64,000 nucleotides of DNA from Pigmentiphaga kullae. Its GTDB lineage: Bacteria > Pseudomonadota > Gammaproteobacteria > Burkholderiales > Burkholderiaceae_B. Positions 1 to 64,000 of this stretch are shown piece by piece. The position numbers and the translations under genes are program-made. Position 1 is the stretch's first letter, and each line of letters opens with the position of its first letter. Location of the stretch: the NCBI RefSeq assembly GCF_004216695.1, contig NZ_SGXC01000001.1, positions 1,550,001 to 1,614,000 of the forward strand, read 5' to 3'. The notes beneath the pieces are model-generated. The model ran no database searches. It worked only from the letters and a program-made list of their open reading frames with translations, and was not told the DNA's origin.

Positions 1-1128
<1,128 letters not shown>

Positions 1129-1139
1129 TAGGAGTCGCC

Positions 1140-5399
<4,260 letters not shown>

Positions 5400-5446
5400 G
5401 CGGCGTACGGCGAGGGCCCTCGGGACCTCGCCCGTCCGAAGCGTTG

Positions 5447-5491
5447 AAGGCCTGGGTCCGGTATTGCACCGGGCCCAGGCCTTTTTATTTT
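5447..5491 (+). terminator. Intrinsic terminator of the rpoBC operon
   Basis: A 16-bp stem (5447-5462 pairing with 5468-5483, one G-T wobble) has a 5-base loop ATTGC and runs directly into a T-rich tract (TTTATTTTT). It starts 48 bases after the rpoC stop. Its T tract is on the plus strand, so it acts on rpoBC. The convergent deaminase gene ends 23 bases further on. Confidence 0.9.
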
Positions 5492-5513
5492 TCCGCCGCG
5501 GGCGGTTTTCCGC

Positions 5514-6020
5514 TCAGGTCTTCCAGCCGCCTTCGTGAGAGGCCGCGGCTTCCTCCAGCAACGCCGGACCGATGCATTCGATGCCTGTCGGCGAGGCGTC
5601 GAACACGTCGCGGCACGACAGTTCCGCGTCGCGCTGGTCCAGCCGGTCGCCGCGGAAAACGCGCAGCCGCTCCGCGTCGATGCCGAACACCACGCGCCGG
5701 ATGTTGGACCAGTAGATCGCGCCCGCGCACATCACGCACGGCTCGCCCGAAGCGTAGATCGTCGCGCCCGCCAGTTCGTCGCGCGAATGGCGGGGGCTGG
5801 CGATACGGAGGGCCTCGGTTTCCGCATGCGCGGTGCAATCCCCGGTTTCGCCGTTGCGATTCCAGGCTTCGGCCAGCACCGCGCCATCGGCGCCGACGAT
5901 CACCGAGCCGAATGGGCGGTTGCCGCGCGACCGGGCGACGTTCGCCAGTTCGATGGCGCGGCGCAGATGGATGCCGTCCGTTTCATCGAGCGCCTGTTCG
6001 GCGGGCAGCGTGGGTGTCAC
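5514..6020 (-). CDS. CMP/dCMP-type zinc deaminase (nucleoside or guanine deaminase-like)
   Basis: A 168-residue cytidine deaminase-fold enzyme with the zinc motifs HAE (H65, E67) and PCVMC (C95, C98). This is the TadA/guanine deaminase branch, which hydrolytically deaminates an amino-purine or amino-pyrimidine. The GTG start overlaps the stop of the upstream binding-protein gene (GTGA), so the two are translationally coupled and probably work on the same compound. It is longer than TadA (about 150 residues). It lacks obvious tRNA-deaminase context and sits in a catabolic setting, so a free base or nucleoside substrate is more likely. The exact substrate cannot be read from the sequence. Confidence 0.85.
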   Translation of the reverse strand: MTPTLPAEQALDETDGIHLRRAIELANVARSRGNRPFGSVIVGADGAVLAEAWNRNGETGDCTAHAETEALRIASPRHSRDELAGATIYASGEPCVMCAGAIYWSNIRRVVFGIDAERLRVFRGDRLDQRDAELSCRDVFDASPTGIECIGPALLEEAAASHEGGWKT

Positions 6021-7045
6021 GCCGGCACCTTGCGCTGCGGGGCGGGCGGTAGCAGGCCGTCATCGAAAATCTGGCCGATCGAGGGCTTGGCCGGCAGGTC
6101 GAAGACGGCCACCACTTCGTCGATCTGCCGTTGCAGCACGTCGGTCCGCACGCTGCCCAGGCCGTGGGCGCGCGTCTCGTCGGTGGCGAGGTAGCGGCGC
6201 GTGATGTCCCAGCGCTCGCGCTCGACCTTCAGGTCGATGATGGCTTCGCGAGACTTGATGGCGGCCAGGGCGGGGTTCGGGTCGGCCAGCGTTTCGACCA
6301 GCGCCCGATTGCTTGCGGCCAGGAAGGCCTTGATCGCCTCGGGCTTCTCGGCGATGAGCCGGCGGCTGGCCAACACCGCGTTGCCGTACAGGCTCAGCCC
6401 GGTCCTGGCGTATTCGAGCACCGCGAGTTCCTGCTGCGGGATGCGGGCGAACAGCGAGACGGCGGAGTCGTGGAAATAGGTGGCCGCGTCCACGTCGCCG
6501 CGGACCATGACGTTGTCGCGGGTGCTGAAATCGGTGGTGATCCACTGGAACAGGTCGGGCGCGATGCCCAGTTGGCGCGCCGCCATGGGCCAGCATCGGC
6601 GCGTGGACTCGACCGCCGCGGCGGCGACGCGCTTGCCCCGGAGGCTGGCGAAGTCTGTCGTGATGCCGCGGTCCTTGCGGCCGATGATGACGAAGGGTGC
6701 GCGGTTGTAGTACTGGTAGACGCCCTGGACCGGCGCGCCGACGTTCTGTGCGTGGAATTCGACCAGCGAGCTGATGTCGCCCAGGCCCAGATCGTAGGCG
6801 CCGCTGGCGACGCGGGTGATCGAGGCAACCGACCCGGAACCGACGTCGATGCTCACGTCGAGCCCGGCTTCCTTGTAGTAGCCCTTGGCCAGCGCCAGGA
6901 AGAAGGGCGAGGTCTGGCTGGTGACGCGGAAATCGAGCGTGAACTTGATCGGAGTGAGGCTGCGCGGCTGGGCGGAAATCGGGTGGGCATATGCCCCGGC
7001 AAGGGCGGAAGCGGACAGCGTGGCGAGGAACTGGCGGCGGTTCAT
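6017..7045 (-). CDS. Tat-exported ABC transporter substrate-binding protein (NMT1/THI5-like)
   Basis: A 342-residue periplasmic binding protein of the SsuA/NMT1/THI5 superfamily. The start at 7045 is chosen because the product then opens MNRRQFLATLSASALAGAYA, a twin-arginine-type signal peptide; an upstream in-frame start would bury it. The mature part (KFTLDFRVTSQTSPFFLALAKGYYKEAGLDV) is the classic opening of this family, which includes pyrimidine, sulfonate and nitrile binders. No permease or ATPase is adjacent, so its membrane partners must be elsewhere. The stop overlaps the deaminase start, suggesting uptake plus deamination of one N-containing compound. It is divergent from the oxygenase operon at 7629. 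Confidence 0.85.
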   Translation of the reverse strand: MNRRQFLATLSASALAGAYAHPISAQPRSLTPIKFTLDFRVTSQTSPFFLALAKGYYKEAGLDVSIDVGSGSVASITRVASGAYDLGLGDISSLVEFHAQNVGAPVQGVYQYYNRAPFVIIGRKDRGITTDFASLRGKRVAAAAVESTRRCWPMAARQLGIAPDLFQWITTDFSTRDNVMVRGDVDAATYFHDSAVSLFARIPQQELAVLEYARTGLSLYGNAVLASRRLIAEKPEAIKAFLAASNRALVETLADPNPALAAIKSREAIIDLKVERERWDITRRYLATDETRAHGLGSVRTDVLQRQIDEVVAVFDLPAKPSIGQIFDDGLLPPAPQRKVPA

Positions 7046-7159
7046 CTGATGGAGATCCCGTGTCGTGGAATGGAGAATTCCCGGACATGCCTGTGGCAAG
7101 CCTGTCCGGCGCGACTCGAGCAATTTCCGGGCGTCGGCGCGCGGAATGCCGCGCGCCGA

Positions 7160-7178
7160 CGCTGAACGCTTCTACTCT
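7160..7178 (-). promoter_or_regulatory. 19-bp conserved upstream element, copy A
   Basis: Reads AGAGTAGAAGCGTTCAGCG on the minus strand, about 115 bp upstream of the binding-protein start at 7045. It is identical to copy B at 7452-7470. The shared orientation relative to each downstream gene suggests a common promoter or activator site. The alternative is a pair of terminal inverted repeats of a 311-bp miniature element. Confidence 0.55.
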
Positions 7179-7451
7179 GCAAGCGATCAAGCAAGGGGTG
7201 TGCCATCGGTCGGAAAGACTTCGGGCGCGGACCCGGCATCGTGCCTTTTCTTCGGGACGGGACACCAGGGGCGGCAGGCCGGCACGCAACGGGCCGGTCG
7301 TCATGCCGCTGCTTTCGATTGGTGCAAAGAGGCTTCCTGGTGCGGTGTCCCTGCACAAAGTTGGTGAACGCGGTGGCCACGAGGTAAGACGTTCCAGGGC
7401 GGCGCGCGGGTCGATGCGCCTGGTGCGGTTCTTGCATGGCCGCCTACCGAA

Positions 7452-7470
7452 AGAGTAGAAGCGTTCAGCG
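7452..7470 (+). promoter_or_regulatory. 19-bp conserved upstream element, copy B
   Basis: Reads AGAGTAGAAGCGTTCAGCG on the plus strand, about 160 bp upstream of the oxygenase start at 7629. It matches copy A base for base, while the flanks differ on both sides. Confidence 0.55.
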
Positions 7471-7628
7471 CAATCGTCCCGGGGGCGATTGGCGGGTCAT
7501 TGCTCTTGAAGAGGCCGTCGCGGACATCGCGCCGCGGCCGGCCATGCCAACCTTCAAGTGCGACACGACCGCCCCGCTCGATGCCCGGTAGTGGTCGGTG
7601 TCCCTTGTTCTTCGACGAGGATGTCATC

Positions 7629-8645
7629 ATGAAAGCCACGCGTGCCACGCCGTCCCCCCAGACTCCTTCCGGCTATGGCCTGGGAGAACTCGAGAAAGAA
7701 TCCCGCATGGGGGGCATGGGGCAAGAGACCCAGCGCGAGATCCGCATCGTCGACGTGGCCGATTTCGAACGCAGGCATGCCGAGATCGCCGACGAGATCT
7801 GGCGCGCCGCGACCGAGATCGGCTTCTTCCAGGTCAAGAACCATGGCATCCCGCCGTCGGATATCGAGGCCGCATTCGTGCGCGCCGAGCGCTTCTTCGC
7901 CCTGCCGCGCGAGACCAAGGCGCAATGGCCGTTGACCCGCAACGCCGGTTGGGAGCACAAGGCCCAGATCCGGCCCTCCACCCGTACGCCGGACCAGAAG
8001 GAGTCCTACCAGGTGACGCGTCCGCGCATGGACGGCCTGTGGCCGGCCGAGGCCGAACTGCCGGGCTTCAAGGAGGCCACCCTGCGGTTCGAGCGCCAGT
8101 GCTGGGAGGTCGGGATGCGGCTGCTGTCCTGCTTTGCGCTGAAGCTGGGCTTCGCGCCCGACTTCTTCACCCAGGCCCATGATCCCGCTCCCGCTGCCTA
8201 CCAGAGCACCTTGCGCATGTTGCACTACTTCGCCGTCGATCCCGCCCTCGAGGACGAGCTGGGCCTGTGGCGCGCCGGCGCCCACACCGATTACGACTGC
8301 CTGACACTGCTGTTCCAGCGCGCGGGCCAGGCGGGCTTGCAGGTGCTGCCGGGCAAGGACGCCGAGAGCCGCGCCTGGACGCCGGTCGCGCCGGTCGAGG
8401 GAGTGATTACCTGCAATATCGGCGACATGCTGATGCGCTGGAGCGACGACGCGCTGCCGTCGAACTTCCACCGCGTGCGCAACCCGCAGCCGCACGAGTA
8501 CCAGGGCGCCCGCTACAGCCTTGCGTTCTTCTGCCAGGCCAACGAGGACGTGGTGATCGAAGGGCCCGCCCGCAAGTATCCGCCCGTCACCGCCGCCGAA
8601 TATCTGAAGCAGCGCATATCGGCGAACTTTTCGAACCGGTACTGA
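7629..8645 (+). CDS. Isopenicillin N synthase-family Fe(II)-dependent oxygenase
   Basis: A 338-residue cytosolic non-heme iron oxygenase of the IPNS/2-oxoglutarate superfamily. The iron ligands are visible as HTD (H219, D221) and H281 in NFHRV. The co-substrate-binding R-x-S is at R295/S297 (RYSLAFF). The N-terminal DIOX_N region is seen in WRAATEIGFFQVKNHGIP. I chose ATG 7629 because GAGG lies just upstream and the longer reading adds only a low-complexity leader. The gene heads a plus-strand series with a CN hydrolase, two SDRs, a Bug protein and a LysR. The family hydroxylates or desaturates small molecules, including nucleobases; the substrate here is unknown. Confidence 0.85.
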   Translation: MKATRATPSPQTPSGYGLGELEKESRMGGMGQETQREIRIVDVADFERRHAEIADEIWRAATEIGFFQVKNHGIPPSDIEAAFVRAERFFALPRETKAQWPLTRNAGWEHKAQIRPSTRTPDQKESYQVTRPRMDGLWPAEAELPGFKEATLRFERQCWEVGMRLLSCFALKLGFAPDFFTQAHDPAPAAYQSTLRMLHYFAVDPALEDELGLWRAGAHTDYDCLTLLFQRAGQAGLQVLPGKDAESRAWTPVAPVEGVITCNIGDMLMRWSDDALPSNFHRVRNPQPHEYQGARYSLAFFCQANEDVVIEGPARKYPPVTAAEYLKQRISANFSNRY

Positions 8646-8693
8646 CGGACGCGCGCTGTGAGTTTTCCTGAAGGTCCCTAAAAATATCTCGAT

Positions 8694-8714
8694 TGGCCGG
8701 CCCAAGGCCGGCCA
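8694..8714. repeat. Perfect GC-rich hairpin between oxygenase and CN-hydrolase genes
   Basis: Arms TGGCCGGCC (8694-8702) and GGCCGGCCA (8706-8714) around a CAA loop form a 9-bp perfect stem. There is no T tract, so it is not a standard terminator. It may protect or tune the mRNA between two operon genes. Confidence 0.4.
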
Positions 8715-8789
8715 TGCACACTGCGTCTACAGAAGAGAAACCGCGGAGCCGGCATGGACCGGGCTCCCGGAGCATCCAAAGGAGCGACA

Positions 8790-9899
8790 GTGAGCGACCT
8801 GTATTCCATCGTCCTGATGCAGACCAACCGTGTGGGCATCGACCATCGGCGCGATATCCGCAAGGCCAACCTCGACCGCATCATCGAGATCTTCGGCTAT
8901 GGGCCGACGCGGCTGGCGTTCCGCGAGTACGCGCCGCTCAAGCTGGTGGTGCTGCCGGAGGTTTTCATGCAGGGCTGGAACAACAATCCGGAACCCTACT
9001 CGAACCTGTTCACCAAGGTCGCCAAGGACATGGCGATACGGATTCCCGGCGACGAAATCGAACTCCTGGCCGAGCAGGCGCGCAAGTACAAGACCTACAT
9101 CGCCGGCAGCGCGCACGAGGTGATCCCGGAGATCAGCACGGAGTTCGCGTTCAACGCCGCGTTCATCATCGATCCCAGCGGCGAGGTGATCTACAAGCGC
9201 CACAAATATTGTCCCTACCTGCCCTACAGCGGGCGCGACGACGTCAGCCCGCACGACGTATGGGACCGCTACATCGAGGCCATGGACGGCAAGTACGGCC
9301 GCAAGAAGGGGGACGTGCTGAGCTGTATGTTCCCCGTCGTCGAGACCGACATCGGCAAGCTGGGCTACCTGATCTGCAACGAGGCGTTCTACCCGGAGCA
9401 CTCGCGAGCCATGGCCCTGCAGGGCTGCGAGGTCATGATCAGGTCCAGCGGCATGGCCGAGCCGGACGGCTCGCCGCCGCAGGACCTGTGGGAAGTCACC
9501 AATCGCGCCCACGCCGCGTTCAACACCATGTACGTGGCCGCCTGCGCGCCGGGCAACCTGATCGTGCGCGGCAATCCGGCCAATTCCTATCCCGGCGGGT
9601 CGATGGTGATCGATTACCACGGCGCGATCGTGCAGCACGTGAACTACCCGGGCGAGACCGTGACCGCCGCGCAGATCAGCCTCGAGGCGCTGCGCCGCCG
9701 GCGCATGGATCCGCGCCACAACTGGCTGACGCAGGTGCGCAGCGAGGCTTTCCGCCATATGTACGACAAGCCGCTGTATCCGGTCAACATGTACGCGGAC
9801 CGGCTTCCCACCGACCAGGCGGACCGCTCGCGCGCGCAGCCCATCCAGCGCTTCGTCGACGAGGGCATCTACATCCGTCCGCGCGGCGACGCCGCCTGA
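8790..9899 (+). CDS. Nitrilase-superfamily carbon-nitrogen hydrolase
   Basis: A 369-residue enzyme with the complete nitrilase-superfamily triad: E57 in VLPEVF, K136 in IYKRHKY and C196 in LICNEAFYPE. Members hydrolyse amides, nitriles or N-carbamoyl compounds in the cytoplasm. The GTG at 8790 is chosen because AAAGGAG ends five bases upstream; the ATG at 8754 lacks a site and adds an unrelated leader. The position after an oxygenase and before two dehydrogenases fits a pathway in which a nitrogen group is cleaved from an oxidised intermediate. The superfamily branch (amidase versus ureidopropionase type) cannot be fixed by eye. Confidence 0.87.
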   Translation: MSDLYSIVLMQTNRVGIDHRRDIRKANLDRIIEIFGYGPTRLAFREYAPLKLVVLPEVFMQGWNNNPEPYSNLFTKVAKDMAIRIPGDEIELLAEQARKYKTYIAGSAHEVIPEISTEFAFNAAFIIDPSGEVIYKRHKYCPYLPYSGRDDVSPHDVWDRYIEAMDGKYGRKKGDVLSCMFPVVETDIGKLGYLICNEAFYPEHSRAMALQGCEVMIRSSGMAEPDGSPPQDLWEVTNRAHAAFNTMYVAACAPGNLIVRGNPANSYPGGSMVIDYHGAIVQHVNYPGETVTAAQISLEALRRRRMDPRHNWLTQVRSEAFRHMYDKPLYPVNMYADRLPTDQADRSRAQPIQRFVDEGIYIRPRGDAA

Positions 9900-9924
9900 C
9901 GGCGCAGGGGCCAAGGAGACGCAG

Positions 9925-10737
9925 ATGAGATTGTCGGAACTGTCATTTCGCGGCAGGACGGCCGTCGTGACGGGCGGGGGCAGCGGCATAGGCCGGGCGA
10001 TCGCCCTGGGCCTGGGCAGGCTGGGCGGCAAGGTCTGCGTCGCGGACATGGGCGTGGACCGCGCGGAGTCGGTCGGCGCCGAGATCCGGGCTCTCGGGGG
10101 GGAGGCGGTGGCCGTACAGGCCGATGTCACGCGCCCCGAGGCGGTCGAACGCATGGCGTTGGCCGCGCGCGATGCCTTCGGTCGTATCGACGTGCTGGTC
10201 AACAACGCCGGCGGTGCGAGTGGACCGGCATTCAGGATAGGACGCGTCTGCAAGCTGAGCGAGCGGGATTGGGACGATACCTTCGCGGCCAACGTGAAGA
10301 GCGTCTTCCTGTGCACGCGAGCGGTGGCGCCGCTGATGCTCGAGCAGCGGCATGGCTGCATCGTCAACATGGCTTCGCTGACGGGGCAGTTTCCGTTCCC
10401 CGGGATGCCGGCGTATTCGGCGGCCAAGGCGGCCGTCATCAGCCTGACCCGGTCGCTCGCCATGGAGCTGGCGCCTCACGTACGGGTCAATGCGCTGGCC
10501 CCGGGCTTGATAGAGACGCCTCGCACTTCGTTGAACCGGCGACCCGAGCAACTGGATCAGTTGCTGTCCAACGTGCCGCTGGCGCGCATGGGAACCGTCG
10601 ACGAGGTGGCCGACATGGCGCTTTACCTGGCCTCGGATGCCGCCGCCTTCGTCAATGGAACGGTGATGGACTGCGCCGGCGGCCAGATGTGGATGACGCG
10701 GGATGGCCGGCCCGCCTTTCGGGACATAGCCGGCTGA
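9925..10737 (+). CDS. Short-chain dehydrogenase/reductase (SDR)
   Basis: A 270-residue classical SDR. The NAD(P)-binding TGGGSGIG is at residues 16-23, NNAG at 93-96, and the catalytic S151, Y164 and K168 are visible (YSAAK). It oxidises or reduces an alcohol/ketone in the cytoplasm. The gene starts 25 bases after the CN hydrolase, with AAGGAG upstream, and is followed 40 bases later by a second SDR; both are probably in the same operon. All catalytic residues are present. The substrate is unknown. Confidence 0.9.
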   Translation: MRLSELSFRGRTAVVTGGGSGIGRAIALGLGRLGGKVCVADMGVDRAESVGAEIRALGGEAVAVQADVTRPEAVERMALAARDAFGRIDVLVNNAGGASGPAFRIGRVCKLSERDWDDTFAANVKSVFLCTRAVAPLMLEQRHGCIVNMASLTGQFPFPGMPAYSAAKAAVISLTRSLAMELAPHVRVNALAPGLIETPRTSLNRRPEQLDQLLSNVPLARMGTVDEVADMALYLASDAAAFVNGTVMDCAGGQMWMTRDGRPAFRDIAG

Positions 10738-10777
10738 TGCGCCGCGCGAGCCGTTTTATGACGGAATGGAGCCACTG

Positions 10778-11548
10778 ATGCTGCTGCATTCGAAGGTCGC
10801 CCTTATCACCGGTGCCGCCACCGGCATCGGACGGGCCAGCGCGTTGCTTTTCGCGCGCGAGGGAGCCCGGATCGCCATTGCCGACATCAACCGGCCCGAT
10901 GCCGAACGCACCGTGGAGGACATAGAAAAGGAGGGGGGCCAGGCATTCTTCGTGGAGTGCGACCTGCGCCGGACCGCGCGGATCGCCGATGCCGTGGACG
11001 AGACCGTCCGCCGCCATGGCTGCCTGGACGTATTCTTCCACAATGCCGGCGTGGCCGGGCCTGGCCTGCTCGAGCACACGACCGAGGCGCAATATGACCA
11101 AGTCATGGACATACATCTGAAGGCAGGGTTCTTCGGTGCCAAGTACGCGCTGCCGCACCTGCGGCGCGCGGGAGGCGGCTCCATTCTCTTCACGGCGTCC
11201 GGACTGGGGTTGCGGCCGTCCCGGCAATCTCCGGCCTACTCGGCGTCGAAGGCGGGCCTGCTGATGCTGGCGCGGGCGCTGGCCGTCGAGCATGCCCGGG
11301 ATGGCATCCGGGTGAACGCGATCTGTCCCGGTCCGATCGACAGCACCCCTCTCTGGCAGGGCGTGCTGGCGCGCAATCCCGACATCGTCGCCGATTCGTA
11401 TGCCGAGATGAACCGGCAGGTACGGCCGATCAAGCGGCTCGGGATCCCCGAGGAAATGGCGCGGGCGGCCCTGTTTCTGGTGGCGCCCGAGAATTCGTAC
11501 ATAACCGGCGTGGCGCTGCCCGTCGACGGCGGAGGCGCGATGAGTTGA
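10778..11548 (+). CDS. Short-chain dehydrogenase/reductase (SDR), second copy type
   Basis: A 256-residue classical SDR with TGAATGIG at 11-18, HNAG at 88-91 instead of the usual NNAG, and S141, Y154, K158 (YSASK). The ATG at 10778 is preferred over the in-frame ATG at 10766 because TGGAG (10767-10771) sits six bases before it. It is clearly divergent from the preceding SDR, so the two probably catalyse separate steps rather than being a recent duplication. It belongs to the same plus-strand unit as the oxygenase and CN hydrolase. Confidence 0.88.
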   Translation: MLLHSKVALITGAATGIGRASALLFAREGARIAIADINRPDAERTVEDIEKEGGQAFFVECDLRRTARIADAVDETVRRHGCLDVFFHNAGVAGPGLLEHTTEAQYDQVMDIHLKAGFFGAKYALPHLRRAGGGSILFTASGLGLRPSRQSPAYSASKAGLLMLARALAVEHARDGIRVNAICPGPIDSTPLWQGVLARNPDIVADSYAEMNRQVRPIKRLGIPEEMARAALFLVAPENSYITGVALPVDGGGAMS

Positions 11549-11618
11549 TCCGGCCACGGCCGGCACGACCCGGACGACGACCGGGGCCGGACGCATAACT
11601 ACACCGTTGGAGACGATC

Positions 11619-12596
11619 ATGAATGGCAACCGGCGATGGACAGGCGCTTGCGGGGTGCTGGCGCTTTGCGTGACGACGGCGGCTTGGGCCGCCGGACAGG
11701 ACTACCCAAGCAAGCCCGTGACGCTCGTGATAGGTTTCGCGCCCGGCGGCGGCAACGACGTCATGGGCAGACTGCTTGCCGAGCACCTGCGGGCCGAACT
11801 GGGCCAGCCCGTGGTGGTCGAGAACAAGGCGGGTGCCGACGGCGCCATTGCGGCGCAGTTCGTGGCCAAATCGGTTCCCGACGGCTACACGTTGTTGAGC
11901 GGGTCCAGCGGCATGATGGCCTACAACCCGGGCCTGAAGCCGGCACTCACCTACGACCCGGCGAAGGACTTCGTGCCGATCACGATGATCGGGTACAGCC
12001 AACTGCTGTTCTCGGTGCCCCGGAGCCTGCCCGTCCATTCGCTGACCGATCTGGTCAAGCTCGCCAAGTCCAGGCCGGGCCGCCTTTTCTACGCGTCGCC
12101 GTCGTCGCCGCACCAGGTGGCGTTCGAAGCTTTCAAGCAGAAGACCGGAATCGACATCCAGCAGGTGCCGTACAAGGGCTCTGGTCCGGCCATCCTGGCC
12201 GCGGTCTCGGGCGAGGTCCAGGTCCTGGTGTCCTCGGTGTCGGATGCGTTGCCGCAGATCCGGGCCGGCAAGCTGCGCCCGTTGGCGGTGACGGGCAAGG
12301 AGCGCAGCGGTTTCGTCAAGGACGTTCCAACGGTGATCGAGCAAGGCGTGGATTTCGAAAGCGCTTCGTGGATCGGTCTCTACGCTCCCGCCGGAACGCC
12401 TTCCGCGATTGCCGACAAGCTGTATCGCGCCGCCTCCAGGGTGCTGGCCTCGGAGAAGTTCAAGGAGGGCTGCGTGGCGGTCGGCTACGAAATGAGTCCG
12501 CTCATGCCGCCGGCCGAGTTCGCCGCATTCCAGCGCGACGAGCTGTCCCGCTGGACCAAAGTGATCAATGACCTGAACCTGCGAATAGGCAATTGA
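11619..12596 (+). CDS. Bug-family (TctC-like) periplasmic solute receptor
   Basis: A 325-residue Bug receptor with an N-terminal signal peptide of about 24 residues ending near AWAAG. The family opening YPSKPVTLVIGFAPGGGNDVMGRLLA, the VVENKAGADGAIAA loop and the PDGYTLL and VPYKGSGPA segments are all present. Bug proteins bind carboxylates and other small solutes for tripartite tricarboxylate transporters. The start at 11619 follows TTGGAG by six bases. No TctA/TctB gene is nearby. It probably captures the substrate of the surrounding oxygenase/hydrolase/SDR genes. Confidence 0.9.
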   Translation: MNGNRRWTGACGVLALCVTTAAWAAGQDYPSKPVTLVIGFAPGGGNDVMGRLLAEHLRAELGQPVVVENKAGADGAIAAQFVAKSVPDGYTLLSGSSGMMAYNPGLKPALTYDPAKDFVPITMIGYSQLLFSVPRSLPVHSLTDLVKLAKSRPGRLFYASPSSPHQVAFEAFKQKTGIDIQQVPYKGSGPAILAAVSGEVQVLVSSVSDALPQIRAGKLRPLAVTGKERSGFVKDVPTVIEQGVDFESASWIGLYAPAGTPSAIADKLYRAASRVLASEKFKEGCVAVGYEMSPLMPPAEFAAFQRDELSRWTKVINDLNLRIGN

Positions 12597-12660
12597 GGCG
12601 CCGGGATAGGCGATGACGCGGATTGGCTGCGGCGGCCGCTCATGGCAATATCCGGCGACC

Positions 12661-13590
12661 ATGAGAAAATTGCCTCCGATGAATGCCGTCAGGGTGTTCG
12701 AGGTTGCCGCGCGGCATGTCAATTTCACCAAGGCGGCCGAAGAGTTGCACGTCACGCATGGCGCGGTCAGCCGGCAGGTGGCGCTGCTCGAAGCCTGGCT
12801 GGGCGTGCCGCTTTTCTTGCGATCGGCGTCCCAACTGGCATTGACCGAGGCCGGCCGGGACTATCTCGAGCAGGTGACGATGGGGCTGGACCTGATCGCC
12901 GTTGCCTCGATGCAGGCCCGGCAGCGGTCGGCCAGGGCCGGCTTGCGCATCAATGCGCCGCCTACCTTCATGATGCGCTGGCTGATCCCCAGGCTCTCGC
13001 GCTTCCAGCGGCGGCGGCCGGAAATCGACGTGCGCCTGACCACGTCGATCGCGCCGGTCAACTTCCAGGAGCACGGCTACGATCTCGCCATACGCAGCGC
13101 CCATGCGCCGCTGCCCAACTGCAATTCGATCCCCGTGGTGAGCGAGATGGTCGTGCCCGTCTGCCACGTCGACCTGCTGGAATGGCCGGGGCTGGAACGG
13201 CCGGAAGACCTGGCGCGGCATACCCTGCTGAGCTATGCCACGGAGTCGTACTCCTGGTCGGAATGGCTCCATGGAGTGGGGTGCGACCACATCCGGCCCG
13301 CGAGCATCCTGAGTTTCGAGCAGATGTACTTCTCGCTGCAGGCGACTATGGAAGGCCTGGGCGTCATGCTGGTGCCGCTATTCCTCGTCATCGACGACAT
13401 CATCGCGGGCAGGCTGGCGGTGCCGCTCGATACGCCGCCGGTCAAGCGGCGGACTTACTATGCCAGCCATCCCCATCCTCCCGCGGAGAGCCGGGCGGTG
13501 CGTACCTTTTGCGAGTGGCTGGCCAGCGAGGGAGCCGATACCGAGCAATCGCTGGCGGCGTGGATGCGGTCGCGAGGCTGGAGCGCCTGA
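12661..13590 (+). CDS. LysR-type regulator, GcvA-like
   Basis: A 309-residue LysR protein. The N-terminal winged HTH (MRKLPPMNAVRVFEVAARHVNFTKAAEELHVTHGAVSRQV) is the GcvA-like type, followed by a LysR substrate-binding domain from about residue 90. The start at 12661 is chosen because homologues begin MRKLPP; the longer reading adds an unrelated stretch. It is a clear paralogue of the LysR at 29079-30008, sharing the same opening and the ERRxYYAS-type C-terminal region (KRRTYYAS). It is the last gene of the plus-strand unit and probably its regulator. Confidence 0.88.
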   Translation: MRKLPPMNAVRVFEVAARHVNFTKAAEELHVTHGAVSRQVALLEAWLGVPLFLRSASQLALTEAGRDYLEQVTMGLDLIAVASMQARQRSARAGLRINAPPTFMMRWLIPRLSRFQRRRPEIDVRLTTSIAPVNFQEHGYDLAIRSAHAPLPNCNSIPVVSEMVVPVCHVDLLEWPGLERPEDLARHTLLSYATESYSWSEWLHGVGCDHIRPASILSFEQMYFSLQATMEGLGVMLVPLFLVIDDIIAGRLAVPLDTPPVKRRTYYASHPHPPAESRAVRTFCEWLASEGADTEQSLAAWMRSRGWSA

Positions 13591-13602
13591 CCGGCGCCGC
13601 GG

Positions 13603-15195
13603 TCAGGCTCTTCCCGGGCGCGCGCGACGCCGGGCCCGCCCGCCAGCGCCGTGGGCTTCCAGCTGCGAGCGGTAGGCTTCCTGAAGTTCCTGCTTCTTTA
13701 CCTTCCCCAGCGGCGTGCGGGGCAGACCGTCCACGAACATGAACTGGCCCGGGATCTGGCCGGCCGGCAGGCGGCCGTGGCAGAACTCGACGATGGCGGC
13801 CAGGGGTGGAGCGGGGCCGTCGGGGACAAGCACGGCGAGCAGCGCTTCTCCCGAGAACGGGTCGGGCACGCCTACCACCGCGGCCTCGGCAATGCCGGGG
13901 CACTGGCGCAGGATGTCCTCGACCGTCTTGGTATAGACGTTCGCGCCGCGCGCCGCGACCACTTCCACCTTGCGGTCCAGGATGTAGAGAAAGCCGTCGT
14001 CGTCGATGCGGCCGATATCGCCGGTATGGAATGCTCCCTGGCGGAAAACCCGGGCCTCTTCCTCGGGAAGGCCGAGATAGCCATCGGTGACCTGCGGCCC
14101 CGATACGACGATTTCGCCAGTCCCCCCCGCCGGCACTTCGCTGCCGGCGTCGTCGAGCAGCGCGAGCCGCGTGCCGGGCAGGACCCGTCCAGCCGCCTTG
14201 AGCAGTTCGGGGCGATCCGTCACGGCTCGGCGGTGCGCCTCTTCGTCCAGGATGGCAATGTAGGGCGAGGTTTCGGTCAGGCCGTAGCACTGGTGGAAAC
14301 CGGCGCGAGGGAAGGCGGCCATCGCGGCCCGCAGGGTGGACTCGTCCAGCGGCGAGGTGCCATAGCTGATCAGGCGCAGGCTGCGCAGATCGTAGCGGCT
14401 GACCGAGGTTTCCTTGAGGATGCGGGCGATCATGTCAGGCAGCAGGCTCGCGATGGTGACGCGATGACGCTCGATGGCATCGAGCACGTCCTCGGGCGAG
14501 GCATCCTTCAGGTAGACGTGCGAGCCCCCGAACATGCTGACCACGGTCGCCTTGAGATCCGTCGAGTGATACATGGGCGAGACATGGAGATAGATGTCCT
14601 CCGGTGCGGGGGCCATCACGCGGGCGAGCTGCAGCGCGTTGGCGACGACGTTGCGATGCGTGAGCCGGACTCCCTTGCCTCGGCCGGTGGTGCCGCCGGT
14701 ATAGAGACACAATGCAAGATCGTCTTCCCGCACCGCATGCGGCGCCGCAAGCCGCGCGTCGGCCAGCAGGGAGTCCGTACCGGGAATGCCGAAGATGCCG
14801 GGAGCGGCGCCGACGCAAACGGCTCGCCCGCGCCATGGAACAAGCTGCGCCTGATCCAGCAGATAGGCAAGTTCCTCGTCCACCATCAGCATCCGGCAGC
14901 CGGATTGCTCGAGCATCCAGGCGACGTCGCCGCCAGTGAGCCGGAAGTTCATGGGAATCGGCACGATGCCGGACCAGTACCCGCCCAGCAGCAGCTGGGC
15001 GTGCGAGACGGAATTCCGGCAAAGCGTGGCGAACCGCTCGCCCGGATGCAGCCCCAGCGAGCGGAGCATGTCGGCGCTGCGCGCGACGCGTTCGACAAGC
15101 TGCCTCCAACTGAGGCAGCCGGACGGCGAATGGATCGCCACCCGGTATCCATGCGCCTGGGCCGTGCTCTGCAACAGGTCGGGAAGCGTCAGCAA
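13603..15195 (-). CDS. AMP-forming acyl/aryl-CoA ligase (copy 1)
   Basis: An ANL-superfamily ligase that activates a carboxylic acid as the acyl-adenylate and then the CoA thioester. Visible motifs are YTGGTTGRGKGVRLTH (P-loop A3), YGLTETSP (A5), TGDIGRIDDDGFLYILDR (A7/A8) and the adenylation lysine region TPLGKVKKQEL near the C-terminus. I prefer the TTG at 15195: GGGAG lies seven bases upstream and it aligns with the start of paralogue 22441-23988 (LLTLPDLL versus VLTLPHLL). The in-frame ATG at 15270 overlaps ubiD and has no site. The protein is then 530 residues. It is the last gene of the DpgC-like cluster. Confidence 0.85.
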   Translation of the reverse strand: MLTLPDLLQSTAQAHGYRVAIHSPSGCLSWRQLVERVARSADMLRSLGLHPGERFATLCRNSVSHAQLLLGGYWSGIVPIPMNFRLTGGDVAWMLEQSGCRMLMVDEELAYLLDQAQLVPWRGRAVCVGAAPGIFGIPGTDSLLADARLAAPHAVREDDLALCLYTGGTTGRGKGVRLTHRNVVANALQLARVMAPAPEDIYLHVSPMYHSTDLKATVVSMFGGSHVYLKDASPEDVLDAIERHRVTIASLLPDMIARILKETSVSRYDLRSLRLISYGTSPLDESTLRAAMAAFPRAGFHQCYGLTETSPYIAILDEEAHRRAVTDRPELLKAAGRVLPGTRLALLDDAGSEVPAGGTGEIVVSGPQVTDGYLGLPEEEARVFRQGAFHTGDIGRIDDDGFLYILDRKVEVVAARGANVYTKTVEDILRQCPGIAEAAVVGVPDPFSGEALLAVLVPDGPAPPLAAIVEFCHGRLPAGQIPGQFMFVDGLPRTPLGKVKKQELQEAYRSQLEAHGAGGRARRRARPGRA

Positions 15196-15245
15196 GCGTG
15201 GACTCCCGTCACGTGGATGTTCAACCCTGCCCCCGGGGGGCCATG

Positions 15246-16667
15246 TCAGTCCGGGCAAACCTTTCGCCATGATCCGGAGGCAATGTCCGATCTTACCGCT
15301 TCGATATCGACCGCATCTCTTCCCGGTACGCCGATGCGCAGGAACTGTTCCGGCGGAGCGTCGACCGGCTTGGTGGCGTCCAGTCCCAGCTTGGATCCGA
15401 TCCCGCCCCGCGAGGTGGGGTCCAGCCTGGAGGCCCGGCAGTTGTCCACGACGACCAGGTCCCGGTCCGCCTGGAAGCGCGTGGCGACCGCCCATTCGAC
15501 TTCCTGCGGATCATAGATGTCTATGTCCTCGTCCACCACGATGACCTGCTTGACGTCGTGATGCATGGCGAGGGCGCTGAAGATGACGTTCTTGGCGCTG
15601 CCTTCGTGCAGCTTCTTCATCTGCACGTACAGATGGTAGCGGCCGACCCCGCCGGGGGCCAGGTGCACGTTGGTCACGTTGGGGAATATCCGCTGCATGG
15701 TCGTGAGAAAACTGGCTTCCCGCGCGACGGCGCCCAGCAGAATGTGTTCCGTGCCGCCGCCGATGATGGTGTGGAATATCGGCGACCGCCGGTGGGTGAC
15801 GGCATCGATCTCGATGACGAAGCGGTCGCCCCGCGGCCCGTAATATTGGGTGAATTCCCCGAACGGCCCCTCGGGCTCGCGCACGTTGGGCAGGATCCGG
15901 CCTTCGAGAACGATCTCGGCCTCGGCCGGAACGCGCAGATCATTGGTCAGGCACTTGATGACGCGCACCGGCTCGCCCCGCAGCGCACCGGCGACTTCGA
16001 GCTCGTCCTGGTCCATGGCCACGATGGCCTGCGACGCCATGAGCGTGAGCGGATCCACGCCGATGGCGATCGCGATGGGCAGAGGCTTGCCGGCTTTCTC
16101 GCACAGATTCAGGAAGGCGCCGGTGTCGCGCGACGAGACCGAGACACCCATCCGGTTGCCGCCCTTCAGGTGGCAGCGGTTGATCGACACGTTCTGCCGG
16201 CCGGTGCTGGGATTGCTGCTGATCAGCAGGCCCGCGGTCAGGTACGCGCCGCCGTCGTGCTCGTTGTGTATCGGGGCGGGGAGCAGCCTGCCGATGTCGA
16301 GGTCGCCGCGATGGATGATCTCCTGCACCGGTGCCTTGCCCACTTCTTCGCATGGCAGCGGGTTGCCCACCGCCTGCTGGTAGCGCTTGAGCAGGTCGGC
16401 GGGCGCCACGCCCATCGCGTCGGCGATCCATTCGCGCCGCGACACGATGCCTGACAGTACGGGAATGCGGTGTCCCTCCGGGGATGGAAAGAACGTCGCC
16501 TGGCGGCCGTCCAGCTTCGAGGCGATGGCGGCGATGTCGAACCGCAGGGACTTGCCTGCCTGGATGAGCGCGAGCCTGTCGTTGGCGGCCAGGCGGTCCA
16601 GCCATTCGCGCAGCGTCGTGACGGGTTGGGAGGCGTTGCGTGGTCCGGTGTGTGCGGCGTCTGCCAT
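15246..16667 (-). CDS. UbiD-family prenylated-FMN-dependent decarboxylase
   Basis: A 473-residue UbiD-family (de)carboxylase. The conserved catalytic stretch E-x-E-G-P-F-G-E lies at residues 264-271, and the upstream part NVSINRCHLKGGNRMGVSVSS holds the metal/prFMN phosphate-binding residues. These enzymes reversibly decarboxylate aromatic or alpha,beta-unsaturated acids using prenylated FMN made by UbiX, which is not in the window. AGGAGC precedes the ATG. The gene lies between an aldehyde dehydrogenase and a CoA ligase in an apparent operon. The context suggests it removes the carboxyl group of an aryl acid produced by the dehydrogenase. Confidence 0.9.
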   Translation of the reverse strand: MADAAHTGPRNASQPVTTLREWLDRLAANDRLALIQAGKSLRFDIAAIASKLDGRQATFFPSPEGHRIPVLSGIVSRREWIADAMGVAPADLLKRYQQAVGNPLPCEEVGKAPVQEIIHRGDLDIGRLLPAPIHNEHDGGAYLTAGLLISSNPSTGRQNVSINRCHLKGGNRMGVSVSSRDTGAFLNLCEKAGKPLPIAIAIGVDPLTLMASQAIVAMDQDELEVAGALRGEPVRVIKCLTNDLRVPAEAEIVLEGRILPNVREPEGPFGEFTQYYGPRGDRFVIEIDAVTHRRSPIFHTIIGGGTEHILLGAVAREASFLTTMQRIFPNVTNVHLAPGGVGRYHLYVQMKKLHEGSAKNVIFSALAMHHDVKQVIVVDEDIDIYDPQEVEWAVATRFQADRDLVVVDNCRASRLDPTSRGGIGSKLGLDATKPVDAPPEQFLRIGVPGRDAVDIEAVRSDIASGSWRKVCPD

Positions 16668-16698
16668 GGAGCGCTCCTGAGGGATGGGAGAAAGGGAA

Positions 16699-18141
16699 TC
16701 AGAAACTGGAGGTTTGCACGACGAGGCGGGTGGTCTGGTAGGCTTCGAGGCCTTCGGTGGCCCCCTCGCTGCCGTAGCCGCTTTCCTTGACGCCGCCCCA
16801 TGGCGTTTCCGGACCGTTGATGAAGAACGTGTTCAGGCCCAGCATGCCCGTATCCATCCTCTCGGAAAGCCGCAACTGCCGGCTGCCGTCGCCGGTGAAG
16901 GCGTAAGCCGCCAAGCCGTAGGGAAGAGCGTTCGCCTGTTCGATGACGGCTTCTTCGTCACGGAAAGGCAGCAGCAAGGCGATGGGGCCGAAAGGCTCTT
17001 CGCGCATGGCGCGGGCCTGGGCCGGCACGTCCGAGAACACGGTGGGGGCGAAGAAGTTTCCCGCCCGGTCCAGACGCTCTCCGCCCGCGATCAGCCGGGC
17101 GCCGGCGTATTTCAGGTCGGCCACCGCGTTCTCGATCGCCGCCAGCCGGCGGGTGTTCGCCAGCGGCCCCATCTGCGTCCCCTCGTCCAGGCCGGGGCCG
17201 ATCTTCAGCGCCGAGGCCGCCTGGGCGAAAGCGCCGGCGAAGCGTTCATAGATGCGCTCGTGCACATAGAAGCGCGTCGGCGAGACGCACACCTGGCCGG
17301 CGTTGCGGTACTTGCTGGCGATGCACAGGCGCACGACCGCGTCCACGTCGATGTCGTCGAAAACCAGAACCGGGGCATGGCCGCCCAGCTCCATGGTGAT
17401 GGGCTTGACCGCCGCGGCGGCCAGTCCGGCCAGTTGGCGCCCCACCGCGGTCGAGCCGGTGAAGGACACCTTGCGGACGACCGGCGAGGCGATGAGGTGC
17501 CTGGAGATCTCGGCCGGCACGCCGCATACCAGATTGATCACGCCGCGGGGCGCGCCGGCTTCGGCGAATGCGCGCACCATCTCGATCGCCGTGGCCGGCG
17601 CTTCTTCGGGGGCCTTGAGTATGCAGCAGCATCCAGCCGCCAGGGATGCGCCCAGCTTGCGGGCCGGCGTGGTCGCGGGGAAGTTCCAGGGCGAGAAGGC
17701 TGCGGCCACGCCTATCGGGCGTTTCAGGACGTTCTGCCGGATGCCTGCGGGACCGCCGACGATGCGCCCGTAGCCCCGCCTTCCCTCCTCGGCCATCCAT
17801 TCGATGTGCGCGGCGGCGCCGTCGACCTCGATAAGGGCCTCGGCAAGCGGCTTGCCTTCCTCGCGGGTCAGGAGGCGTGCGATGCGATCCCGGCGGCCGC
17901 GCATCAGCTCGGCGGCGCGCCGCAGGATACGGCCGCGTTCCACCGCCGGGGTCGCGCTCCAGCCCGGCCAGGCGGCGGCCGCCGACTGCAGCGCCCGGTC
18001 CAGGTCCGCCGGCGTGGCCGAGGGCAGCTCTCCCATGGGCTGCCCGGTGGCCGGGTCGACGACGGGGATGGTGTCGCGGCCCTCGCCGCCTATCCATTGG
18101 CCGTCGATGTAGAGTTTCAGATCGGGATGTTCGATGGACAT
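16699..18141 (-). CDS. NAD(P)-dependent aldehyde dehydrogenase
   Basis: A 480-residue aldehyde dehydrogenase of the succinate-semialdehyde/benzaldehyde dehydrogenase type. It has FSPWNFPATTPARKLGASLAAG for cofactor binding, the general base E251 in MELGGHAP and the nucleophile C285 in GQVCVSP, plus the conserved EEPFGPI segment. It oxidises an aldehyde to a carboxylate. AGAGAGG lies upstream of the ATG. In the cluster it follows the DpgC-like gene and precedes ubiD, as expected if it oxidises an aryl aldehyde made by one of the ThDP enzymes. The aldehyde's identity is inferred from context only. Confidence 0.9.
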   Translation of the reverse strand: MSIEHPDLKLYIDGQWIGGEGRDTIPVVDPATGQPMGELPSATPADLDRALQSAAAAWPGWSATPAVERGRILRRAAELMRGRRDRIARLLTREEGKPLAEALIEVDGAAAHIEWMAEEGRRGYGRIVGGPAGIRQNVLKRPIGVAAAFSPWNFPATTPARKLGASLAAGCCCILKAPEEAPATAIEMVRAFAEAGAPRGVINLVCGVPAEISRHLIASPVVRKVSFTGSTAVGRQLAGLAAAAVKPITMELGGHAPVLVFDDIDVDAVVRLCIASKYRNAGQVCVSPTRFYVHERIYERFAGAFAQAASALKIGPGLDEGTQMGPLANTRRLAAIENAVADLKYAGARLIAGGERLDRAGNFFAPTVFSDVPAQARAMREEPFGPIALLLPFRDEEAVIEQANALPYGLAAYAFTGDGSRQLRLSERMDTGMLGLNTFFINGPETPWGGVKESGYGSEGATEGLEAYQTTRLVVQTSSF

Positions 18142-18175
18142 GCATGCCTCTCTGCGGACGCGGTCCGGAAAGCCG

Positions 18176-19612
18176 TCAGAGCTTGCGCTCTTTGGCGTTC
18201 CAGTTCTTCTCGAGGTTGTTGATGAGATCTTCGCTCAGGTGGCAGAAGGCCTGCTCCCGCGCGTAGGTGACGAGGTATTGCCGCAGGGCCTCCATGGGCT
18301 CGGCCTGGGCGCGCAGCGCCTTGCGGTTCGCGCTGATGCTGACCATGCCGGCGCCCAGCGCGTTGGCCGCGCAGCGTTCGACCGCCTGTTCGATTTCCCC
18401 GGGCGGCACCACTTCGCTGACGAGCGTGCGGCCCTCGGGGGTCTCCACCTTGAACAGCTTGTCGAACATGATGGCCTGGCGCGCCAGCGCCTCTCCCGTG
18501 AAGCGCGGCAGCCGCAGGTTGGCCAGGCCGGGAATGATCCCTTCCTTGCGTGCCGGCAGGCTGAAGAAGGAGCCGGATTCGGCGATGACGTAGTCGGCCA
18601 CGAGCAGCAACTGGCACCCGCCGCCTATGGCGAACGTTTCGATGACCGCCACCCACGGCTTCTCGACGGTGGATTCGGGTTCGTCCAGCGGTACGTCCAG
18701 GCTGTCGGGCCCGGGAGGCAGGATGCCGCGGTGGACCTTGTTGAAAAACCCCATGTTCTTGGTCAGGAAGCCCAGGTACGATTTCTTGCCGCGATAGATG
18801 TGGGTCAGGTTGATGCCGGCAGAGAACACGCGGCGGCCGGCATACTTCGGGTGGTCGACCACGCCCCCGCGCATGACGCCCAGCCGCAGGTCGGCGTGCA
18901 TGAGGATGAGGTCGGTCGCCACCTCGAAGGGCACCATGGTGGTGTCGTCCTCGGCGTTCAGGTAGCGAAGGTTCTGGAACGTCAGGAATCCGGCCTGGGC
19001 CTTGGCCTCGACCAGCGCCTTGTCCAGCTGGACGCGTCCGCTCTTGCGGAATTCGTCCAGGTATTCGAACGACTGGGGCAGGGGCCTGAGCATGGTCCGT
19101 ATCAGGTGCGAACCGATGGCCCGGTCCGTGAACAGGTGGCTGAAGAAAAGGCCCTGGTTGATTTCCAGCCCGTCCTTGTCCTTTTGCAGCAATTCGCTTT
19201 CCGCCCGCAGCTCGTCCTTGCTGGGCAGGATGCCCGGCAGCCGCGCCGCGGCCTGCCAGGCCAGTTCGTCCACCCGCAGCGGACGCGTTCCGTTGCCCGT
19301 CAGGTCCCGGTACAGGGGGTGCGCATGGTGCCGGAAGAAGCGCCAGGCCGCGTCGGCCATCAGGTGGAAGATCACGTGCGCCACGTCTTTCTGCGTGGCG
19401 TCGCGGGCCGATTTGAGCGGTAGGCGGGCCAGCAGTTGGCGTCCCTGGTGGCACACGGACCGGACCAGGGCCGAGTCCTCGTCCAGCGTCGACGGCGCCG
19501 GCCGGGCCTCCCACGCCTGGACGGCTTGCAGGAACTGCGAGGTCGCGTCCCGCGGCAATCCCGCCGCGTCGATTCGTTGCTGGCGTTCGGTCAGGGGAAT
19601 GTGTTCGATCAT
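18176..19612 (-). CDS. DpgC-like crotonase-fold oxygenase (arylacetyl-CoA dioxygenase family)
   Basis: A 478-residue crotonase-fold protein with an extra helical N-terminal domain of about 190 residues, unlike ordinary 260-residue enoyl-CoA hydratases. This two-part layout, the oxyanion-hole segments FSAGINL (263-269) and IGGGCQL (329-335), and the ARKEGIIPGLANLRLPRF stretch (E357 onward) are hallmarks of DpgC, the cofactor-free (3,5-dihydroxyphenyl)acetyl-CoA 1,2-dioxygenase of glycopeptide pathways. DpgC uses O2 to turn an arylacetyl-CoA into an arylglyoxylate plus free CoA. GGAG lies six bases before the ATG. Its neighbours (CoA ligases, ThDP enzymes, aldehyde dehydrogenase, UbiD) suggest a catabolic role. 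It could instead be an unusual hydratase. Confidence 0.8.
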   Translation of the reverse strand: MIEHIPLTERQQRIDAAGLPRDATSQFLQAVQAWEARPAPSTLDEDSALVRSVCHQGRQLLARLPLKSARDATQKDVAHVIFHLMADAAWRFFRHHAHPLYRDLTGNGTRPLRVDELAWQAAARLPGILPSKDELRAESELLQKDKDGLEINQGLFFSHLFTDRAIGSHLIRTMLRPLPQSFEYLDEFRKSGRVQLDKALVEAKAQAGFLTFQNLRYLNAEDDTTMVPFEVATDLILMHADLRLGVMRGGVVDHPKYAGRRVFSAGINLTHIYRGKKSYLGFLTKNMGFFNKVHRGILPPGPDSLDVPLDEPESTVEKPWVAVIETFAIGGGCQLLLVADYVIAESGSFFSLPARKEGIIPGLANLRLPRFTGEALARQAIMFDKLFKVETPEGRTLVSEVVPPGEIEQAVERCAANALGAGMVSISANRKALRAQAEPMEALRQYLVTYAREQAFCHLSEDLINNLEKNWNAKERKL

Positions 19613-19671
19613 GTCAAGCTCCGTTCATGCAATGGATGGAACCGAGAGGTGCCCGGGCGTGGGGTCGGACC

Positions 19672-21354
19672 TCAGCGGTGTTGTTCGCTTCGCGCGCGCA
19701 GTTCGCTCAGCGTCGTTCGCGGGGTGATGGCCTCGGGGTCGATGCGCAATTCGATCAGGGCCCCGTGCGGGGCGGCGAGCGCACGCTCGAAGTTCGCCGC
19801 GAAGTCTTCGGTCTTTTCCACCGTGTAGCCGGCGATGCCATAGGCGGCCGCCAGCGCGGCGAAGTCCGGATTCTCCAGCGTCGTGCCGAAGACGTGGCCG
19901 GGATAATGGATCTCCTGGTGCATGCGTATGCTGCCGTACATGCCGTTGTTGACGACGATGAAGACCACGCGCAGGCCGTACTGCTTCGCGGTCGCCAGCT
20001 CCTGGCTGTTCATCAGGAAGCAGCCGTCGCCGGCGAAGCACACCACCCGACGGTCCGGGTGGATGGCCGCCGCGGCGCAGGCGGCGGGAATCCCGTAGCC
20101 CATGACGCCGCTGGCGGGCGCGAGCTGGGTGCGAAAGCCGCGGTACTGGAAGAAGCGATGGATCCAGCCGGTGTAGTTGCCCGCGCCGTTGGCGACGATC
20201 GCGTTGGCGGGCAGCCGATCGCGCACGTGCCGGACCACTTCGGCCAGGTTCAAGGATCCAGGCATGGCGGTGGGGACGAGCGTCGCGCAATAGTCTGCGT
20301 TCGCCGATCGTGTCCAGCCGGTCCATGCCGGGTGGCGCGGTGGTTCGAGCTTCGCCGCGGCAAGCGCGAAGTCGGCCATGCCGGCATTGATGGCCAGGTC
20401 GGGTCGGTAGACCTTGCCCAGTTCGTCGATGTCGGGATGGACATGGACGAACCGGGCCTCCATCGAGGGTACGGCCAGCAGGGTGTATCCCGCGGTCGTG
20501 GTCTCGCCCAGGCGCGCACCCACCGCGACGATCAGATCGGCCTGGCGTACCCTCCGTGCCAGCGACTCGGCGATCCCGACCCCGATGTCGCCGGCATAGT
20601 TGGGATGCGCGTTGTCGAACAGGTCCTGCCGGCGAAAGGCCGTGCCGACCGGCAATTGGAAGGCTTGCGCGAAAGCCTGGATGCCGGCGCAGGCCTCGGC
20701 GCTCCAGCCGCCTCCGCCCAGTATCATGAGCGGGCGCCGCGCCAGTTCGATCAACTCGCGCAAGCGCGCCATGTCGGCAACGCCGGGCTGCGGCTGTACC
20801 GGCGCGAAGGGCCGGGTGTCGGGCAGGTCCAGATGCCGGTAGAGCACGTCCTCGGGCAAGCCGACGACGACGGGGCCCGGCCGGCCCGAGACCGCGGTCT
20901 GGAACGCGCGGTTCATCATCTCGGGCAGGCGTTCCAGATGGTCGACCTGCGTGACCCATTTCGCCAACGAACCGAACATGCTGCGCAGATCGATCTCCTG
21001 CCAGGCCTGACGTTCCAGCAGATGTGTGCCGACCTGTCCCACGAGCAGGATCATGGGCGTCGAATCCTGGCTGGCGGTGTGGACGCCGATGCTGGCATTG
21101 GTCGCGCCCGGTCCCCGGGTGACCAGGCAGACGCCGGGCTTGCCGGTCAGTTTCCCGTAGGCCTCCGCCATGTGCGCCGCCGCGCCTTCCTGCCGGCAGA
21201 CGATCGTCCTGATGACGTCGCTGGACGCGTGCAGCGCGTCCAGTGCGGGCAGGAAGCTCTCGCCGGGTACGCAGAAGGCGTGGTCGACGCCATGTGTCTT
21301 GAGCGCATCGACGAGGATCTGGCCGCCGGTTCGCAGGGAAGTGACTTGCAACAT
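19672..21354 (-). CDS. Thiamine-diphosphate enzyme, acetolactate synthase/decarboxylase-like (copy 1)
   Basis: A 560-residue ThDP-dependent enzyme with all three domains. The N-terminal pyrimidine-binding domain carries the catalytic glutamate E56 in CRQEGAAAHMAEAYG, followed by a central domain. The C-terminal domain has the Mg/diphosphate motif GDG at 442-444 with the downstream NN. The family includes acetolactate synthases, benzoylformate and oxalyl-CoA decarboxylases. A biosynthetic acetolactate synthase is unlikely: no small subunit gene is present and the gene sits directly upstream of the DpgC-like oxygenase. I infer a decarboxylase acting on a 2-oxo acid such as an arylglyoxylate. 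The second ThDP gene in the cluster may do this instead. Confidence 0.85.
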   Translation of the reverse strand: MLQVTSLRTGGQILVDALKTHGVDHAFCVPGESFLPALDALHASSDVIRTIVCRQEGAAAHMAEAYGKLTGKPGVCLVTRGPGATNASIGVHTASQDSTPMILLVGQVGTHLLERQAWQEIDLRSMFGSLAKWVTQVDHLERLPEMMNRAFQTAVSGRPGPVVVGLPEDVLYRHLDLPDTRPFAPVQPQPGVADMARLRELIELARRPLMILGGGGWSAEACAGIQAFAQAFQLPVGTAFRRQDLFDNAHPNYAGDIGVGIAESLARRVRQADLIVAVGARLGETTTAGYTLLAVPSMEARFVHVHPDIDELGKVYRPDLAINAGMADFALAAAKLEPPRHPAWTGWTRSANADYCATLVPTAMPGSLNLAEVVRHVRDRLPANAIVANGAGNYTGWIHRFFQYRGFRTQLAPASGVMGYGIPAACAAAAIHPDRRVVCFAGDGCFLMNSQELATAKQYGLRVVFIVVNNGMYGSIRMHQEIHYPGHVFGTTLENPDFAALAAAYGIAGYTVEKTEDFAANFERALAAPHGALIELRIDPEAITPRTTLSELRARSEQHR

Positions 21355-21388
21355 CGAATGCTCCGGATGCGGATGGATGGGGGGCGGG

Positions 21389-22375
21389 TCAGTCGGCGGT
21401 CGCGCCGGACTCCTTGATGACCTTCGACCAGCGCCGGGCCTCGGCGCGCACGTGCGCCGCCATTTCCTCCGGTGTGCTCGGGGTGGCTTCCAGGCTGACT
21501 TCCTTGAGCTTCTCGACGAAAACCGGATCGATCAGGACGGTATTCAGAGCCTGGTTCATGCGGGCGACGACGTGTCTGGGCAGGCTGGCCTGCCCCACCA
21601 TGCCGAACCAGACACTGGTGGTGAGATTCGGATAGCCCGCCTCGGTAACCGTGGGAACGTCGGGAAGCTGGAACCAGCGCTGCCTGGAAGTCACGGCAAT
21701 GGGGCGGACCTTGCCGGCCTGGATCTGCGGCAGCAGTTGCGGAAGGTTGTCGGTGTTGAACTGCACCTCGCCGGCCAGCAGGGCCTGCATGGCGGGGCCG
21801 TTGCCGCGATAGGGAACGTGCAGGATCTCGATTCTGGTCAGCGTCTTGATCAATTCGTTCAGCAGATGGCCCGTGCTGCCTATGCCGGCGCTGGAGTACG
21901 CCACCTTGCCGGGATGGGCTCTGGCATGTTCGATGAGCTGGCTGAGCGAATTCACCTTCAGCGACGGCGAGACCACGATGGCGTTCGGCGTCTGGGTCGC
22001 GAGCCCGATCGAAACGAAGTCCTTTTCGGCGTCGTAGCCGAGATCCGTTTTGTACAGATAAGGATTGATCGACAACTGGGACGGCGTGATCATCATGAAG
22101 AAATGATCGTCGGGCGACGATTTGGCGAAATAGGCCGCGCCGACCGAACCCGCGGCACCGCCCCGGTTCTCGACCACCACCGGCTGGCCCAGGGTCTGCG
22201 AGAGTCTCTGCGCGATGAGGCGGCTGGCGATATCGGTCGAGCCGCCGGCGGCGTAGGGAACCAACAGCCGGATCGGCCGTTGCGGCCAGGCCGGTTCGGC
22301 GGCGTAGGACGCCGCCGGAACGAGCAGTGCCAGCAGGATGCCGGCCCACCACGTGCGTTGACGGAATCGGTACAT
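21389..22375 (-). CDS. Bug-family periplasmic solute receptor
   Basis: A 328-residue Bug receptor with a signal peptide of about 25 residues (LLALLVPAASYAAEP). The family sequence WPQRPIRLLVPYAAGGSTDIASRLIA, the VVENRGGAAGSVGAA loop and HVPYRGNGPAMQALLAGEV are all present. It lies between the second CoA ligase and a ThDP enzyme, so it is probably co-expressed with the cluster and captures its aromatic acid substrate in the periplasm. No membrane transporter genes accompany it. Confidence 0.9.
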   Translation of the reverse strand: MYRFRQRTWWAGILLALLVPAASYAAEPAWPQRPIRLLVPYAAGGSTDIASRLIAQRLSQTLGQPVVVENRGGAAGSVGAAYFAKSSPDDHFFMMITPSQLSINPYLYKTDLGYDAEKDFVSIGLATQTPNAIVVSPSLKVNSLSQLIEHARAHPGKVAYSSAGIGSTGHLLNELIKTLTRIEILHVPYRGNGPAMQALLAGEVQFNTDNLPQLLPQIQAGKVRPIAVTSRQRWFQLPDVPTVTEAGYPNLTTSVWFGMVGQASLPRHVVARMNQALNTVLIDPVFVEKLKEVSLEATPSTPEEMAAHVRAEARRWSKVIKESGATAD

Positions 22376-22440
22376 GGAAGTCTCCTCGTTATCGATTTCT
22401 GCGGGTGGTACGGGTGCCGGTACCGCGGTCGGCCGGCGTG

Positions 22441-23988
22441 TCAGCAGGTTTCCCTCGTCTCGAGATAGGCGCGGCGCAGCTCGTCCTTGCGGACCTTGCC
22501 GAGCGACGATCGGGGCAGCATGTCGACGAACATGAATCGCCGCGGGATCTTGTATCCGCCAAGGTGGCGCCTGCAGAACTCGATGATCTCCGCCGGCGCC
22601 GGGCGCGACGCCGCGGGTACGACGACCGCCAGCAGCGCCTCGCCGTACCTGGCGTCCGGGATGCCGACGACGGCGGCATCGGCCACGTCCGGATGCAGGA
22701 CGAGCACGGATTCCACTTCCCGCGTATAGACGTTCTCGCCGCCTGTGATCACCATGTCTTTCTTGCGGTCGAGAATGTGCAGGTAGCCGTCCTCGTCCAG
22801 GCGGCCGATGTCGCCCGTGTAGAGCCAGCCGTCCCGGAACGTCGCGGCGTTTTCCTGCGGCCGATTGTGATAGCCGGCCGCCACCTGCGGCCCGGACACG
22901 GCGATTTCTCCCGGTTGGCCGGGCGCGGCCTCGTTGCCGCCGTCGTCGAGAAACCGGATGGCGGTGGCGGGCAGCAGCCGCCCGGCGGACTTCAGGAGTT
23001 CGGGGCGTTCGCGCAGCGCGAACCGATGGGCCGCTTCGTCAAGGATCGCCAGATAGGGGGATGTCTCCGTCAGGCCATAGCATTGGTGGAAGCCGACGTG
23101 GGCAAAGCGGCCCATGGCCTTGCGCAGCGATTGTTCGTCCATGGGCGCGGTGCCGTAGCTGATCAGCCGCAGCCGGGACAGGTCATGGCGGTCCATGCCG
23201 GTCTCCTTGAGAATGCCGATGATCATGGTGGGTACCAGGCTGGCGATCGTGACGCCTCGCTGCGCGATGGCTTCCAGCACACCCTGGGGCGAGAACTCGC
23301 TCAGATAGGTATGGCCGCCGCCGAACATCGTCACCACGGTGGCTTTCAGGTCGGTGGAGTGGAACATCGGCGAGACGTGCAGGTAGACGTCGTCCGCGCA
23401 AGGCGACATCACTCGGGCCAACTGCAGCGCGTTGGCGACGATGTTGCGATGCGTGAGCCTGACCCCCTTGCCGCGTCCGGTGGTGCCGCCGGTATAAAGC
23501 AGCAGCGCTTCGTCGTTTTCCCCGCAGTCATGGGCGCAGGCGCGTGGACTGGCCTGGGTCAGGTCCGCCATGGTTGCAAGGTCCGCCGGTCCGTCCTGCA
23601 GCCGGACGCGGATGGCCCGCGAGCGCCACGAGGCCAGCGGCGGTTGTTCGAACAGCGGCATGAAGTCGTCGTCCAGCATGACGGCCTTGCACTGGGCATC
23701 TTCCAGCATGGCGGCGATCTCCGCCGGAGCCAGGCGGAAATTCAGCGGCGCCGGCACGATGCCCGACCAGAAGCCCGCCAGGAGCAACTGGGCATGGTCC
23801 ACAGAATTGCGGCACAGCGTGGCGAATCGATCGCCAGGGTTCAGGCCAAGCTCCCGGAGCATGCCCGCGGTGCGCGCCACGCGCGCGAGATAGTCGTTCC
23901 AGCTCAGGTCGCCCGACGGATCGATGATCGCCTTGCGCCGGCCGTAAGCCTGGACGGTGTTCTTCAGTAGATGGGGAAGGGTCAGCAC
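22441..23988 (-). CDS. AMP-forming acyl/aryl-CoA ligase (copy 2)
   Basis: A paralogue of the ligase at 13603-15195, with the same RFATLCRNSV opening region, YTGGTTGRGKGVRLTH, YGLTETSP, TGDIGRLDEDGYLHILDRKKD and SSLGKVRKDEL motifs. It converts a carboxylic acid to its CoA thioester. The open frame reaches a GTG at 24048, but that codon lies on the edge of the operator at 24048-24075 and upstream of its -10 box (24022-24027). The GTG at 23988 (MLTLPHLLKN, 515 residues) is therefore the better start. It heads the second transcription unit of the cluster. Two ligases may serve two acids or two steps. Confidence 0.87.
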   Translation of the reverse strand: MLTLPHLLKNTVQAYGRRKAIIDPSGDLSWNDYLARVARTAGMLRELGLNPGDRFATLCRNSVDHAQLLLAGFWSGIVPAPLNFRLAPAEIAAMLEDAQCKAVMLDDDFMPLFEQPPLASWRSRAIRVRLQDGPADLATMADLTQASPRACAHDCGENDEALLLYTGGTTGRGKGVRLTHRNIVANALQLARVMSPCADDVYLHVSPMFHSTDLKATVVTMFGGGHTYLSEFSPQGVLEAIAQRGVTIASLVPTMIIGILKETGMDRHDLSRLRLISYGTAPMDEQSLRKAMGRFAHVGFHQCYGLTETSPYLAILDEAAHRFALRERPELLKSAGRLLPATAIRFLDDGGNEAAPGQPGEIAVSGPQVAAGYHNRPQENAATFRDGWLYTGDIGRLDEDGYLHILDRKKDMVITGGENVYTREVESVLVLHPDVADAAVVGIPDARYGEALLAVVVPAASRPAPAEIIEFCRRHLGGYKIPRRFMFVDMLPRSSLGKVRKDELRRAYLETRETC

Positions 23989-24021
23989 GCCTGCATCTGC
24001 CGGTGGAAAACGATGCAGAAA

Positions 24022-24075
24022 ATGATAGGGAGAGAGGCTTGCCGACACCCTACCGCCCAGTCCTGCTACCTACCC
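24022..24075 (-). promoter_or_regulatory. Activator site plus -10 box for the CoA ligase/DpgC operon
   Basis: Reading the minus strand: GGGTAGGT (24075-24068), six bases, ACTGG (24061-24057), GCGGTAGGG (24056-24048), then exactly 20 bases and TATCAT (24027-24022). The two GGTAGG half-sites are 20 bp apart in direct orientation, as for AraC-family dimers. No -35 hexamer is visible; the proximal half-site occupies its position, as at an activator-dependent promoter. The same design occurs at 28002-28055 and, less perfectly, at 26855-26894. Confidence 0.7.
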
Positions 24076-24091
24076 GGGAGTCGGATTTTTT

Positions 24092-25060
24092 CTAGAGCGC
24101 CAGGTTCAATGCCTTGATGAGCCGGCCGAACTTGCCGTGTTCTTCCTTGAGAAATGACTGTGGCGAGCCGGTGTCCGGAATATCGATGCCTTCCTTGGCC
24201 ATCGCGGCCTGGAACCCTGGATCCGCCAGGGTTTCGCGGACCTTGCCGCTCAACAGCGACAGTATCGGCGCTGGCGTGCCGCGCGGGGCGAACAGACCGC
24301 TCCAGTTGGCGAGGACAAAGTCGTCCAGTCCGGCTTCCTTCAAGGTCGGGACGTTGGGCAGCGTGGGCGACCGGGTCGCGCTGGTTACCGCATAGGCCTT
24401 GATCTCGCCGGCATCGATCAGGGCCTTGGACGGCAGGATCCCCGAGAAGTACAGGTCCAGGTGCCCGCCCGCCACGTCGTTGGCCGCCTGCGCGCCGCCT
24501 TTGTAGGGCACGTGCTTGATGTCGAGCGCCGTGGACCGCTTGAGCCATTCGCCCGCAAGGTGGGCCGGGCTGCCGACCGCGCCGCCGAAGTTGTAGTTGC
24601 CCGGCTGGCGGGCGATCTCTTGGCGCAAGTCCTGGAAGTTGGCAGCCTTGAAGCTTTTCCTGCCGATGAGTACCAGCGGCGTCGAGCCGACGATCGCAAT
24701 CGGCTCGAAGTCTTCGGGTCGGTACGGCACCTTGCGTACCTGCGGGATGATGACCATCTCGGTATTCAGTCCCAGCAGCAGCGTGTAGCCATCCGGCGCC
24801 GCTCGCGCGACGGACATGACGCCTATCGTGCCGCTGGCGCCAGGCTTGTTGACGACCACCACCGTCTGTCCCAGCCTGCGTTCCAGCCCCAGCGCGAGAT
24901 TGCGCGCGGCGAAGTCGGTCGAGCCGCCGGGCGCATAGGGCACGACGATCTGGATGGGTTTCGATGGGTAGGTTTCGCCTGCGCGCGCGCCCGGCGCGCA
25001 GGCGAACAGCGTCGCCACCGCGAAGAATGCAGCCGTCGCCCGCCGCGTTTGCTTGTTCAT
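24092..25060 (-). CDS. Bug-family periplasmic solute receptor
   Basis: A 322-residue Bug receptor. AAGGAG lies six bases before the ATG at 25060, which decides against the upstream ATG at 25066 and the longer reading. The signal peptide (MNKQTRRATAAFFAVATLF...GARAGE) is followed by YPSKPIQIVVPYAPGGSTDFAARNLA, NKPGASGTIG and HVPYKGGAQAANDVAGG. It starts 16 bases after the upstream ThDP gene, so the two form one unit from the promoter at 26855-26894. It is clearly distinct in sequence from the other Bug proteins here, suggesting a different ligand. Confidence 0.9.
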   Translation of the reverse strand: MNKQTRRATAAFFAVATLFACAPGARAGETYPSKPIQIVVPYAPGGSTDFAARNLALGLERRLGQTVVVVNKPGASGTIGVMSVARAAPDGYTLLLGLNTEMVIIPQVRKVPYRPEDFEPIAIVGSTPLVLIGRKSFKAANFQDLRQEIARQPGNYNFGGAVGSPAHLAGEWLKRSTALDIKHVPYKGGAQAANDVAGGHLDLYFSGILPSKALIDAGEIKAYAVTSATRSPTLPNVPTLKEAGLDDFVLANWSGLFAPRGTPAPILSLLSGKVRETLADPGFQAAMAKEGIDIPDTGSPQSFLKEEHGKFGRLIKALNLAL

Positions 25061-25076
25061 GAGCATCTCCTTGAAG

Positions 25077-26810
25077 TCAGATCCGTACGACCTTGGCATG
25101 CAGGACGGCGGAGCGTCCTGCCCTGACTGCGTGGATGCACCGGTCGAGTGCCGCGCCTACCTGGGCGGGGTCGTCGACAAGCTCGCCGTAGGCGCCGAAT
25201 GCTTCCCCGAGCTTGGCGAAGTCCGCATTGCCCGGCAGCTCCGCCTCGTAGGCGTCCTGCCGTCTTGCGCTGCCGTCCGGATAGACGCGCAGGGTCGATT
25301 CCTTGACCGCCGACCATCCGGCGTTGTCGACGACGACGACCAGGATGGGCAGTCCATAGAAACCCGAGACGGCCAGGACCGAGCTCGGGATGTTGAAGTA
25401 GAGACTGCCATCGCCCACCACCTGTATCGCCATCAGGTCCGGATCGGCAAGCCGCGCGCCCAGGGCCATGGCGCCGGAGGCGCCCAGCCCGCCGCCGCCG
25501 ACGCGCACCAGGGTGCCGGGCAGCGGGCGGGTGAGCTGCTCCGCCAGGGCGGGGGAATTGCGGACCGCTTCGTTGAAGACGATGTCCTGGGGCCGCAGGC
25601 GCCTGTCGAGTTCGGCGAACAGGAAGTGCGGGTTGATCCGGCCGGGCGCGCCCGGATCGGCGGCCTTGTCCCGTGCCTTGCGCCGGCGCCGTTCGTTCTC
25701 GGCGGCGATGCGCGCGTTGCGGTCCTCGACCGCGCTGGCGAATGCCGGCGTGGATTTCTCCTCGAGCGCCTGGGCCAATTGTTCGAGGATGCGCGCGCTG
25801 TCGCCCTGGATCCGCGCGTTTGCAGGAAAGCTCCACATCGGCGAAGCCGTCTTCAGCGTGTCGACGTCGATCTGCGCCCAGAAGGCGCGGGCATGCGGCT
25901 GGATATCGCGCGAGAACCACGGCACGTCCGTGTCCACCATGAGGCCGACGTCGGCGTCAGGGATCGCGCCGCCCGGCTGGAAACCGCAGAAATTGGGGCC
26001 TTCGTGGGATATGTTGTTGACCGGGTTCGATTCGAAGACGCGTATGCCGGCCAGGCTGGCCAGGCGTTCGATGGCCGCCGAGGTACGGCGATTGCGGCCG
26101 CCGAACGAGGTGATCAGAATGGGCCGCTCGGCCGCCAGGAGGCGGTCGGCCACGGCGTCGAGCTGGCGCGGATCGGCGCCGGCCGGCGCGATGGCGCCGA
26201 ATTGCGCTTCCGGATAGGACTTGATGCGATCAACCGGCCAGGGTTCGGCCAGCGTTTCGCGCGGCAGCATCAGGTAGACCGGACCCTGGGGTTCGCTCTG
26301 CATGAACGCCTGGGCACGGCGCAGCGCCTCCTTCACCACAATGCCGGAGGGCAAGGTCCATTCCCACTTCACGAAGGGGCGGACCAGGCTGCCCTGGTCG
26401 AACGGCTCCTGGATGTAGTGCACGTAGTTGTCGCGCGTACCAGGCAGTTCCCCTGCCGCGGTAAAGGGCGCCTTGCCGGCCATCAGGAGAACGGGCAGGC
26501 GGCTGCGGAACAGGTTGTGCATGGCCATCGAGGCATTGGCCGTGCCGACGTCGACGTGGACCAGGACACCCTGGCCCCTGCCTGTCACCAGGGCGTAGCC
26601 TGCGGCCATGTGCACAGCCGTGTTCTCGTGCGGGCAGCGGATCACCTGCGGCGCTTTCTCCCCCCGCTCGCGCAGGCGCGCCAATTCCTCGATGATGGGA
26701 GCATGGTCGGTTCCCATGTTGCAGAACAGGTAATCGATGCCGATCTCCGTCAGGCCTTCCAGCAGGAGGCCGGCGGTGGCGCGTGTGTCGTCTGTGAGAG
26801 TGTGTTGCAT
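25077..26810 (-). CDS. Thiamine-diphosphate enzyme, benzoylformate decarboxylase/acetolactate synthase-like (copy 2)
   Basis: A 577-residue ThDP enzyme with the catalytic glutamate E62 in CPHENTAVHMAAGYA and the diphosphate motif GDG at 466-468 with VVVVDNAGW downstream. The start at 26810 (MQHTLTDD) is chosen because the longer frame crosses the promoter and has no family similarity. It is only distantly like the other ThDP gene at 19672-21354. It heads the minus-strand unit next to the divergent AraC gene. Decarboxylation of an aromatic 2-oxo acid (arylglyoxylate to aryl aldehyde) is the role that best fits the DpgC-like neighbour. This is inference. Confidence 0.83.
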   Translation of the reverse strand: MQHTLTDDTRATAGLLLEGLTEIGIDYLFCNMGTDHAPIIEELARLRERGEKAPQVIRCPHENTAVHMAAGYALVTGRGQGVLVHVDVGTANASMAMHNLFRSRLPVLLMAGKAPFTAAGELPGTRDNYVHYIQEPFDQGSLVRPFVKWEWTLPSGIVVKEALRRAQAFMQSEPQGPVYLMLPRETLAEPWPVDRIKSYPEAQFGAIAPAGADPRQLDAVADRLLAAERPILITSFGGRNRRTSAAIERLASLAGIRVFESNPVNNISHEGPNFCGFQPGGAIPDADVGLMVDTDVPWFSRDIQPHARAFWAQIDVDTLKTASPMWSFPANARIQGDSARILEQLAQALEEKSTPAFASAVEDRNARIAAENERRRRKARDKAADPGAPGRINPHFLFAELDRRLRPQDIVFNEAVRNSPALAEQLTRPLPGTLVRVGGGGLGASGAMALGARLADPDLMAIQVVGDGSLYFNIPSSVLAVSGFYGLPILVVVVDNAGWSAVKESTLRVYPDGSARRQDAYEAELPGNADFAKLGEAFGAYGELVDDPAQVGAALDRCIHAVRAGRSAVLHAKVVRI

Positions 26811-26854
26811 GGTTTGGGCGCCACCTCCGGGACATGGGCTGATCTCGTGGCGGG

Positions 26855-26894
26855 ATGATAGGAAGTGCCCTCGGGAGTATCCATACCCTCCAGT
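26855..26894 (-). promoter_or_regulatory. Activator site plus -10 box for the ThDP enzyme/Bug operon
   Basis: Minus strand: ACTGG (26894-26890), AGGGTATGG (26889-26881), exactly 20 bases, then TATCAT (26860-26855). This is the same geometry as the sites at 24022-24075 and 28002-28055; the distal half-site is weaker here (CGGAGG at 26909-26904). It lies 45 bases upstream of the ThDP gene start and within the gap shared with the araC-type gene. Confidence 0.65.
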
Positions 26895-27109
26895 CGGATC
26901 TTGCCTCCGGTCGCGACAGGAAAAATCACCGTGGAGGCGTGTCTCGTGAAAAAAACTGACACGGTCTTTCCATGGTCCCGCGCGTGGCTGGATCGGCGCT
27001 TTCTTTCTGGATATTCTCAAGACCCCGACCACGGGACGCAGCGCCGGTGCGGCGCTGCCATGCGGACAAGAACACGCCGGGAAACGCGACTCGGACAGCG
27101 GAGGCAGGA

Positions 27110-27961
27110 ATGACCAAGGCCGTCAGGCTCTATCAAGGCGCTTTCGGGCGTGCGTCCATGCTTGATTCCGACCATGACCTGGTCACCCATGCCCATCCGC
27201 AATGCCACGTGCTGGTCAAGGTCGCGGGCGCGGACGCTTTCTACACGGTACGAGGCGAAACCGTCCGGCTATCCGAAGACTCGCTGGTTCTGGTCAACGC
27301 ATGGGAACCGCATTCCAAGCTGCAGCCGCGGGAGGGGGAACGCACCACTGTCCTGATCCTTTGCATGGAGCCGGCCTGGCTGGCGGAGCACGATCCGCTG
27401 CTCTCGGGCAGCGGCATGCCGGACTTCTTCCCCTCCGCCCAGGTGCGCGTGCCGCTATCCATCCGCAAGCTGGTGGATCGGCTCGTGCTCGAAGTGCTCG
27501 GTTCGTCCCCCTCCGGCCTGCCCAACCGGGCGGTCGAGGCGGCGCTGTCGGACTTCATGCTTGCGATCACGCACCTTTTCGCGGTGCGGCGCAACTGGAT
27601 CGACACCTACAGGCTGAAGATGCGCCACCGTCCCGACACGCGCATCGCACGGGCAATCCAGTACATCGGCGACCACCTGGACCAGACCATTACCTGCGAA
27701 GAACTGGCCGGCCTGCACAGCCTGTCGCGCCAGCATTTCTTCTCGCTCTTCCGCCAGCACACGAACATGTCTCCCATCCTGTACATGAATACGCTGCGCA
27801 TGGAGAGCGCGTTCAAGACGCTGACCGAATGCTCGACCTCGGTAAACGTGCTGGCCGACGATCTGGGGTTTTCCGAACCGCATCATTTCACGCGTTTCTT
27901 CCGCCGCAATCTCGGCATTCCTCCCAGCCAGTACCGGCGGGGCGTTGCGCTTATCGCCTGA
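27110..27961 (+). CDS. AraC-family transcriptional regulator
   Basis: A 283-residue AraC/XylS regulator. An N-terminal cupin-like sensing domain (THAHPQCHVLVKVAG...LVLVNAWEPH) is followed by two HTH motifs from about residue 180 (LAGLHSLSRQHFFSLFRQHTNMSPILYMNTLRME and LADDLGFSEPHHFTRFFRRNLGIPPSQYRR). GGAGG lies six bases before ATG 27110. The gene is divergent from the ThDP operon and followed by a Bug gene; all three nearby promoters carry the GGTAGG-type operator. The most economical reading is that this protein activates them in response to the pathway substrate. Confidence 0.9.
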   Translation: MTKAVRLYQGAFGRASMLDSDHDLVTHAHPQCHVLVKVAGADAFYTVRGETVRLSEDSLVLVNAWEPHSKLQPREGERTTVLILCMEPAWLAEHDPLLSGSGMPDFFPSAQVRVPLSIRKLVDRLVLEVLGSSPSGLPNRAVEAALSDFMLAITHLFAVRRNWIDTYRLKMRHRPDTRIARAIQYIGDHLDQTITCEELAGLHSLSRQHFFSLFRQHTNMSPILYMNTLRMESAFKTLTECSTSVNVLADDLGFSEPHHFTRFFRRNLGIPPSQYRRGVALIA

Positions 27962-28001
27962 TCCCCAGGCTTGGCCGAGCCCATGAAAAAAACCGACGCT
28001 G

Positions 28002-28055
28002 GGGTAGGTTTCCGCACTGGCGGGTAGGGCACCGCACCGTGTGGGTGTCTATATT
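28002..28055 (+). promoter_or_regulatory. Activator site plus -10 box upstream of Bug gene 28094
   Basis: GGGTAGGT (28002-28009), six bases, ACTGG (28016-28020), CGGGTAGGG (28021-28029), then exactly 20 bases and TATATT (28050-28055). The direct GGTAGG half-sites are 20 bp apart and the proximal one abuts the expected -35 position. It is the best copy of the three-site family around the AraC gene. Confidence 0.72.
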
Positions 28056-28093
28056 TCCGTCCAGGTCCGAGAACCCGAGAAATGGAGACGACA

Positions 28094-29059
28094 ATGCACG
28101 CGATGCGCATGCTCATGATGGTGGGCGCCCTGGCGGTCCTGGCCGGTCCGGCTGCCGCGGCCGAGTTTCCGGCCCGGCCCATCCGCCTGGTGGTGCCTTT
28201 CGAGGCGGGAGGCACCATCGATACGCTGGGCCGCGTGGTTGCCGCCCAGATCGACAAGCAGTCCGAATGGGGCATCGTGGTCGACAACAAGGCGGGCGCC
28301 AATGCCTTGATCGGCACCGCCGATGCGGCCAAGGCCGCGCCCGATGGCTATACCATTCTGCATACCTCGCCATCGATCGTCATCAACACGTTCATACACA
28401 AGAAGACGCCCTACGACCTGTCCAGCACTTTCGTGCCCGTTACCAACCTGGCCGTCGGAACCGGCTATCTGCTGGTCGTGCGGCAAGGGCTGCCGGTCCA
28501 TGACGTTGCCGGGCTGGTCGAGCTCGCGCGCAAGAAGGAGCTCACGTATGGGTCTCCGGGCATCGGCAACGCCCTGCACCTGGCGGCGGCGGGATTCGCC
28601 AAGAAAGCGCACGTCGACATGCTGCACATTCCGTTCAAGGGTAGCGCCAGCTCGCTCAATGCCATCGCCGCGGGACAGGTGGACGTCATGATGCTGTCCC
28701 CGCCCACGGTGATTCCGTACGTCCAGTCGGGCAAGATCCGCCCCATCGCGTTCACCGGCGAGAGCCGGTCCAAGGAATTTCCCGAGGTTCCGACCATGAA
28801 GGAAGCGGGTATCGACGACTTCGTCGTCATGGGGACCTGGGCGGGATGGTTCGCGCCGGCAGGCACTCCGCCCGCGGTGGTGAACAGGCTCGCCGCCGAG
28901 GTCGCCAAGGCGCTCAAGGCGCCCGAGGTCGCGAGCATGCTGGAGAAGGGCGGCTTCGAACCGGACGGCCGTTCGCCCCAGGCATTCGCGGAATTCGTGC
29001 GCCAGGAAACCAGACGCTACGGGCAGATCGTCAAGGACGCCGGCATCGCGCCGCAGTAG
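28094..29059 (+). CDS. Bug-family periplasmic solute receptor
   Basis: A 321-residue Bug receptor with a signal peptide MHAMRMLMMVGALAVLAGPAAAAE and the family segments RPIRLVVPFEAGGTIDTLG, VVDNKAGANALIGTADAAKAAPDGYTIL and HIPFKGSASSLNAIAAG. The ATG at 28094 is preferred to 28082 because GGAG (28084-28087) lies six bases before it. The gene follows araC and has its own copy of the GGTAGG operator, so it is probably part of the aromatic-acid regulon. It is the third receptor assigned to this cluster. Confidence 0.9.
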   Translation: MHAMRMLMMVGALAVLAGPAAAAEFPARPIRLVVPFEAGGTIDTLGRVVAAQIDKQSEWGIVVDNKAGANALIGTADAAKAAPDGYTILHTSPSIVINTFIHKKTPYDLSSTFVPVTNLAVGTGYLLVVRQGLPVHDVAGLVELARKKELTYGSPGIGNALHLAAAGFAKKAHVDMLHIPFKGSASSLNAIAAGQVDVMMLSPPTVIPYVQSGKIRPIAFTGESRSKEFPEVPTMKEAGIDDFVVMGTWAGWFAPAGTPPAVVNRLAAEVAKALKAPEVASMLEKGGFEPDGRSPQAFAEFVRQETRRYGQIVKDAGIAPQ

Positions 29060-29078
29060 TCCGCAACGCCGCCGGTTT

Positions 29079-30008
29079 TCAGAGCGCCCATCCCTGGCTC
29101 GCCGCCCAGGCCGTGATCGACTGCTCGGTATCGCGGCCTTCCCGCTGCAGCCAATCGCAGAAGTCGCCGGTCAGCGTCTGCGCCTTGAGCGTCGCGGCGC
29201 TGTTGGCGTAGTACGTGCGCCGCTTCACGCCCAGGGGACCGAAAGGCACGCACAGGCGGCCGGCGAGGATCTCGTCGATGGCCAGGAACAGCGGGACCAT
29301 GGCCAGCCCGAGCCCCTCGGACGCCGCCTGCAGGGCGAAGTACATCTGTTCGAAGCCCAGCGTATTGGCGGGTTTCAGGCCGGGAACGCCGGCGGCTTCC
29401 AGCCATTCGCTCCACGCGTACGGCTCCGTGGCATAGCTGATGAGGGTATGCGCCTCCAGGTCGCGCGGATGGGAAAGCCTCAGGCTCTCCTGCAGGTCGA
29501 CGTGGCAGATGGGGGCGATGATCTCCGTCATGAAGGGGATGGACCGGCAGTCGTCCAACGGCCCGTGCTGCCCGCGGATGGCGATGTCGTAGGTGTTCTC
29601 CTGGAAATTCGGCGGCGCCAGCGATGTGGTCAGGCGGACCTCGACGTCGGGACGCTTGCGCTGGAACACCGACATGCGCGCGATCAGCCAGCGCATGGTG
29701 AACGTGGGCGGGGCATTGACGCGCAGCACGATGGGCGCCGCCTGCTGCATGACGTACATCGATGCCGTGGCCAGGCGATCGAACACCGCCGAGACCTCGT
29801 TCAGATAGCCGCGGCCGGCCTCGGTGAGCGTCAACTGCGAAGGCGCGCGGTGAAAGAGCGCGACGCCCAGCCACTCCTCGAGCAGGGCGACCTGGCGGCT
29901 GACTGCGCCGTGCGTGACGTTCAGTTCCGCCGCGGCCTTGGTAAAGCTCACATGGCGCGCGGCCACCTCGAACGCCCGCACGGCGTTGAGCGGGGGCAGC
30001 TTTCTCAT
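29079..30008 (-). CDS. LysR-type regulator, GcvA-like
   Basis: A 309-residue LysR protein opening MRKLPPLNAVRAFEVAARHVSFTKAAAELNVTHGAVSRQV (winged HTH), with a substrate-binding domain from about residue 90. It is a close paralogue of 12661-13590, sharing the length, the start and the KRRTYYAN region. It is transcribed away from the molybdenum hydroxylase operon at 30203, and a T-N11-A palindrome lies between them at 30034-30054. This is the standard arrangement for a LysR regulator and its target operon. Confidence 0.9.
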   Translation of the reverse strand: MRKLPPLNAVRAFEVAARHVSFTKAAAELNVTHGAVSRQVALLEEWLGVALFHRAPSQLTLTEAGRGYLNEVSAVFDRLATASMYVMQQAAPIVLRVNAPPTFTMRWLIARMSVFQRKRPDVEVRLTTSLAPPNFQENTYDIAIRGQHGPLDDCRSIPFMTEIIAPICHVDLQESLRLSHPRDLEAHTLISYATEPYAWSEWLEAAGVPGLKPANTLGFEQMYFALQAASEGLGLAMVPLFLAIDEILAGRLCVPFGPLGVKRRTYYANSAATLKAQTLTGDFCDWLQREGRDTEQSITAWAASQGWAL

Positions 30009-30033
30009 GAAGTCTCCTGTTGCTGCGCTGGCC

Positions 30034-30054
30034 GGCGTGACTATAACTCACGCC
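30034..30054. promoter_or_regulatory. LysR-type operator (T-N11-A palindrome)
   Basis: A perfect inverted repeat: GGCGTGA (30034-30040), 7-base spacer CTATAAC, TCACGCC (30048-30054). It contains the T-N11-A core (T30038, A30050) expected for LysR regulators. It lies 26 bases upstream of the LysR start and about 150 bp upstream of the Mo-hydroxylase operon. Confidence 0.65.
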
Positions 30055-30202
30055 ACGTGAAGATTATTACTTTGCCGCCGGAGCGGCCCACCTTCACACT
30101 GCTGCCCATGCAAAACGAATCCTGCAAGCCGGTTGGGCCGGCCTGCGCCAACCCCGCCGGCCCCTCAGGTTTTCTCTCGCTCGACTGACCATACATACTA
30201 TC

Positions 30203-31093
30203 GTGAAAGCCGCTCCTTTCGATTATGTGCGTGCCGAGGGCCTGGACCATGCCCTCGAACTTCTGCACCAGCACGGCTACGAGGCCAAGCTGCTGGCCGG
30301 CGGCCAGAGCCTGGTGCCGATGATGGCCATGCGCCTGGCGCGCCCCGCGCTGCTGGTGGACATCCACCGGGTGTCCGCGCTGCGGTCGCTGGACGTCTCG
30401 GATAAGGCCGTGGTGACCGGCGCCGTGGTGCGCCAGCGAACCCTGGAAGACGAGACCTCGCTGCATGCGCGGATCCCCCTGGTCGCCGCCGCGCTGCGCT
30501 GGGTGGGACATGGCCAGACGCGTAACCGCGGCACCGTGGGCGGGAGCCTGGTGCATGCCGACCCGTCAGCCGAGCTGCCGCTGGCCGCCCTCGTGCTCGA
30601 CGCGAGATTGCGTTTGACCAGCCGGGACGAGGGCGAGCGCAGTGTCGCCGCCGGAGATTTCTTCCTGGGACCCATGTTCACCGACACCCGCGACACAGAG
30701 TGCCTGACCGCCATTGAGTGGCCCGTGTGGGACGCGCGCGGTACCGGCTGTGCATTCGACGAGATAGCGATACGGCACGGGGACTTCGCCATGGCGTCGG
30801 CCGCCGCGCAGGTTCGTGTCGACGCCTCGGGGGTCTGCCGGCGCGCCGCTTTCGGCCTTGGTGGCGTCGACGGCGTACCCCGCAGGTTTCCCGAGTTGGC
30901 GCAGCGCCTGGAAGGGCAGAGGCTGGACGACGATCTGCTGCGTGGCGTGGCCGAGGACGCGGCGGCGGCGTGCGAACCCGGCAGCGATCTGCATGCGACC
31001 GCCGAATACCGGCGCCACCTGGCGGCAGTGCTGGCGGTACGCGTTCTTCGCCAGGCCGCGCAATCGGCCAAGTCTTCGGTACGGACCGTCTAG
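30203..31093 (+). CDS. Molybdenum hydroxylase FAD subunit (CoxM-like)
   Basis: A 296-residue FAD-binding medium subunit of the xanthine dehydrogenase family. The FAD motifs LLAGGQSLVPMMAMR (near residue 33) and RNRGTVGGSLVHADPSAELP (near 110) are clear. It passes electrons from the [2Fe-2S] subunit to the final acceptor. The GTG start gives MKAAPFDYVRAEG, matching the usual MKxxxFDY opening. The small and large subunit genes follow immediately, so the three form one enzyme. The substrate, an N-heterocycle or aromatic acid derivative, is not determinable. The LysR at 29079 is the likely regulator. Confidence 0.9.
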   Translation: MKAAPFDYVRAEGLDHALELLHQHGYEAKLLAGGQSLVPMMAMRLARPALLVDIHRVSALRSLDVSDKAVVTGAVVRQRTLEDETSLHARIPLVAAALRWVGHGQTRNRGTVGGSLVHADPSAELPLAALVLDARLRLTSRDEGERSVAAGDFFLGPMFTDTRDTECLTAIEWPVWDARGTGCAFDEIAIRHGDFAMASAAAQVRVDASGVCRRAAFGLGGVDGVPRRFPELAQRLEGQRLDDDLLRGVAEDAAAACEPGSDLHATAEYRRHLAAVLAVRVLRQAAQSAKSSVRTV

Positions 31094-31113
31094 CCATGGA
31101 ATTTCCCCGACTC

Positions 31114-31587
31114 ATGAATATCTCCATCAATGTGAACGGCGTCGTGCGGCAGGCCCAGGTCGAGCCGCGCACCACCCTGGTGGATTTCCTGCGCGACACG
31201 CTGAAGCTGACCGGCACGCACATCGGCTGTGAACACGGTGTCTGCGGCGCGTGTTCGGTCCTGCTCGACGGCGAGCCCGTCAGGTCCTGCTGCATGTTCG
31301 CGGTCCAGGCCGACGGCCTGTCGGTAACGACCGTGGAGGGATTGGCGCCGGAACGAGGCCGGCTGTCCGCCATCCAGGACGCGTTCTGCGAGAAGCATGC
31401 CTTGCAGTGCGGCTATTGCACGCCGGGCATGCTGATCGCCTGCCACGCGCTCGTGGCGCGCCACCCTCGTCCCGACGAGGCGCAGATCCGCGAGGCCATC
31501 AGTGGCAACCTGTGCCGGTGCACCGGCTATCAACAGATCGTGGATGCCGTCCAGCATGGGACGGCGCAGGAGTCGTCGCATGACTGA
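31114..31587 (+). CDS. Molybdenum hydroxylase [2Fe-2S] subunit (CoxS-like)
   Basis: A 157-residue small subunit with two [2Fe-2S] clusters. The plant-type cluster is in CEHGVCGACSVLLDGE plus RSCC, and the helical-domain cluster in CGYCTPG and CRCTGYQ. The ATG at 31114 (MNISINVNG) gives the normal family length; an ATG at 31096 would add six residues and is possible. The stop overlaps the large-subunit start (ATGACTGA), so the genes are translationally coupled. It transfers electrons from the Mo centre to the FAD subunit. Confidence 0.9.
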   Translation: MNISINVNGVVRQAQVEPRTTLVDFLRDTLKLTGTHIGCEHGVCGACSVLLDGEPVRSCCMFAVQADGLSVTTVEGLAPERGRLSAIQDAFCEKHALQCGYCTPGMLIACHALVARHPRPDEAQIREAISGNLCRCTGYQQIVDAVQHGTAQESSHD

Positions 31588-34021
31588 GCCCGGGAAATTC
31601 CGCTATATCGGCAAGCACCGCCGCGCCGTGGAGCACCGCCGTTTCGTGACGGGGCAGGGGCGCTATGCCGCCGATATACAGCTGCCCGACGTGCTGCACG
31701 TGGCCATCGTCGCAAGTCCGCATGCGCACGCCAGGATACGGTCCATCGACGCCTCCGCGGCGCTGGCCATGCCCGGCGTGCATGCCGTCCTGACCGGAGA
31801 GGAACTCTGCGCGCAGACCGACCCCATGCTGCCCGGCGTCGATGCCCCGCAGGTGAAGCGGTTCCCGCTTGCCCACGGCGTGGCTCGCTACGCCGGCGAG
31901 TGGGTGGCCGCGGTCGTGGCCGACACTCGTGCGCTGGCCGAAGACGCGGCCGAGGCGGTGGCCGTCGAGTACGAACCCATCGACCACGTCGTCGATCCGC
32001 TGGCCGCGATGGAACCCGCCGCGCCGCAGGTGCATCCGCTGCATGGGTCCAACGTGATCTTCCGCCGCGTCTTCAATTGGGGCGAGGTGGACGAGCATTT
32101 CGCCCGGGCGCCCCACAGGCTGTCGTATCGCGTGCATTGGGCGCGCAGCGCGACCGTGCCCATCGAGACATTCGCGGTCAGCGCCTGGTGGAACGATGCG
32201 ACCGGCATCCTCGACGTCTGGGCATCCATCCAGATGCCGAAGTATCCCGATCTGCTGGCCCGTGCGCTGCGGCTGCCGGGCAACGCGGTGCGCGTGCACT
32301 ACGACGTGGACGTCGGCGGCAGCTACGGGGTCAAGCGCGGCATCAAGCATTCGGTGCTGGTGGGCTACCTGGCGCGAAAGCTGGGCCGCCCCGTCCGGTT
32401 CATCGAGGACCGGCTGGAGAACATGCGGGGCGGCGACATGCAGGGGCCGGACCGCGTCTTCGACGTGACGCTGGCGTTCGACGGCGACGGCATCGTCAAA
32501 TCCATGCGGATGCGCGCGGTGGACGACATCGGCGCCTATTCGGGCCGGGCGCCGCTGCAACTGGGCAAGCCGGTGGGCGCGATCGTCGGCCCGTACCGGA
32601 TCGCCAGCGTGGAATACGATGCCGTGTCGGTAATGACCAACAAGACCCCGCAGGAGGCGGTGCGCGGGTTCGGGCAATCCCCGACCAACTACGCCATCGA
32701 AACCGGCATGGACAAGGTGGCGCGCTTCCTGGGGCTGGACCGCATCGAGCTGCGCCGCCGCAACCTTATCGGCAAGGACGAATTTCCCTATCTGATCCCC
32801 AGCGGCACCACCTACGATTCGGGCGACTACGCGGCGGTCCTCGGCAAGGCACTGGATGCCGCCTCGCTCGAACAGATCCAGCGCCAGCGCGACGAATTGC
32901 GCCAGCGCGGATTGCTGGCCGGCATCGGCATCTCGACCTGCCTCGAGCCCTCGGGGGGCAACTCCGCCTTCGAGCCGCTGTTCAATCCCAAGAACACGAC
33001 GACCACCTGGATGGATTCGTGCCTCGTGCGCATCGACCTCTCCGGTTCCGTGACGGCGTTGATGGGAACCTCGACCTCGGGCCAGGCGCACGAGACGCTG
33101 GTATCGACCGTGGTGGGCGAGATCCTGCAGCGCGAGCCGGACGGCATCCGCGTCCTGCACGCCGATTCGCTCAACGCCTTGCCCTCGAACAGCCCCGTCG
33201 GCAGCCGCATGGCCATCATGCTGGGCGGGGCGGCGGCTGGCGCCGCCAAGAAATTGCGCGCCAAATTGCTGCGCATCGCCGCGCACAACCTCGGGCTGGC
33301 GGAGGAGCAACTGGCGTACGACGGCGGCGACGTCGTATCGAAGTCCGATTCCGCGCGGCGCATTTCGTGGGACAGCCTGGTGGAGATCGCGCATCGCATG
33401 TTCCACAAACTGCCCGAAGGCACCGAGCCTGGGTTGCAGGAAAAGTTCGTCTGGGAAGTGCCCACCGGCGGAAAGATGCCGACCGAGGACGGCCGGGTGC
33501 AGATGTATCCCTGCCATTCGTTCGAGTCGCACGTCGTGTTGGTCAGCATCGACCCCGATACCGGCAAGACGACGTTCCATCGCTACGTGTGCGGCCACGA
33601 TTGCGGCGTGATGATCAGCCCCGACGTCGTCCATGGGATGACCTATGGCGGGATCGCGCACGGGTTGGGCGCGGCGATGATGGAGAAGTTCGCCTTTTCC
33701 GACGAGGGACAGCTGCTTGCCGGCACCTTCATGGATTACCTGCTGCCGAGCGCGCTGGAAGTTCCCGCCGTCACCATCGTCGACCATTGCACGCCGTCGC
33801 CGCTGACGGAGTTCGGCCAGAAGGGATCAGGGGAGGCGGGGTATCTGGGCAGCCCGGCGGCGATTGCCGGTGCGATCAACGACGCGTTGGCACAGGTGGG
33901 GGCCAGCATCGACGCCCTGCCCATGACGCCGCAGGCGATCTGGAACGCGTTGCGGCGTGCCTCGGGCGAGCCGCGGGTATTGTCCGAGCGGCCCGATGTT
34001 TCCGAGATGGAGAAGGTGTGA
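31580..34021 (+). CDS. Molybdenum hydroxylase large (molybdopterin) subunit (CoxL-like)
   Basis: An 813-residue molybdopterin-binding subunit of the xanthine dehydrogenase/CO dehydrogenase family, beginning with an Ald_Xan_dh_C domain (HRRFVTGQGRYAADIQLPDVLHVAIVASPHAHA). The usual GGGFGxK is replaced by GGSYGVK (near residue 250), while the catalytic glutamate in GQKGSGEAGYLG near the C-terminus is kept. The substitution suggests a subfamily with a distinct substrate. The ATG at 31580 overlaps the end of the small subunit, and its stop overlaps the next gene (TGATG). The enzyme hydroxylates a carbon using water. The second large subunit in this window (59169-61544) keeps the standard motif. 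Confidence 0.9.
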   Translation: MTEPGKFRYIGKHRRAVEHRRFVTGQGRYAADIQLPDVLHVAIVASPHAHARIRSIDASAALAMPGVHAVLTGEELCAQTDPMLPGVDAPQVKRFPLAHGVARYAGEWVAAVVADTRALAEDAAEAVAVEYEPIDHVVDPLAAMEPAAPQVHPLHGSNVIFRRVFNWGEVDEHFARAPHRLSYRVHWARSATVPIETFAVSAWWNDATGILDVWASIQMPKYPDLLARALRLPGNAVRVHYDVDVGGSYGVKRGIKHSVLVGYLARKLGRPVRFIEDRLENMRGGDMQGPDRVFDVTLAFDGDGIVKSMRMRAVDDIGAYSGRAPLQLGKPVGAIVGPYRIASVEYDAVSVMTNKTPQEAVRGFGQSPTNYAIETGMDKVARFLGLDRIELRRRNLIGKDEFPYLIPSGTTYDSGDYAAVLGKALDAASLEQIQRQRDELRQRGLLAGIGISTCLEPSGGNSAFEPLFNPKNTTTTWMDSCLVRIDLSGSVTALMGTSTSGQAHETLVSTVVGEILQREPDGIRVLHADSLNALPSNSPVGSRMAIMLGGAAAGAAKKLRAKLLRIAAHNLGLAEEQLAYDGGDVVSKSDSARRISWDSLVEIAHRMFHKLPEGTEPGLQEKFVWEVPTGGKMPTEDGRVQMYPCHSFESHVVLVSIDPDTGKTTFHRYVCGHDCGVMISPDVVHGMTYGGIAHGLGAAMMEKFAFSDEGQLLAGTFMDYLLPSALEVPAVTIVDHCTPSPLTEFGQKGSGEAGYLGSPAAIAGAINDALAQVGASIDALPMTPQAIWNALRRASGEPRVLSERPDVSEMEKV

Positions 34022-34863
34022 TGGCAACGACGGACAACGCTGCGAAGTCGCGACAGGAAACGCTGCGGGTGGCCGGTCCGGCGGGCGAGATCGCGGTTCT
34101 GGTCCAGGGCGACCCGGCGGGAGCGCCGATATTCATGACCCACTCCATCCTGTCGTCCAGCATGATGTGGGACGACGAGGCGGCCTTGCTGGCGGCGCGA
34201 GGATACCGCGTCATCCGGGCCGATACGCGCGGACACGGGCAATCGCAGCCGCCTGCCGGACCTTGCACCATGGACGCGCTGGCTGCCGATACGATCGCGG
34301 TGCTCGACGCGCTGGGCATCGAGCGTGTCCATTACGTGGGGCTATCGCTGGGCGGCATGAGCGGATTCGGCCTGGGCATCCGGCATGCCCGCCGGCTGTC
34401 GAGCCTCTGCCTGTGCGATGCCCGTGCCGATACGCCGCCGGAACTGCAGCCGGTCTGGGCCGAGCGTATCGCCATTGCGCGCGAGCAGGGTACTGCCGCG
34501 CTCGCGGATGCCACGGTCGAGCGCTGGTTCGGCCGGCCCTTCGCGGACGCGCATCCCGACGTCGCCCGGCGTTTCCGGCAGCAGGCGGCCGCCACTTCGG
34601 ACGCGGGGTTCATCGGCTGCGCGCAGGCGATCCAGGGCCTGGACTATCTGGCCGACGTCGGCGGCATCACGGTACCGACCACGCTGCTGGTAGGGGCCAA
34701 CGACGGACCCTTGCCCGACGCGATGCGGCATTTGCAGTCGCTGATACGGGGGGCCGAACTCGAGGTGATTCCCGACGCCGGCCATCTGCCCAACATCGAT
34801 CAACCCGCCGCATTCCAGGGCGCCCTGTTGCGCCATTTCGATCGCGTCCGCAACCGCCAATGA
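34021..34863 (+). CDS. Alpha/beta hydrolase (enol-lactonase-like)
   Basis: A 280-residue alpha/beta hydrolase resembling 3-oxoadipate enol-lactonases (PcaD type). The nucleophile is S109 in GLSLGG, the acid probably D228 (GANDGP) and the base H255 (GHLPN). The oxyanion region is THSILSSSMMWDDE. The ATG overlaps the stop of the Mo-hydroxylase large subunit. Its place between a hydroxylase and a crotonase suggests ring-opening or ester/lactone hydrolysis downstream of the hydroxylated substrate. PcaD itself is unlikely, as no protocatechuate genes are present. Confidence 0.85.
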   Translation: MATTDNAAKSRQETLRVAGPAGEIAVLVQGDPAGAPIFMTHSILSSSMMWDDEAALLAARGYRVIRADTRGHGQSQPPAGPCTMDALAADTIAVLDALGIERVHYVGLSLGGMSGFGLGIRHARRLSSLCLCDARADTPPELQPVWAERIAIAREQGTAALADATVERWFGRPFADAHPDVARRFRQQAAATSDAGFIGCAQAIQGLDYLADVGGITVPTTLLVGANDGPLPDAMRHLQSLIRGAELEVIPDAGHLPNIDQPAAFQGALLRHFDRVRNRQ

Positions 34864-34912
34864 GCCCGTTCGGCGGTCGGCGACATTTTCCTTTCACCTC
34901 AGGAGGCAGTAC

Positions 34913-35647
34913 ATGAGCGAGCAACTCTCGATAGAGCAGGACGGCCGTATTCTTCGCATTACCTTCAATCGTCCGCAGGACAATGGCGTGACGGACGCGA
35001 TGGCCGTGGCATTCGCCGATGCCATCCTGAACGCGCACCACACCTCGGATGCCGTCGTGCTGCGCAGCGTCGGGCCGGATTTCTGCACCGGACGCGCCCG
35101 CGACCCCGGTTCGCCCGCGCCGTCTCCCGAGGCCTATGCGCGGCGTCCGGAGTACGACGCGATCTTCAATAGCTACAAGGCCATACGGAACGCGCAAGTG
35201 CCGGTCATCGCCGCCATCGAGGGCCGGGCCATGGGATTCGGCACCGCCATCGCCGCGCTTTGCGACGTGTCGTTCGCCAGCGATACCGCGACATTCAATA
35301 TTCCCGAGATCGCGCACAACGTGATGCCGACCATGGTCATGTCGGCGCTGTACGACCGCGTCAATCGCAACGCCATCCTGTGGATGGCCTATTCCGCCGA
35401 CTTCATCGACGCCCAGCGCGCCATGGCCTACGGCCTGGTCAGTACCGTCGTGGCCGCGGACAAGCTCGATGCCGAACTCGCCCGCTTCTGCGAACTGCTG
35501 ACGAGCCGTCCCCGTCCGGCCATCCTGGGGCTCAAGGAGTATCTGCATGTCGCCCCCCGCATGGACGAGCTTGGCGCCATCGATTACGCGCGGACGCTCC
35601 ATTCCATGGTCAATACGGCTGCGGCCATGAAGCGCCAGCACGGCTGA
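34913..35647 (+). CDS. Enoyl-CoA hydratase/isomerase-family protein
   Basis: A 244-residue crotonase-fold protein of normal length. The first oxyanion-hole region is GPDFCTGRARDPG and the second EGRAMGFGTAIAALCDVSFAS. Neither glutamate of classical hydratases is obvious, so the reaction could be hydration, isomerisation or C-C cleavage of a CoA ester. AGGAGG lies upstream of the ATG. It follows the alpha/beta hydrolase in the Mo-hydroxylase operon. No CoA ligase is adjacent; the substrate may come from another cluster. Confidence 0.85.
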   Translation: MSEQLSIEQDGRILRITFNRPQDNGVTDAMAVAFADAILNAHHTSDAVVLRSVGPDFCTGRARDPGSPAPSPEAYARRPEYDAIFNSYKAIRNAQVPVIAAIEGRAMGFGTAIAALCDVSFASDTATFNIPEIAHNVMPTMVMSALYDRVNRNAILWMAYSADFIDAQRAMAYGLVSTVVAADKLDAELARFCELLTSRPRPAILGLKEYLHVAPRMDELGAIDYARTLHSMVNTAAAMKRQHG

Positions 35648-35660
35648 GGTCGAGGGGTTC

Positions 35661-36278
35661 ATGGAAATCACCGGTACCCAAGTCATTGCCGCGCCCCGCG
35701 CCGACGTCTGGAAGGCCTTGAACGACCCCGCCACGCTCAAACGCTGTCTTCCGGGATGCGAGTCGGTCGAACAGGCGGGCCCCGATGAGTTTCGCATCGT
35801 GATCACCGCCGCCATCGGGCCGCTCCGGCCGCGCTTCAACGGCTCGCTGCGCCTGACCGAAGCCGTGCCGCCCGCTTCCTGCGTCATGGTGTTCGAAGGG
35901 CAGGGCGGAGCGATGGGGTTCGGCAAGGGGTCGGCGTCGGTCGATCTGAAGGAGGCGGACGGGGGCACGGAACTGGCCTACGCGGCGCAGGCGCAAGTGG
36001 GCGGGAAGCTGGCGCAGGTCGGCGGCCGCCTGATCGACAGCGTGGCCAGAAAGATTTCCGACGATTTCTTCAAGGCCTTTCGCAAGCAGTTCACGCCGGA
36101 GGAGGCGGGCGCGCCGGCCGCCCGGGCCACCGGCGGCGGGCCGGCGAGCCCGGCCGACGCGGTGCCGCCGGTGCCGGCCGGTGCCGATGCAACGACACGC
36201 GTGCCGGGCTGGTGGCTGATCGTGGCCTTCGCCCTGGGCGTGGCGGCAACGCTGGCCGGGGCAGCGGTCATCTCATAG
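35661..36278 (+). CDS. CoxG-like SRPBCC protein with C-terminal membrane anchor
   Basis: A 205-residue protein whose first 140 residues are a CoxG/SRPBCC domain (MEITGTQVIAAPRADVWKALNDPATLKRCLPGCESVE). An Ala/Pro-rich linker follows, then one transmembrane segment near the C-terminus (WWLIVAFALGVAATLAGAAVIS). CoxG in carboxydotrophs anchors CO dehydrogenase to the membrane, and homologues accompany many Mo hydroxylases. That fits its place in this operon: it probably docks the hydroxylase on the cytoplasmic membrane near the respiratory chain. A second CoxG-like protein lies at 58364-59152 next to the other Mo hydroxylase. Confidence 0.88.
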   Translation: MEITGTQVIAAPRADVWKALNDPATLKRCLPGCESVEQAGPDEFRIVITAAIGPLRPRFNGSLRLTEAVPPASCVMVFEGQGGAMGFGKGSASVDLKEADGGTELAYAAQAQVGGKLAQVGGRLIDSVARKISDDFFKAFRKQFTPEEAGAPAARATGGGPASPADAVPPVPAGADATTRVPGWWLIVAFALGVAATLAGAAVIS

Positions 36279-36303
36279 TCGAAACAAGAACGAGGAAACA
36301 TCC

Positions 36304-37290
36304 ATGGAGACTACGCAAGCAGGACGCCGCAGGTTTCTGCTGGCCGGCGCGGCAGCGGCGTTGCTGGGCAACGCCTACGCGCAGGCACCGTCGACCGGCA
36401 AGACGGTTAGGATACTGGTGGGATTCCCGCCAGGCCAGGCCACCGATATCGTGGCGCGCATGCTGGCCGAGAAACTCGCGGCCGCGACCGGCGACAACTA
36501 CATCGTGGAGAACAAGCCGGGCCAGGGGGGGAGCCTGGGCCTGGGCTATCTCGCCAAGGCTCCCAACGACGGCAGCGTCATGATGCTGGCCCATATGTCC
36601 GCGGTGGCGACCAATCCGCACATGTACAAGAGCGTCGCCTACGATTCGACCAAGGACTTCGAGGCCATCGGCCTGGTCGGCGACCTGCCGTTCGTCCTGG
36701 TGGCGAATCCCGCCGTGCCCGCCAGGAATGTCGCCGAGCTCATCGCCTACGCGAAGGCGAACCCGGGCAAGCTGACCAATGCGTCGTCGGGCAACGGCAC
36801 CGTGTCGCACCTGGCGATGGAGGAGTTCAAGCGTCATGCCGGCGTGGACATCGTTCACGTACCGTATCAGGGCAGCTCGCGCGGACTGACCGACGTCATG
36901 GCCGGAACGGTGTCGATCGCGCTGGAGACCGCGGCGGCCACCAAGCCGTTGGTCGAGTCCGGCAAGTTGCGCGTGCTGGGCGCAGGCAGCGCGCAGCGCC
37001 TGGATGGCGTGCTGGCCGCGCCTACGCTGATGGAGCAGGGCATTCCCAAGTTCACCGCGGTGACCTGGCTGATGCTGATGTACCCCGCCGGCGTGCCGAA
37101 GAATCTGGTCGACCGCAATTTCGCGGCCCTGAGCCGGATTGCGCAGACCCAGGATTTCAAGGACCGCCTGCGCACCATAGGCGCCTTGCCGCGCAGCAGC
37201 CGGAGTCCGCAGGAAGCCAACGAGTACGTGCGCAGCGAATACCGCTATTGGGGGGAAGTCGTCAAGCGCAGCGGCGTCAACCTGGGGTGA
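36304..37290 (+). CDS. Bug-family periplasmic solute receptor, Tat-type signal
   Basis: A 328-residue Bug receptor. Its signal peptide METTQAGRRRFLLAGAAAALLG has a twin-arginine-like RRRFLL motif, unlike the Sec-type signals of most Bug proteins in this window. Typical segments are VRILVGFPPGQATDIVARMLA, VENKPGQGGSLGLG and HVPYQGSSRGLTDVMAGT. It is the last gene of the Mo-hydroxylase operon and the likely receptor for its substrate. The stop overlaps the convergent LysR gene by 14 bases. Confidence 0.9.
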   Translation: METTQAGRRRFLLAGAAAALLGNAYAQAPSTGKTVRILVGFPPGQATDIVARMLAEKLAAATGDNYIVENKPGQGGSLGLGYLAKAPNDGSVMMLAHMSAVATNPHMYKSVAYDSTKDFEAIGLVGDLPFVLVANPAVPARNVAELIAYAKANPGKLTNASSGNGTVSHLAMEEFKRHAGVDIVHVPYQGSSRGLTDVMAGTVSIALETAAATKPLVESGKLRVLGAGSAQRLDGVLAAPTLMEQGIPKFTAVTWLMLMYPAGVPKNLVDRNFAALSRIAQTQDFKDRLRTIGALPRSSRSPQEANEYVRSEYRYWGEVVKRSGVNLG

Positions 37291-38533
37291 CGGCCGGCAT
37301 GGCCCCAGGCTGGGAGGGGGCCTCGGGCGCCAGGGTGCCCGCGGTCGCCGCTTCGATGTGCTGCATCAGCTTCTCGCACAACAGCGAAGGTTGCGCATCG
37401 CGCCGCAGGATGAAGCCGATCTCGCGTCCGGTGTGGGGAAGTTCGACTTCCAGCACCTTGACGGCGCCCGAGGCAATCTCGTAGCTCAGGTACTCGGGCG
37501 ATACCGCCGACACCACATCGCTATGCTGCAGGAGGCCGCGCAGCAAGCCGAGGTCTCCCGCCTGCACCGCCACGTGCGGGGCAGCGATCCCCAACTGGTG
37601 GAACAAGTCGTTCAGCAACTCGCGCGTCGGCGCCCCGCGATCCCGCAGCACCCAGGGATAGCGCACGAGATCGGCAATTTCGACGCGATCCTGGGCGCAT
37701 AGTGGATGCCCTGCGCGCGTGACCACGACCAGGTGGTCGCGGCCGATCACGCGTATCAGGAAATCCCGATGCGAGTAGTTGGCATTGAGGCCGGTCAGGA
37801 TGAAATCGATCTCGCCGGAGTGCACGCCCGCGAACAGGATCTCGAACGGTGCGTCCACCATGGAGATCTGGACATTGGGATGCTTGCCGACCAATGCCGC
37901 GATGGCTTGGGGCAACACCCGGGTTCGCATGGACGGTAATGCCGCGAACATGACGCGGCCGCTCATTTCGCCGCGTTGCTGTGCGATGTCCGCCTCCAGG
38001 TGCCGCAGTTCGGCCAGCACCCGCCTGACGCGGAACAGCAGCAGCTCGCCCGCTTCGGTCACGGCCATGCCCTTGGCGGTGCGGCGGAACAGGCGCAGCT
38101 CGAGCGAGGCTTCTGCCTGCCTGAGCAGGGCGCTGACCGCGGGCTGCGTCAGGCCCATCACCGCCGCCACGCTGGGCATGTGCCCCATTTCGCGCAGACG
38201 GACCAGCGCCGTCAATTGGCGTTCTCCCACCAGCATGGCGAACAGCGGCGCGCCGGGCGAGACCCGGTAGGGGGTCAGCTCGGCACAGGCCTGGCGCAGC
38301 TCGGCATCGATGCGCAGCGCGCGGCGGTAGGCCGCATCGCCGAAGGGCGTGGGCGCCATACCCGAAGACTGGCGCTCGAACAGCGGGGCCTCGAAGCTGG
38401 CTTCGAGCTGGCGGATGGAACTGGCCACCGCCGAAGGCGTGCGCAGCAGGCGCTCGGCCGCGTGCGCGATGCCGCCTTCTTCCACTACGGCGATCAGCGC
38501 CCGCAGGTGCCGCATGTGGTTGCGTTCTTGCAT
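37277..38533 (-). CDS. LysR-type regulator with two tandem HTH domains (A)
   Basis: A 418-residue LysR-like protein, about 110 residues longer than normal. The N-terminal part has a full HTH (LRALIAVVEEGGIAHAAERLLRTPSAVASSIRQLEASFEAPLFER). A second LysR HTH follows around residues 105-165 (LTALVRLREMGHMPSVAAVMGLTQPAVSALLRQAEASLELRLFRR), then the substrate-binding domain. The frame is intact, so this is a genuine duplication, not a sequencing artefact. It is divergent from the ABC transporter operon at 38656. The ATG at 38533 is chosen as the first residue before the HTH. The same architecture recurs at 49522-50769. Confidence 0.88.
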   Translation of the reverse strand: MQERNHMRHLRALIAVVEEGGIAHAAERLLRTPSAVASSIRQLEASFEAPLFERQSSGMAPTPFGDAAYRRALRIDAELRQACAELTPYRVSPGAPLFAMLVGERQLTALVRLREMGHMPSVAAVMGLTQPAVSALLRQAEASLELRLFRRTAKGMAVTEAGELLLFRVRRVLAELRHLEADIAQQRGEMSGRVMFAALPSMRTRVLPQAIAALVGKHPNVQISMVDAPFEILFAGVHSGEIDFILTGLNANYSHRDFLIRVIGRDHLVVVTRAGHPLCAQDRVEIADLVRYPWVLRDRGAPTRELLNDLFHQLGIAAPHVAVQAGDLGLLRGLLQHSDVVSAVSPEYLSYEIASGAVKVLEVELPHTGREIGFILRRDAQPSLLCEKLMQHIEAATAGTLAPEAPSQPGAMPAVTPG

Positions 38534-38558
38534 CAGGAAATACGTCCGATAAGAAAAA

Positions 38559-38573
38559 TTGCTGGCCAAGCAA
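38559..38573. promoter_or_regulatory. Candidate LysR operator upstream of the ABC transporter operon
   Basis: Inverted repeat TTGCT-GGCCA-AGCAA with a T-N11-A core, in the gap between the tandem-HTH LysR and the transporter genes. Flanking AAGAA/AAG elements (38551 and 38572) are 21 bp apart in direct orientation. A site for the tandem-HTH regulator is plausible but unproven. Confidence 0.45.
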
Positions 38574-38655
38574 GAATAACTTGGTCGTTTCATCGGAGGC
38601 AAGAACCTACAATCGGCCCTGACGCAGTCGTGACAACCCCAGGAGAGACCGCCAT

Positions 38656-39630
38656 ATGAAAGCCGCGATGAAGACGCTCTGCTGTGCCGCCTTATCCTTG
38701 TTTTTTCTAGCTTCCACGGCCAGCCTGGCCGAGGTCGTTCCTATTCGCGTGGGTCATGGTTCGTCCGCCGAGGAGCCGCTGTGGACGATGAAGGCTTCGC
38801 CCGCCGTCACGCCGGGACAGAACCGCGACTACAAGCTCGAGTACACCCTGTTCCGGGGCACCGATAAACGTTTTCAAGCATTCGAGGCCGGCGAACTGGA
38901 CATCGCCACCGGTTCCGCCCACAGCGTCATGATGGCCGCGGCCCAGGGCATCAAGTTCAAGATCGTCGCCTCGCTGTCGCGCGAAGGCGGTCCCAAGGGC
39001 TTCGCCACGCAATACATGGTGCTCGACAGCTCGCCGATCAAGACCATCGCCGACCTGAAGGGCAAGACCGTCGGTATCAACGGCGCGCGTTCGTCGGCGG
39101 AGATCTGGGCCCGGCTGGCGATCAAGAAGCACGGGCTCAATCCCCAGCGCGACGTCAAATGGGTGGCCGTTCCGTTCCCCGCCCAGGGCGAGGCGGTGCG
39201 CGCCGGCAAGCTGGACATCGGCGCCTTCCCGCAGCCTTTCGCCGCCTTCGAGGAGAAGCGCGGCGGCATGCGCACGGTCTTCACGTCCACCGAGGGTATC
39301 GGGCAGCAGGAAGACCTGATGCTGCTGCTGGTCAAGGAAGAGTTCGCCGCCAGGCATCCCGCCGCGCTGCGCGCCTTCCTGGCCGATCTGGTCAAGGCCA
39401 CCGATTTCTACGTCAACCATCCGCGCGAAAGCCACCAGCAGTTGATCGACGCCAAATTCGTCAACATCCCGCTGGACGTGTCGCTGGGCATGCGCAAGTA
39501 CCTGCATCCGCTGGACGGCAAGGTCGACCTGGACTCCATGCGCAGGATGGTGACCGAACTGAAGGACTTCGGCTATCTGGACAGCCTGGATCCGGCCAAG
39601 GTCGTGGACATGAGCTACCTGCCGAAATGA
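38656..39630 (+). CDS. ABC transporter substrate-binding protein (SsuA/TauA-like)
   Basis: A 324-residue periplasmic binding protein of the nitrate/sulfonate/taurine (SsuA/NMT1) type with a Sec signal (MKAAMKTLCCAALSLFFLASTASLAE). Typical segments are FEAGELDIATGSAHSVMMAAAQGIKFKIVASLS and IADLKGKTVGINGARSSAEIWARLA. AGGAGAG lies upstream. Its stop overlaps the ATPase start (ATGA), so the whole importer is encoded in a coupled operon. The ligand is unknown; downstream aldolase and cysteine-hydrolase genes suggest a carbon/nitrogen source rather than sulfonate. Confidence 0.9.
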   Translation: MKAAMKTLCCAALSLFFLASTASLAEVVPIRVGHGSSAEEPLWTMKASPAVTPGQNRDYKLEYTLFRGTDKRFQAFEAGELDIATGSAHSVMMAAAQGIKFKIVASLSREGGPKGFATQYMVLDSSPIKTIADLKGKTVGINGARSSAEIWARLAIKKHGLNPQRDVKWVAVPFPAQGEAVRAGKLDIGAFPQPFAAFEEKRGGMRTVFTSTEGIGQQEDLMLLLVKEEFAARHPAALRAFLADLVKATDFYVNHPRESHQQLIDAKFVNIPLDVSLGMRKYLHPLDGKVDLDSMRRMVTELKDFGYLDSLDPAKVVDMSYLPK

Positions 39631-40433
39631 ACGCCAACGCGAGCACCAGCACCGCCGGCTACCTGAAGGCGCAGGGCGTCGGCAAGCGCTTCCTGCGCAA
39701 CGGCCAGGCCGTGACCGCGCTGGAGGATTTCGACCTGTCCATCGCCGAAGGCGAGTTCGTCAGCATCGTCGGCCCCTCGGGCTGCGGCAAGAGTACCTTC
39801 CTGCATATGGTGGGCGGGTTCGAGCCGCGCACCAGCGGCACGATCAGCCTGGCCGGTCGCCCGGTCTCCGCGCCCGGGCCCGACCGGGGCATGCTGTTCC
39901 AGGACTACGCGCTGTTTCCCTGGCGCACGGTGCTGGGCAACGTGGCCTGGTCGCTGGAAGTGCAGGGGCTGCCCAAGGCGCGGCGCCTGGAGATCGCGCG
40001 CAAGTACATCGCCATGGTCGGGCTGGCCAGGTTCGAGAACGCCTACCCCGGCGAGCTGTCGGGCGGCATGCGGCAGCGCGTGGCGCTGGCGCGCACGCTG
40101 GCCTACGAGCCCAAGATGCTGTTGATGGACGAGCCGTTCGGCGCGCTGGACGCGCAGACGCGCGAACTGATGCAGGAAGAGCTGACCGATATCTGGCAGC
40201 AGGACCGCCGAACGGTGCTGTTCGTCACGCACGACATCGAAGAGGCCATCTACCTGAGCGACCGCATCATCGTCTTCACGGCGCGGCCCGGCCGCATCAA
40301 GGCCGACCTGCGCGTGGAGCTGCCGCGGCCGCGCGGCGCCGCCATCCGCAAGTCGCCCGAGTTCATGGACTACCACGCCCGCATCTGGGACATGCTGCGC
40401 GACGAAGTCCTGCGCGCGCGGGAAGGCTCATGA
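39627..40433 (+). CDS. ABC transporter ATP-binding protein (SsuB/TauB-like)
   Basis: A 268-residue ATPase with Walker A GPSGCGKST, signature LSGGMRQR, Walker B MLLMDEPFGALD, the D-loop and the switch histidine in VTHDIEEA. It energises import of the ligand bound by the preceding protein. The ATGA overlap fixes the start at 39627. The stop overlaps the first permease start in the same way. Confidence 0.95.
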   Translation: MNANASTSTAGYLKAQGVGKRFLRNGQAVTALEDFDLSIAEGEFVSIVGPSGCGKSTFLHMVGGFEPRTSGTISLAGRPVSAPGPDRGMLFQDYALFPWRTVLGNVAWSLEVQGLPKARRLEIARKYIAMVGLARFENAYPGELSGGMRQRVALARTLAYEPKMLLMDEPFGALDAQTRELMQEELTDIWQQDRRTVLFVTHDIEEAIYLSDRIIVFTARPGRIKADLRVELPRPRGAAIRKSPEFMDYHARIWDMLRDEVLRAREGS

Positions 40434-41233
40434 GCGGGGCACGTACCGCCACGGCGGGCGCCTGGCAACGTCCGCTGCGCTGGGTCGCGGGCTGGACCCT
40501 GCCCGTGGCGTTGCTGGTCGCGATGCAACTGGCGGCCGGCCAGCCGGGCGCGCCCCGTTACGTCGTGGCGCCGACCGACATCGCCGCCACGACCTGGGAA
40601 TTGCTGGCCAGCGGCGAACTCGTCCGCGACGCGATGGCGTCCGGCGTGCGTTCGTACAGCGGCTTCTTCATGGGGGCCGCGCTGGGCGTGGCCATCGGCC
40701 TCCTGAGCGCGGTGTGGCGGCAGGCGCGCGCCTTCTTCGATCCGCTCGTCTCCACGCTGTACCCCGTGCCCAAGGTCGCGCTGCTGCCTGTCATCATCAC
40801 CTGGCTGGGCTTCGGCGACGTCTCGAAGATCGCCCTCATCACGCTGGCCGTATTCTTCCCGACTTTCATCAACACCTTGTATGGCGCCCGCGCCACGCCC
40901 GTGTCCCTGATCTGGGCCGCGCGCAACATGGGCGCGGGGCCCGCCTATGTCTTCCGGCGCGTCATCTTCCCGGCCGCGCTGCCACAGATCTTCACCGGCC
41001 TGCGCTCGGGCCTCGCGCTCTCGTTCATCGTGCTGTTCGCCGCCGAGATGGTGGGGTCCCACGACGGCCTGGGCGACATGGTCGTGCGCGCCGAGGAAGC
41101 CATGCGCTACGACTGGATGTACACCGCCATCCTGGCCATCGGCCTGATGGGCTTCGCCAGTGACCGCATCCTGCTTGCCATCCGGCGCCGCCTGCTGGCG
41201 GACAAGTATCCCGGGGAGGCCCGCCATGGTTGA
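40430..41233 (+). CDS. ABC transporter permease (SsuC-like), first
   Basis: A 267-residue inner-membrane permease with about six hydrophobic segments. The BPD_transp_1 EAA-type loop is AARNMGAGPAYVFRRVIFPAALPQIFTGLRSG. It starts within the stop of the ATPase gene and overlaps the second permease by eight bases. Having two different permease genes is unusual for SsuABC-type importers, which normally use a homodimer, so a heterodimeric channel is likely. Confidence 0.93.
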   Translation: MSGARTATAGAWQRPLRWVAGWTLPVALLVAMQLAAGQPGAPRYVVAPTDIAATTWELLASGELVRDAMASGVRSYSGFFMGAALGVAIGLLSAVWRQARAFFDPLVSTLYPVPKVALLPVIITWLGFGDVSKIALITLAVFFPTFINTLYGARATPVSLIWAARNMGAGPAYVFRRVIFPAALPQIFTGLRSGLALSFIVLFAAEMVGSHDGLGDMVVRAEEAMRYDWMYTAILAIGLMGFASDRILLAIRRRLLADKYPGEARHG

Positions 41234-42026
41234 GCGCCTGCGCGCATGCGCCCGCCAGGCCATGGCGCCGCTGTACCCGCTGGCTGTCCTGGCCGCGGCC
41301 TGGGAACTGTTGTCCCGCTCGGGTTGGGTATCGCCGCGCTTGATGCCTTCGGTCGTCAAGGTGGGCCAGGCCTTCGTCGAAGGGCTGGCCAACGGCGACC
41401 TGGTCTATCACGCGTCGATCTCGTTCTCGCGCGCGTTGAGCGGCTTCGGCCTGGCCATCGTCATCGGCGTGTTGCTGGGCGTGTTCATGGCCCGCAGCCG
41501 CTGGTTCGAATGGATGGTCGAGCCCATCTTCTCGTTCGGCTACCCGGTTCCGAAGATCGCGCTGTATCCCGTCTTCATCCTGCTGCTGGGTTTCGGTTCG
41601 CCCTCCAAGATCGCGCTGATCGCCCTGGAGTGCACCTTCCCGATCGCCGTCAACACCTACTTCGGCATCCGCGCCGTGGCGCCGCGTCTGGTCTGGAGCG
41701 CCCGCAACATGGGGGCCGGGCCCGTGCGCATCTTCCTGCGCGTACTGCTGCCGGCCGCGCTGCCCGCCATCATGTCGGGCATCCGGGTCGCGCTGCCCTT
41801 GTCCATGGTGGTCGTGATCATCACCGAGATGATCGGCGACAGCACCGGGCTGGGCTACTACATCGCCTACGCGTCGGCCTCGTTCATGTATGCCGAGTCC
41901 TATGCCGGCGTGATCGCCGTGGCGCTGATCGGTTTCACCCTCGACCGCCTGCTCGTCGCGCTGCGAGGCAGGATCATCTTCTGGGAGCCCGATGGCGCCG
42001 CCCGGAACTCCCGTCCTTCCCATTGA
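41226..42026 (+). CDS. ABC transporter permease (SsuC-like), second
   Basis: A 266-residue permease paralogous to the preceding one. It shares the YPVPK segment and the EAA loop (SARNMGAGPVRIFLRVLLPAALPAIMSGIRVA), with about six membrane spans. The ATG at 41226 overlaps the previous stop. With the first permease, the ATPase and the binding protein it completes a four-gene importer. Confidence 0.93.
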   Translation: MVERLRACARQAMAPLYPLAVLAAAWELLSRSGWVSPRLMPSVVKVGQAFVEGLANGDLVYHASISFSRALSGFGLAIVIGVLLGVFMARSRWFEWMVEPIFSFGYPVPKIALYPVFILLLGFGSPSKIALIALECTFPIAVNTYFGIRAVAPRLVWSARNMGAGPVRIFLRVLLPAALPAIMSGIRVALPLSMVVVIITEMIGDSTGLGYYIAYASASFMYAESYAGVIAVALIGFTLDRLLVALRGRIIFWEPDGAARNSRPSH

Positions 42027-42036
42027 GGCTTCCGCG

Positions 42037-42762
42037 ATGTCTATCGAACAACAACTGGACCAACTGGCGACGGCTTGCCGCGTCCTGGAAATGGAAGGCC
42101 ATGGCGACATGACCTTGGGCCACCTGTCGCTGCGCGATCCGCAGGGCCGCGGCTTCTGGCTCAAGCGCAACGCCCGCGGCCTGGGCGAGATCCTGTCCGC
42201 CGCCGATTTCGTGCTGGTCGGCCATGACGGCGCCAAACTGGAGGGAGAAGGCGGCCGCCATTCGGAATGGCCCATCCACTCCGAGATCCTGAAGGCGCGC
42301 CCCGACGTCAATGTCGTCGCCCATACCCATCCCTTCCACGCCAGCATCCTGTCGTCGTTCGGCACCGCGCTGGCGCCGTTCACGCTGGACGCCGACTACT
42401 TCGACGAACTGCCCTGCCATCGCGACGAAGCCGCGCTGCTCAAGACCGAGGAAGAGGGCGCCGCGCTGGCCCGTACCCTGGGGCCGCATTTCGCCGTGCT
42501 GATGGCCAACCATGGCGTGACCTTCTGCGGCACCTCCATCGCCCATGCCGTCTGCGTCGGCGTGTTCCTGGAGCGCGCCGCGCGCATCCACGTGCTGGGC
42601 TCGCAGATGCGCACGCAGGCGACTTTCCCGATGCCGCCTGTACGTCAGCGCCGGCGCGAGCAGATCATGACGCCCGTGCACGTCGAGCATTCCTGGAACT
42701 ACTTCGTCCGCAAGCTCGCATGGCAGGAAAAGGCCCGCGGCGACGCCGCGCTCTTCGCGTAA
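42037..42762 (+). CDS. Class II aldolase/adducin-family protein
   Basis: A 241-residue class II aldolase-fold enzyme. The metal-binding histidines are visible in AHTHPFH (H96, H98) with E83 in HSE and a further NHG. The family includes fuculose- and ribulose-phosphate aldolases/epimerases and decarboxylating enzymes that act on hydroxy acids. ATG 42037 follows a GAGG site. It lies ten bases after the permease, so it probably acts on the imported compound. There are no sugar-kinase genes nearby, so a phosphorylated sugar is not indicated. Confidence 0.85.
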   Translation: MSIEQQLDQLATACRVLEMEGHGDMTLGHLSLRDPQGRGFWLKRNARGLGEILSAADFVLVGHDGAKLEGEGGRHSEWPIHSEILKARPDVNVVAHTHPFHASILSSFGTALAPFTLDADYFDELPCHRDEAALLKTEEEGAALARTLGPHFAVLMANHGVTFCGTSIAHAVCVGVFLERAARIHVLGSQMRTQATFPMPPVRQRRREQIMTPVHVEHSWNYFVRKLAWQEKARGDAALFA

Positions 42763-42775
42763 GGGGATCCCGGAC

Positions 42776-43498
42776 ATGGCCACGCTCGAATCGCTGTACT
42801 CGTACCTGACACCGCGCGATCGCGAGATCATCGAGTTGTCCGGCTACGGCGCCCGCATGGGATTCGGCGCGCGGCCGGCCCTGGTGATCGTGGACGCCAC
42901 CTATGGCTTCTGCGGCGACCGACGCGAACCCATCGCCGATTCCGTGCGCCGCTGGCCCAACTCCTGCGGCGAGGCAAGCTGGGACGCCATCGACCGCATC
43001 CGCGAACTGCTGGCCGCCTTTCGCGCGCAGCGGCGGCCCGTCATCTATACGCGGGGCGCGTACCGGGACGACAAGTGGGACATGGGCTCTTGGCTGTGGA
43101 AGCATGCACGGTCGAGGCCGCAGGAGGCACCGCAGCTCCGGTCCGCTCGGCATCATGACGAGATCGTCGAGGAAATCGCGCCGCAGCCCGCCGACCTGGT
43201 CATCGGCAAGCAGAAACCGTCGGCATTCTTCTCGACACCGCTGCAGTCCTACCTGACCCTGCTGGGCGCCGATTCGCTGGTCGTGGCCGGGGGCAGCACC
43301 TCGGGCTGCGTGCGCGCCACGGTCGTGGACGGCTTCAGCGCCAACTATCGCATCGTCGTGGCCGCCGACGCCTGTTTCGACCGTTTGCAGTCCAGCCATG
43401 CGATGAGCCTGCTGGACATGCATGCGAAGTATGCCGACGTGCTGGACACGGCGGCCATCCTGGAGCACTTCGGGGGTCAGGCGTCCACGGGTGTTTGA
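42776..43498 (+). CDS. Isochorismatase-family cysteine hydrolase
   Basis: A 240-residue cysteine hydrolase with the catalytic triad D40 (VIVDATYGF), K147 (GKQKPSAFF) and C178 (GSTSGCVRA). The C-terminal motif is closer to N-carbamoylsarcosine amidase/maleamate amidase than to isochorismatase. It has an N-terminal extension of about 30 residues. It is the last gene of the transporter/aldolase operon and probably releases ammonia or a carbamoyl group from an amide intermediate. Two further members of this family lie at 48857 and 51340. Confidence 0.85.
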   Translation: MATLESLYSYLTPRDREIIELSGYGARMGFGARPALVIVDATYGFCGDRREPIADSVRRWPNSCGEASWDAIDRIRELLAAFRAQRRPVIYTRGAYRDDKWDMGSWLWKHARSRPQEAPQLRSARHHDEIVEEIAPQPADLVIGKQKPSAFFSTPLQSYLTLLGADSLVVAGGSTSGCVRATVVDGFSANYRIVVAADACFDRLQSSHAMSLLDMHAKYADVLDTAAILEHFGGQASTGV

Positions 43499-43500
43499 TC

Positions 43501-44274
43501 TTAGCGGTGCGGGGCCTGGGGGATAAGGTCCGGCGATTTTTTCTGCGCCGCGGCATGCTTGACGACATGTTCGTGAAGCTTCTGCAGGTGCACATGCATT
43601 TCTTTCGCCGCCTGTTCAGGATCGCGCGCGCGCAGGGCTTGCAGGAACTGCCTTCTCGAGACGGCAAGGTCCTGCGCGGGATAGATTTCGATGCGCTGGA
43701 GAATGGCCTTGATCGTATCGGTCAATGAGCGCACCACGAGCATCATGACCTTGTTCTTCGTCGCTGCGGCCAACCGGGTATAGAACTCGGTCGCGTGCTC
43801 CAGCCGGACTTCCCGGCTGCCGGAAGCCAGCGCGATCTCGTTGGATCGGACGTTCTCGGCAATCAGCTCGAGATCTTCTTCCGTGGCCCTTTCGCAGGCA
43901 AGCCGGACCACCGAGTCGAGAATGAAGATCCTGGCTTCGGTCAGATCCGCCAGCGAGATGGTGCCGAGGTCGAGCATGTCCTGCATCACCTCGGTCATCT
44001 TGTCGTCGCTGCCGTTCTGAATGAAAGCGCCGCCCCTCGGGCCGCGCAGAAGGACGACGAGCCCCGCGTTTTCGAGGCTTCTCAAGGCTTCACGTATCGT
44101 CAGCCGGCTGACCGCCAACTGTTCGGCCAACTGGCGCTCGGGCGGCAGCTTGTCGCCCTGCTTGAGCTTGCCGGTGGCGACCAGTTGGCGAATCTGCTCG
44201 CAGACTACCTCGAAGGCCCGGCGGGACTGTATCGGTTCGAACAGCGGCGATGCGGCGGCACCCGACTCTTCCAT
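43501..44274 (-). CDS. GntR-family (FadR type) repressor
   Basis: A 257-residue GntR regulator. The winged HTH is in the first 80 residues (KLPPERQLAEQLAVSRLTIREALRSLENAGLV) and an all-helical FCD effector domain follows. ATG 44274 has AGGAG upstream, ruling out the longer start. It is divergent from the carotenoid-oxygenase-like gene. A perfect palindrome containing TGGT-AAG-ACCA, the known core of FadR/VanR-type operators, lies between them. It is therefore probably the repressor of that gene, relieved by an aromatic ligand. Confidence 0.92.
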   Translation of the reverse strand: MEESGAAASPLFEPIQSRRAFEVVCEQIRQLVATGKLKQGDKLPPERQLAEQLAVSRLTIREALRSLENAGLVVLLRGPRGGAFIQNGSDDKMTEVMQDMLDLGTISLADLTEARIFILDSVVRLACERATEEDLELIAENVRSNEIALASGSREVRLEHATEFYTRLAAATKNKVMMLVVRSLTDTIKAILQRIEIYPAQDLAVSRRQFLQALRARDPEQAAKEMHVHLQKLHEHVVKHAAAQKKSPDLIPQAPHR

Positions 44275-44393
44275 GACACTCCTGTCTTGACGCGCGGGGC
44301 TCAAGCTTGGCTAAGGGACTGAGTTTAGACCTTTGTTGATCATACCAAAGCCCCTGTGCGGCCCTGACGTTCTTCCGTCCCTTATTAATTTTC

Positions 44394-44422
44394 TTGCGCA
44401 TGGAAATCGTTGAACCTATTCT
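44394..44422 (+). promoter_or_regulatory. Candidate sigma-70 promoter of the dioxygenase gene
   Basis: TTGCGC (44394-44399), a 17-base spacer and TATTCT (44417-44422). The predicted start site near 44430 falls on the edge of the GntR operator, as expected for repression. The box match is moderate. Confidence 0.45.
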
Positions 44423-44429
44423 ATCAATA

Positions 44430-44450
44430 TACATTGGTAAGACCAATGTA
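44430..44450. promoter_or_regulatory. GntR/FadR-type operator
   Basis: A perfect palindrome with 9-bp arms, TACATTGGT (44430-44438) and ACCAATGTA (44442-44450), around AAG. It contains TGGT-N3-ACCA, the consensus of FadR-subfamily regulators, and lies between the GntR gene and its divergent neighbour. Confidence 0.8.
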
Positions 44451-44508
44451 AGATAGACCAAATAAAAGCGGTTCACCCATAACTCATGGAACACGCAAGA
44501 GGAAACAC

Positions 44509-46056
44509 ATGTCGCTGCAATTGACCCGCGCGCAAAAAGCGGAATTGGCCCGCCTGGACGCGGCGCTGGAAGCCGATGCCCATAACCGCAGGAGCGCCTA
44601 CAGGCACTGGGGTTTTCGCGCCGTGCACACCGAACTGAAGGATGCTCCTGTCACGGTGGTGGGCACGCTTCCGTCCGATCTCGAAGGTATCTACATCCGC
44701 AACGGTACGAACCCCCAATTCGCTCCGATGGGGGTGAGATGGCAGATGTTCGACGGCCCGGGCATGCTGCACCAGGTCCACATCCAGGGGGGCAAGGCCA
44801 CCTACACCAATTCCTACGTCCGCACCCGGCGCTACCTGATCGAGAAAATGCTGGGCCGCGAGGTGTATCTCACCATGGGCGAACTGTTGACGGGCGGCAA
44901 GGCGACCGTCGAAAAGATGGCCTGGCTCAGCAGGCAGTACCAGGAAGGCGCGCTGCCGGAATTGAGGTTCAGCGGTACCGGGAACGGGACGGCGCTTCAG
45001 TTCCACCGAGGCAAGCTATATGCATTCAACGAAGCCGGATATCCCTTCGCCCTGGATGTCCGCAGAGAGGGGGGGAGGCTGGTCATCGACGGGGCCGGCG
45101 AGCACGTCACCTGGGGGGGCAGGTTGACGGGGCCGTTCTCCGCCCATCCCGCCATCGATCCCGACACGGGCGACATGTACAGCGTTGCGACCAATCGCTA
45201 TGACGGCAGCATCACGATCGTCCAGGTTTCGAACAACGAGGTCGTGCGGTCGCTTACCTACCAGCAGCCGCCGAACCATATGGCGTGGATCCATGAATGC
45301 TGCATTACCGAGAACTACATCATCTTCCCCGACATCTCGATGCGGGTCGACAAACAAGGCCTCCAGAGGGAAGGCGGCAGCATGTACTACTGGGATCCGA
45401 AATACGAGATGCGCTTCGGTGTGCTTCCCCGGAAGTTCGACCAGGACACGCCCATTCGCTGGGTAACGACCGGCAAGCCAGGCGCGATCTGGCATCTGGT
45501 CAACGCCTGGGAGGAGAAGCGGCCCGATGGGCGGACGAACATCGTCATGTTCGCGCCGCGCTTCTCCGAGTATCCGGACACCGTGCCCATCCATACCCCG
45601 GAGGAGTCCCACGCCCAGCTGTCGAAATGGGTCATCGACCCCGATGCAGGCAAGGTGCTCGAAGACCGGGTGCTGGTCGAATGGGGTTACGAGCGCTGTT
45701 CCTTCCACGTCGGGTACCGGGGCAGGAAAAACCGCTATTGCTATCTCCTCGACGAGCAGCGCGAGGGTTACATGGGCAAGGGCACACTCAAGTACGACTA
45801 CCAGGAAGAACGCGAGATCCGGTACGTCGATTATGGCCAGCTCTACGGCGGCGAACCGCTCTTCGTTCCGAAGAAAGGCGCCGTTGCCGAAGACGATGGC
45901 TACCTCCTGGACCTGCTCATGGGCGAGCACCAGGCCGAAGTGCTGGTGCTGGACGCCGCGTCGATGGCCGAAGTCTGCCGCCTGCAACTCCCGCAGCGCG
46001 TGCCTTTCGGGGTGCACGCGGTCTGGCTCGACAGCGAGCAGATCGCCGCGCTGTGA
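44509..46056 (+). CDS. Carotenoid/lignostilbene oxygenase-family dioxygenase
   Basis: A 515-residue carotenoid cleavage dioxygenase-type enzyme. All four iron-ligand histidines of the beta-propeller can be identified: H213 (FSAHPAI), H262 (WIHECC), H329 (WHLVNAWEE) and H503 (GVHAVW). The segment after H262 is ECC rather than the more usual DFA. Bacterial members cleave the central double bond of stilbenes or phenylpropenoids with O2, giving two aromatic aldehydes; others cleave carotenoids. GAGGA lies upstream of the ATG. The GntR operator and the following Bug gene suggest inducible aromatic catabolism rather than carotenoid metabolism. Confidence 0.87.
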   Translation: MSLQLTRAQKAELARLDAALEADAHNRRSAYRHWGFRAVHTELKDAPVTVVGTLPSDLEGIYIRNGTNPQFAPMGVRWQMFDGPGMLHQVHIQGGKATYTNSYVRTRRYLIEKMLGREVYLTMGELLTGGKATVEKMAWLSRQYQEGALPELRFSGTGNGTALQFHRGKLYAFNEAGYPFALDVRREGGRLVIDGAGEHVTWGGRLTGPFSAHPAIDPDTGDMYSVATNRYDGSITIVQVSNNEVVRSLTYQQPPNHMAWIHECCITENYIIFPDISMRVDKQGLQREGGSMYYWDPKYEMRFGVLPRKFDQDTPIRWVTTGKPGAIWHLVNAWEEKRPDGRTNIVMFAPRFSEYPDTVPIHTPEESHAQLSKWVIDPDAGKVLEDRVLVEWGYERCSFHVGYRGRKNRYCYLLDEQREGYMGKGTLKYDYQEEREIRYVDYGQLYGGEPLFVPKKGAVAEDDGYLLDLLMGEHQAEVLVLDAASMAEVCRLQLPQRVPFGVHAVWLDSEQIAAL

Positions 46057-46090
46057 CATACCCGTCAAACAATGAAACCAAGGAGACATC

Positions 46091-47068
46091 ATGCACTTTT
46101 CTTCGTTGATCGGACCTTGTCTCGCGCTGGCGATGCTGGCCGGCGGCACAGCCGTGCAGGCTGAGACGGCCGCCGGATCCTATCCCTCCAGACCCGTCAC
46201 GATCGTCGTACCTTATGCGGCCGGAGGGGTGGCGGATTCGACGGCGCGGCTGCTGGCGCAACGGTTGCAGGAAGCATGGCACCAGAGCGTGGTGGTCGAG
46301 AACCGTGCCGGAGCGGGGGGGCTGATCGGTGCAGGGCTGGTGGCGCGTGCTCCCGCTGACGGTTACACAGTGCTTCTGGGGGTGTCGGGTCTGGTCCTGC
46401 AGCCGCAACTGGTGAAGAAGGCGACCTACGACCCCTTCAAGGATTTTTCGCCGATCACCTTGATCGCCCGCCTGCCCTTGCTGCTGGCGGTTCCCAAGGC
46501 TGGAGCGGCGAAGACTCTCCCGGAGTTCGTCGCCCGGGGAAAAACCAATCCAGGCGGGACCAGCATCGGCAACTACGGTGTGGGTACGCCTTCTCACCTC
46601 CTGAGCATCATGCTCAATCAGCAAGCAGGGATGGATCTGCCGCTCATTCCTTTCCAGGGGAGCTCCCAGCTTGCGACGAACCTCCTGGGTGGGCAGATCA
46701 GCGGGGGGCTGATCGATAGCGTTACCGCACGCCAGTTCGCGGAACGGCTGAATTTCCTTGCCGTGACCGGAACGCAAAGGCTGTCAGGTCTGCCGGACCT
46801 TCCCACGTTCCGGGAACTGGGGTATCGCTCGTTCGAACAAGACGGATGGCTCGGTGTGCTGGTGCCCGCCGCGACGCCCCGGGCCGTCGCCGACAAGCTG
46901 TCCAGCGAGCTGGCGCGGATCATCGCGAGCCCGGAGGTGTCGGCGAAGATAGAAAGCATGGGCATCACGCCCGTCGGCAGTTCACCGGCGGAGTTCGCCA
47001 AGGTCATGCGTACCGACTTCGACGTCTATGGCAAGGTGATTCGAGAGGCGAACATTCGGCTCGATTGA
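46091..47068 (+). CDS. Bug-family periplasmic solute receptor
   Basis: A 325-residue Bug receptor with a Sec signal (MHFSSLIGPCLALAMLAGGTAVQAE). Typical segments are YPSRPVTIVVPYAAGGVADSTARLLA, VVENRAGAGGLIGAG and PADGYTVLLG. AAGGAG lies just before the ATG. It begins 34 bases after the dioxygenase gene and is probably co-transcribed under GntR control, supplying the same substrate class. It converges on the Bug gene at 47104. Confidence 0.9.
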   Translation: MHFSSLIGPCLALAMLAGGTAVQAETAAGSYPSRPVTIVVPYAAGGVADSTARLLAQRLQEAWHQSVVVENRAGAGGLIGAGLVARAPADGYTVLLGVSGLVLQPQLVKKATYDPFKDFSPITLIARLPLLLAVPKAGAAKTLPEFVARGKTNPGGTSIGNYGVGTPSHLLSIMLNQQAGMDLPLIPFQGSSQLATNLLGGQISGGLIDSVTARQFAERLNFLAVTGTQRLSGLPDLPTFRELGYRSFEQDGWLGVLVPAATPRAVADKLSSELARIIASPEVSAKIESMGITPVGSSPAEFAKVMRTDFDVYGKVIREANIRLD

Positions 47069-47103
47069 GGCGGCTCCTGCGCAGCGGCGTCAATCCGGGC
47101 CGA

Positions 47104-48084
47104 TCAATCCAGCGCGATGTTCAGCCGCTGGAGTACCAGCCCGAAGCGCCGGGTCTCGTCGGCCAGTTCCTTCACGTACTCCGCGCGTTCCAGCGCATAG
47201 GGCTCGTAGAACATCGCGTCGTAGCGCTTGAGGACCTCCGGATCGCGCAGTACCTGCGCCACGTCGCGCTGGATCTTGTCGGCCACCGCCGTGGGCGTGC
47301 CCTTGGGCGCCAGTAGCGCGACCGATCCCGCCAGGTCGAAGCCGGCAGGTCCGCCGGACTCCGAAATGGTGGGAACGCCCGGAAAGCCCGCCAGGCGCCG
47401 GGGCGCCGAGACGGCCAGGTAGCGCACCTTGCCGGCGCGCTGCAAGGGGCCGGCGCTGCCGCCGCTGCCGAAGGCCCAGGCCAGTTCCTTGTTGGCCACC
47501 GCGGCATAGAGTTGTCCCATGTCCTTGTACGGGACGTGCATCATTTCCACGCCCGCTCCCTGTTCCAGCATGGCGCCGCCGATGTGTCCGGGACTGCCGA
47601 CGAACCACGAACCGTAGGTGACCGAGCCAGGCTTGGCGCGCGCCGCCTGGAGCAGGTCGCCGGTGCTGCGCAGGGGGCTGTCCACCGGGACGACCACGAA
47701 GAAGTAGTTGCGCAGCATGGGCGTGATGGGCTCGAAGTCGCGCATCAGGTCGTAGGGCAGTTTCTTGAACAGGTAGGGATGGGCGCTGGTCTGCGCGTTG
47801 TCCATCTGCAGCAGGGTGTAGCCGTCGGCGGGACTGCGTTTGGCGGCGTCGATGGCGATGAAGCCGTTGCCTCCGGGTTTGTTCTCGACCATGACGGGCT
47901 GCCCCCATTTCTGCGACAGCCGGTCGGCCACCAGCCGCAGCGCGACGTCGGGGCCGCTGCCCACGGGGAAGGTGGAGACGATCCGTACGGGTTTGGCGGG
48001 GTAGTCCTGGGCGAGCGCCGCGGATGTGCCGCACAGGACCAGCGTGATCGCCGCGAGCATGGAATGGATTGTTGGCGTTTTCAT
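47104..48084 (-). CDS. Bug-family periplasmic solute receptor
   Basis: A 326-residue Bug receptor. ATG 48084 gives a proper Sec signal (MKTPTIHSMLAAITLVLCGTSAALAQ); the longer reading has none. Typical segments are YPAKPVRIVSTFPVGSGPDVALRLVADRL, VENKPGGNGFIAIDAAK and HVPYKDMGQLYAAV. It is divergent from the 3-hydroxyanthranilate dioxygenase-like gene across a gap containing tandem repeats, and is the likely receptor for that small pathway. Confidence 0.9.
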   Translation of the reverse strand: MKTPTIHSMLAAITLVLCGTSAALAQDYPAKPVRIVSTFPVGSGPDVALRLVADRLSQKWGQPVMVENKPGGNGFIAIDAAKRSPADGYTLLQMDNAQTSAHPYLFKKLPYDLMRDFEPITPMLRNYFFVVVPVDSPLRSTGDLLQAARAKPGSVTYGSWFVGSPGHIGGAMLEQGAGVEMMHVPYKDMGQLYAAVANKELAWAFGSGGSAGPLQRAGKVRYLAVSAPRRLAGFPGVPTISESGGPAGFDLAGSVALLAPKGTPTAVADKIQRDVAQVLRDPEVLKRYDAMFYEPYALERAEYVKELADETRRFGLVLQRLNIALD

Positions 48085-48166
48085 GATCCGGATTCCCGAA
48101 GGTTGAACAAGCCGCCCCGGGGGGAGGCCTTGCCACTGTGCCACCGCCAGGGCCGGATGGGGCGGG

Positions 48167-48248
48167 GCATAAGCGCTTTCGGGACAGGCAGAAGTATTTT
48201 GATGGCAGGCGGGCGCGCATAAGTTTTTTCGCCCCAGGAAGAAGCATT
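48167..48248. repeat. Tandem imperfect 32-bp direct repeat, 50-bp period
   Basis: Two 32-bp units starting at 48167 and 48217 (GCATAAG...CAGG-AGAAG-ATT), 24 of 32 positions identical. Within each unit CATAAG and a second AAG element (CAGAAG or AAGAAG) are 21 bp apart. Such doubled direct half-sites at two helical turns look like an activator-binding region. They lie in the divergent gap upstream of 48311. Confidence 0.6.
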
Positions 48249-48310
48249 GCCGGCTGGCGCCTGCATCGCGGCGGGCCGAGAATAGGGGAAATCATTACCA
48301 GGACGTAGCG

Positions 48311-48844
48311 ATGAAACTTTTCCCCAGCCTGCAGCTGCACATGCCGCAAATCGATCTGCAGGAAATCATGGAGCACCTGCGACACAACGAGGAGCGGCGG
48401 ACCTATCCGCTATGGCAGGAGGACGACTGTCTGTGCTTCATCGCGCGTGGGCGTGAATACCGCAGCGAGTTCCACCTGAATCCCAGCCACGAAATGCAGT
48501 ATTCGCTGAAAGGAGACCTGCATCTGCACTATCGCACCCCCGAGGGGGTGGAGAAGGTGGCGGTGGTTCCCGAAGGGCATTGTCTTTACCAGCCACCCAT
48601 GGTGCCGCATTCGCCGCGGTTTGCGCCCGATGCGTTCCAGCTGGTGATCGAGCGCAAGCGCCGTCCCGGCGAAGTGGATCGCTTCCATTGGTTCTGCCCT
48701 TCTTGCGACAATCTGCTGCACGAGGAAAGCTTCATCGTCAGCGACTATGGCGCCGATCCTGTATCGCGGGCCTACGACAACTTCTGGGGTTCGCTCGATT
48801 TCCGCACCTGCAAGAAGTGCGGCACGGTCATGTCGGATCGCTGA
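48311..48844 (+). CDS. 3-hydroxyanthranilate 3,4-dioxygenase-like cupin
   Basis: A 177-residue cupin matching 3-hydroxyanthranilate 3,4-dioxygenase (NbaC/HaaO). The iron-binding H55, E61 and H100 and the substrate residues R51 and E114 are in the expected spacing. The C-terminal rubredoxin-like pair CPSC (129-132) and CKKC (167-170) of bacterial forms is intact. The known enzyme opens the ring of 3-hydroxyanthranilate. The other kynurenine- or nitrobenzoate-pathway genes are not adjacent. The neighbours are a cysteine hydrolase and a LysR, so a related aminophenol acid may be the real substrate. AGGA precedes the ATG. Confidence 0.87.
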   Translation: MKLFPSLQLHMPQIDLQEIMEHLRHNEERRTYPLWQEDDCLCFIARGREYRSEFHLNPSHEMQYSLKGDLHLHYRTPEGVEKVAVVPEGHCLYQPPMVPHSPRFAPDAFQLVIERKRRPGEVDRFHWFCPSCDNLLHEESFIVSDYGADPVSRAYDNFWGSLDFRTCKKCGTVMSDR

Positions 48845-48856
48845 GCGGGGGCGGTC

Positions 48857-49522
48857 ATGAGCAATATCCTACGCACGCTGGCGGAGAAGGTGGAGCCGCG
48901 ACATACGGCCCTGGTCATCGTGGACATGCAGAACGATTTCTGCGCTCAGGGCGGCTACCTGCAGCGCACCCGGGCCGAGAGCGGGCGCAATCCTATCCGG
49001 GTGGACGAGAATGCGTCCATTGCCGACCGGATCGGCGTGCTGGCGGACGGGGCCAGGGCAGCGGGCGCCATGGTCGCGTGGCTGCGCTCGGTCTACGACT
49101 TCAGGTATCTGGCGGACGCCCATGTCGCGATGCGAGAAGGTGAAGGCTGTTGCATGGAAGGCACCTGGGGAGCCGACTTCTTCCGTATCCAGCCCGGGCC
49201 GGAGGACGTGGTCGTGGACAAACACACGTTCAGCGGTTTTCACGAGACCGGGCTGCACGCGCAGTTGCAGGCGCGGGGCATCGGGACGCTGGTGATGACG
49301 GGCGTGGCTACCAATGTCTGTGTCGACTCGACTCTTCGGCACGGGTTTTTCCTGGGCTATCACATCGTGGTGGCCGAGGATTGCGTGGGCAGCGGCAATC
49401 CGGTGGGGCACGAAGGCACGTTGTCCACGGTCAAGGTGAACTTCGGCGAGGTCACGACCTCGAAAGAGTTGCTGCGATTGTTCGGTAGACATACTCCGGC
49501 CGGCGCCCCGCCTGTCCTCTGA
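48857..49522 (+). CDS. Isochorismatase-family cysteine hydrolase (RutB-like)
   Basis: A 221-residue cysteine hydrolase with the triad D23 (VIVDMQNDF), K122 (VDKHTFSGF) and C155 (GVATNVCVDSTLRH). The overall pattern is closest to ureidoacrylate/peroxyureidoacrylate amidohydrolase (RutB). It starts 12 bases after the cupin dioxygenase. The pairing suggests that it hydrolyses an amide or imine nitrogen of the ring-cleavage product. The rut pathway is not present, so a RutB role proper is unlikely. Confidence 0.85.
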   Translation: MSNILRTLAEKVEPRHTALVIVDMQNDFCAQGGYLQRTRAESGRNPIRVDENASIADRIGVLADGARAAGAMVAWLRSVYDFRYLADAHVAMREGEGCCMEGTWGADFFRIQPGPEDVVVDKHTFSGFHETGLHAQLQARGIGTLVMTGVATNVCVDSTLRHGFFLGYHIVVAEDCVGSGNPVGHEGTLSTVKVNFGEVTTSKELLRLFGRHTPAGAPPVL

Positions 49523-50769
49523 TGCTCCACACCAAGCACCTGCGCCCCTTCCTGGCCGTCGTGCGCCACGGCAACCTGGCCCGTGCGAGCGAGGAACTGC
49601 GCCGCGCCCAGTCGGCCGTGTCGCGTTCGGTGCAGGAGCTGGAGGGCTGGTTCGGCGTTGCGCTGTTCGAGCGCAGCGCGCGCCAGTGGCTGTTGACCGA
49701 TTTCGGCCAGACGCTGCACCGGCGGACCGAGCTGGCGTTCACGGAACTCCAGCAGGCCTGTGACGCCTTGTGCGAGCGTTATCCCGAGTCGGCGCAGCGG
49801 TTGCGCACGGCGCCGTTCTTTTCCCTGGCGGTGCACGAGCGGCGCCTGGAATTGCTGTTCGCCTTCACCGAGCGCAAGCACATCAGCACGGCCGCGGCGG
49901 CGGTGGGTGTGTCGCAGCCGGCCGCCAGCATGGCGTTGTACGACCTGGAGGCCAGCGTCGGCGTGCCTTTGTTCGACCGCGCGCATGCCGGCGTCGCGCT
50001 GAACGACAGCGGCGAGCTGCTGCTGGCGCACGTGAAGCGGGCGCTGGCGCAACTGCGGCTGGCGGGTACCGAGATCTCGGCGCTGAAGGGCGTGATCGAG
50101 GGGCAGGTGGTGGTGGGGGCGCTGCCGTTCAGCCGGCCCTATGTGCTGCCGGTGGCGGTGGGGCGTGTGCTGGCGCAGCATCCGCGCCTGCAGGTGCGCA
50201 CGCTGGAGGCGCCTATGGATACGCTGGTGGCCGGCCTGCGGCTGGGCGACGTGGATTTCCTGGTGGGCGCGCTGCCGGTGGAGCCGCTGGAAAGCGCGCT
50301 GGTGGTCGAGCAGTTGATGCGCGAGCCCATGGTGGTGCTGGCGCGCCGCGATCATCCGCTGGCCACTGCCGCCGCCCCGGATCTGGCCGACCTGATGGAG
50401 TCCGCGTGGGTACTGCCCCGGCAGGGCACGCCTACGCGCGAGGCGCTGGGCGCATGCCTGGCGCAGCATGGGTTGCCCGAGCCGCAGGTGGCGGTGGAGT
50501 CGTCGGATATTTCCCTGATCCGGGGGCTGCTGCTGGAGACCGACATGCTGTCGGCGGCCTCGCGTCAGTTGTTCCCTCACGAACTACGGGCAGGCATCCT
50601 GGTGGAGTTGCCGGTGGTTCTGGCGGGCACCGAGCGTTCCATGGGCATCCTGCGCCGCACGCAGGAGCATTCGTCGCCGGGCGCGCAATTGCTGATCGAA
50701 GCGATCCGCCGGGTATGCCGCGACGAGTCGGGGGCAAAAGATCAGAGGTCGGCGGCCGCCCGGCCGTAA
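49522..50769 (+). CDS. LysR-type regulator with two tandem HTH domains (B)
   Basis: A 415-residue LysR-like protein with the same unusual layout as 37277-38533. The first HTH is in residues 1-60 (LRPFLAVVRHGNLARASEELRRAQSAVSRSVQELEGWFG). A complete second HTH is at about 110-170 (LELLFAFTERKHISTAAAAVGVSQPAASMALYDLEASVGVPLFDR), followed by the effector domain. The ATG overlaps the stop of the hydrolase gene (TGATG), so it is co-translated with the cupin/hydrolase pair it probably controls. Its last 28 bases overlap the convergent MarR gene. Confidence 0.88.
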   Translation: MLHTKHLRPFLAVVRHGNLARASEELRRAQSAVSRSVQELEGWFGVALFERSARQWLLTDFGQTLHRRTELAFTELQQACDALCERYPESAQRLRTAPFFSLAVHERRLELLFAFTERKHISTAAAAVGVSQPAASMALYDLEASVGVPLFDRAHAGVALNDSGELLLAHVKRALAQLRLAGTEISALKGVIEGQVVVGALPFSRPYVLPVAVGRVLAQHPRLQVRTLEAPMDTLVAGLRLGDVDFLVGALPVEPLESALVVEQLMREPMVVLARRDHPLATAAAPDLADLMESAWVLPRQGTPTREALGACLAQHGLPEPQVAVESSDISLIRGLLLETDMLSAASRQLFPHELRAGILVELPVVLAGTERSMGILRRTQEHSSPGAQLLIEAIRRVCRDESGAKDQRSAAARP

Positions 50770-51251
50770 TGGTTGTTGGCCTGCACCAGCTTGGAGAGCA
50801 GGCGCATGAAGGTTTCCTGGTCTTTCTTGCTGAGCGGCGAGATCAGCCGTTGCTGGGCCCGCGTCATGCCGGCCTGCAACTGGCCCATGACCCGCAGTCC
50901 CTCTTCCGTGATGAAGGACTGCCGCGAGCGGCGGTCGTCGGGGTCGACGCGCCGGGTCAGGTAGCCCTTGCGTTCGAGCCGCTTGACGACGTCGGCGGTG
51001 GTGGTGCGGTCCAGTCCGAGTTCATGGCCGATGGTTTTCTGGTCGCTGCCCGGCTGCAGGGACAGGGCGGTCAGGATGCCGTACTGGACCGGGGTGATCT
51101 CGTTGCTGCATTCCTCGAAGAACATCGCATAGTGGATCTGGTTCAGGCGGCGGACCAGATAGCCCGAGCGCGACCAGAGCACCTGTTCGGCGGGATCGAA
51201 GGGATGCGAGGGTGTGTCCTGATCTTGGGAGTCCGCTTCGTTATGGGTCAT
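50742..51251 (-). CDS. MarR-family repressor (NicR/BpsR/PicR type)
   Basis: A 169-residue MarR protein with the winged HTH QKTIGHELGLDRTTTADVVKRLERKGYLTRRVDPDDRRS. MarR regulators control the nicotinate genes of Pseudomonas (NicR) and Bordetella (BpsR, responsive to 6-hydroxynicotinate) and the picolinate cluster of Alcaligenes (PicR). The position beside NicX/NicD/NicF-type genes makes this the likely pathway repressor. A palindrome CAGTATACTG lies in its upstream gap (51305-51314), with a near copy at 58315-58324 upstream of the Rieske ferredoxin gene. Which of the three homologues it is closest to cannot be settled by eye. Confidence 0.87.
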   Translation of the reverse strand: MTHNEADSQDQDTPSHPFDPAEQVLWSRSGYLVRRLNQIHYAMFFEECSNEITPVQYGILTALSLQPGSDQKTIGHELGLDRTTTADVVKRLERKGYLTRRVDPDDRRSRQSFITEEGLRVMGQLQAGMTRAQQRLISPLSKKDQETFMRLLSKLVQANNHYGRAAADL

Positions 51252-51304
51252 CGTGGGGTGCTTCGCAGGGATACCGGCGCCGGTGGAAGCCAGCGCATTT
51301 TAGT

Positions 51305-51314
51305 CAGTATACTG
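51305..51314. promoter_or_regulatory. Candidate MarR operator, copy 1
   Basis: A 10-bp perfect palindrome CAGTATACTG in the gap upstream of the MarR gene. A near-identical CAGTATGCTG occurs at 58315-58324. It also contains a good -10 sequence (TATACT) for the MarR gene on the minus strand, consistent with autoregulation. Confidence 0.5.
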
Positions 51315-51339
51315 CGGAAAACCGGCCATGGCCCATGCG

Positions 51340-51972
51340 CTACCGGCTGGCGGCGGCCCCCAGTGCCTGGAGCACTTCGTCGCGCGGCATGACGGCGGCG
51401 TATTTCTGCTGCATGTCGAACAGGTTGGCCTCGTGCGGGCCCAGGGCGCGGTCACCCACGCAGTCCGAGGCGACGATGGGGCGCAGGCCGTGGCACATGG
51501 CGTCCACGACGCTGGCGCGCACGCAGCCGCTGGTGACCGCGCCGGCCACGATCAGCGTGCGCACGCCGCGCTGAGTCAGCCATGCGGCCAGCGTGGTGCC
51601 GAAGAAGGCCGAGGGCAGCGTCTTGCGCACCACGAGTTCGCCGGGAGCCGGGGCCAGTTCGGGAACGATGGCGCTGGCCGGATCGTGTTCCTTCAGTTTC
51701 AGCAGGCCGGGCACCTTTTCCGTGAAGACGTTGCCATCGGCGTCGTCGTCGGCGAACACGATGCGCGTGTGGGCTACGGGCCATCCCAGCCTGCGGGCCT
51801 CGGCCAGCAGGACGGTGGTGCGTTCGATGGCGTCGCGGATGTTGCCGCCGCCGAACATGGCCGGATCGGCGAAGCCGTTGACGAAGTCGACGATCAGCAG
51901 CGCGGCCGGGCCCCGCAGTTCGAGGTCGGCGCCGAATCCCTGGCGCTGGTAGGTCGAGATTTCCTTGTGCAT
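51340..51972 (-). CDS. nicF: Maleamate amidohydrolase (NicF/PicF-like cysteine hydrolase)
   Basis: A 210-residue isochorismatase-fold hydrolase with D29 (LIVDFVNGF), K117 (VRKTLPSAFF) and C150 (AVTSGCVRA). It lies next to 2,5-dihydroxypyridine dioxygenase and N-formylmaleamate deformylase genes, and the expected function is maleamate + water to maleate + ammonia, as for NicF. GGAG lies six bases before ATG 51972; the longer frame adds a shadow stretch. It is the last gene of the pathway operon. Maleate isomerase (NicE type) is not in the window. Confidence 0.88.
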   Translation of the reverse strand: MHKEISTYQRQGFGADLELRGPAALLIVDFVNGFADPAMFGGGNIRDAIERTTVLLAEARRLGWPVAHTRIVFADDDADGNVFTEKVPGLLKLKEHDPASAIVPELAPAPGELVVRKTLPSAFFGTTLAAWLTQRGVRTLIVAGAVTSGCVRASVVDAMCHGLRPIVASDCVGDRALGPHEANLFDMQQKYAAVMPRDEVLQALGAAASR

Positions 51973-51985
51973 GATGGCTCCGGTT

Positions 51986-53017
51986 CTAGTCGAGGACCTT
52001 GCCGTCCACGACCATGTCCCGCCCGTCCAGGCTGACGGTGCAGCGGCGCAGCGGGATGTCGATGTGGCAGGCGGTGGTGCGGCTTCCGCCGGCCTCGTTG
52101 TTGGGACCGAGAGAGAACAGGAAGTTGCCTTCGAAGGCGCGGGCATCCATGCCTATGGTGGCTTCGCGGTCGTAGAGCCCCAGTGTGGACCAGCGGGCGC
52201 GCGGCTGCAATCCCCAGCCTATGTGCGAGATCGCGTAGGCCTCGGGATCGTCGAAGGATGCCATGTAGTCGCTGAGCAGGTCGGCGGACAGGCCGCCCTC
52301 GATGCGTACGGCGTAGCCGTTCTCCACCGTAAGCGCGATGGGGTCGTCCACGTAGCATTTCTGCGGCAGCAGGATGTCGCCGCGGTCGATGACGATGCGG
52401 CCGCTGGCGCCCCCCTCGTTCGGCCAGGTCAGCGCGAAGCCGCTGGGCCAGTGGTCCCAGCGTCCGGGCTCGTCGACGAAGCCGTATTCGCTGATGGCGG
52501 GGAATTCGCCCAGGGGGCAGCGCAGGTCGGTGCCGGCGGCCGAGCGCACGCGCATTTCGCGGGCGGCCTGGATGCGCGCGGCGGCGGTGGTGACGCGGGT
52601 CTTGTCCTGCTGATTGGGGACCATGCGCATCAGCACCTCGGGCGGTTCGACCGCCAGCAGGATCTTGGTGCCGGTCTGCAGGATCTCGTGCTGTTCGGGC
52701 GAGAAGAGCAGGGTCATGAGATCCAGGACGAGGTCGCTGGCCTTCAGGGCGGCGATGGCGGCGTGGTTGCCGGTCAGGGGCGTCGTGCCGAGGTAGGCCA
52801 GCGCGTCCCGGCTCAGGGCCTTCTCGCCGTTGACCGGCGGCAGGTCCAGCCGGTTGACGATGGCTCCCATGGACTGCGCGGCGATGGTGGCGCACGACAG
52901 GGTCTGCGGATGGGTGGAGGCGCTGGTCAGGATGGTCACCGTCTGCCCCGCCTCCAGGCGGGACAGCGTCAGCACCTGGCGCCAGGCTTCGATGAACGGA
53001 TAGTCGCTGATGGCCAT
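51986..53017 (-). CDS. nicX: 2,5-dihydroxypyridine 5,6-dioxygenase (NicX/PicD)
   Basis: A 343-residue protein matching NicX, an iron-dependent extradiol dioxygenase with a fold related to leucyl aminopeptidases, throughout its length. Recognised segments include LLFSPEQHEIL, LLAVEPPEVLMRM, DEPGRWDHWPSGFALTWPNE, ISHIGWGLQPRARW, MDARAFEGNFLFSLGPN and HIDIPLRRC. It opens 2,5-dihydroxypyridine between C5 and C6 to N-formylmaleamate. The histidine/aspartate-rich C-terminal half that binds iron is intact. It starts 33 bases after the deformylase stop and ends 13 bases before nicF. Confidence 0.95.
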   Translation of the reverse strand: MAISDYPFIEAWRQVLTLSRLEAGQTVTILTSASTHPQTLSCATIAAQSMGAIVNRLDLPPVNGEKALSRDALAYLGTTPLTGNHAAIAALKASDLVLDLMTLLFSPEQHEILQTGTKILLAVEPPEVLMRMVPNQQDKTRVTTAAARIQAAREMRVRSAAGTDLRCPLGEFPAISEYGFVDEPGRWDHWPSGFALTWPNEGGASGRIVIDRGDILLPQKCYVDDPIALTVENGYAVRIEGGLSADLLSDYMASFDDPEAYAISHIGWGLQPRARWSTLGLYDREATIGMDARAFEGNFLFSLGPNNEAGGSRTTACHIDIPLRRCTVSLDGRDMVVDGKVLD

Positions 53018-53050
53018 GATCTTGCCTGTGGTCTGGAGGTGGGAGGGATA

Positions 53051-53896
53051 TCAGATCGAAACGCCGAGGAATGTGCCGAAGGCCTGGTAGAAGCCTTCCT
53101 CGTTGTCCCACGGAATCATGTGGCCGGCGCCGGGCACGCGAACCGTCTGCATCGAGGCCAGCAGGCTTGCGAACTCCGCGACATCGGCGTCCTCGACCAC
53201 GCCGCCCCGCTCGGCGGTCATCAGCAGCACGGGCTGCCGGATCGCGGGCAGGTCGGCATGGATGTCGTCGGTGTGGAAGCCCTCGAAGCTGGCCAGTACC
53301 GCCTCCTCGTCGCAGGTGTGCAGCCATTCGGCGCGCAGGCGCAGTTGTTCCTCGGTCCAGGTGGGGCAGAACTCGCGCATGGCGGTCCAGTCCATGCCGG
53401 CGCGCGCCGCCTTCATCGAGTCCACGTACCAGGGCAGCTTGGCGGGGTAGGGGCGGCGGCCGGGACCGGAGACGGGCGGGTCGACCGCTACCAGGCGGGC
53501 CATGGCGGGCATGCCGATGCGCGCGGCGCGCAGGCCGATGCGGGCGCCCATGGAGTGGCCCACCACGCTGGCGCGCGCCAGGCCCAGCGCCTCGGCCAGC
53601 GCGATCAGGTCTTCGGCCTGGGCGTCCAGGCTGTAGTCCAGGCCGGGGGCGGCGGTGGACAGGCCGCGGCCGCGCACGTCCACGACGTAGGTATCGAAGT
53701 GCCGGCCCAGGCGTTCGCCCACGAAGCCCCAGGTGATGGCGGGACTGGTGATGCCGGGAACGACGATGACGGGATCGCGCGAGGCGCGTTCGCCGTTGGC
53801 GCCGCCGTAGCGCAGGTAGTGCTGGCGGATGCCGTTGGCGCGCACGTTGGCGCCGTAGAGGAAGTGGCTGTCGGGCATGATGGGTGGCTTGGTCAA
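53051..53896 (-). CDS. nicD: N-formylmaleamate deformylase (NicD/PicE)
   Basis: An alpha/beta hydrolase matching NicD: NGIRQHYLRYGG, VVPGITSPAITWGFVGERLGRHFDTYVVDVRGRGLS, nucleophile S115 in GHSMGAR, DPPVSGPGRRPYPAKLPWYVDS, WLHTC, and GAGHMIPWD with the catalytic histidine. It hydrolyses N-formylmaleamate to maleamate and formate. The start is a TTG at 53896 (281 residues), because GGAG lies six bases upstream; the ATG at 53878 has no visible site but is an alternative. The longer upstream frame is a shadow of the decarboxylase gene. Confidence 0.93.
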   Translation of the reverse strand: MTKPPIMPDSHFLYGANVRANGIRQHYLRYGGANGERASRDPVIVVPGITSPAITWGFVGERLGRHFDTYVVDVRGRGLSTAAPGLDYSLDAQAEDLIALAEALGLARASVVGHSMGARIGLRAARIGMPAMARLVAVDPPVSGPGRRPYPAKLPWYVDSMKAARAGMDWTAMREFCPTWTEEQLRLRAEWLHTCDEEAVLASFEGFHTDDIHADLPAIRQPVLLMTAERGGVVEDADVAEFASLLASMQTVRVPGAGHMIPWDNEEGFYQAFGTFLGVSI

Positions 53897-53919
53897 GGAC
53901 GTCTCCGTGGGGGGGCGGC

Positions 53920-54888
53920 TCACAGGCCGAGGATCCGCGCCGCGTTGCCATGGCAGATGGCTTCGAGCTGGGCGCGCTCCAGGGGAGCGGTGTCGATGAA
54001 GCGGGCGGCGGCCTCGGTCGATTCGTACGGGTAGTCGACCGAGAACATCACGGCGTCCACGCCCATCTCGCCCACCGCGCCGACCAGCGTGGGATGCGAG
54101 CACACGCCCGAGGTGGTGATGAGCAGGTTGGTGCCGATGTATTCCGACGGCCGCCGCTGCAGGCTGATGCCGTAGGGGTAGGCGGCGAAGCGGCTGTCGA
54201 AGCGCCAGCGCTGGAAGGGCAGGCCTTCGCCCATGTGGCCCAGGATGACCTTGAGCCTGGGGAAACGGTCGAACACGCCGCCGAACACCAGGCGCAGCGC
54301 GTGGCTGGCGGTTTCCACGCCCCAGCCCCAGCTGGCGCCGGCCAGCACCGGCGCGCCGTCCAGCGCGTGCAGCGGTTTCCACGGGTCGATGGGGTGCAGG
54401 TACATGGGTACGTCCAGTTCCTGCATCCGTTCCCAGAACGGATCGTATTCGCGCCCTTCGTAATAGCGTCCCAGCGTGTGGCCGTTGACCAGCGAGCCCT
54501 TGAATCCCAGCTGCTTCACGCTGCGCTCCAGTTCGCGCGCCGCCTCGTGCGGATCGTGCATGGACAGCATGGCGAAGCCTGCATAGCGGTCCGGCCGCCG
54601 CGCGATCCGCTCGGCCAGGAAGTCGTTGTTCTCGCGCGCCCGGCGCAGCGCCAATGCCGTGTCGGGCTCGGCCTGCACGCCCGGTCCGGACTGGGACAGC
54701 ACGACCCGCTCGATGCCGGCCTTGTCCATTTCATCGAGCCGCAGTGCGTCGAAGTCGGCCAGGCGCTGGCCCAGTTCCTTCATGGTGGCCGGGTCGATGA
54801 AGTTCAGGAAGGCCTTCGAGTAGGTCTCGAAGCCCGGCATCATGAAGTGTTCTTCCAGCGCGATCTTGCGTAGCGTAGTCAATTCCAT
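53920..54888 (-). CDS. picC: Amidohydrolase-family aromatic decarboxylase (PicC-like)
   Basis: A 322-residue amidohydrolase_2 protein of the gamma-resorcylate/5-carboxyvanillate decarboxylase type. The N-terminal metal motif is ALEEHF, with a further histidine in YLHPIDPWK, HMGEGLPF, and the aspartate in SVDYPYE. In Alcaligenes, PicC of this family decarboxylates 3,6-dihydroxypicolinate to 2,5-dihydroxypyridine, the NicX substrate; the neighbours here fit exactly. AGGAGG ends one base before the ATG at 54888 and seven before an in-frame TTG at 54882, so translation may begin at the TTG. Confidence 0.88.
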   Translation of the reverse strand: MELTTLRKIALEEHFMMPGFETYSKAFLNFIDPATMKELGQRLADFDALRLDEMDKAGIERVVLSQSGPGVQAEPDTALALRRARENNDFLAERIARRPDRYAGFAMLSMHDPHEAARELERSVKQLGFKGSLVNGHTLGRYYEGREYDPFWERMQELDVPMYLHPIDPWKPLHALDGAPVLAGASWGWGVETASHALRLVFGGVFDRFPRLKVILGHMGEGLPFQRWRFDSRFAAYPYGISLQRRPSEYIGTNLLITTSGVCSHPTLVGAVGEMGVDAVMFSVDYPYESTEAAARFIDTAPLERAQLEAICHGNAARILGL

Positions 54889-54893
54889 TCCTC

Positions 54894-55415
54894 CTAGACG
54901 GGGTAGACCAGGTCGTTGGCGATCACCGACGATTCGTGGATCACCTGGCGTTCCCGCAGCAGCAGTTCGTCGCCATCGCGCACGAACCGGTCGTGATAGG
55001 TGCCGGCCAGGTGCAGCGTGGTGGGGCCCTCCACCAGGGTCTGGAGCAGCACGTAATTGCATTGGGCCCAGATCTCCTGGCCTTCCTCGGCGACGATGCG
55101 GGGGGAGGACAGGATGTGGGTCATGGTGCGGGGCGCGAACATCTGCGTGCGCGAGATTGCCACCGCCCGGTCGTGCAGCATGGGGCGCCCTTCGGCATAG
55201 ACCAGGCCCACCGGCATGTCCAGCTCGGCGTTCTCGCGCGCAGTGATCCGGTAGACGCAGTCCTCGGTGAAGAAGCGCGGCCATTCCTCGATGTGGCCGC
55301 TGTCCAGCACTGCGCAATACTCGATGTTGAAATGCTCGACCAGCGGCCGCAGCTCCGCCGCCCGCCGCGCATCCACCCGCGAGGGCGCATAGCCTGAAAG
55401 CTGCAATGTCATCAT
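54894..55415 (-). CDS. Ring-hydroxylating oxygenase beta subunit
   Basis: A 173-residue small subunit of the Rieske oxygenase family (SnoaL-like NTF2 fold), with the typical VEHFNIEYCAVLDSGHIEEWPRFFTEDCVYRI opening and VHDRAVAIS-like segment (LHDRAVAIS). It is structural and stabilises the alpha subunit. ATG 55415 overlaps the alpha-subunit stop (ATGA), fixing the start and coupling the two. It belongs to the multicomponent hydroxylase of the picolinate cluster (PicB equivalents). Confidence 0.88.
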   Translation of the reverse strand: MMTLQLSGYAPSRVDARRAAELRPLVEHFNIEYCAVLDSGHIEEWPRFFTEDCVYRITARENAELDMPVGLVYAEGRPMLHDRAVAISRTQMFAPRTMTHILSSPRIVAEEGQEIWAQCNYVLLQTLVEGPTTLHLAGTYHDRFVRDGDELLLRERQVIHESSVIANDLVYPV

Positions 55416-56707
55416 GCTTGTTCCCATCCCATGACTTTCCTGTAGTACCGGTACATGCCGCGTATGGCGGCTTCCGAGATCAGCGAGGTGGCGGTGCCCA
55501 CGTTGCCCGCGTCCAGCTTCACGACGTTCATGTCCAGGCTGCTGCGGCGCACACCCTCTTGCACGAACTTCATGGCCTCGTTGTCCTCCAGGCCCAGGAA
55601 GCCCGCCGGTCCCATCAGGTTGCCCTGGCGCAGGCGGTGCCGGGTCATCTCGGGCGTGTCGTCCTCGTAGCCGAACATGGTCCAGATCATCAGCATGCTG
55701 TGGGGCCCGTTGGGCACGATCTGCCGCACGCCCAGCGTGTTCATCTCGCGTTGCACGACCAGATTGGGCCAGATGGTCTGCATGGTGACCGACCAGGGCG
55801 AGTCGAATTCCTTCACGAACTCCAGGAAGCGGTCGTCCTGCAGCCGCATGCCATCGTGGAAGGAGCGCATCTCCTTCTTGTTCTCCTCGCTGACGGCGGC
55901 GTACTTGTCTTCCTTCTTGGCCGAGGCCATGGTGCCGTGCCGGTGGTGCACGGGGTCGGCGATCATGGCCGAGTCGTTGCCCGCGACCAGCAGGCCGAAC
56001 ACCACCAGGAACGAGTGCAGCAGCGTGGCGTGGTACGGATCCTTCAGGTTCTCGTGGTACATCTTCCAGTTGCAGGGCAGCTCGTTCTTGTAATAGCCCA
56101 GGATCTTGAGCGGCTTGCCGGGGAAGACGACGTCGAAGTCTTTCAGGATCTCGGGCGTCAGGTACTCCTCCAGCGGCTCCACGTCGGGCGAGTACGACGC
56201 GAAGACCACGCCGTGCCGGGTCGTGACATGCAGCTTGAGCAGGCCGTGTTCTTCATTGCGGAACTCGCGCGGCATGCCGCCCTGCTTGTTCACGCCGCGC
56301 TTGAAGGGAATGCCCTGCAGGTTGCCCTTCAGGTCGTAGGACCACTGGTGGTAGGGGCAGACGAATTCCTTCGCGTGGCCCCGGCTGCTGCGGCAGAATT
56401 CCGCGCCCCGATGCGCGCAGCGGTTCTCGAATACGTGGATGCTGCCGTCGTCGGCGCGCGAGACCACGACGGGCACGGGGCCGACGTAGGAACGCTTGTA
56501 GTCGCCCGGGTTGGGGATCTCGGCCTCCAGCGCGACGAAGTTCCACGCGCGGCCCTTGAAGACGCGCTCCATCTCGCGCTCGTACACCGATTGGCTGGTG
56601 TAGACCCAGTCCGGGATCAGGTGGTCGTCCGCCGGCCAGGCATAGTCATCGGCGGCACCGTTCTTGGCGCCGACCGTGTAGTCGAGGATTTCCTGGTTCT
56701 TGTACAT
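55412..56707 (-). CDS. Rieske non-heme iron oxygenase alpha subunit
   Basis: A 431-residue catalytic subunit. The Rieske cluster ligands are C97, H99, C117 and H120 (CAHRG...CPYHQW). The mononuclear iron site includes H226 and H231 in DPYHATLLH, plus a later acid. It most resembles salicylate/anthranilate-type hydroxylases. GGAAG precedes ATG 56707; the longer frame is a shadow. With the beta subunit, reductase and ferredoxin it forms a complete three-component system. In this cluster the expected step is 3-hydroxylation of 6-hydroxypicolinate, as for PicB. This is inferred from context. Confidence 0.9.
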   Translation of the reverse strand: MYKNQEILDYTVGAKNGAADDYAWPADDHLIPDWVYTSQSVYEREMERVFKGRAWNFVALEAEIPNPGDYKRSYVGPVPVVVSRADDGSIHVFENRCAHRGAEFCRSSRGHAKEFVCPYHQWSYDLKGNLQGIPFKRGVNKQGGMPREFRNEEHGLLKLHVTTRHGVVFASYSPDVEPLEEYLTPEILKDFDVVFPGKPLKILGYYKNELPCNWKMYHENLKDPYHATLLHSFLVVFGLLVAGNDSAMIADPVHHRHGTMASAKKEDKYAAVSEENKKEMRSFHDGMRLQDDRFLEFVKEFDSPWSVTMQTIWPNLVVQREMNTLGVRQIVPNGPHSMLMIWTMFGYEDDTPEMTRHRLRQGNLMGPAGFLGLEDNEAMKFVQEGVRRSSLDMNVVKLDAGNVGTATSLISEAAIRGMYRYYRKVMGWEQA

Positions 56708-56729
56708 CGTGCTTCCTTTCGTTCCGGGT

Positions 56730-58007
56730 CTAGGCGGACGCCGGGCCCAGGGCCAGGCGCGCAAGCTGTTTGGCGGGGATGGCGGGGTCGGCCAGTGTTT
56801 CGGGCGGGCAGGCCAGGCGGCGGCCCAGCACGCCGCGGAAGGCGCGCAGGTCGCCGCCGGCGTTGATGGCGATGGCGTGGACCAGACGGTCGCCGTCGAT
56901 GCCGAAAAGCATGGCCTTGCCCGGCTCCCGGCCTTCCGGCAACTGGCCGCGCAGCCGGTAGGCCAGGCCGGGCGCGCCATGGCCCAGCATCTGGATGTTG
57001 CAGCCGAACTGATCGGTCCAGAACCACGGCGGCGGCGACGGTTCGGCATCCTGGCCCAGCATCGCGGCCGCGGCGATGCGCGCCTGCTCGTTGGCGTTCT
57101 GCCAGGACTCGAGGCGGCGATGCGTGCCGGTGGCGGCATCGAAGCCGCTGGCGCAATCGCCCGCGGCGTAGACGTCTTCGGCGCTGGTGCGGCAGCGCGC
57201 GTCCACCTGGATGCCGCCGTTGCCGGCATCGATCAGCAATCCGGCCTCGCGCGCCAGCGCCACGCAGGGCACCTGGCCCACGGCGACCACGGCCCGTTCC
57301 GCGCGCAGTTCGCCGGCGTCCGCCAGCGTGGCGGCGATCCCGCCGGCGACGGGGGCCAGGTCCGACAGCTTCGCGCCCAGGTGCAGGCTCACGCCATGGG
57401 CCTGCGCGCGCGCGGCCAGCCAGCGGGAGACCTCGGGCGGCACCGCGCGGCCCAGCAGCGCCGGCCCCAGTTCGATCACGGTCACGTCCAGGCCCAGCGC
57501 GCGGGCGGTGGAGGCGATCTCCAGTCCCAGGAAGCCGCCGCCGATCACCAGCAGGTTGCGCGCGGCGCGCAGGGACGCGCGCAGGCGCTGCGCGTCGTCC
57601 AGCGTGCGCAGGTAGTGGACCCCTGGCGTGCCGGGCGGCAGGGATGGCAGGACGCGGGCGTCGCCGCCGGTGGCGAGCAGGCAGGCGCGATAGGGCTGGA
57701 TCGTGCCGTCCTCCAGGTGCAGTTCGCGCCGCGCGGGATCGAGCCGGACGACGCGCCGGCCCGTTTTCAGCGCGACGCCGGCCTGGACCTGGAAAGGTTC
57801 GGGAAGCAGGCCGATATCGGGCAACTGTTCGTCGGCCAGTACGGCCTTGGAAAGGGGCGGGCGTTCGTAGGGGGCATGCGGCTCGTCGCCGATCAGGACA
57901 AGTTCACCGGCGTGACCGAGTTCGCGCAGGGCGCGCGCCGCCATGGCGCCGGCCTGGCCCGCGCCGACGATGACCAGGGGCGCGGCGGTGTCATTCGACG
58001 GCGACAT
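56730..58007 (-). CDS. FAD-dependent ferredoxin reductase of the Rieske system
   Basis: A 425-residue flavoprotein of the BphA4/HcaD type. It has FAD-binding IVGAGQAGAMAARALRELG at the N-terminus, YERPPLSKAVLADEQ, NAD-binding LVIGGGFLGLEIASTARALGLDVTVIE and VYAAGDCASGF. It transfers electrons from NADH to the neighbouring Rieske ferredoxin. ATG 58007 lies inside the end of the ferredoxin gene, a 17-base overlap. Confidence 0.92.
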   Translation of the reverse strand: MSPSNDTAAPLVIVGAGQAGAMAARALRELGHAGELVLIGDEPHAPYERPPLSKAVLADEQLPDIGLLPEPFQVQAGVALKTGRRVVRLDPARRELHLEDGTIQPYRACLLATGGDARVLPSLPPGTPGVHYLRTLDDAQRLRASLRAARNLLVIGGGFLGLEIASTARALGLDVTVIELGPALLGRAVPPEVSRWLAARAQAHGVSLHLGAKLSDLAPVAGGIAATLADAGELRAERAVVAVGQVPCVALAREAGLLIDAGNGGIQVDARCRTSAEDVYAAGDCASGFDAATGTHRRLESWQNANEQARIAAAAMLGQDAEPSPPPWFWTDQFGCNIQMLGHGAPGLAYRLRGQLPEGREPGKAMLFGIDGDRLVHAIAINAGGDLRAFRGVLGRRLACPPETLADPAIPAKQLARLALGPASA

Positions 58008-58299
58008 AGACGGCCTCGTCCTCGACCTTGACCGGATAGATCCGGATGGGCTGTGTGGCCGGCGCGCAGCGCGGCTCGCCGGTGCGCAGGTCGAACTGCG
58101 CCTGGTGCAGCGGGCACTCCACGCAGCCATCCTCGACATAGCCGTCGGTCAGCAGCGCATATTGATGGGTGCAGACGTTGTCGGCGGCGAAGAATTCGCC
58201 GCCGCTGCGGAACAGGGCGAGGTCGCGGCCGTCCAGCTTGAACGGCATGCCGGCGTCGTCTTCGACTTCGTCCACCGCGGCGATTCGTGTCCAGTTCAT
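57991..58299 (-). CDS. Rieske [2Fe-2S] ferredoxin
   Basis: A 102-residue soluble Rieske ferredoxin with cluster ligands C43/H45 (CTHQ) and C62/H65 (CPLHQAQFD). It shuttles electrons from the reductase to the alpha subunit. It is the first gene of the minus-strand unit that runs to nicF, and a CAGTAT-GCTG near-palindrome lies just upstream (58315-58324). GGAAGC precedes the ATG. Confidence 0.94.
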   Translation of the reverse strand: MNWTRIAAVDEVEDDAGMPFKLDGRDLALFRSGGEFFAADNVCTHQYALLTDGYVEDGCVECPLHQAQFDLRTGEPRCAPATQPIRIYPVKVEDEAVYVAVE

Positions 58300-58314
58300 G
58301 ATGCTTCCGTTTAT

Positions 58315-58324
58315 CAGTATGCTG
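58315..58324. promoter_or_regulatory. Candidate MarR operator, copy 2
   Basis: CAGTATGCTG, one base different from the palindrome at 51305-51314. It is located 15 bases upstream of the ferredoxin start codon in the 64-bp gap after the CoxG-like gene. The position suits control of the ferredoxin-to-nicF unit. Confidence 0.45.
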
Positions 58325-58363
58325 AATTTCGTGATGCGGCCCCGCGCGCGGGGCCCGCGTGGG

Positions 58364-59152
58364 TTAGCGGCGGCCGAACAGCCCGCCCACGCCTTGCTTG
58401 AATTGGGACCAGAACGCTTTCATGCCTATGCTCAGCATGTTCAGCTCTTGAGGCGGCGGCGCGGTCCGGCCCGCGCCGCGCCGGTTCTGGTTCAGGGCCT
58501 GCTGCGTGGCCGCCAGCACCGCCTGCGCCTGGGCCAGCACGGCTTGCGCTTGCAGCAGCAGGGCCTGGGCTTCGGGCGAGGCGGGCGCGTTGCCCGATCC
58601 TGCCGCCGGCCGGGGCGGGACCGCCTCGCCCTGCGCCGTGGCGGCAGGCTGCACCGCCGCCGTGGGCATGGGCACGGCCGGTTCCGCCGCATCGGCATCG
58701 TCCTGCAAGGACGCGGCCAGGTTGTGTTCGAACTGCTTGAGGATGTGGCCCGCGACCTCGGCGATCATGCCGCTCCCGCGCCCGTACTGCGCCACCGCGC
58801 CGGACAGCTGCAACTGGGTGGTGACGGTGACGTCGGTGCCGCCGCCCGCGGCGGGGACCAGCGCGAAGCTGAATTCAGACTGGGCCGAGCCGCGGCCCTT
58901 GGGATCCAGGCCGGAGCCGCGCAGCCAGGCGATGTGTTGCGCGTCGTCCTTGCGCACCAGTTCGGCCTGGCCGTCGAAGGCCAGCTTGATGGGACCCAGC
59001 TTGACCGACACCGAGCCCAGGTATTTGTCGTCGCCCAGCGCTTCCTTGAGCCGGGCCCCGGGCAGGCACGGCAGGATGCGGGGAACGTCCAGCATCAGTT
59101 TCCAGGTTTCTTCCAGCGGCAGCGGGACGTGAAAGTGATTGGTGAATTCCAT
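58364..59152 (-). CDS. CoxG-like SRPBCC protein with long Ala/Gln-rich C-terminal region
   Basis: A 262-residue protein. Residues 1-145 form a CoxG/SRPBCC domain (MEFTNHFHVPLPLEETWKLMLDVPRILPCLPGARL). The rest is low-complexity Ala/Pro/Gln sequence with a short repeat AQAVLAQAQAVLA and a C-terminal amphipathic stretch (FWSQFKQGVGGLFGRR). There is no clear transmembrane segment, unlike the CoxG at 35661. It follows the Mo hydroxylase large subunit by 16 bases and probably helps its assembly or localisation. Confidence 0.85.
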   Translation of the reverse strand: MEFTNHFHVPLPLEETWKLMLDVPRILPCLPGARLKEALGDDKYLGSVSVKLGPIKLAFDGQAELVRKDDAQHIAWLRGSGLDPKGRGSAQSEFSFALVPAAGGGTDVTVTTQLQLSGAVAQYGRGSGMIAEVAGHILKQFEHNLAASLQDDADAAEPAVPMPTAAVQPAATAQGEAVPPRPAAGSGNAPASPEAQALLLQAQAVLAQAQAVLAATQQALNQNRRGAGRTAPPPQELNMLSIGMKAFWSQFKQGVGGLFGRR

Positions 59153-59168
59153 GGCGTCTGCGATCGAG

Positions 59169-61544
59169 TCAAGGGTTGGTGCTGGGCGCCGTCGTGTCCA
59201 GGGCCGGCGGGTCGAGCAGCTCGGCCAGGCGCACCGGGGTCAGCGGGAATTCGGTAATGCGCACGCCGCGGCCGTCCAGCGCGTGCTCGACGGCGCCTAT
59301 CACCGCGGCGGCCACCGCCAGCGTCGCGCATTCGCCTATGCCCTTGACGCCCAGCGGGTTCAAGCGGGTGGGCGAGGGCTGGAAGATGACCTCGATGGGG
59401 GGCACCTCCGGCGCAGTGGGCAGCAGGTATTCGGCGAAGGTCGTGGTCAGGGGCTGGGCGTTGTCGTCATAGCCCATCCATTCGAACAACGCGTTGCCGA
59501 TGCCGTGCACCACGCCGCCATGGACCTGGCCGTGCGCGATCTGCGGATTGATCAGGTTGCCGCTGTCCTGCACCGCCACGTAGCGCAGCACGTGGACGGC
59601 GCCGGTCAGCGGATCGACCTCGACTTCGCAGGCGTGCGACGAACCGGCGTAGGCCTGCGCGTCGCAATGGAAATGAACGGTCGCGTCCAGGCCAGGATCG
59701 CCCGGAACGGGCAGCGCGTAGCCGGGCACGCCCTTGAGCAGCATGGCCAGCCGGGCCAGCGGGACGCGCTTGGCGAAGTCCGGGGTATGGACCTCGCCCT
59801 GGCTCAGCGTCAGCTCGCCCGCGTCCACGCCCAGGACGGCGGCGGCCGTGGCCAGCGCCTTGTCCCTGACCTTGGCGGCGGCCTCGGAGACTGCCGAACC
59901 GGCCATCATGGCCTGGCGGCTGGCGAAGCCGCCCATGCCGTAGCCGGAGAGGCCCGTATCGCCCGCCGAGACTTCGACCGCCTGCGGCTCCACGCCCAGG
60001 TGCGCCGCGCACAACTGCGCCAGCGTGGTCTTGATGCCCTGGCCCATGGCCAGGGCGCCGGTATGGACCACGATGCGGCCGGACGGGTGCACGCGCACGC
60101 GCGCGGTTTCATAGGGGCCGCGCCCGGTGGGCTTGACGCTGTTGGCCACTGCGATGCCGCGCAGCAGGCCGGCGCGTGCCGAGGCTTCCCGCCGCTGCGC
60201 GAAGCCGTCGTAGTCGATGGCCCGGGCGGCGGTGGCCTGGAGCGCGGGAAAGTCGCCGCTGTCGATGACCAGCGGCACGCCGGCGCGCGACTTGAGCGGC
60301 TTGGTGTAGGGAATCTTTTCCGGGGGAATGAGGTTGCGCCGGCGGCATTCGAGCCGGTCGATGCCTGCGGCGCCCGCCAGCCTGTCCATCATGCGTTCCA
60401 TGACGAAGGCCGCCTGCGGATAGCCGGCCCCGCGTATGGTCGCGACCGGCACCTTGTTGGTGTAGGCCACCTGCACGTGCAGCGAGAACGCCGGCACGAC
60501 GTAGGGTCCGGTCATGGACGAGGCGGCGTTGTACGGGACGTTGGTGCCCTGGGGCGTATAGGCGCCGTGGTCGTGGACGAAGCCGCCGCGCACGCCCAGC
60601 ACGCGGCCGTCGCGGTCGGCGGCCACCGAGATGCGCCAGAACTGGTCGCGTTCCTGGATGGTGGTCAGGAAGTTCTCGCGGCGGTCCTCCACCCACTTGA
60701 CGGGGCGGCCCAGCGCGCGGGCGACGGCCGGCACCACGATCTCCTCGGGGTAGATCATGAACTTGGCGCCGAAGCCGCCGCCCACGTCCGGCGTGATCAC
60801 CCGCAGCTGGTCCTCGGGCTGGTCCAGCATGTGGGCGATGGTGTAGTGCAGTTCGTGCGCCATCTGGGTCGAGGACCAGACGGTCAGCATGCCGGTGGCG
60901 GCCTCGAGCATGGCCACCACGCCGCGCCCTTCCATGGGGTGGCCGCAGCCGCGATGGACCCGGAATTCGTCGTCCAGCACGATGTCGGCGCGGGCGAAGG
61001 CCGCGTCGCAGTCGCCATAGGCCAGGGTGTAGTCCTGCAGCACGTTGCTGGCCAGCTCGGTGCGCACCCGGGGGGCGTCGTCGCGCACGGCCTGCCTGCA
61101 GTCCGCGACGGCGGGCAAGACCTCGAACTGCGCCTGCACGGCGGCCGCGGCGTCCTCGGCCTCGTGCCGCGTCCGGGCCACCACCACGGCGTAGGCCTCG
61201 CCCACGAAGGCGACCTCGTCGCCGGCCAGCGCGAAGGGCGTGGTGTCCTCGGGCAGGGCCGCCAGCGGAAAGCCCAGCGGCATGCGCCACGAGGTGATGT
61301 GTCCGAACAGGTCCTGGCGGGTATAGACGGCGACCACGCCGGGCATGGCGCGCGCCTGGTCCGCGTCCACCCCACGCAGCCGTGCGTGGGCATGCGGGCT
61401 GCGCACGAAGCAGGCATGCAGCGCGTCCGGAACGGGCACGTCGTCCAGGAAGCAGGCCTTGCCCCGCAGCAGCGTTTCGTCCTCGACGCGGCCGGGGCTC
61501 GCGCCCATGCCGGGGATGGCGGTCAGCTGGCGTTCAGCGTGCAT
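59169..61544 (-). CDS. Molybdenum hydroxylase large subunit (picolinate 6-hydroxylase candidate)
   Basis: A 791-residue molybdopterin subunit with canonical motifs: GGGFGAKFMIYPEE near residue 255, AYTNKVPVATIRGAGYPQA, and the catalytic glutamate in GVKGIGECATLA near the C-terminus. It hydroxylates an N-heteroaromatic ring carbon with water as oxygen donor. With the [2Fe-2S] and FAD subunits upstream it forms a three-subunit enzyme. In the picolinate pathway PicA makes 6-hydroxypicolinate, and this is the natural candidate. The stop is 16 bases upstream of the CoxG-like gene. Confidence 0.9.
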   Translation of the reverse strand: MHAERQLTAIPGMGASPGRVEDETLLRGKACFLDDVPVPDALHACFVRSPHAHARLRGVDADQARAMPGVVAVYTRQDLFGHITSWRMPLGFPLAALPEDTTPFALAGDEVAFVGEAYAVVVARTRHEAEDAAAAVQAQFEVLPAVADCRQAVRDDAPRVRTELASNVLQDYTLAYGDCDAAFARADIVLDDEFRVHRGCGHPMEGRGVVAMLEAATGMLTVWSSTQMAHELHYTIAHMLDQPEDQLRVITPDVGGGFGAKFMIYPEEIVVPAVARALGRPVKWVEDRRENFLTTIQERDQFWRISVAADRDGRVLGVRGGFVHDHGAYTPQGTNVPYNAASSMTGPYVVPAFSLHVQVAYTNKVPVATIRGAGYPQAAFVMERMMDRLAGAAGIDRLECRRRNLIPPEKIPYTKPLKSRAGVPLVIDSGDFPALQATAARAIDYDGFAQRREASARAGLLRGIAVANSVKPTGRGPYETARVRVHPSGRIVVHTGALAMGQGIKTTLAQLCAAHLGVEPQAVEVSAGDTGLSGYGMGGFASRQAMMAGSAVSEAAAKVRDKALATAAAVLGVDAGELTLSQGEVHTPDFAKRVPLARLAMLLKGVPGYALPVPGDPGLDATVHFHCDAQAYAGSSHACEVEVDPLTGAVHVLRYVAVQDSGNLINPQIAHGQVHGGVVHGIGNALFEWMGYDDNAQPLTTTFAEYLLPTAPEVPPIEVIFQPSPTRLNPLGVKGIGECATLAVAAAVIGAVEHALDGRGVRITEFPLTPVRLAELLDPPALDTTAPSTNP

Positions 61545-62052
61545 GGCCGCCTCGTTCGCGCAGGAGCTGCGCGGCGCGCAGCGCCGCCGCCACGATGTTC
61601 TGGTAGCCCGTGCAGCGGCATAGGTGGCCCGACAGCACGTCGCGCACGGTGTCCTCGTCGGGGTCGGGATTGGCGGCCAGCAGCTCGGACAGCGACATCA
61701 GGATGCCGGGCGTGCAGAAGCCGCATTGCAGCGCGTGCAGTTCATGGAAGGCCTGCTGCAGCGGGTGCGTGTCGTGTTCGTCGGGGGCCAGACCCTCGAC
61801 GGTGGTGATGGAGCAGCCCTCGCCCTGGACCGCCAGCATCAGGCAGCTGCGCGCCGAGACCCCATCCACCAGTACCGTACAGGCGCCGCAGACGCCGTGC
61901 TCGCAGCCGACGTGGGTGCCGGTCAGCTTCAGTTCGCCGCGAAGGAAGTCGGCCAGGTGCAGGCGCGGGGCGGCCATGCCCCGGCAGGGCTTGCCGTTGA
62001 CGGACAGGTGCACGGGGCGGGTGTCTTGCGTCGTTGCCATGGGAAATCTCAT
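61534..62052 (-). CDS. Molybdenum hydroxylase [2Fe-2S] subunit
   Basis: A 172-residue small subunit with CEHGVCGACTVLVDG, SCLM, CGFCTPG and CRCTGYQ cluster motifs. The ATG at 62052 overlaps the FAD-subunit stop (ATGA), suggesting coupling. The ATG at 62040 (MATTQDTRPV) is an alternative that removes four residues. It passes electrons from the Mo site to the FAD subunit and overlaps the large subunit gene by 11 bases. Confidence 0.92.
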   Translation of the reverse strand: MRFPMATTQDTRPVHLSVNGKPCRGMAAPRLHLADFLRGELKLTGTHVGCEHGVCGACTVLVDGVSARSCLMLAVQGEGCSITTVEGLAPDEHDTHPLQQAFHELHALQCGFCTPGILMSLSELLAANPDPDEDTVRDVLSGHLCRCTGYQNIVAAALRAAQLLRERGGHAR

Positions 62053-62912
62053 CTCGTTGCGCGCTCGAGCGCGCGGGTGATCGCACGGCCGGACAGGACG
62101 CGCGCCAGCCGCTGGCGGTACCAGCCGGGCACGTAGGCGTCGGAGCTGGCCTCCACCGCGCCGCACAGCGCGGCGGCCCGTTCGATGTCGGCGGCGTCGG
62201 CCTTGGTGCCCAGCAACGCCTGTTCGGCCAGGCCCATGCGCACGGGCGCCGTCGATACGCCGCCCAGGGTGATGGAGCAGCGTTCCACCCGGGCATCGGC
62301 GCCGAAGCGCAGCAGCACGGCGGCCGAGGCGATGGCGAAGTCGCCGTGCCGCCGCGAGAACTCCAGGAAGCTCCAGCCATGCCCTGGTTCCCAGGGTTGC
62401 ATCGACACGCCCACCAGCATCTCGTCGGCCTCCATCGCCGGCGTCATGTAGCCGGCGGGAAAATCCGCCATCGCCAGACTGCGCGTGCCGGCGGCGCTGG
62501 CCACGTGGATCCGCGCGTCCAGGGCCATGGCGATGGTGGGGATTTCGGCCGACGGATCGAGCTGGCACAGGCTGCCGCCCACGGTGCCGCGGTTGCGCGT
62601 CTGCCGGTGGCCGACGTTCAGGATCGCTTCGCGCAGGATGGGCAGACGGTCCCGGACCAGGTCCGAGAACTCGACGTCGCGTTGGCGGGTCATGGCGCCG
62701 ATCCGGATGGTGTCGCCCTCGTCGCGCAGGTAGGCCAGTTCCGGGATGCGGTTGATGTCCACCAGGCAGTCCGGGAACGCGAACCGCATGTTCAGCATGG
62801 CCATCAGCGACTGGCCGCCGGCCAGCACCCGCGCGTTGTCGGTGCCGGCCAGGCATCGCAGCGCCTCGTCCAGGCTGCGCGGCGCCACGTAGTCGACAGC
62901 GGGAGCTTTCAT
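62049..62912 (-). CDS. Molybdenum hydroxylase FAD subunit
   Basis: A 287-residue medium subunit with FAD motifs LAGGQSLMAMLNMRF and RNRGTVGGSLCQLDPSAEIP. It is a paralogue of 30203-31093 and opens MKAPAVDYVAP in the same style. It is the first of the three hydroxylase genes and starts seven bases after the preceding binding-protein-like gene stop. Confidence 0.92.
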   Translation of the reverse strand: MKAPAVDYVAPRSLDEALRCLAGTDNARVLAGGQSLMAMLNMRFAFPDCLVDINRIPELAYLRDEGDTIRIGAMTRQRDVEFSDLVRDRLPILREAILNVGHRQTRNRGTVGGSLCQLDPSAEIPTIAMALDARIHVASAAGTRSLAMADFPAGYMTPAMEADEMLVGVSMQPWEPGHGWSFLEFSRRHGDFAIASAAVLLRFGADARVERCSITLGGVSTAPVRMGLAEQALLGTKADAADIERAAALCGAVEASSDAYVPGWYRQRLARVLSGRAITRALERATR

Positions 62913-62919
62913 GGCGCCT

Positions 62920-63912
62920 TCAGATCTTCGACAGGTCGAGGGCCGAGGCGGCGAACAGCTCCTCGGGCGCGACCCGGCGGCGCGACAGGCCCTGCTCGTG
63001 GTGATAGCGCGCGAAGGTCTCGATCACGTGGTGGTTGGCGGGCAGGCCGTAGGGCCAGTAGTCCTCGCCCATCAGCGCCTTGGCCTCGTTGTGGTGATGC
63101 ACCATCCAGGGCAGGGTGACCGCCAGGTGGCAGATCTCGTCCAGTTCCTTGACGGCCAGCGCCTTGGCCTTCAGGAAGGCCTTGTAGACGCTGACCGGCA
63201 GCCACGGGTTCTCTTCCACCAGCGACTTGCGTATGCCCACCATGTGCATGATGGGAAAGATGCGGGTGCGGCGGAAGTAGTCCTTTTCGGCGTCGATGTA
63301 GTCGCCGAACAGGCGGCCCACGTTGGGCGCGCCGCGCAGGAAGCAGGACGGCGCGCGGGCGCCGATGTAGCCGTCGATCTCGCCGGACTCCAGCATGCCC
63401 GACAAGGTCTTGTCGTCGGGGATCTGCTGCAGGTCGATGGACGGATCCAGTTCGATGGGCGCGCGTTCGCCCCGGCCCGGTTCCTCGACGCCGCCGCGCC
63501 GCCACTTGATGTCGGCCGGCTTGACGCCGTATTCGTCCTCGAGGATGCCGCGGATCCAGACGTTGGCGGTGATCTGGTATTCAGGCACCCCTATGGTCTT
63601 GCCCTTGAGGTCCTGCGGGCGCTGGATGCTGCGGTCGGTGCGCACGTAGATGCCCGACTGGCGGAAGACCCGCGACAGGAAGGCGGGCACCGCGACGTAC
63701 TTGTTGTCGCCGCGCGCCGTGGTCATCATGTGGCTGCTCATCGAGATTTCCGTCACGTCGAATTCCTCGTAGCGGAAGGCGCGGTGGAAAGCCTCTTCCG
63801 GCTCCAGCGGCACGGCGCGCACGTTGCAGCCCTCGATGGCGACGCGGCCGTCGAACAGGGCCTGCGTGCGGTCGTAGTTGCCTACGGAGAGGCTGATGTT
63901 CAGTTTGTTCAT
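62920..63912 (-). CDS. 4,5-dihydroxyphthalate decarboxylase (Pht5)-like / ABC substrate-binding-fold protein
   Basis: A 330-residue protein of the family annotated as 4,5-dihydroxyphthalate decarboxylase, which shares the periplasmic binding protein fold. Characteristic segments are LSVGNYDRTQALFDGRVAIEGCNV, FDVTEISMSSHMM, GDNKYVAVPAFLSRVFRQSGIYVR and LKGKTIGVPEYQITANVWIRGIL. There is no signal peptide, so it is probably cytoplasmic. It precedes the Mo hydroxylase genes in one unit. Either a decarboxylase-like or a binding role is possible. Confidence 0.82.
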   Translation of the reverse strand: MNKLNISLSVGNYDRTQALFDGRVAIEGCNVRAVPLEPEEAFHRAFRYEEFDVTEISMSSHMMTTARGDNKYVAVPAFLSRVFRQSGIYVRTDRSIQRPQDLKGKTIGVPEYQITANVWIRGILEDEYGVKPADIKWRRGGVEEPGRGERAPIELDPSIDLQQIPDDKTLSGMLESGEIDGYIGARAPSCFLRGAPNVGRLFGDYIDAEKDYFRRTRIFPIMHMVGIRKSLVEENPWLPVSVYKAFLKAKALAVKELDEICHLAVTLPWMVHHHNEAKALMGEDYWPYGLPANHHVIETFARYHHEQGLSRRRVAPEELFAASALDLSKI

Positions 63913-63942
63913 CGGTTTTCCTTGTCGTGGATGCGGGAAGCC

Positions 63943-64000
63943 TTAGTCCGCGCTCAGGCCGATCTTCCTGGCCAGCGCGGCAAAACGGTCGATGTCGTCG
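63943..64000 (-). CDS. C-terminal end of an upstream gene, probably another Bug receptor (5' end outside window)
   Basis: Only the last 18 codons are inside the window, ending DIDRFAALARKIGLSAD and TAA at 63943-63945. The closing pattern (R-F-x-x-L-A-R-K-x-G-L) resembles Bug-family C-termini, but the piece is too short to be sure. It lies 30 bases upstream of the Pht5-like gene on the same strand. Confidence 0.45.
   Translation of the reverse strand, partial: DDIDRFAALARKIGLSAD

What the first reader, a model, noticed from the sequence alone, without database searches (positions are those of the whole stretch)
13603..26810. Possible undescribed arylacetate-shortening pathway built around a DpgC-like oxygenase
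Seen in sequence: on one strand lie two CoA ligases, two ThDP enzymes, a 478-residue DpgC-like protein (helical N-terminal domain plus FSAGINL, IGGGCQL, EGIIPG motifs), an aldehyde dehydrogenase, a UbiD decarboxylase and two Bug receptors. Known: DpgC uses O2 without cofactor to convert (3,5-dihydroxyphenyl)acetyl-CoA to the arylglyoxylate; ThDP decarboxylases turn arylglyoxylates into aldehydes; UbiD enzymes decarboxylate aryl acids. Inference: arylacetate, CoA ester, arylglyoxylate, aryl aldehyde, aryl carboxylate, phenol. DpgC is known from antibiotic biosynthesis, so a catabolic version in a beta-proteobacterium would be new to my knowledge. 3,5-Dihydroxyphenylacetate leading to resorcinol is one concrete hypothesis.
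Basis: partly seen in the sequence, partly recalled or inferred. Interest (0 to 1): 0.87.

Follow-up and report, generated by a model that had tools for sequence, protein, structure and literature searches.

The report
Oxygen-using arylacetate shortening gene cluster
A bacterium of the genus Pigmentiphaga carries a nine-gene unit that probably shortens the side chain of an aromatic acetic acid, using a relative of an oxygen enzyme known from vancomycin-type antibiotic synthesis; the exact substrate is unknown and nothing has been assayed.

Summary
In detail: nine same-strand genes, gaps of at most 65 bp, encode two CoA ligases, two ThDP enzymes, a DpgC relative, an aldehyde dehydrogenase, a UbiD decarboxylase and two Bug receptors. 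The DpgC relative has the predicted DpgC fold and six of seven checked active-site positions; the seventh, R254, is a natural Lys. It scores below the DpgC equivalog cutoff and falls outside the clade of DpgA-bearing loci. On its side of the tree the gene sits directly beside a phenylacetate-CoA-ligase-type gene in 15 of 68 places and near indolepyruvate-oxidoreductase-like genes in 3. A second cluster in the same genome, without DpgC, has a mandelate/lactate-dehydrogenase-like gene with homologues of ThDP1, the aldehyde dehydrogenase and UbiD, which supports arylglyoxylate as the shared intermediate. DpgC, ThDP decarboxylase and aldehyde dehydrogenase in series have a proposed biosynthetic precedent (Ken/Vem); apparent catabolic use, coupled to uptake receptors and UbiD, is the new part. 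3,5-Dihydroxyphenylacetate to resorcinol is not supported: the UbiD is HmfF-type and the DpgC pocket looks altered. A heteroaromatic or otherwise electron-rich arylacetate is my guess.

The parts
25077..26810 (-). ThDP enzyme 2 (PRK08327 type), first gene of the operon
   Evidence: NCBIfam 616 bits, cutoff 456 (run on the longer ORF 25077-27032); best solved relatives benzoylformate decarboxylase, E 2.9e-25
24092..25099 (-). Bug/TctC receptor 2 (solute uptake)
   Evidence: Pfam TctC 202.8 bits
22441..24048 (-). acyl-CoA ligase A, proposed arylacetate-CoA ligase
   Evidence: Pfam AMP-binding; 49-51% identical to the CoA ligase beside DpgC in L027 and L065 and to the one two genes from UbiD in L104
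21389..22375 (-). Bug/TctC receptor 1
   Evidence: Pfam TctC 212.7 bits; 58-60% identical to Bug of L104, L105, L106
19672..21354 (-). ThDP enzyme 1 (PRK08199 type), proposed arylglyoxylate decarboxylase
   Evidence: NCBIfam 865 bits, cutoff 539; 61% identical to the ThDP enzyme of the cluster in L140
18176..19612 (-). DpgC-like protein (478 aa), proposed cofactor-free arylacetyl-CoA 1,2-dioxygenase
   Evidence: PDB DpgC E 2.5e-82; AF2 pLDDT 94; Foldseek top 19 all DpgC entries; E221, H254, I267, G331, Q334, I359 kept, R254 is K285
16699..18141 (-). aldehyde dehydrogenase
   Evidence: Pfam Aldedh 503.9 bits
15246..16667 (-). UbiD decarboxylase, HmfF type
   Evidence: TIGR00148 350 bits, cutoff 244.85; 6h6v (HmfF) 446 bits, AnInD 220, AroY-type 163-175; HmfF H296/R304/R331 kept
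13603..15213 (-). acyl-CoA ligase B (start inferred), 60% identical to ligase A
   Evidence: Pfam AMP-binding; blastp
26972..27961 (+). divergent AraC-type regulator
   Evidence: Pfam HTH_18; kept in L014-L016
28082..29059 (+). third Bug-type receptor, kept with the unit
   Evidence: blastp cluster c2, kept in L014-L016; 53-54% identical to a gene next to UbiD in L104, L105

Best explanation
A catabolic operon for an aromatic (probably electron-rich, perhaps heteroaromatic) acetic acid. Bug receptors help take it up; CoA ligase A makes the arylacetyl-CoA; the DpgC-like enzyme uses O2 without cofactor to give arylglyoxylate and free CoA; ThDP1 (or ThDP2) decarboxylates it to the aryl aldehyde; the aldehyde dehydrogenase makes the aryl carboxylate; the HmfF-type UbiD removes that carboxyl group. 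Shown: gene content, predicted fold, active-site residues, conservation as a unit, parallel clusters. Inferred: every reaction, their order, the substrate, and the roles of CoA ligase B and ThDP2.
For: Predicted DpgC fold and kept residues. A PaaK-cluster ligase directly beside the gene in 15 of 68 places, 14 on the same strand; these are all 15 PaaK-cluster genes among the 788 other genes called in these loci; of three tested, L037 and L050 pass and L068 (truncated call) fails the PaaK cutoff. IorA/IorB-like genes near it in L032, L042, L044 (clusters; only L042 tested). In L140, same genome, no DpgC: FMN 2-hydroxy-acid dehydrogenase (lactate oxidase 7f22 E 1.9e-92, (S)-mandelate dehydrogenase 6bfg E 8.7e-92), MR-superfamily protein, UbiD (52%), aldehyde dehydrogenase (34%), ThDP1 homologue (61%) and Bug-like genes. 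A separate lineage with DpgC (partial), CoA ligase, Bug and UbiD on one contig (L065/L106) and a BFD-like ThDP gene divergent to DpgC (L026). DpgC-like, UbiD (>=87%) and ThDP2 (>=81%) occur in the same 4 of 11 genomes of the genus. Ken/Vem precedent, itself a proposal.
Against: Below the DpgC cutoff. K at position 254, where 65 of 69 have R. ThDP1 is acetolactate-synthase-like among solved structures; the L026 ThDP family is named acetolactate synthase in NCBIfam. ThDP1/ThDP2 homologues in the L026, L027, L065 genomes are on other contigs at about 50%, and an aldehyde dehydrogenase match was found in 1 of 3. HmfF-type UbiDs occur without the DpgC-like gene in 8 of 61 relatives, and ThDP2 homologues at 64-66% occur outside the unit. 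The L140 MR-superfamily protein matches an uncharacterised entry best. Two PF02441 matches in the genome do not tell UbiX from other flavoproteins, and the family rings in 14 of 14 controls. No physiology or assay.
Confidence: 0.66

Rival explanations
1. One reading: 3,5-dihydroxyphenylacetate is converted through 3,5-dihydroxybenzoate to resorcinol.
For: DpgC itself acts on (3,5-dihydroxyphenyl)acetyl-CoA, and Ken/Vem enzymes are proposed to make 3,5-dihydroxybenzoate; the E189, H222 and Q299 positions are kept.
Against: The R254 position is K and the neighbouring helix is altered: F/W to G at 281, D/E to N at 286. From recall of Fielding et al. 2007 (no call), R254 and E189 hold a phenolic OH. 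UbiD is HmfF-type, with AroY, UbiD and VdcC types far lower. Meta-OH groups cannot support the quinoid route proposed for AroY (route: PMC7976604 passage; the meta-OH point is my inference).
Confidence: 0.07
2. The DpgC-like protein is not an oxygenase but a hydratase, isomerase or thioesterase that reuses the fold.
For: Crotonase superfamily; sub-cutoff NCBIfam score; natural K at 254.
Against: The 19 top structural matches are DpgC entries, among them the DpgC R254K mutant crystallised with substrate analogue (2pg8); ordinary crotonases start at E 1.4e-11. E189, G296, Q299 positions invariant in 69 of 69. PaaK-type adjacency.
Confidence: 0.13
3. A biosynthetic (secondary-metabolite) cluster making an aryl carboxylate or arylglycine, like Ken/Vem or Dpg clusters.
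For: Same DpgC-ThDP-dehydrogenase order as proposed for Vem; Streptomyces loci L055 and L057, on the same side of the tree, sit beside a 2809-aa frame and AMP-binding proteins.
Against: No gene of the DpgA or DpgB clusters (c4, c9) in window 5-32 kb or L014-L016; uptake receptors and a carboxyl-removing UbiD point to breakdown. I did not scan the whole 64 kb for PKS/NRPS.
Confidence: 0.06
4. Overlaps with the best explanation: the UbiD acts on a separate compound (for example a furan dicarboxylate) and only shares the operon; the DpgC branch ends at the aryl carboxylate or its CoA ester, made by CoA ligase B.
For: HmfF-type His kept, reported as key to furan specificity (PMC7976604 passage); HmfF-type UbiDs occur without the DpgC-like gene in 8 of 61 relatives; two CoA ligases.
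Against: UbiD, aldehyde dehydrogenase and a ThDP1 homologue also lie together in the DpgC-free cluster L140, and UbiD lies with DpgC in another lineage (L065/L106).
Confidence: 0.2

Closest known systems
DpgC, (3,5-dihydroxyphenyl)acetyl-CoA 1,2-dioxygenase (PDB 2np9, 4ylh, 5kah, 2pg8)
   Same: predicted fold with helical N-terminal domain, motifs, six of seven checked active-site positions
   Different: 37-38% identity in the structural alignments; K at the R254 position; L at the V425 position; below the equivalog cutoff; no DpgA-cluster gene nearby; other side of the tree
VemC-VemE-VemF / Ken (proposed route to a 3,5-dihydroxybenzoate starter unit; PMC5132015, passages)
   Same: DpgC homologue, ThDP decarboxylase and aldehyde dehydrogenase in series
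   Different: there the arylacetyl-CoA is made by a polyketide synthase and the acid is used; here CoA ligases, Bug receptors and a UbiD suggest uptake and removal
Mandelate pathway (mandelate dehydrogenase, benzoylformate decarboxylase, benzaldehyde dehydrogenase; recalled)
   Same: arylglyoxylate to aldehyde to acid; a cluster of this kind with a UbiD lies in the same genome (L140)
   Different: arylglyoxylate would come from a CoA ester and O2, not from a mandelate
Anaerobic phenylacetate pathway through phenylglyoxylate (PadBCD; recalled, no call)
   Same: arylacetyl-CoA to arylglyoxylate
   Different: that enzyme is a molybdenum oxidoreductase that needs no O2
HmfF, furan-2,5-dicarboxylate decarboxylase (6h6v; identity of the entry from PMC8988006 passage)
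   Same: nearest solved UbiD (47.6% over 437 aligned residues), H296/R304/R331 kept
   Different: R294 is T306; gene context and, presumably, substrate

Membership tests
DpgC (NCBIfam NF042432 equivalog) | score over the curated cutoff (530 bits) | tested here: not met
   370.7 bits
DpgC (NCBIfam NF042432 equivalog) | DpgC fold with helical N-terminal domain | tested here: met
   AF2 pLDDT 94; Foldseek top 19 DpgC, TMt 0.90-0.93; a prediction, not a solved structure
DpgC (NCBIfam NF042432 equivalog) | positions E189, H222, I235, G296, Q299, I324 (roles recalled) | tested here: met
   all identical in the window protein
DpgC (NCBIfam NF042432 equivalog) | R254 | tested here: not met
   K285 in the window and L014-L016; R in 65 of 69
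DpgC (NCBIfam NF042432 equivalog) | lies with DpgA-type polyketide synthase genes and in their clade | tested here: not met
   12 rows (11 loci with a DpgA-cluster gene and the PDB DpgC) against 56 others, SH-aLRT 100
DpgC (NCBIfam NF042432 equivalog) | O2-dependent arylglyoxylate formation | not testable with these tools
   needs an assay
UbiD family | TIGR00148 cutoff and three UbiD domains | tested here: met
   350 bits, cutoff 244.85; PF20695, PF01977, PF20696 over cutoff
HmfF (furan dicarboxylate decarboxylase) | specificity His (PMC7976604) and two Arg (recalled) | tested here: met
   H308, R316, R343; not so in AnInD and 5m1c UbiD, read by eye in the alignments
HmfF (furan dicarboxylate decarboxylase) | activity on furan dicarboxylate | not testable with these tools
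   needs an assay
Benzoylformate decarboxylase | NCBIfam PRK07092 cutoff (493 bits) | tested here: not met
   ThDP2 124 bits; ThDP1 not among the 25 families shown, the lowest of which has 245 bits
PaaK phenylacetate-CoA ligase | TIGR02155 cutoff (646.3 bits) | tested here: not met
   the best family scores of the two window ligases are 396.9 and 451.4 bits, to other families

The most novel reading that the evidence does not exclude
DpgC is the antibiotic-specialised branch of a wider family of cofactor-free arylacetyl-CoA dioxygenases used for breakdown by Proteobacteria, Solirubrobacterales, Chloroflexota and SAR324 bacteria. It would be an O2-dependent counterpart of the anaerobic phenylglyoxylate route, plugged into different downstream modules (ThDP + aldehyde dehydrogenase + UbiD in Pigmentiphaga, IorAB-like enzymes elsewhere). 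In the UbiD-linked lineage the pocket has changed to accept a different, possibly heteroaromatic, ring.
Probability: 0.5. Interest if true: 0.82.

Novelty: new variant of a known kind. Interest (0 to 1): 0.68.

Why it matters
If true, it moves a cofactor-free oxygenase known from antibiotic synthesis to a general role in breaking down aromatic acids, offers an aerobic route that shortens an arylacetate without attacking the ring first, and gives natural variants (including a natural R254K) for studying how a protein activates O2 without metal or flavin.

Tried and rejected
3,5-Dihydroxyphenylacetate/resorcinol: considered and put low (see rivals). L017 UbiD as independent support: rejected, only 31% identical and about 4 kb away. 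ThDP1, ThDP2 and aldehyde dehydrogenase homologues in the three Burkholderiales MAGs: about 50% identical, other contigs, not counted as linked. Twenty-eight neighbour genes of other DpgC-like loci beyond the PaaK and IorA-like ones went through Pfam (rhodanese, pirin, hemerythrin, PALP, SURF1, threonine synthase, amino-acid decarboxylase and others) and gave no pathway. Xanthobacter tagetidis (L044): recalled use of thiophene-2-acetate could not be confirmed; the genome paper (PMC6624754, whole text) names only thiophene-2-carboxylate among thiophenes. Literature: of ten searches, eight bear on a catabolic DpgC and their listings showed none; two searches were about UbiD and Xanthobacter. For 'DpgC' alone 40 of 96 papers were listed, for 12 of 591; subscription papers, including the DpgC structure papers, are mostly not held. 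Papers: PMC5132015, PMC3849588, PMC8379154, PMC7976604 and PMC13186573 passages; PMC8988006 passages and section 13; PMC6624754 whole text; the others search listing only. PMC13186573 on phenylacetate degradation has no 'DpgC'.
Full report
What is there. The window is from a Pigmentiphaga genome: the near-identical loci L014 and L015 and the 85% locus L016 are Pigmentiphaga, and the own contig is G000:C1:1550001-1614000. On the - strand, from 26810 to 13603, lie ThDP2, Bug2, CoA ligase A, Bug1, ThDP1, a DpgC-like protein, an aldehyde dehydrogenase, UbiD and CoA ligase B. The gaps are -23, 43, 65, 34, 59, 34, 31 and 32 bp, the last with an inferred start, as in one operon. A divergent AraC regulator (26972-27961) and a third Bug-type gene (28082-29059) are kept with it in L014-L016; in L016 the flank beyond CoA ligase B differs. 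The two ligases are 60% identical, a likely duplication.

The DpgC-like protein. Its best solved relatives are DpgC (E 2.5e-82), the next are ordinary crotonases (E 4e-12). The model has pLDDT 94; the top 19 Foldseek matches are DpgC entries, among them 2pg8, the R254K mutant with a bound substrate analogue, then crotonases from E 1.4e-11. In an alignment of 69 sequences (67 of the 68 loci, the window and the PDB DpgC; the partial gene of L065 was not called) the positions E189, G296 and Q299 are identical in 69 of 69. R254 is R in 65 and K in the four Pigmentiphaga rows. H222 is H in 58 and another residue in 11 (L035, L036, L037, L040, L042, L044, L047, L048, L050, L051, L053), 8 of which have a PaaK- or Ior-cluster gene nearby. 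That R254 and E189 hold a phenolic hydroxyl is recalled from Fielding et al. 2007, not seen here. The protein fails the DpgC equivalog cutoff, so I call it DpgC-like, not DpgC.

Its family. A tree of 68 rows (L081 left out as too short), rooted by me on the DpgA-linked rows, has 12 rows on one side of a branch with SH-aLRT 100 (the PDB DpgC and 11 loci with a DpgA-cluster gene) and 56 on the other (quick method, no bootstrap). DpgA and DpgB of L080 pass their cutoffs (only that locus tested). On the other side, the neighbour of the gene is a PaaK-cluster ligase in 15 of 68 places (67 loci plus the window), 14 on the same strand; these are all 15 PaaK-cluster genes among the 788 other genes called in these loci. 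Six of the 15 are Solirubrobacter, two of them identical, and the tree needs three changes for the label. Of three PaaK genes tested, L037 (679 bits) and L050 (683) pass the TIGR02155 cutoff of 646.3 and L068 (501) does not, though my call of it lacks about 40 N-terminal residues. L032, L042 and L044 have IorA/IorB-cluster genes nearby; in L042, the only one tested, the IorB-like gene passes its cutoff (552 over 348) and the IorA-like one does not (292 under 651). These neighbours fit an arylacetyl-CoA as substrate or, for IorAB, onward use of an arylglyoxylate. The side also holds Streptomyces rows, L055 beside a 2809-aa frame, so not every member need be catabolic. Many contigs are short, so missing neighbours mean little. 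In the window's order the gene is rare: 13 of 399 genomes, own included, at E 1e-60.

Downstream enzymes. UbiD is closest to HmfF (446 bits; 47.6% identity), then the indole-3-carboxylate decarboxylase AnInD (220), UbiD 5m1c/2idb (188, 187), the VdcCD-type 7ae4 (176) and AroY-type entries (163-175). It keeps HmfF H296, R304 and R331, which AnInD and 5m1c lack, read by eye. PMC7976604 (passage) calls this His (their H297) key to furan specificity and says AroY is proposed to work through a quinoid; the two Arg as sites to check were recalled. The genome has two PF02441 matches, which do not tell UbiX from other flavoproteins; all 14 controls ring too. ThDP1 is most like acetolactate synthase among solved structures, ThDP2 like benzoylformate decarboxylase.

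The parallel cluster. The same genome has a second HmfF-type UbiD at C1:2110885 (54%, 52%). Around it (L140) lie Bug-like genes, an MR-superfamily protein (best match an uncharacterised entry, 3bjs), an FMN 2-hydroxy-acid dehydrogenase (lactate oxidase 7f22 E 1.9e-92 and (S)-mandelate dehydrogenase 6bfg E 8.7e-92, nearly equal; NCBIfam best is L-lactate dehydrogenase, below cutoff), an aldehyde dehydrogenase (34%) and a ThDP1 homologue (61%). Read together, this looks like a mandelate-type route to an arylglyoxylate followed by the same ThDP1, dehydrogenase, UbiD series. In the window, CoA ligase and DpgC-like protein would replace the hydroxy-acid dehydrogenase. This is my main reason to assign ThDP1 to the arylglyoxylate; it remains inference.

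Independent recurrence. In a Burkholderiales MAG (L065/L106) one contig carries DpgC-like (partial), CoA ligase (50%), Bug (59%) and UbiD (71%). The genomes of L026 and L027 have a UbiD at 68-69% with Bug1 and a Bug3-like gene (L104, L105), and L026 has a BFD-like ThDP gene (PRK07586 552 bits, cutoff 363, named acetolactate synthase; best PDB benzoylformate decarboxylase E 8e-27) divergent to DpgC. Joining these contigs into one order is inferred. L026 and L027 are the nearest neighbours of the Pigmentiphaga rows in the tree (SH-aLRT 88, not starred). Within the genus, DpgC-like, UbiD (>=87%) and ThDP2 (>=81%) occur in the same 4 of 11 genomes; more distant UbiD (to 55%) and ThDP2 (to 66%) homologues occur in others too.

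Substrate. Six rows (window, L014-L016, L026, L027) share changes in the helix that bears R254: F/W in 63 of 63 others becomes G or S (window 281), D/E in 63 of 63 becomes N or S (286); six more positions are exclusive too. I looked for these after the fact and shared ancestry alone could give them. Still, loss of a bulky residue one helical turn before K285, plus the HmfF-type UbiD, argue for a ring other than 3,5-dihydroxyphenyl; a heteroaromatic or other electron-rich arylacetate is my guess (about 0.45).

Known and new. DpgC, ThDP decarboxylase and aldehyde dehydrogenase in series are proposed in print for kendomycin and venemycin (PMC5132015), and DpgC is predicted in Xanthomonas (PMC3849588). 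New here, as far as the listings of my eight relevant searches show, are the side of the tree without DpgA genes but with PaaK-type neighbours, and the coupling to uptake receptors and UbiD.

Noticed in passing
L140 (G000:C1:2102000-2121000), 5666-14658: Mandelate-type cluster with an HmfF-type UbiD, an MR-superfamily protein, an FMN hydroxy-acid dehydrogenase, an aldehyde dehydrogenase and a ThDP enzyme.
   Followed up: partly
L042, L044, L032 near the DpgC-like gene: IorA/IorB-cluster genes near a DpgC-like gene; in L042, L044 and L048 also a binding-protein gene (Peripla_BP_6 in L042, the one tested) and what look like ABC transporter genes. Possible arylpyruvate or arylglyoxylate oxidoreductase link.
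   Followed up: partly
L018, L020, L021, L023, L024, L025, L031, L059 downstream of the DpgC-like gene: A protein family of about 440 aa (cluster c8, 8 loci) after a hemerythrin-type protein (c6, 9 loci); the L059 copy has no Pfam or NCBIfam match at the cutoffs used.
   Followed up: no
L046, L055, L057 (Streptomyces): DpgC-like genes on the side of the tree without DpgA genes, L055 beside a 2809-aa open frame and all three near AMP-binding-cluster genes; perhaps another biosynthetic use.
   Followed up: no
window 31096-34021 and 34913-35647: Molybdenum hydroxylase subunits (Fer2_2, MoCoBD) and a crotonase near the operon; a gene of the same cluster lies beside the DpgC-like gene in L035 and L037.
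   Followed up: partly
L037: A MAG record titled Bordetella parapertussis carries a PaaK-DpgC pair and groups with unnamed Betaproteobacteria; the name may be wrong.
   Followed up: no
L121 (Xanthobacter tagetidis genome): HmfF-type UbiD directly followed by an aldehyde dehydrogenase, on another contig than the DpgC-like gene of the same genome.
   Followed up: no
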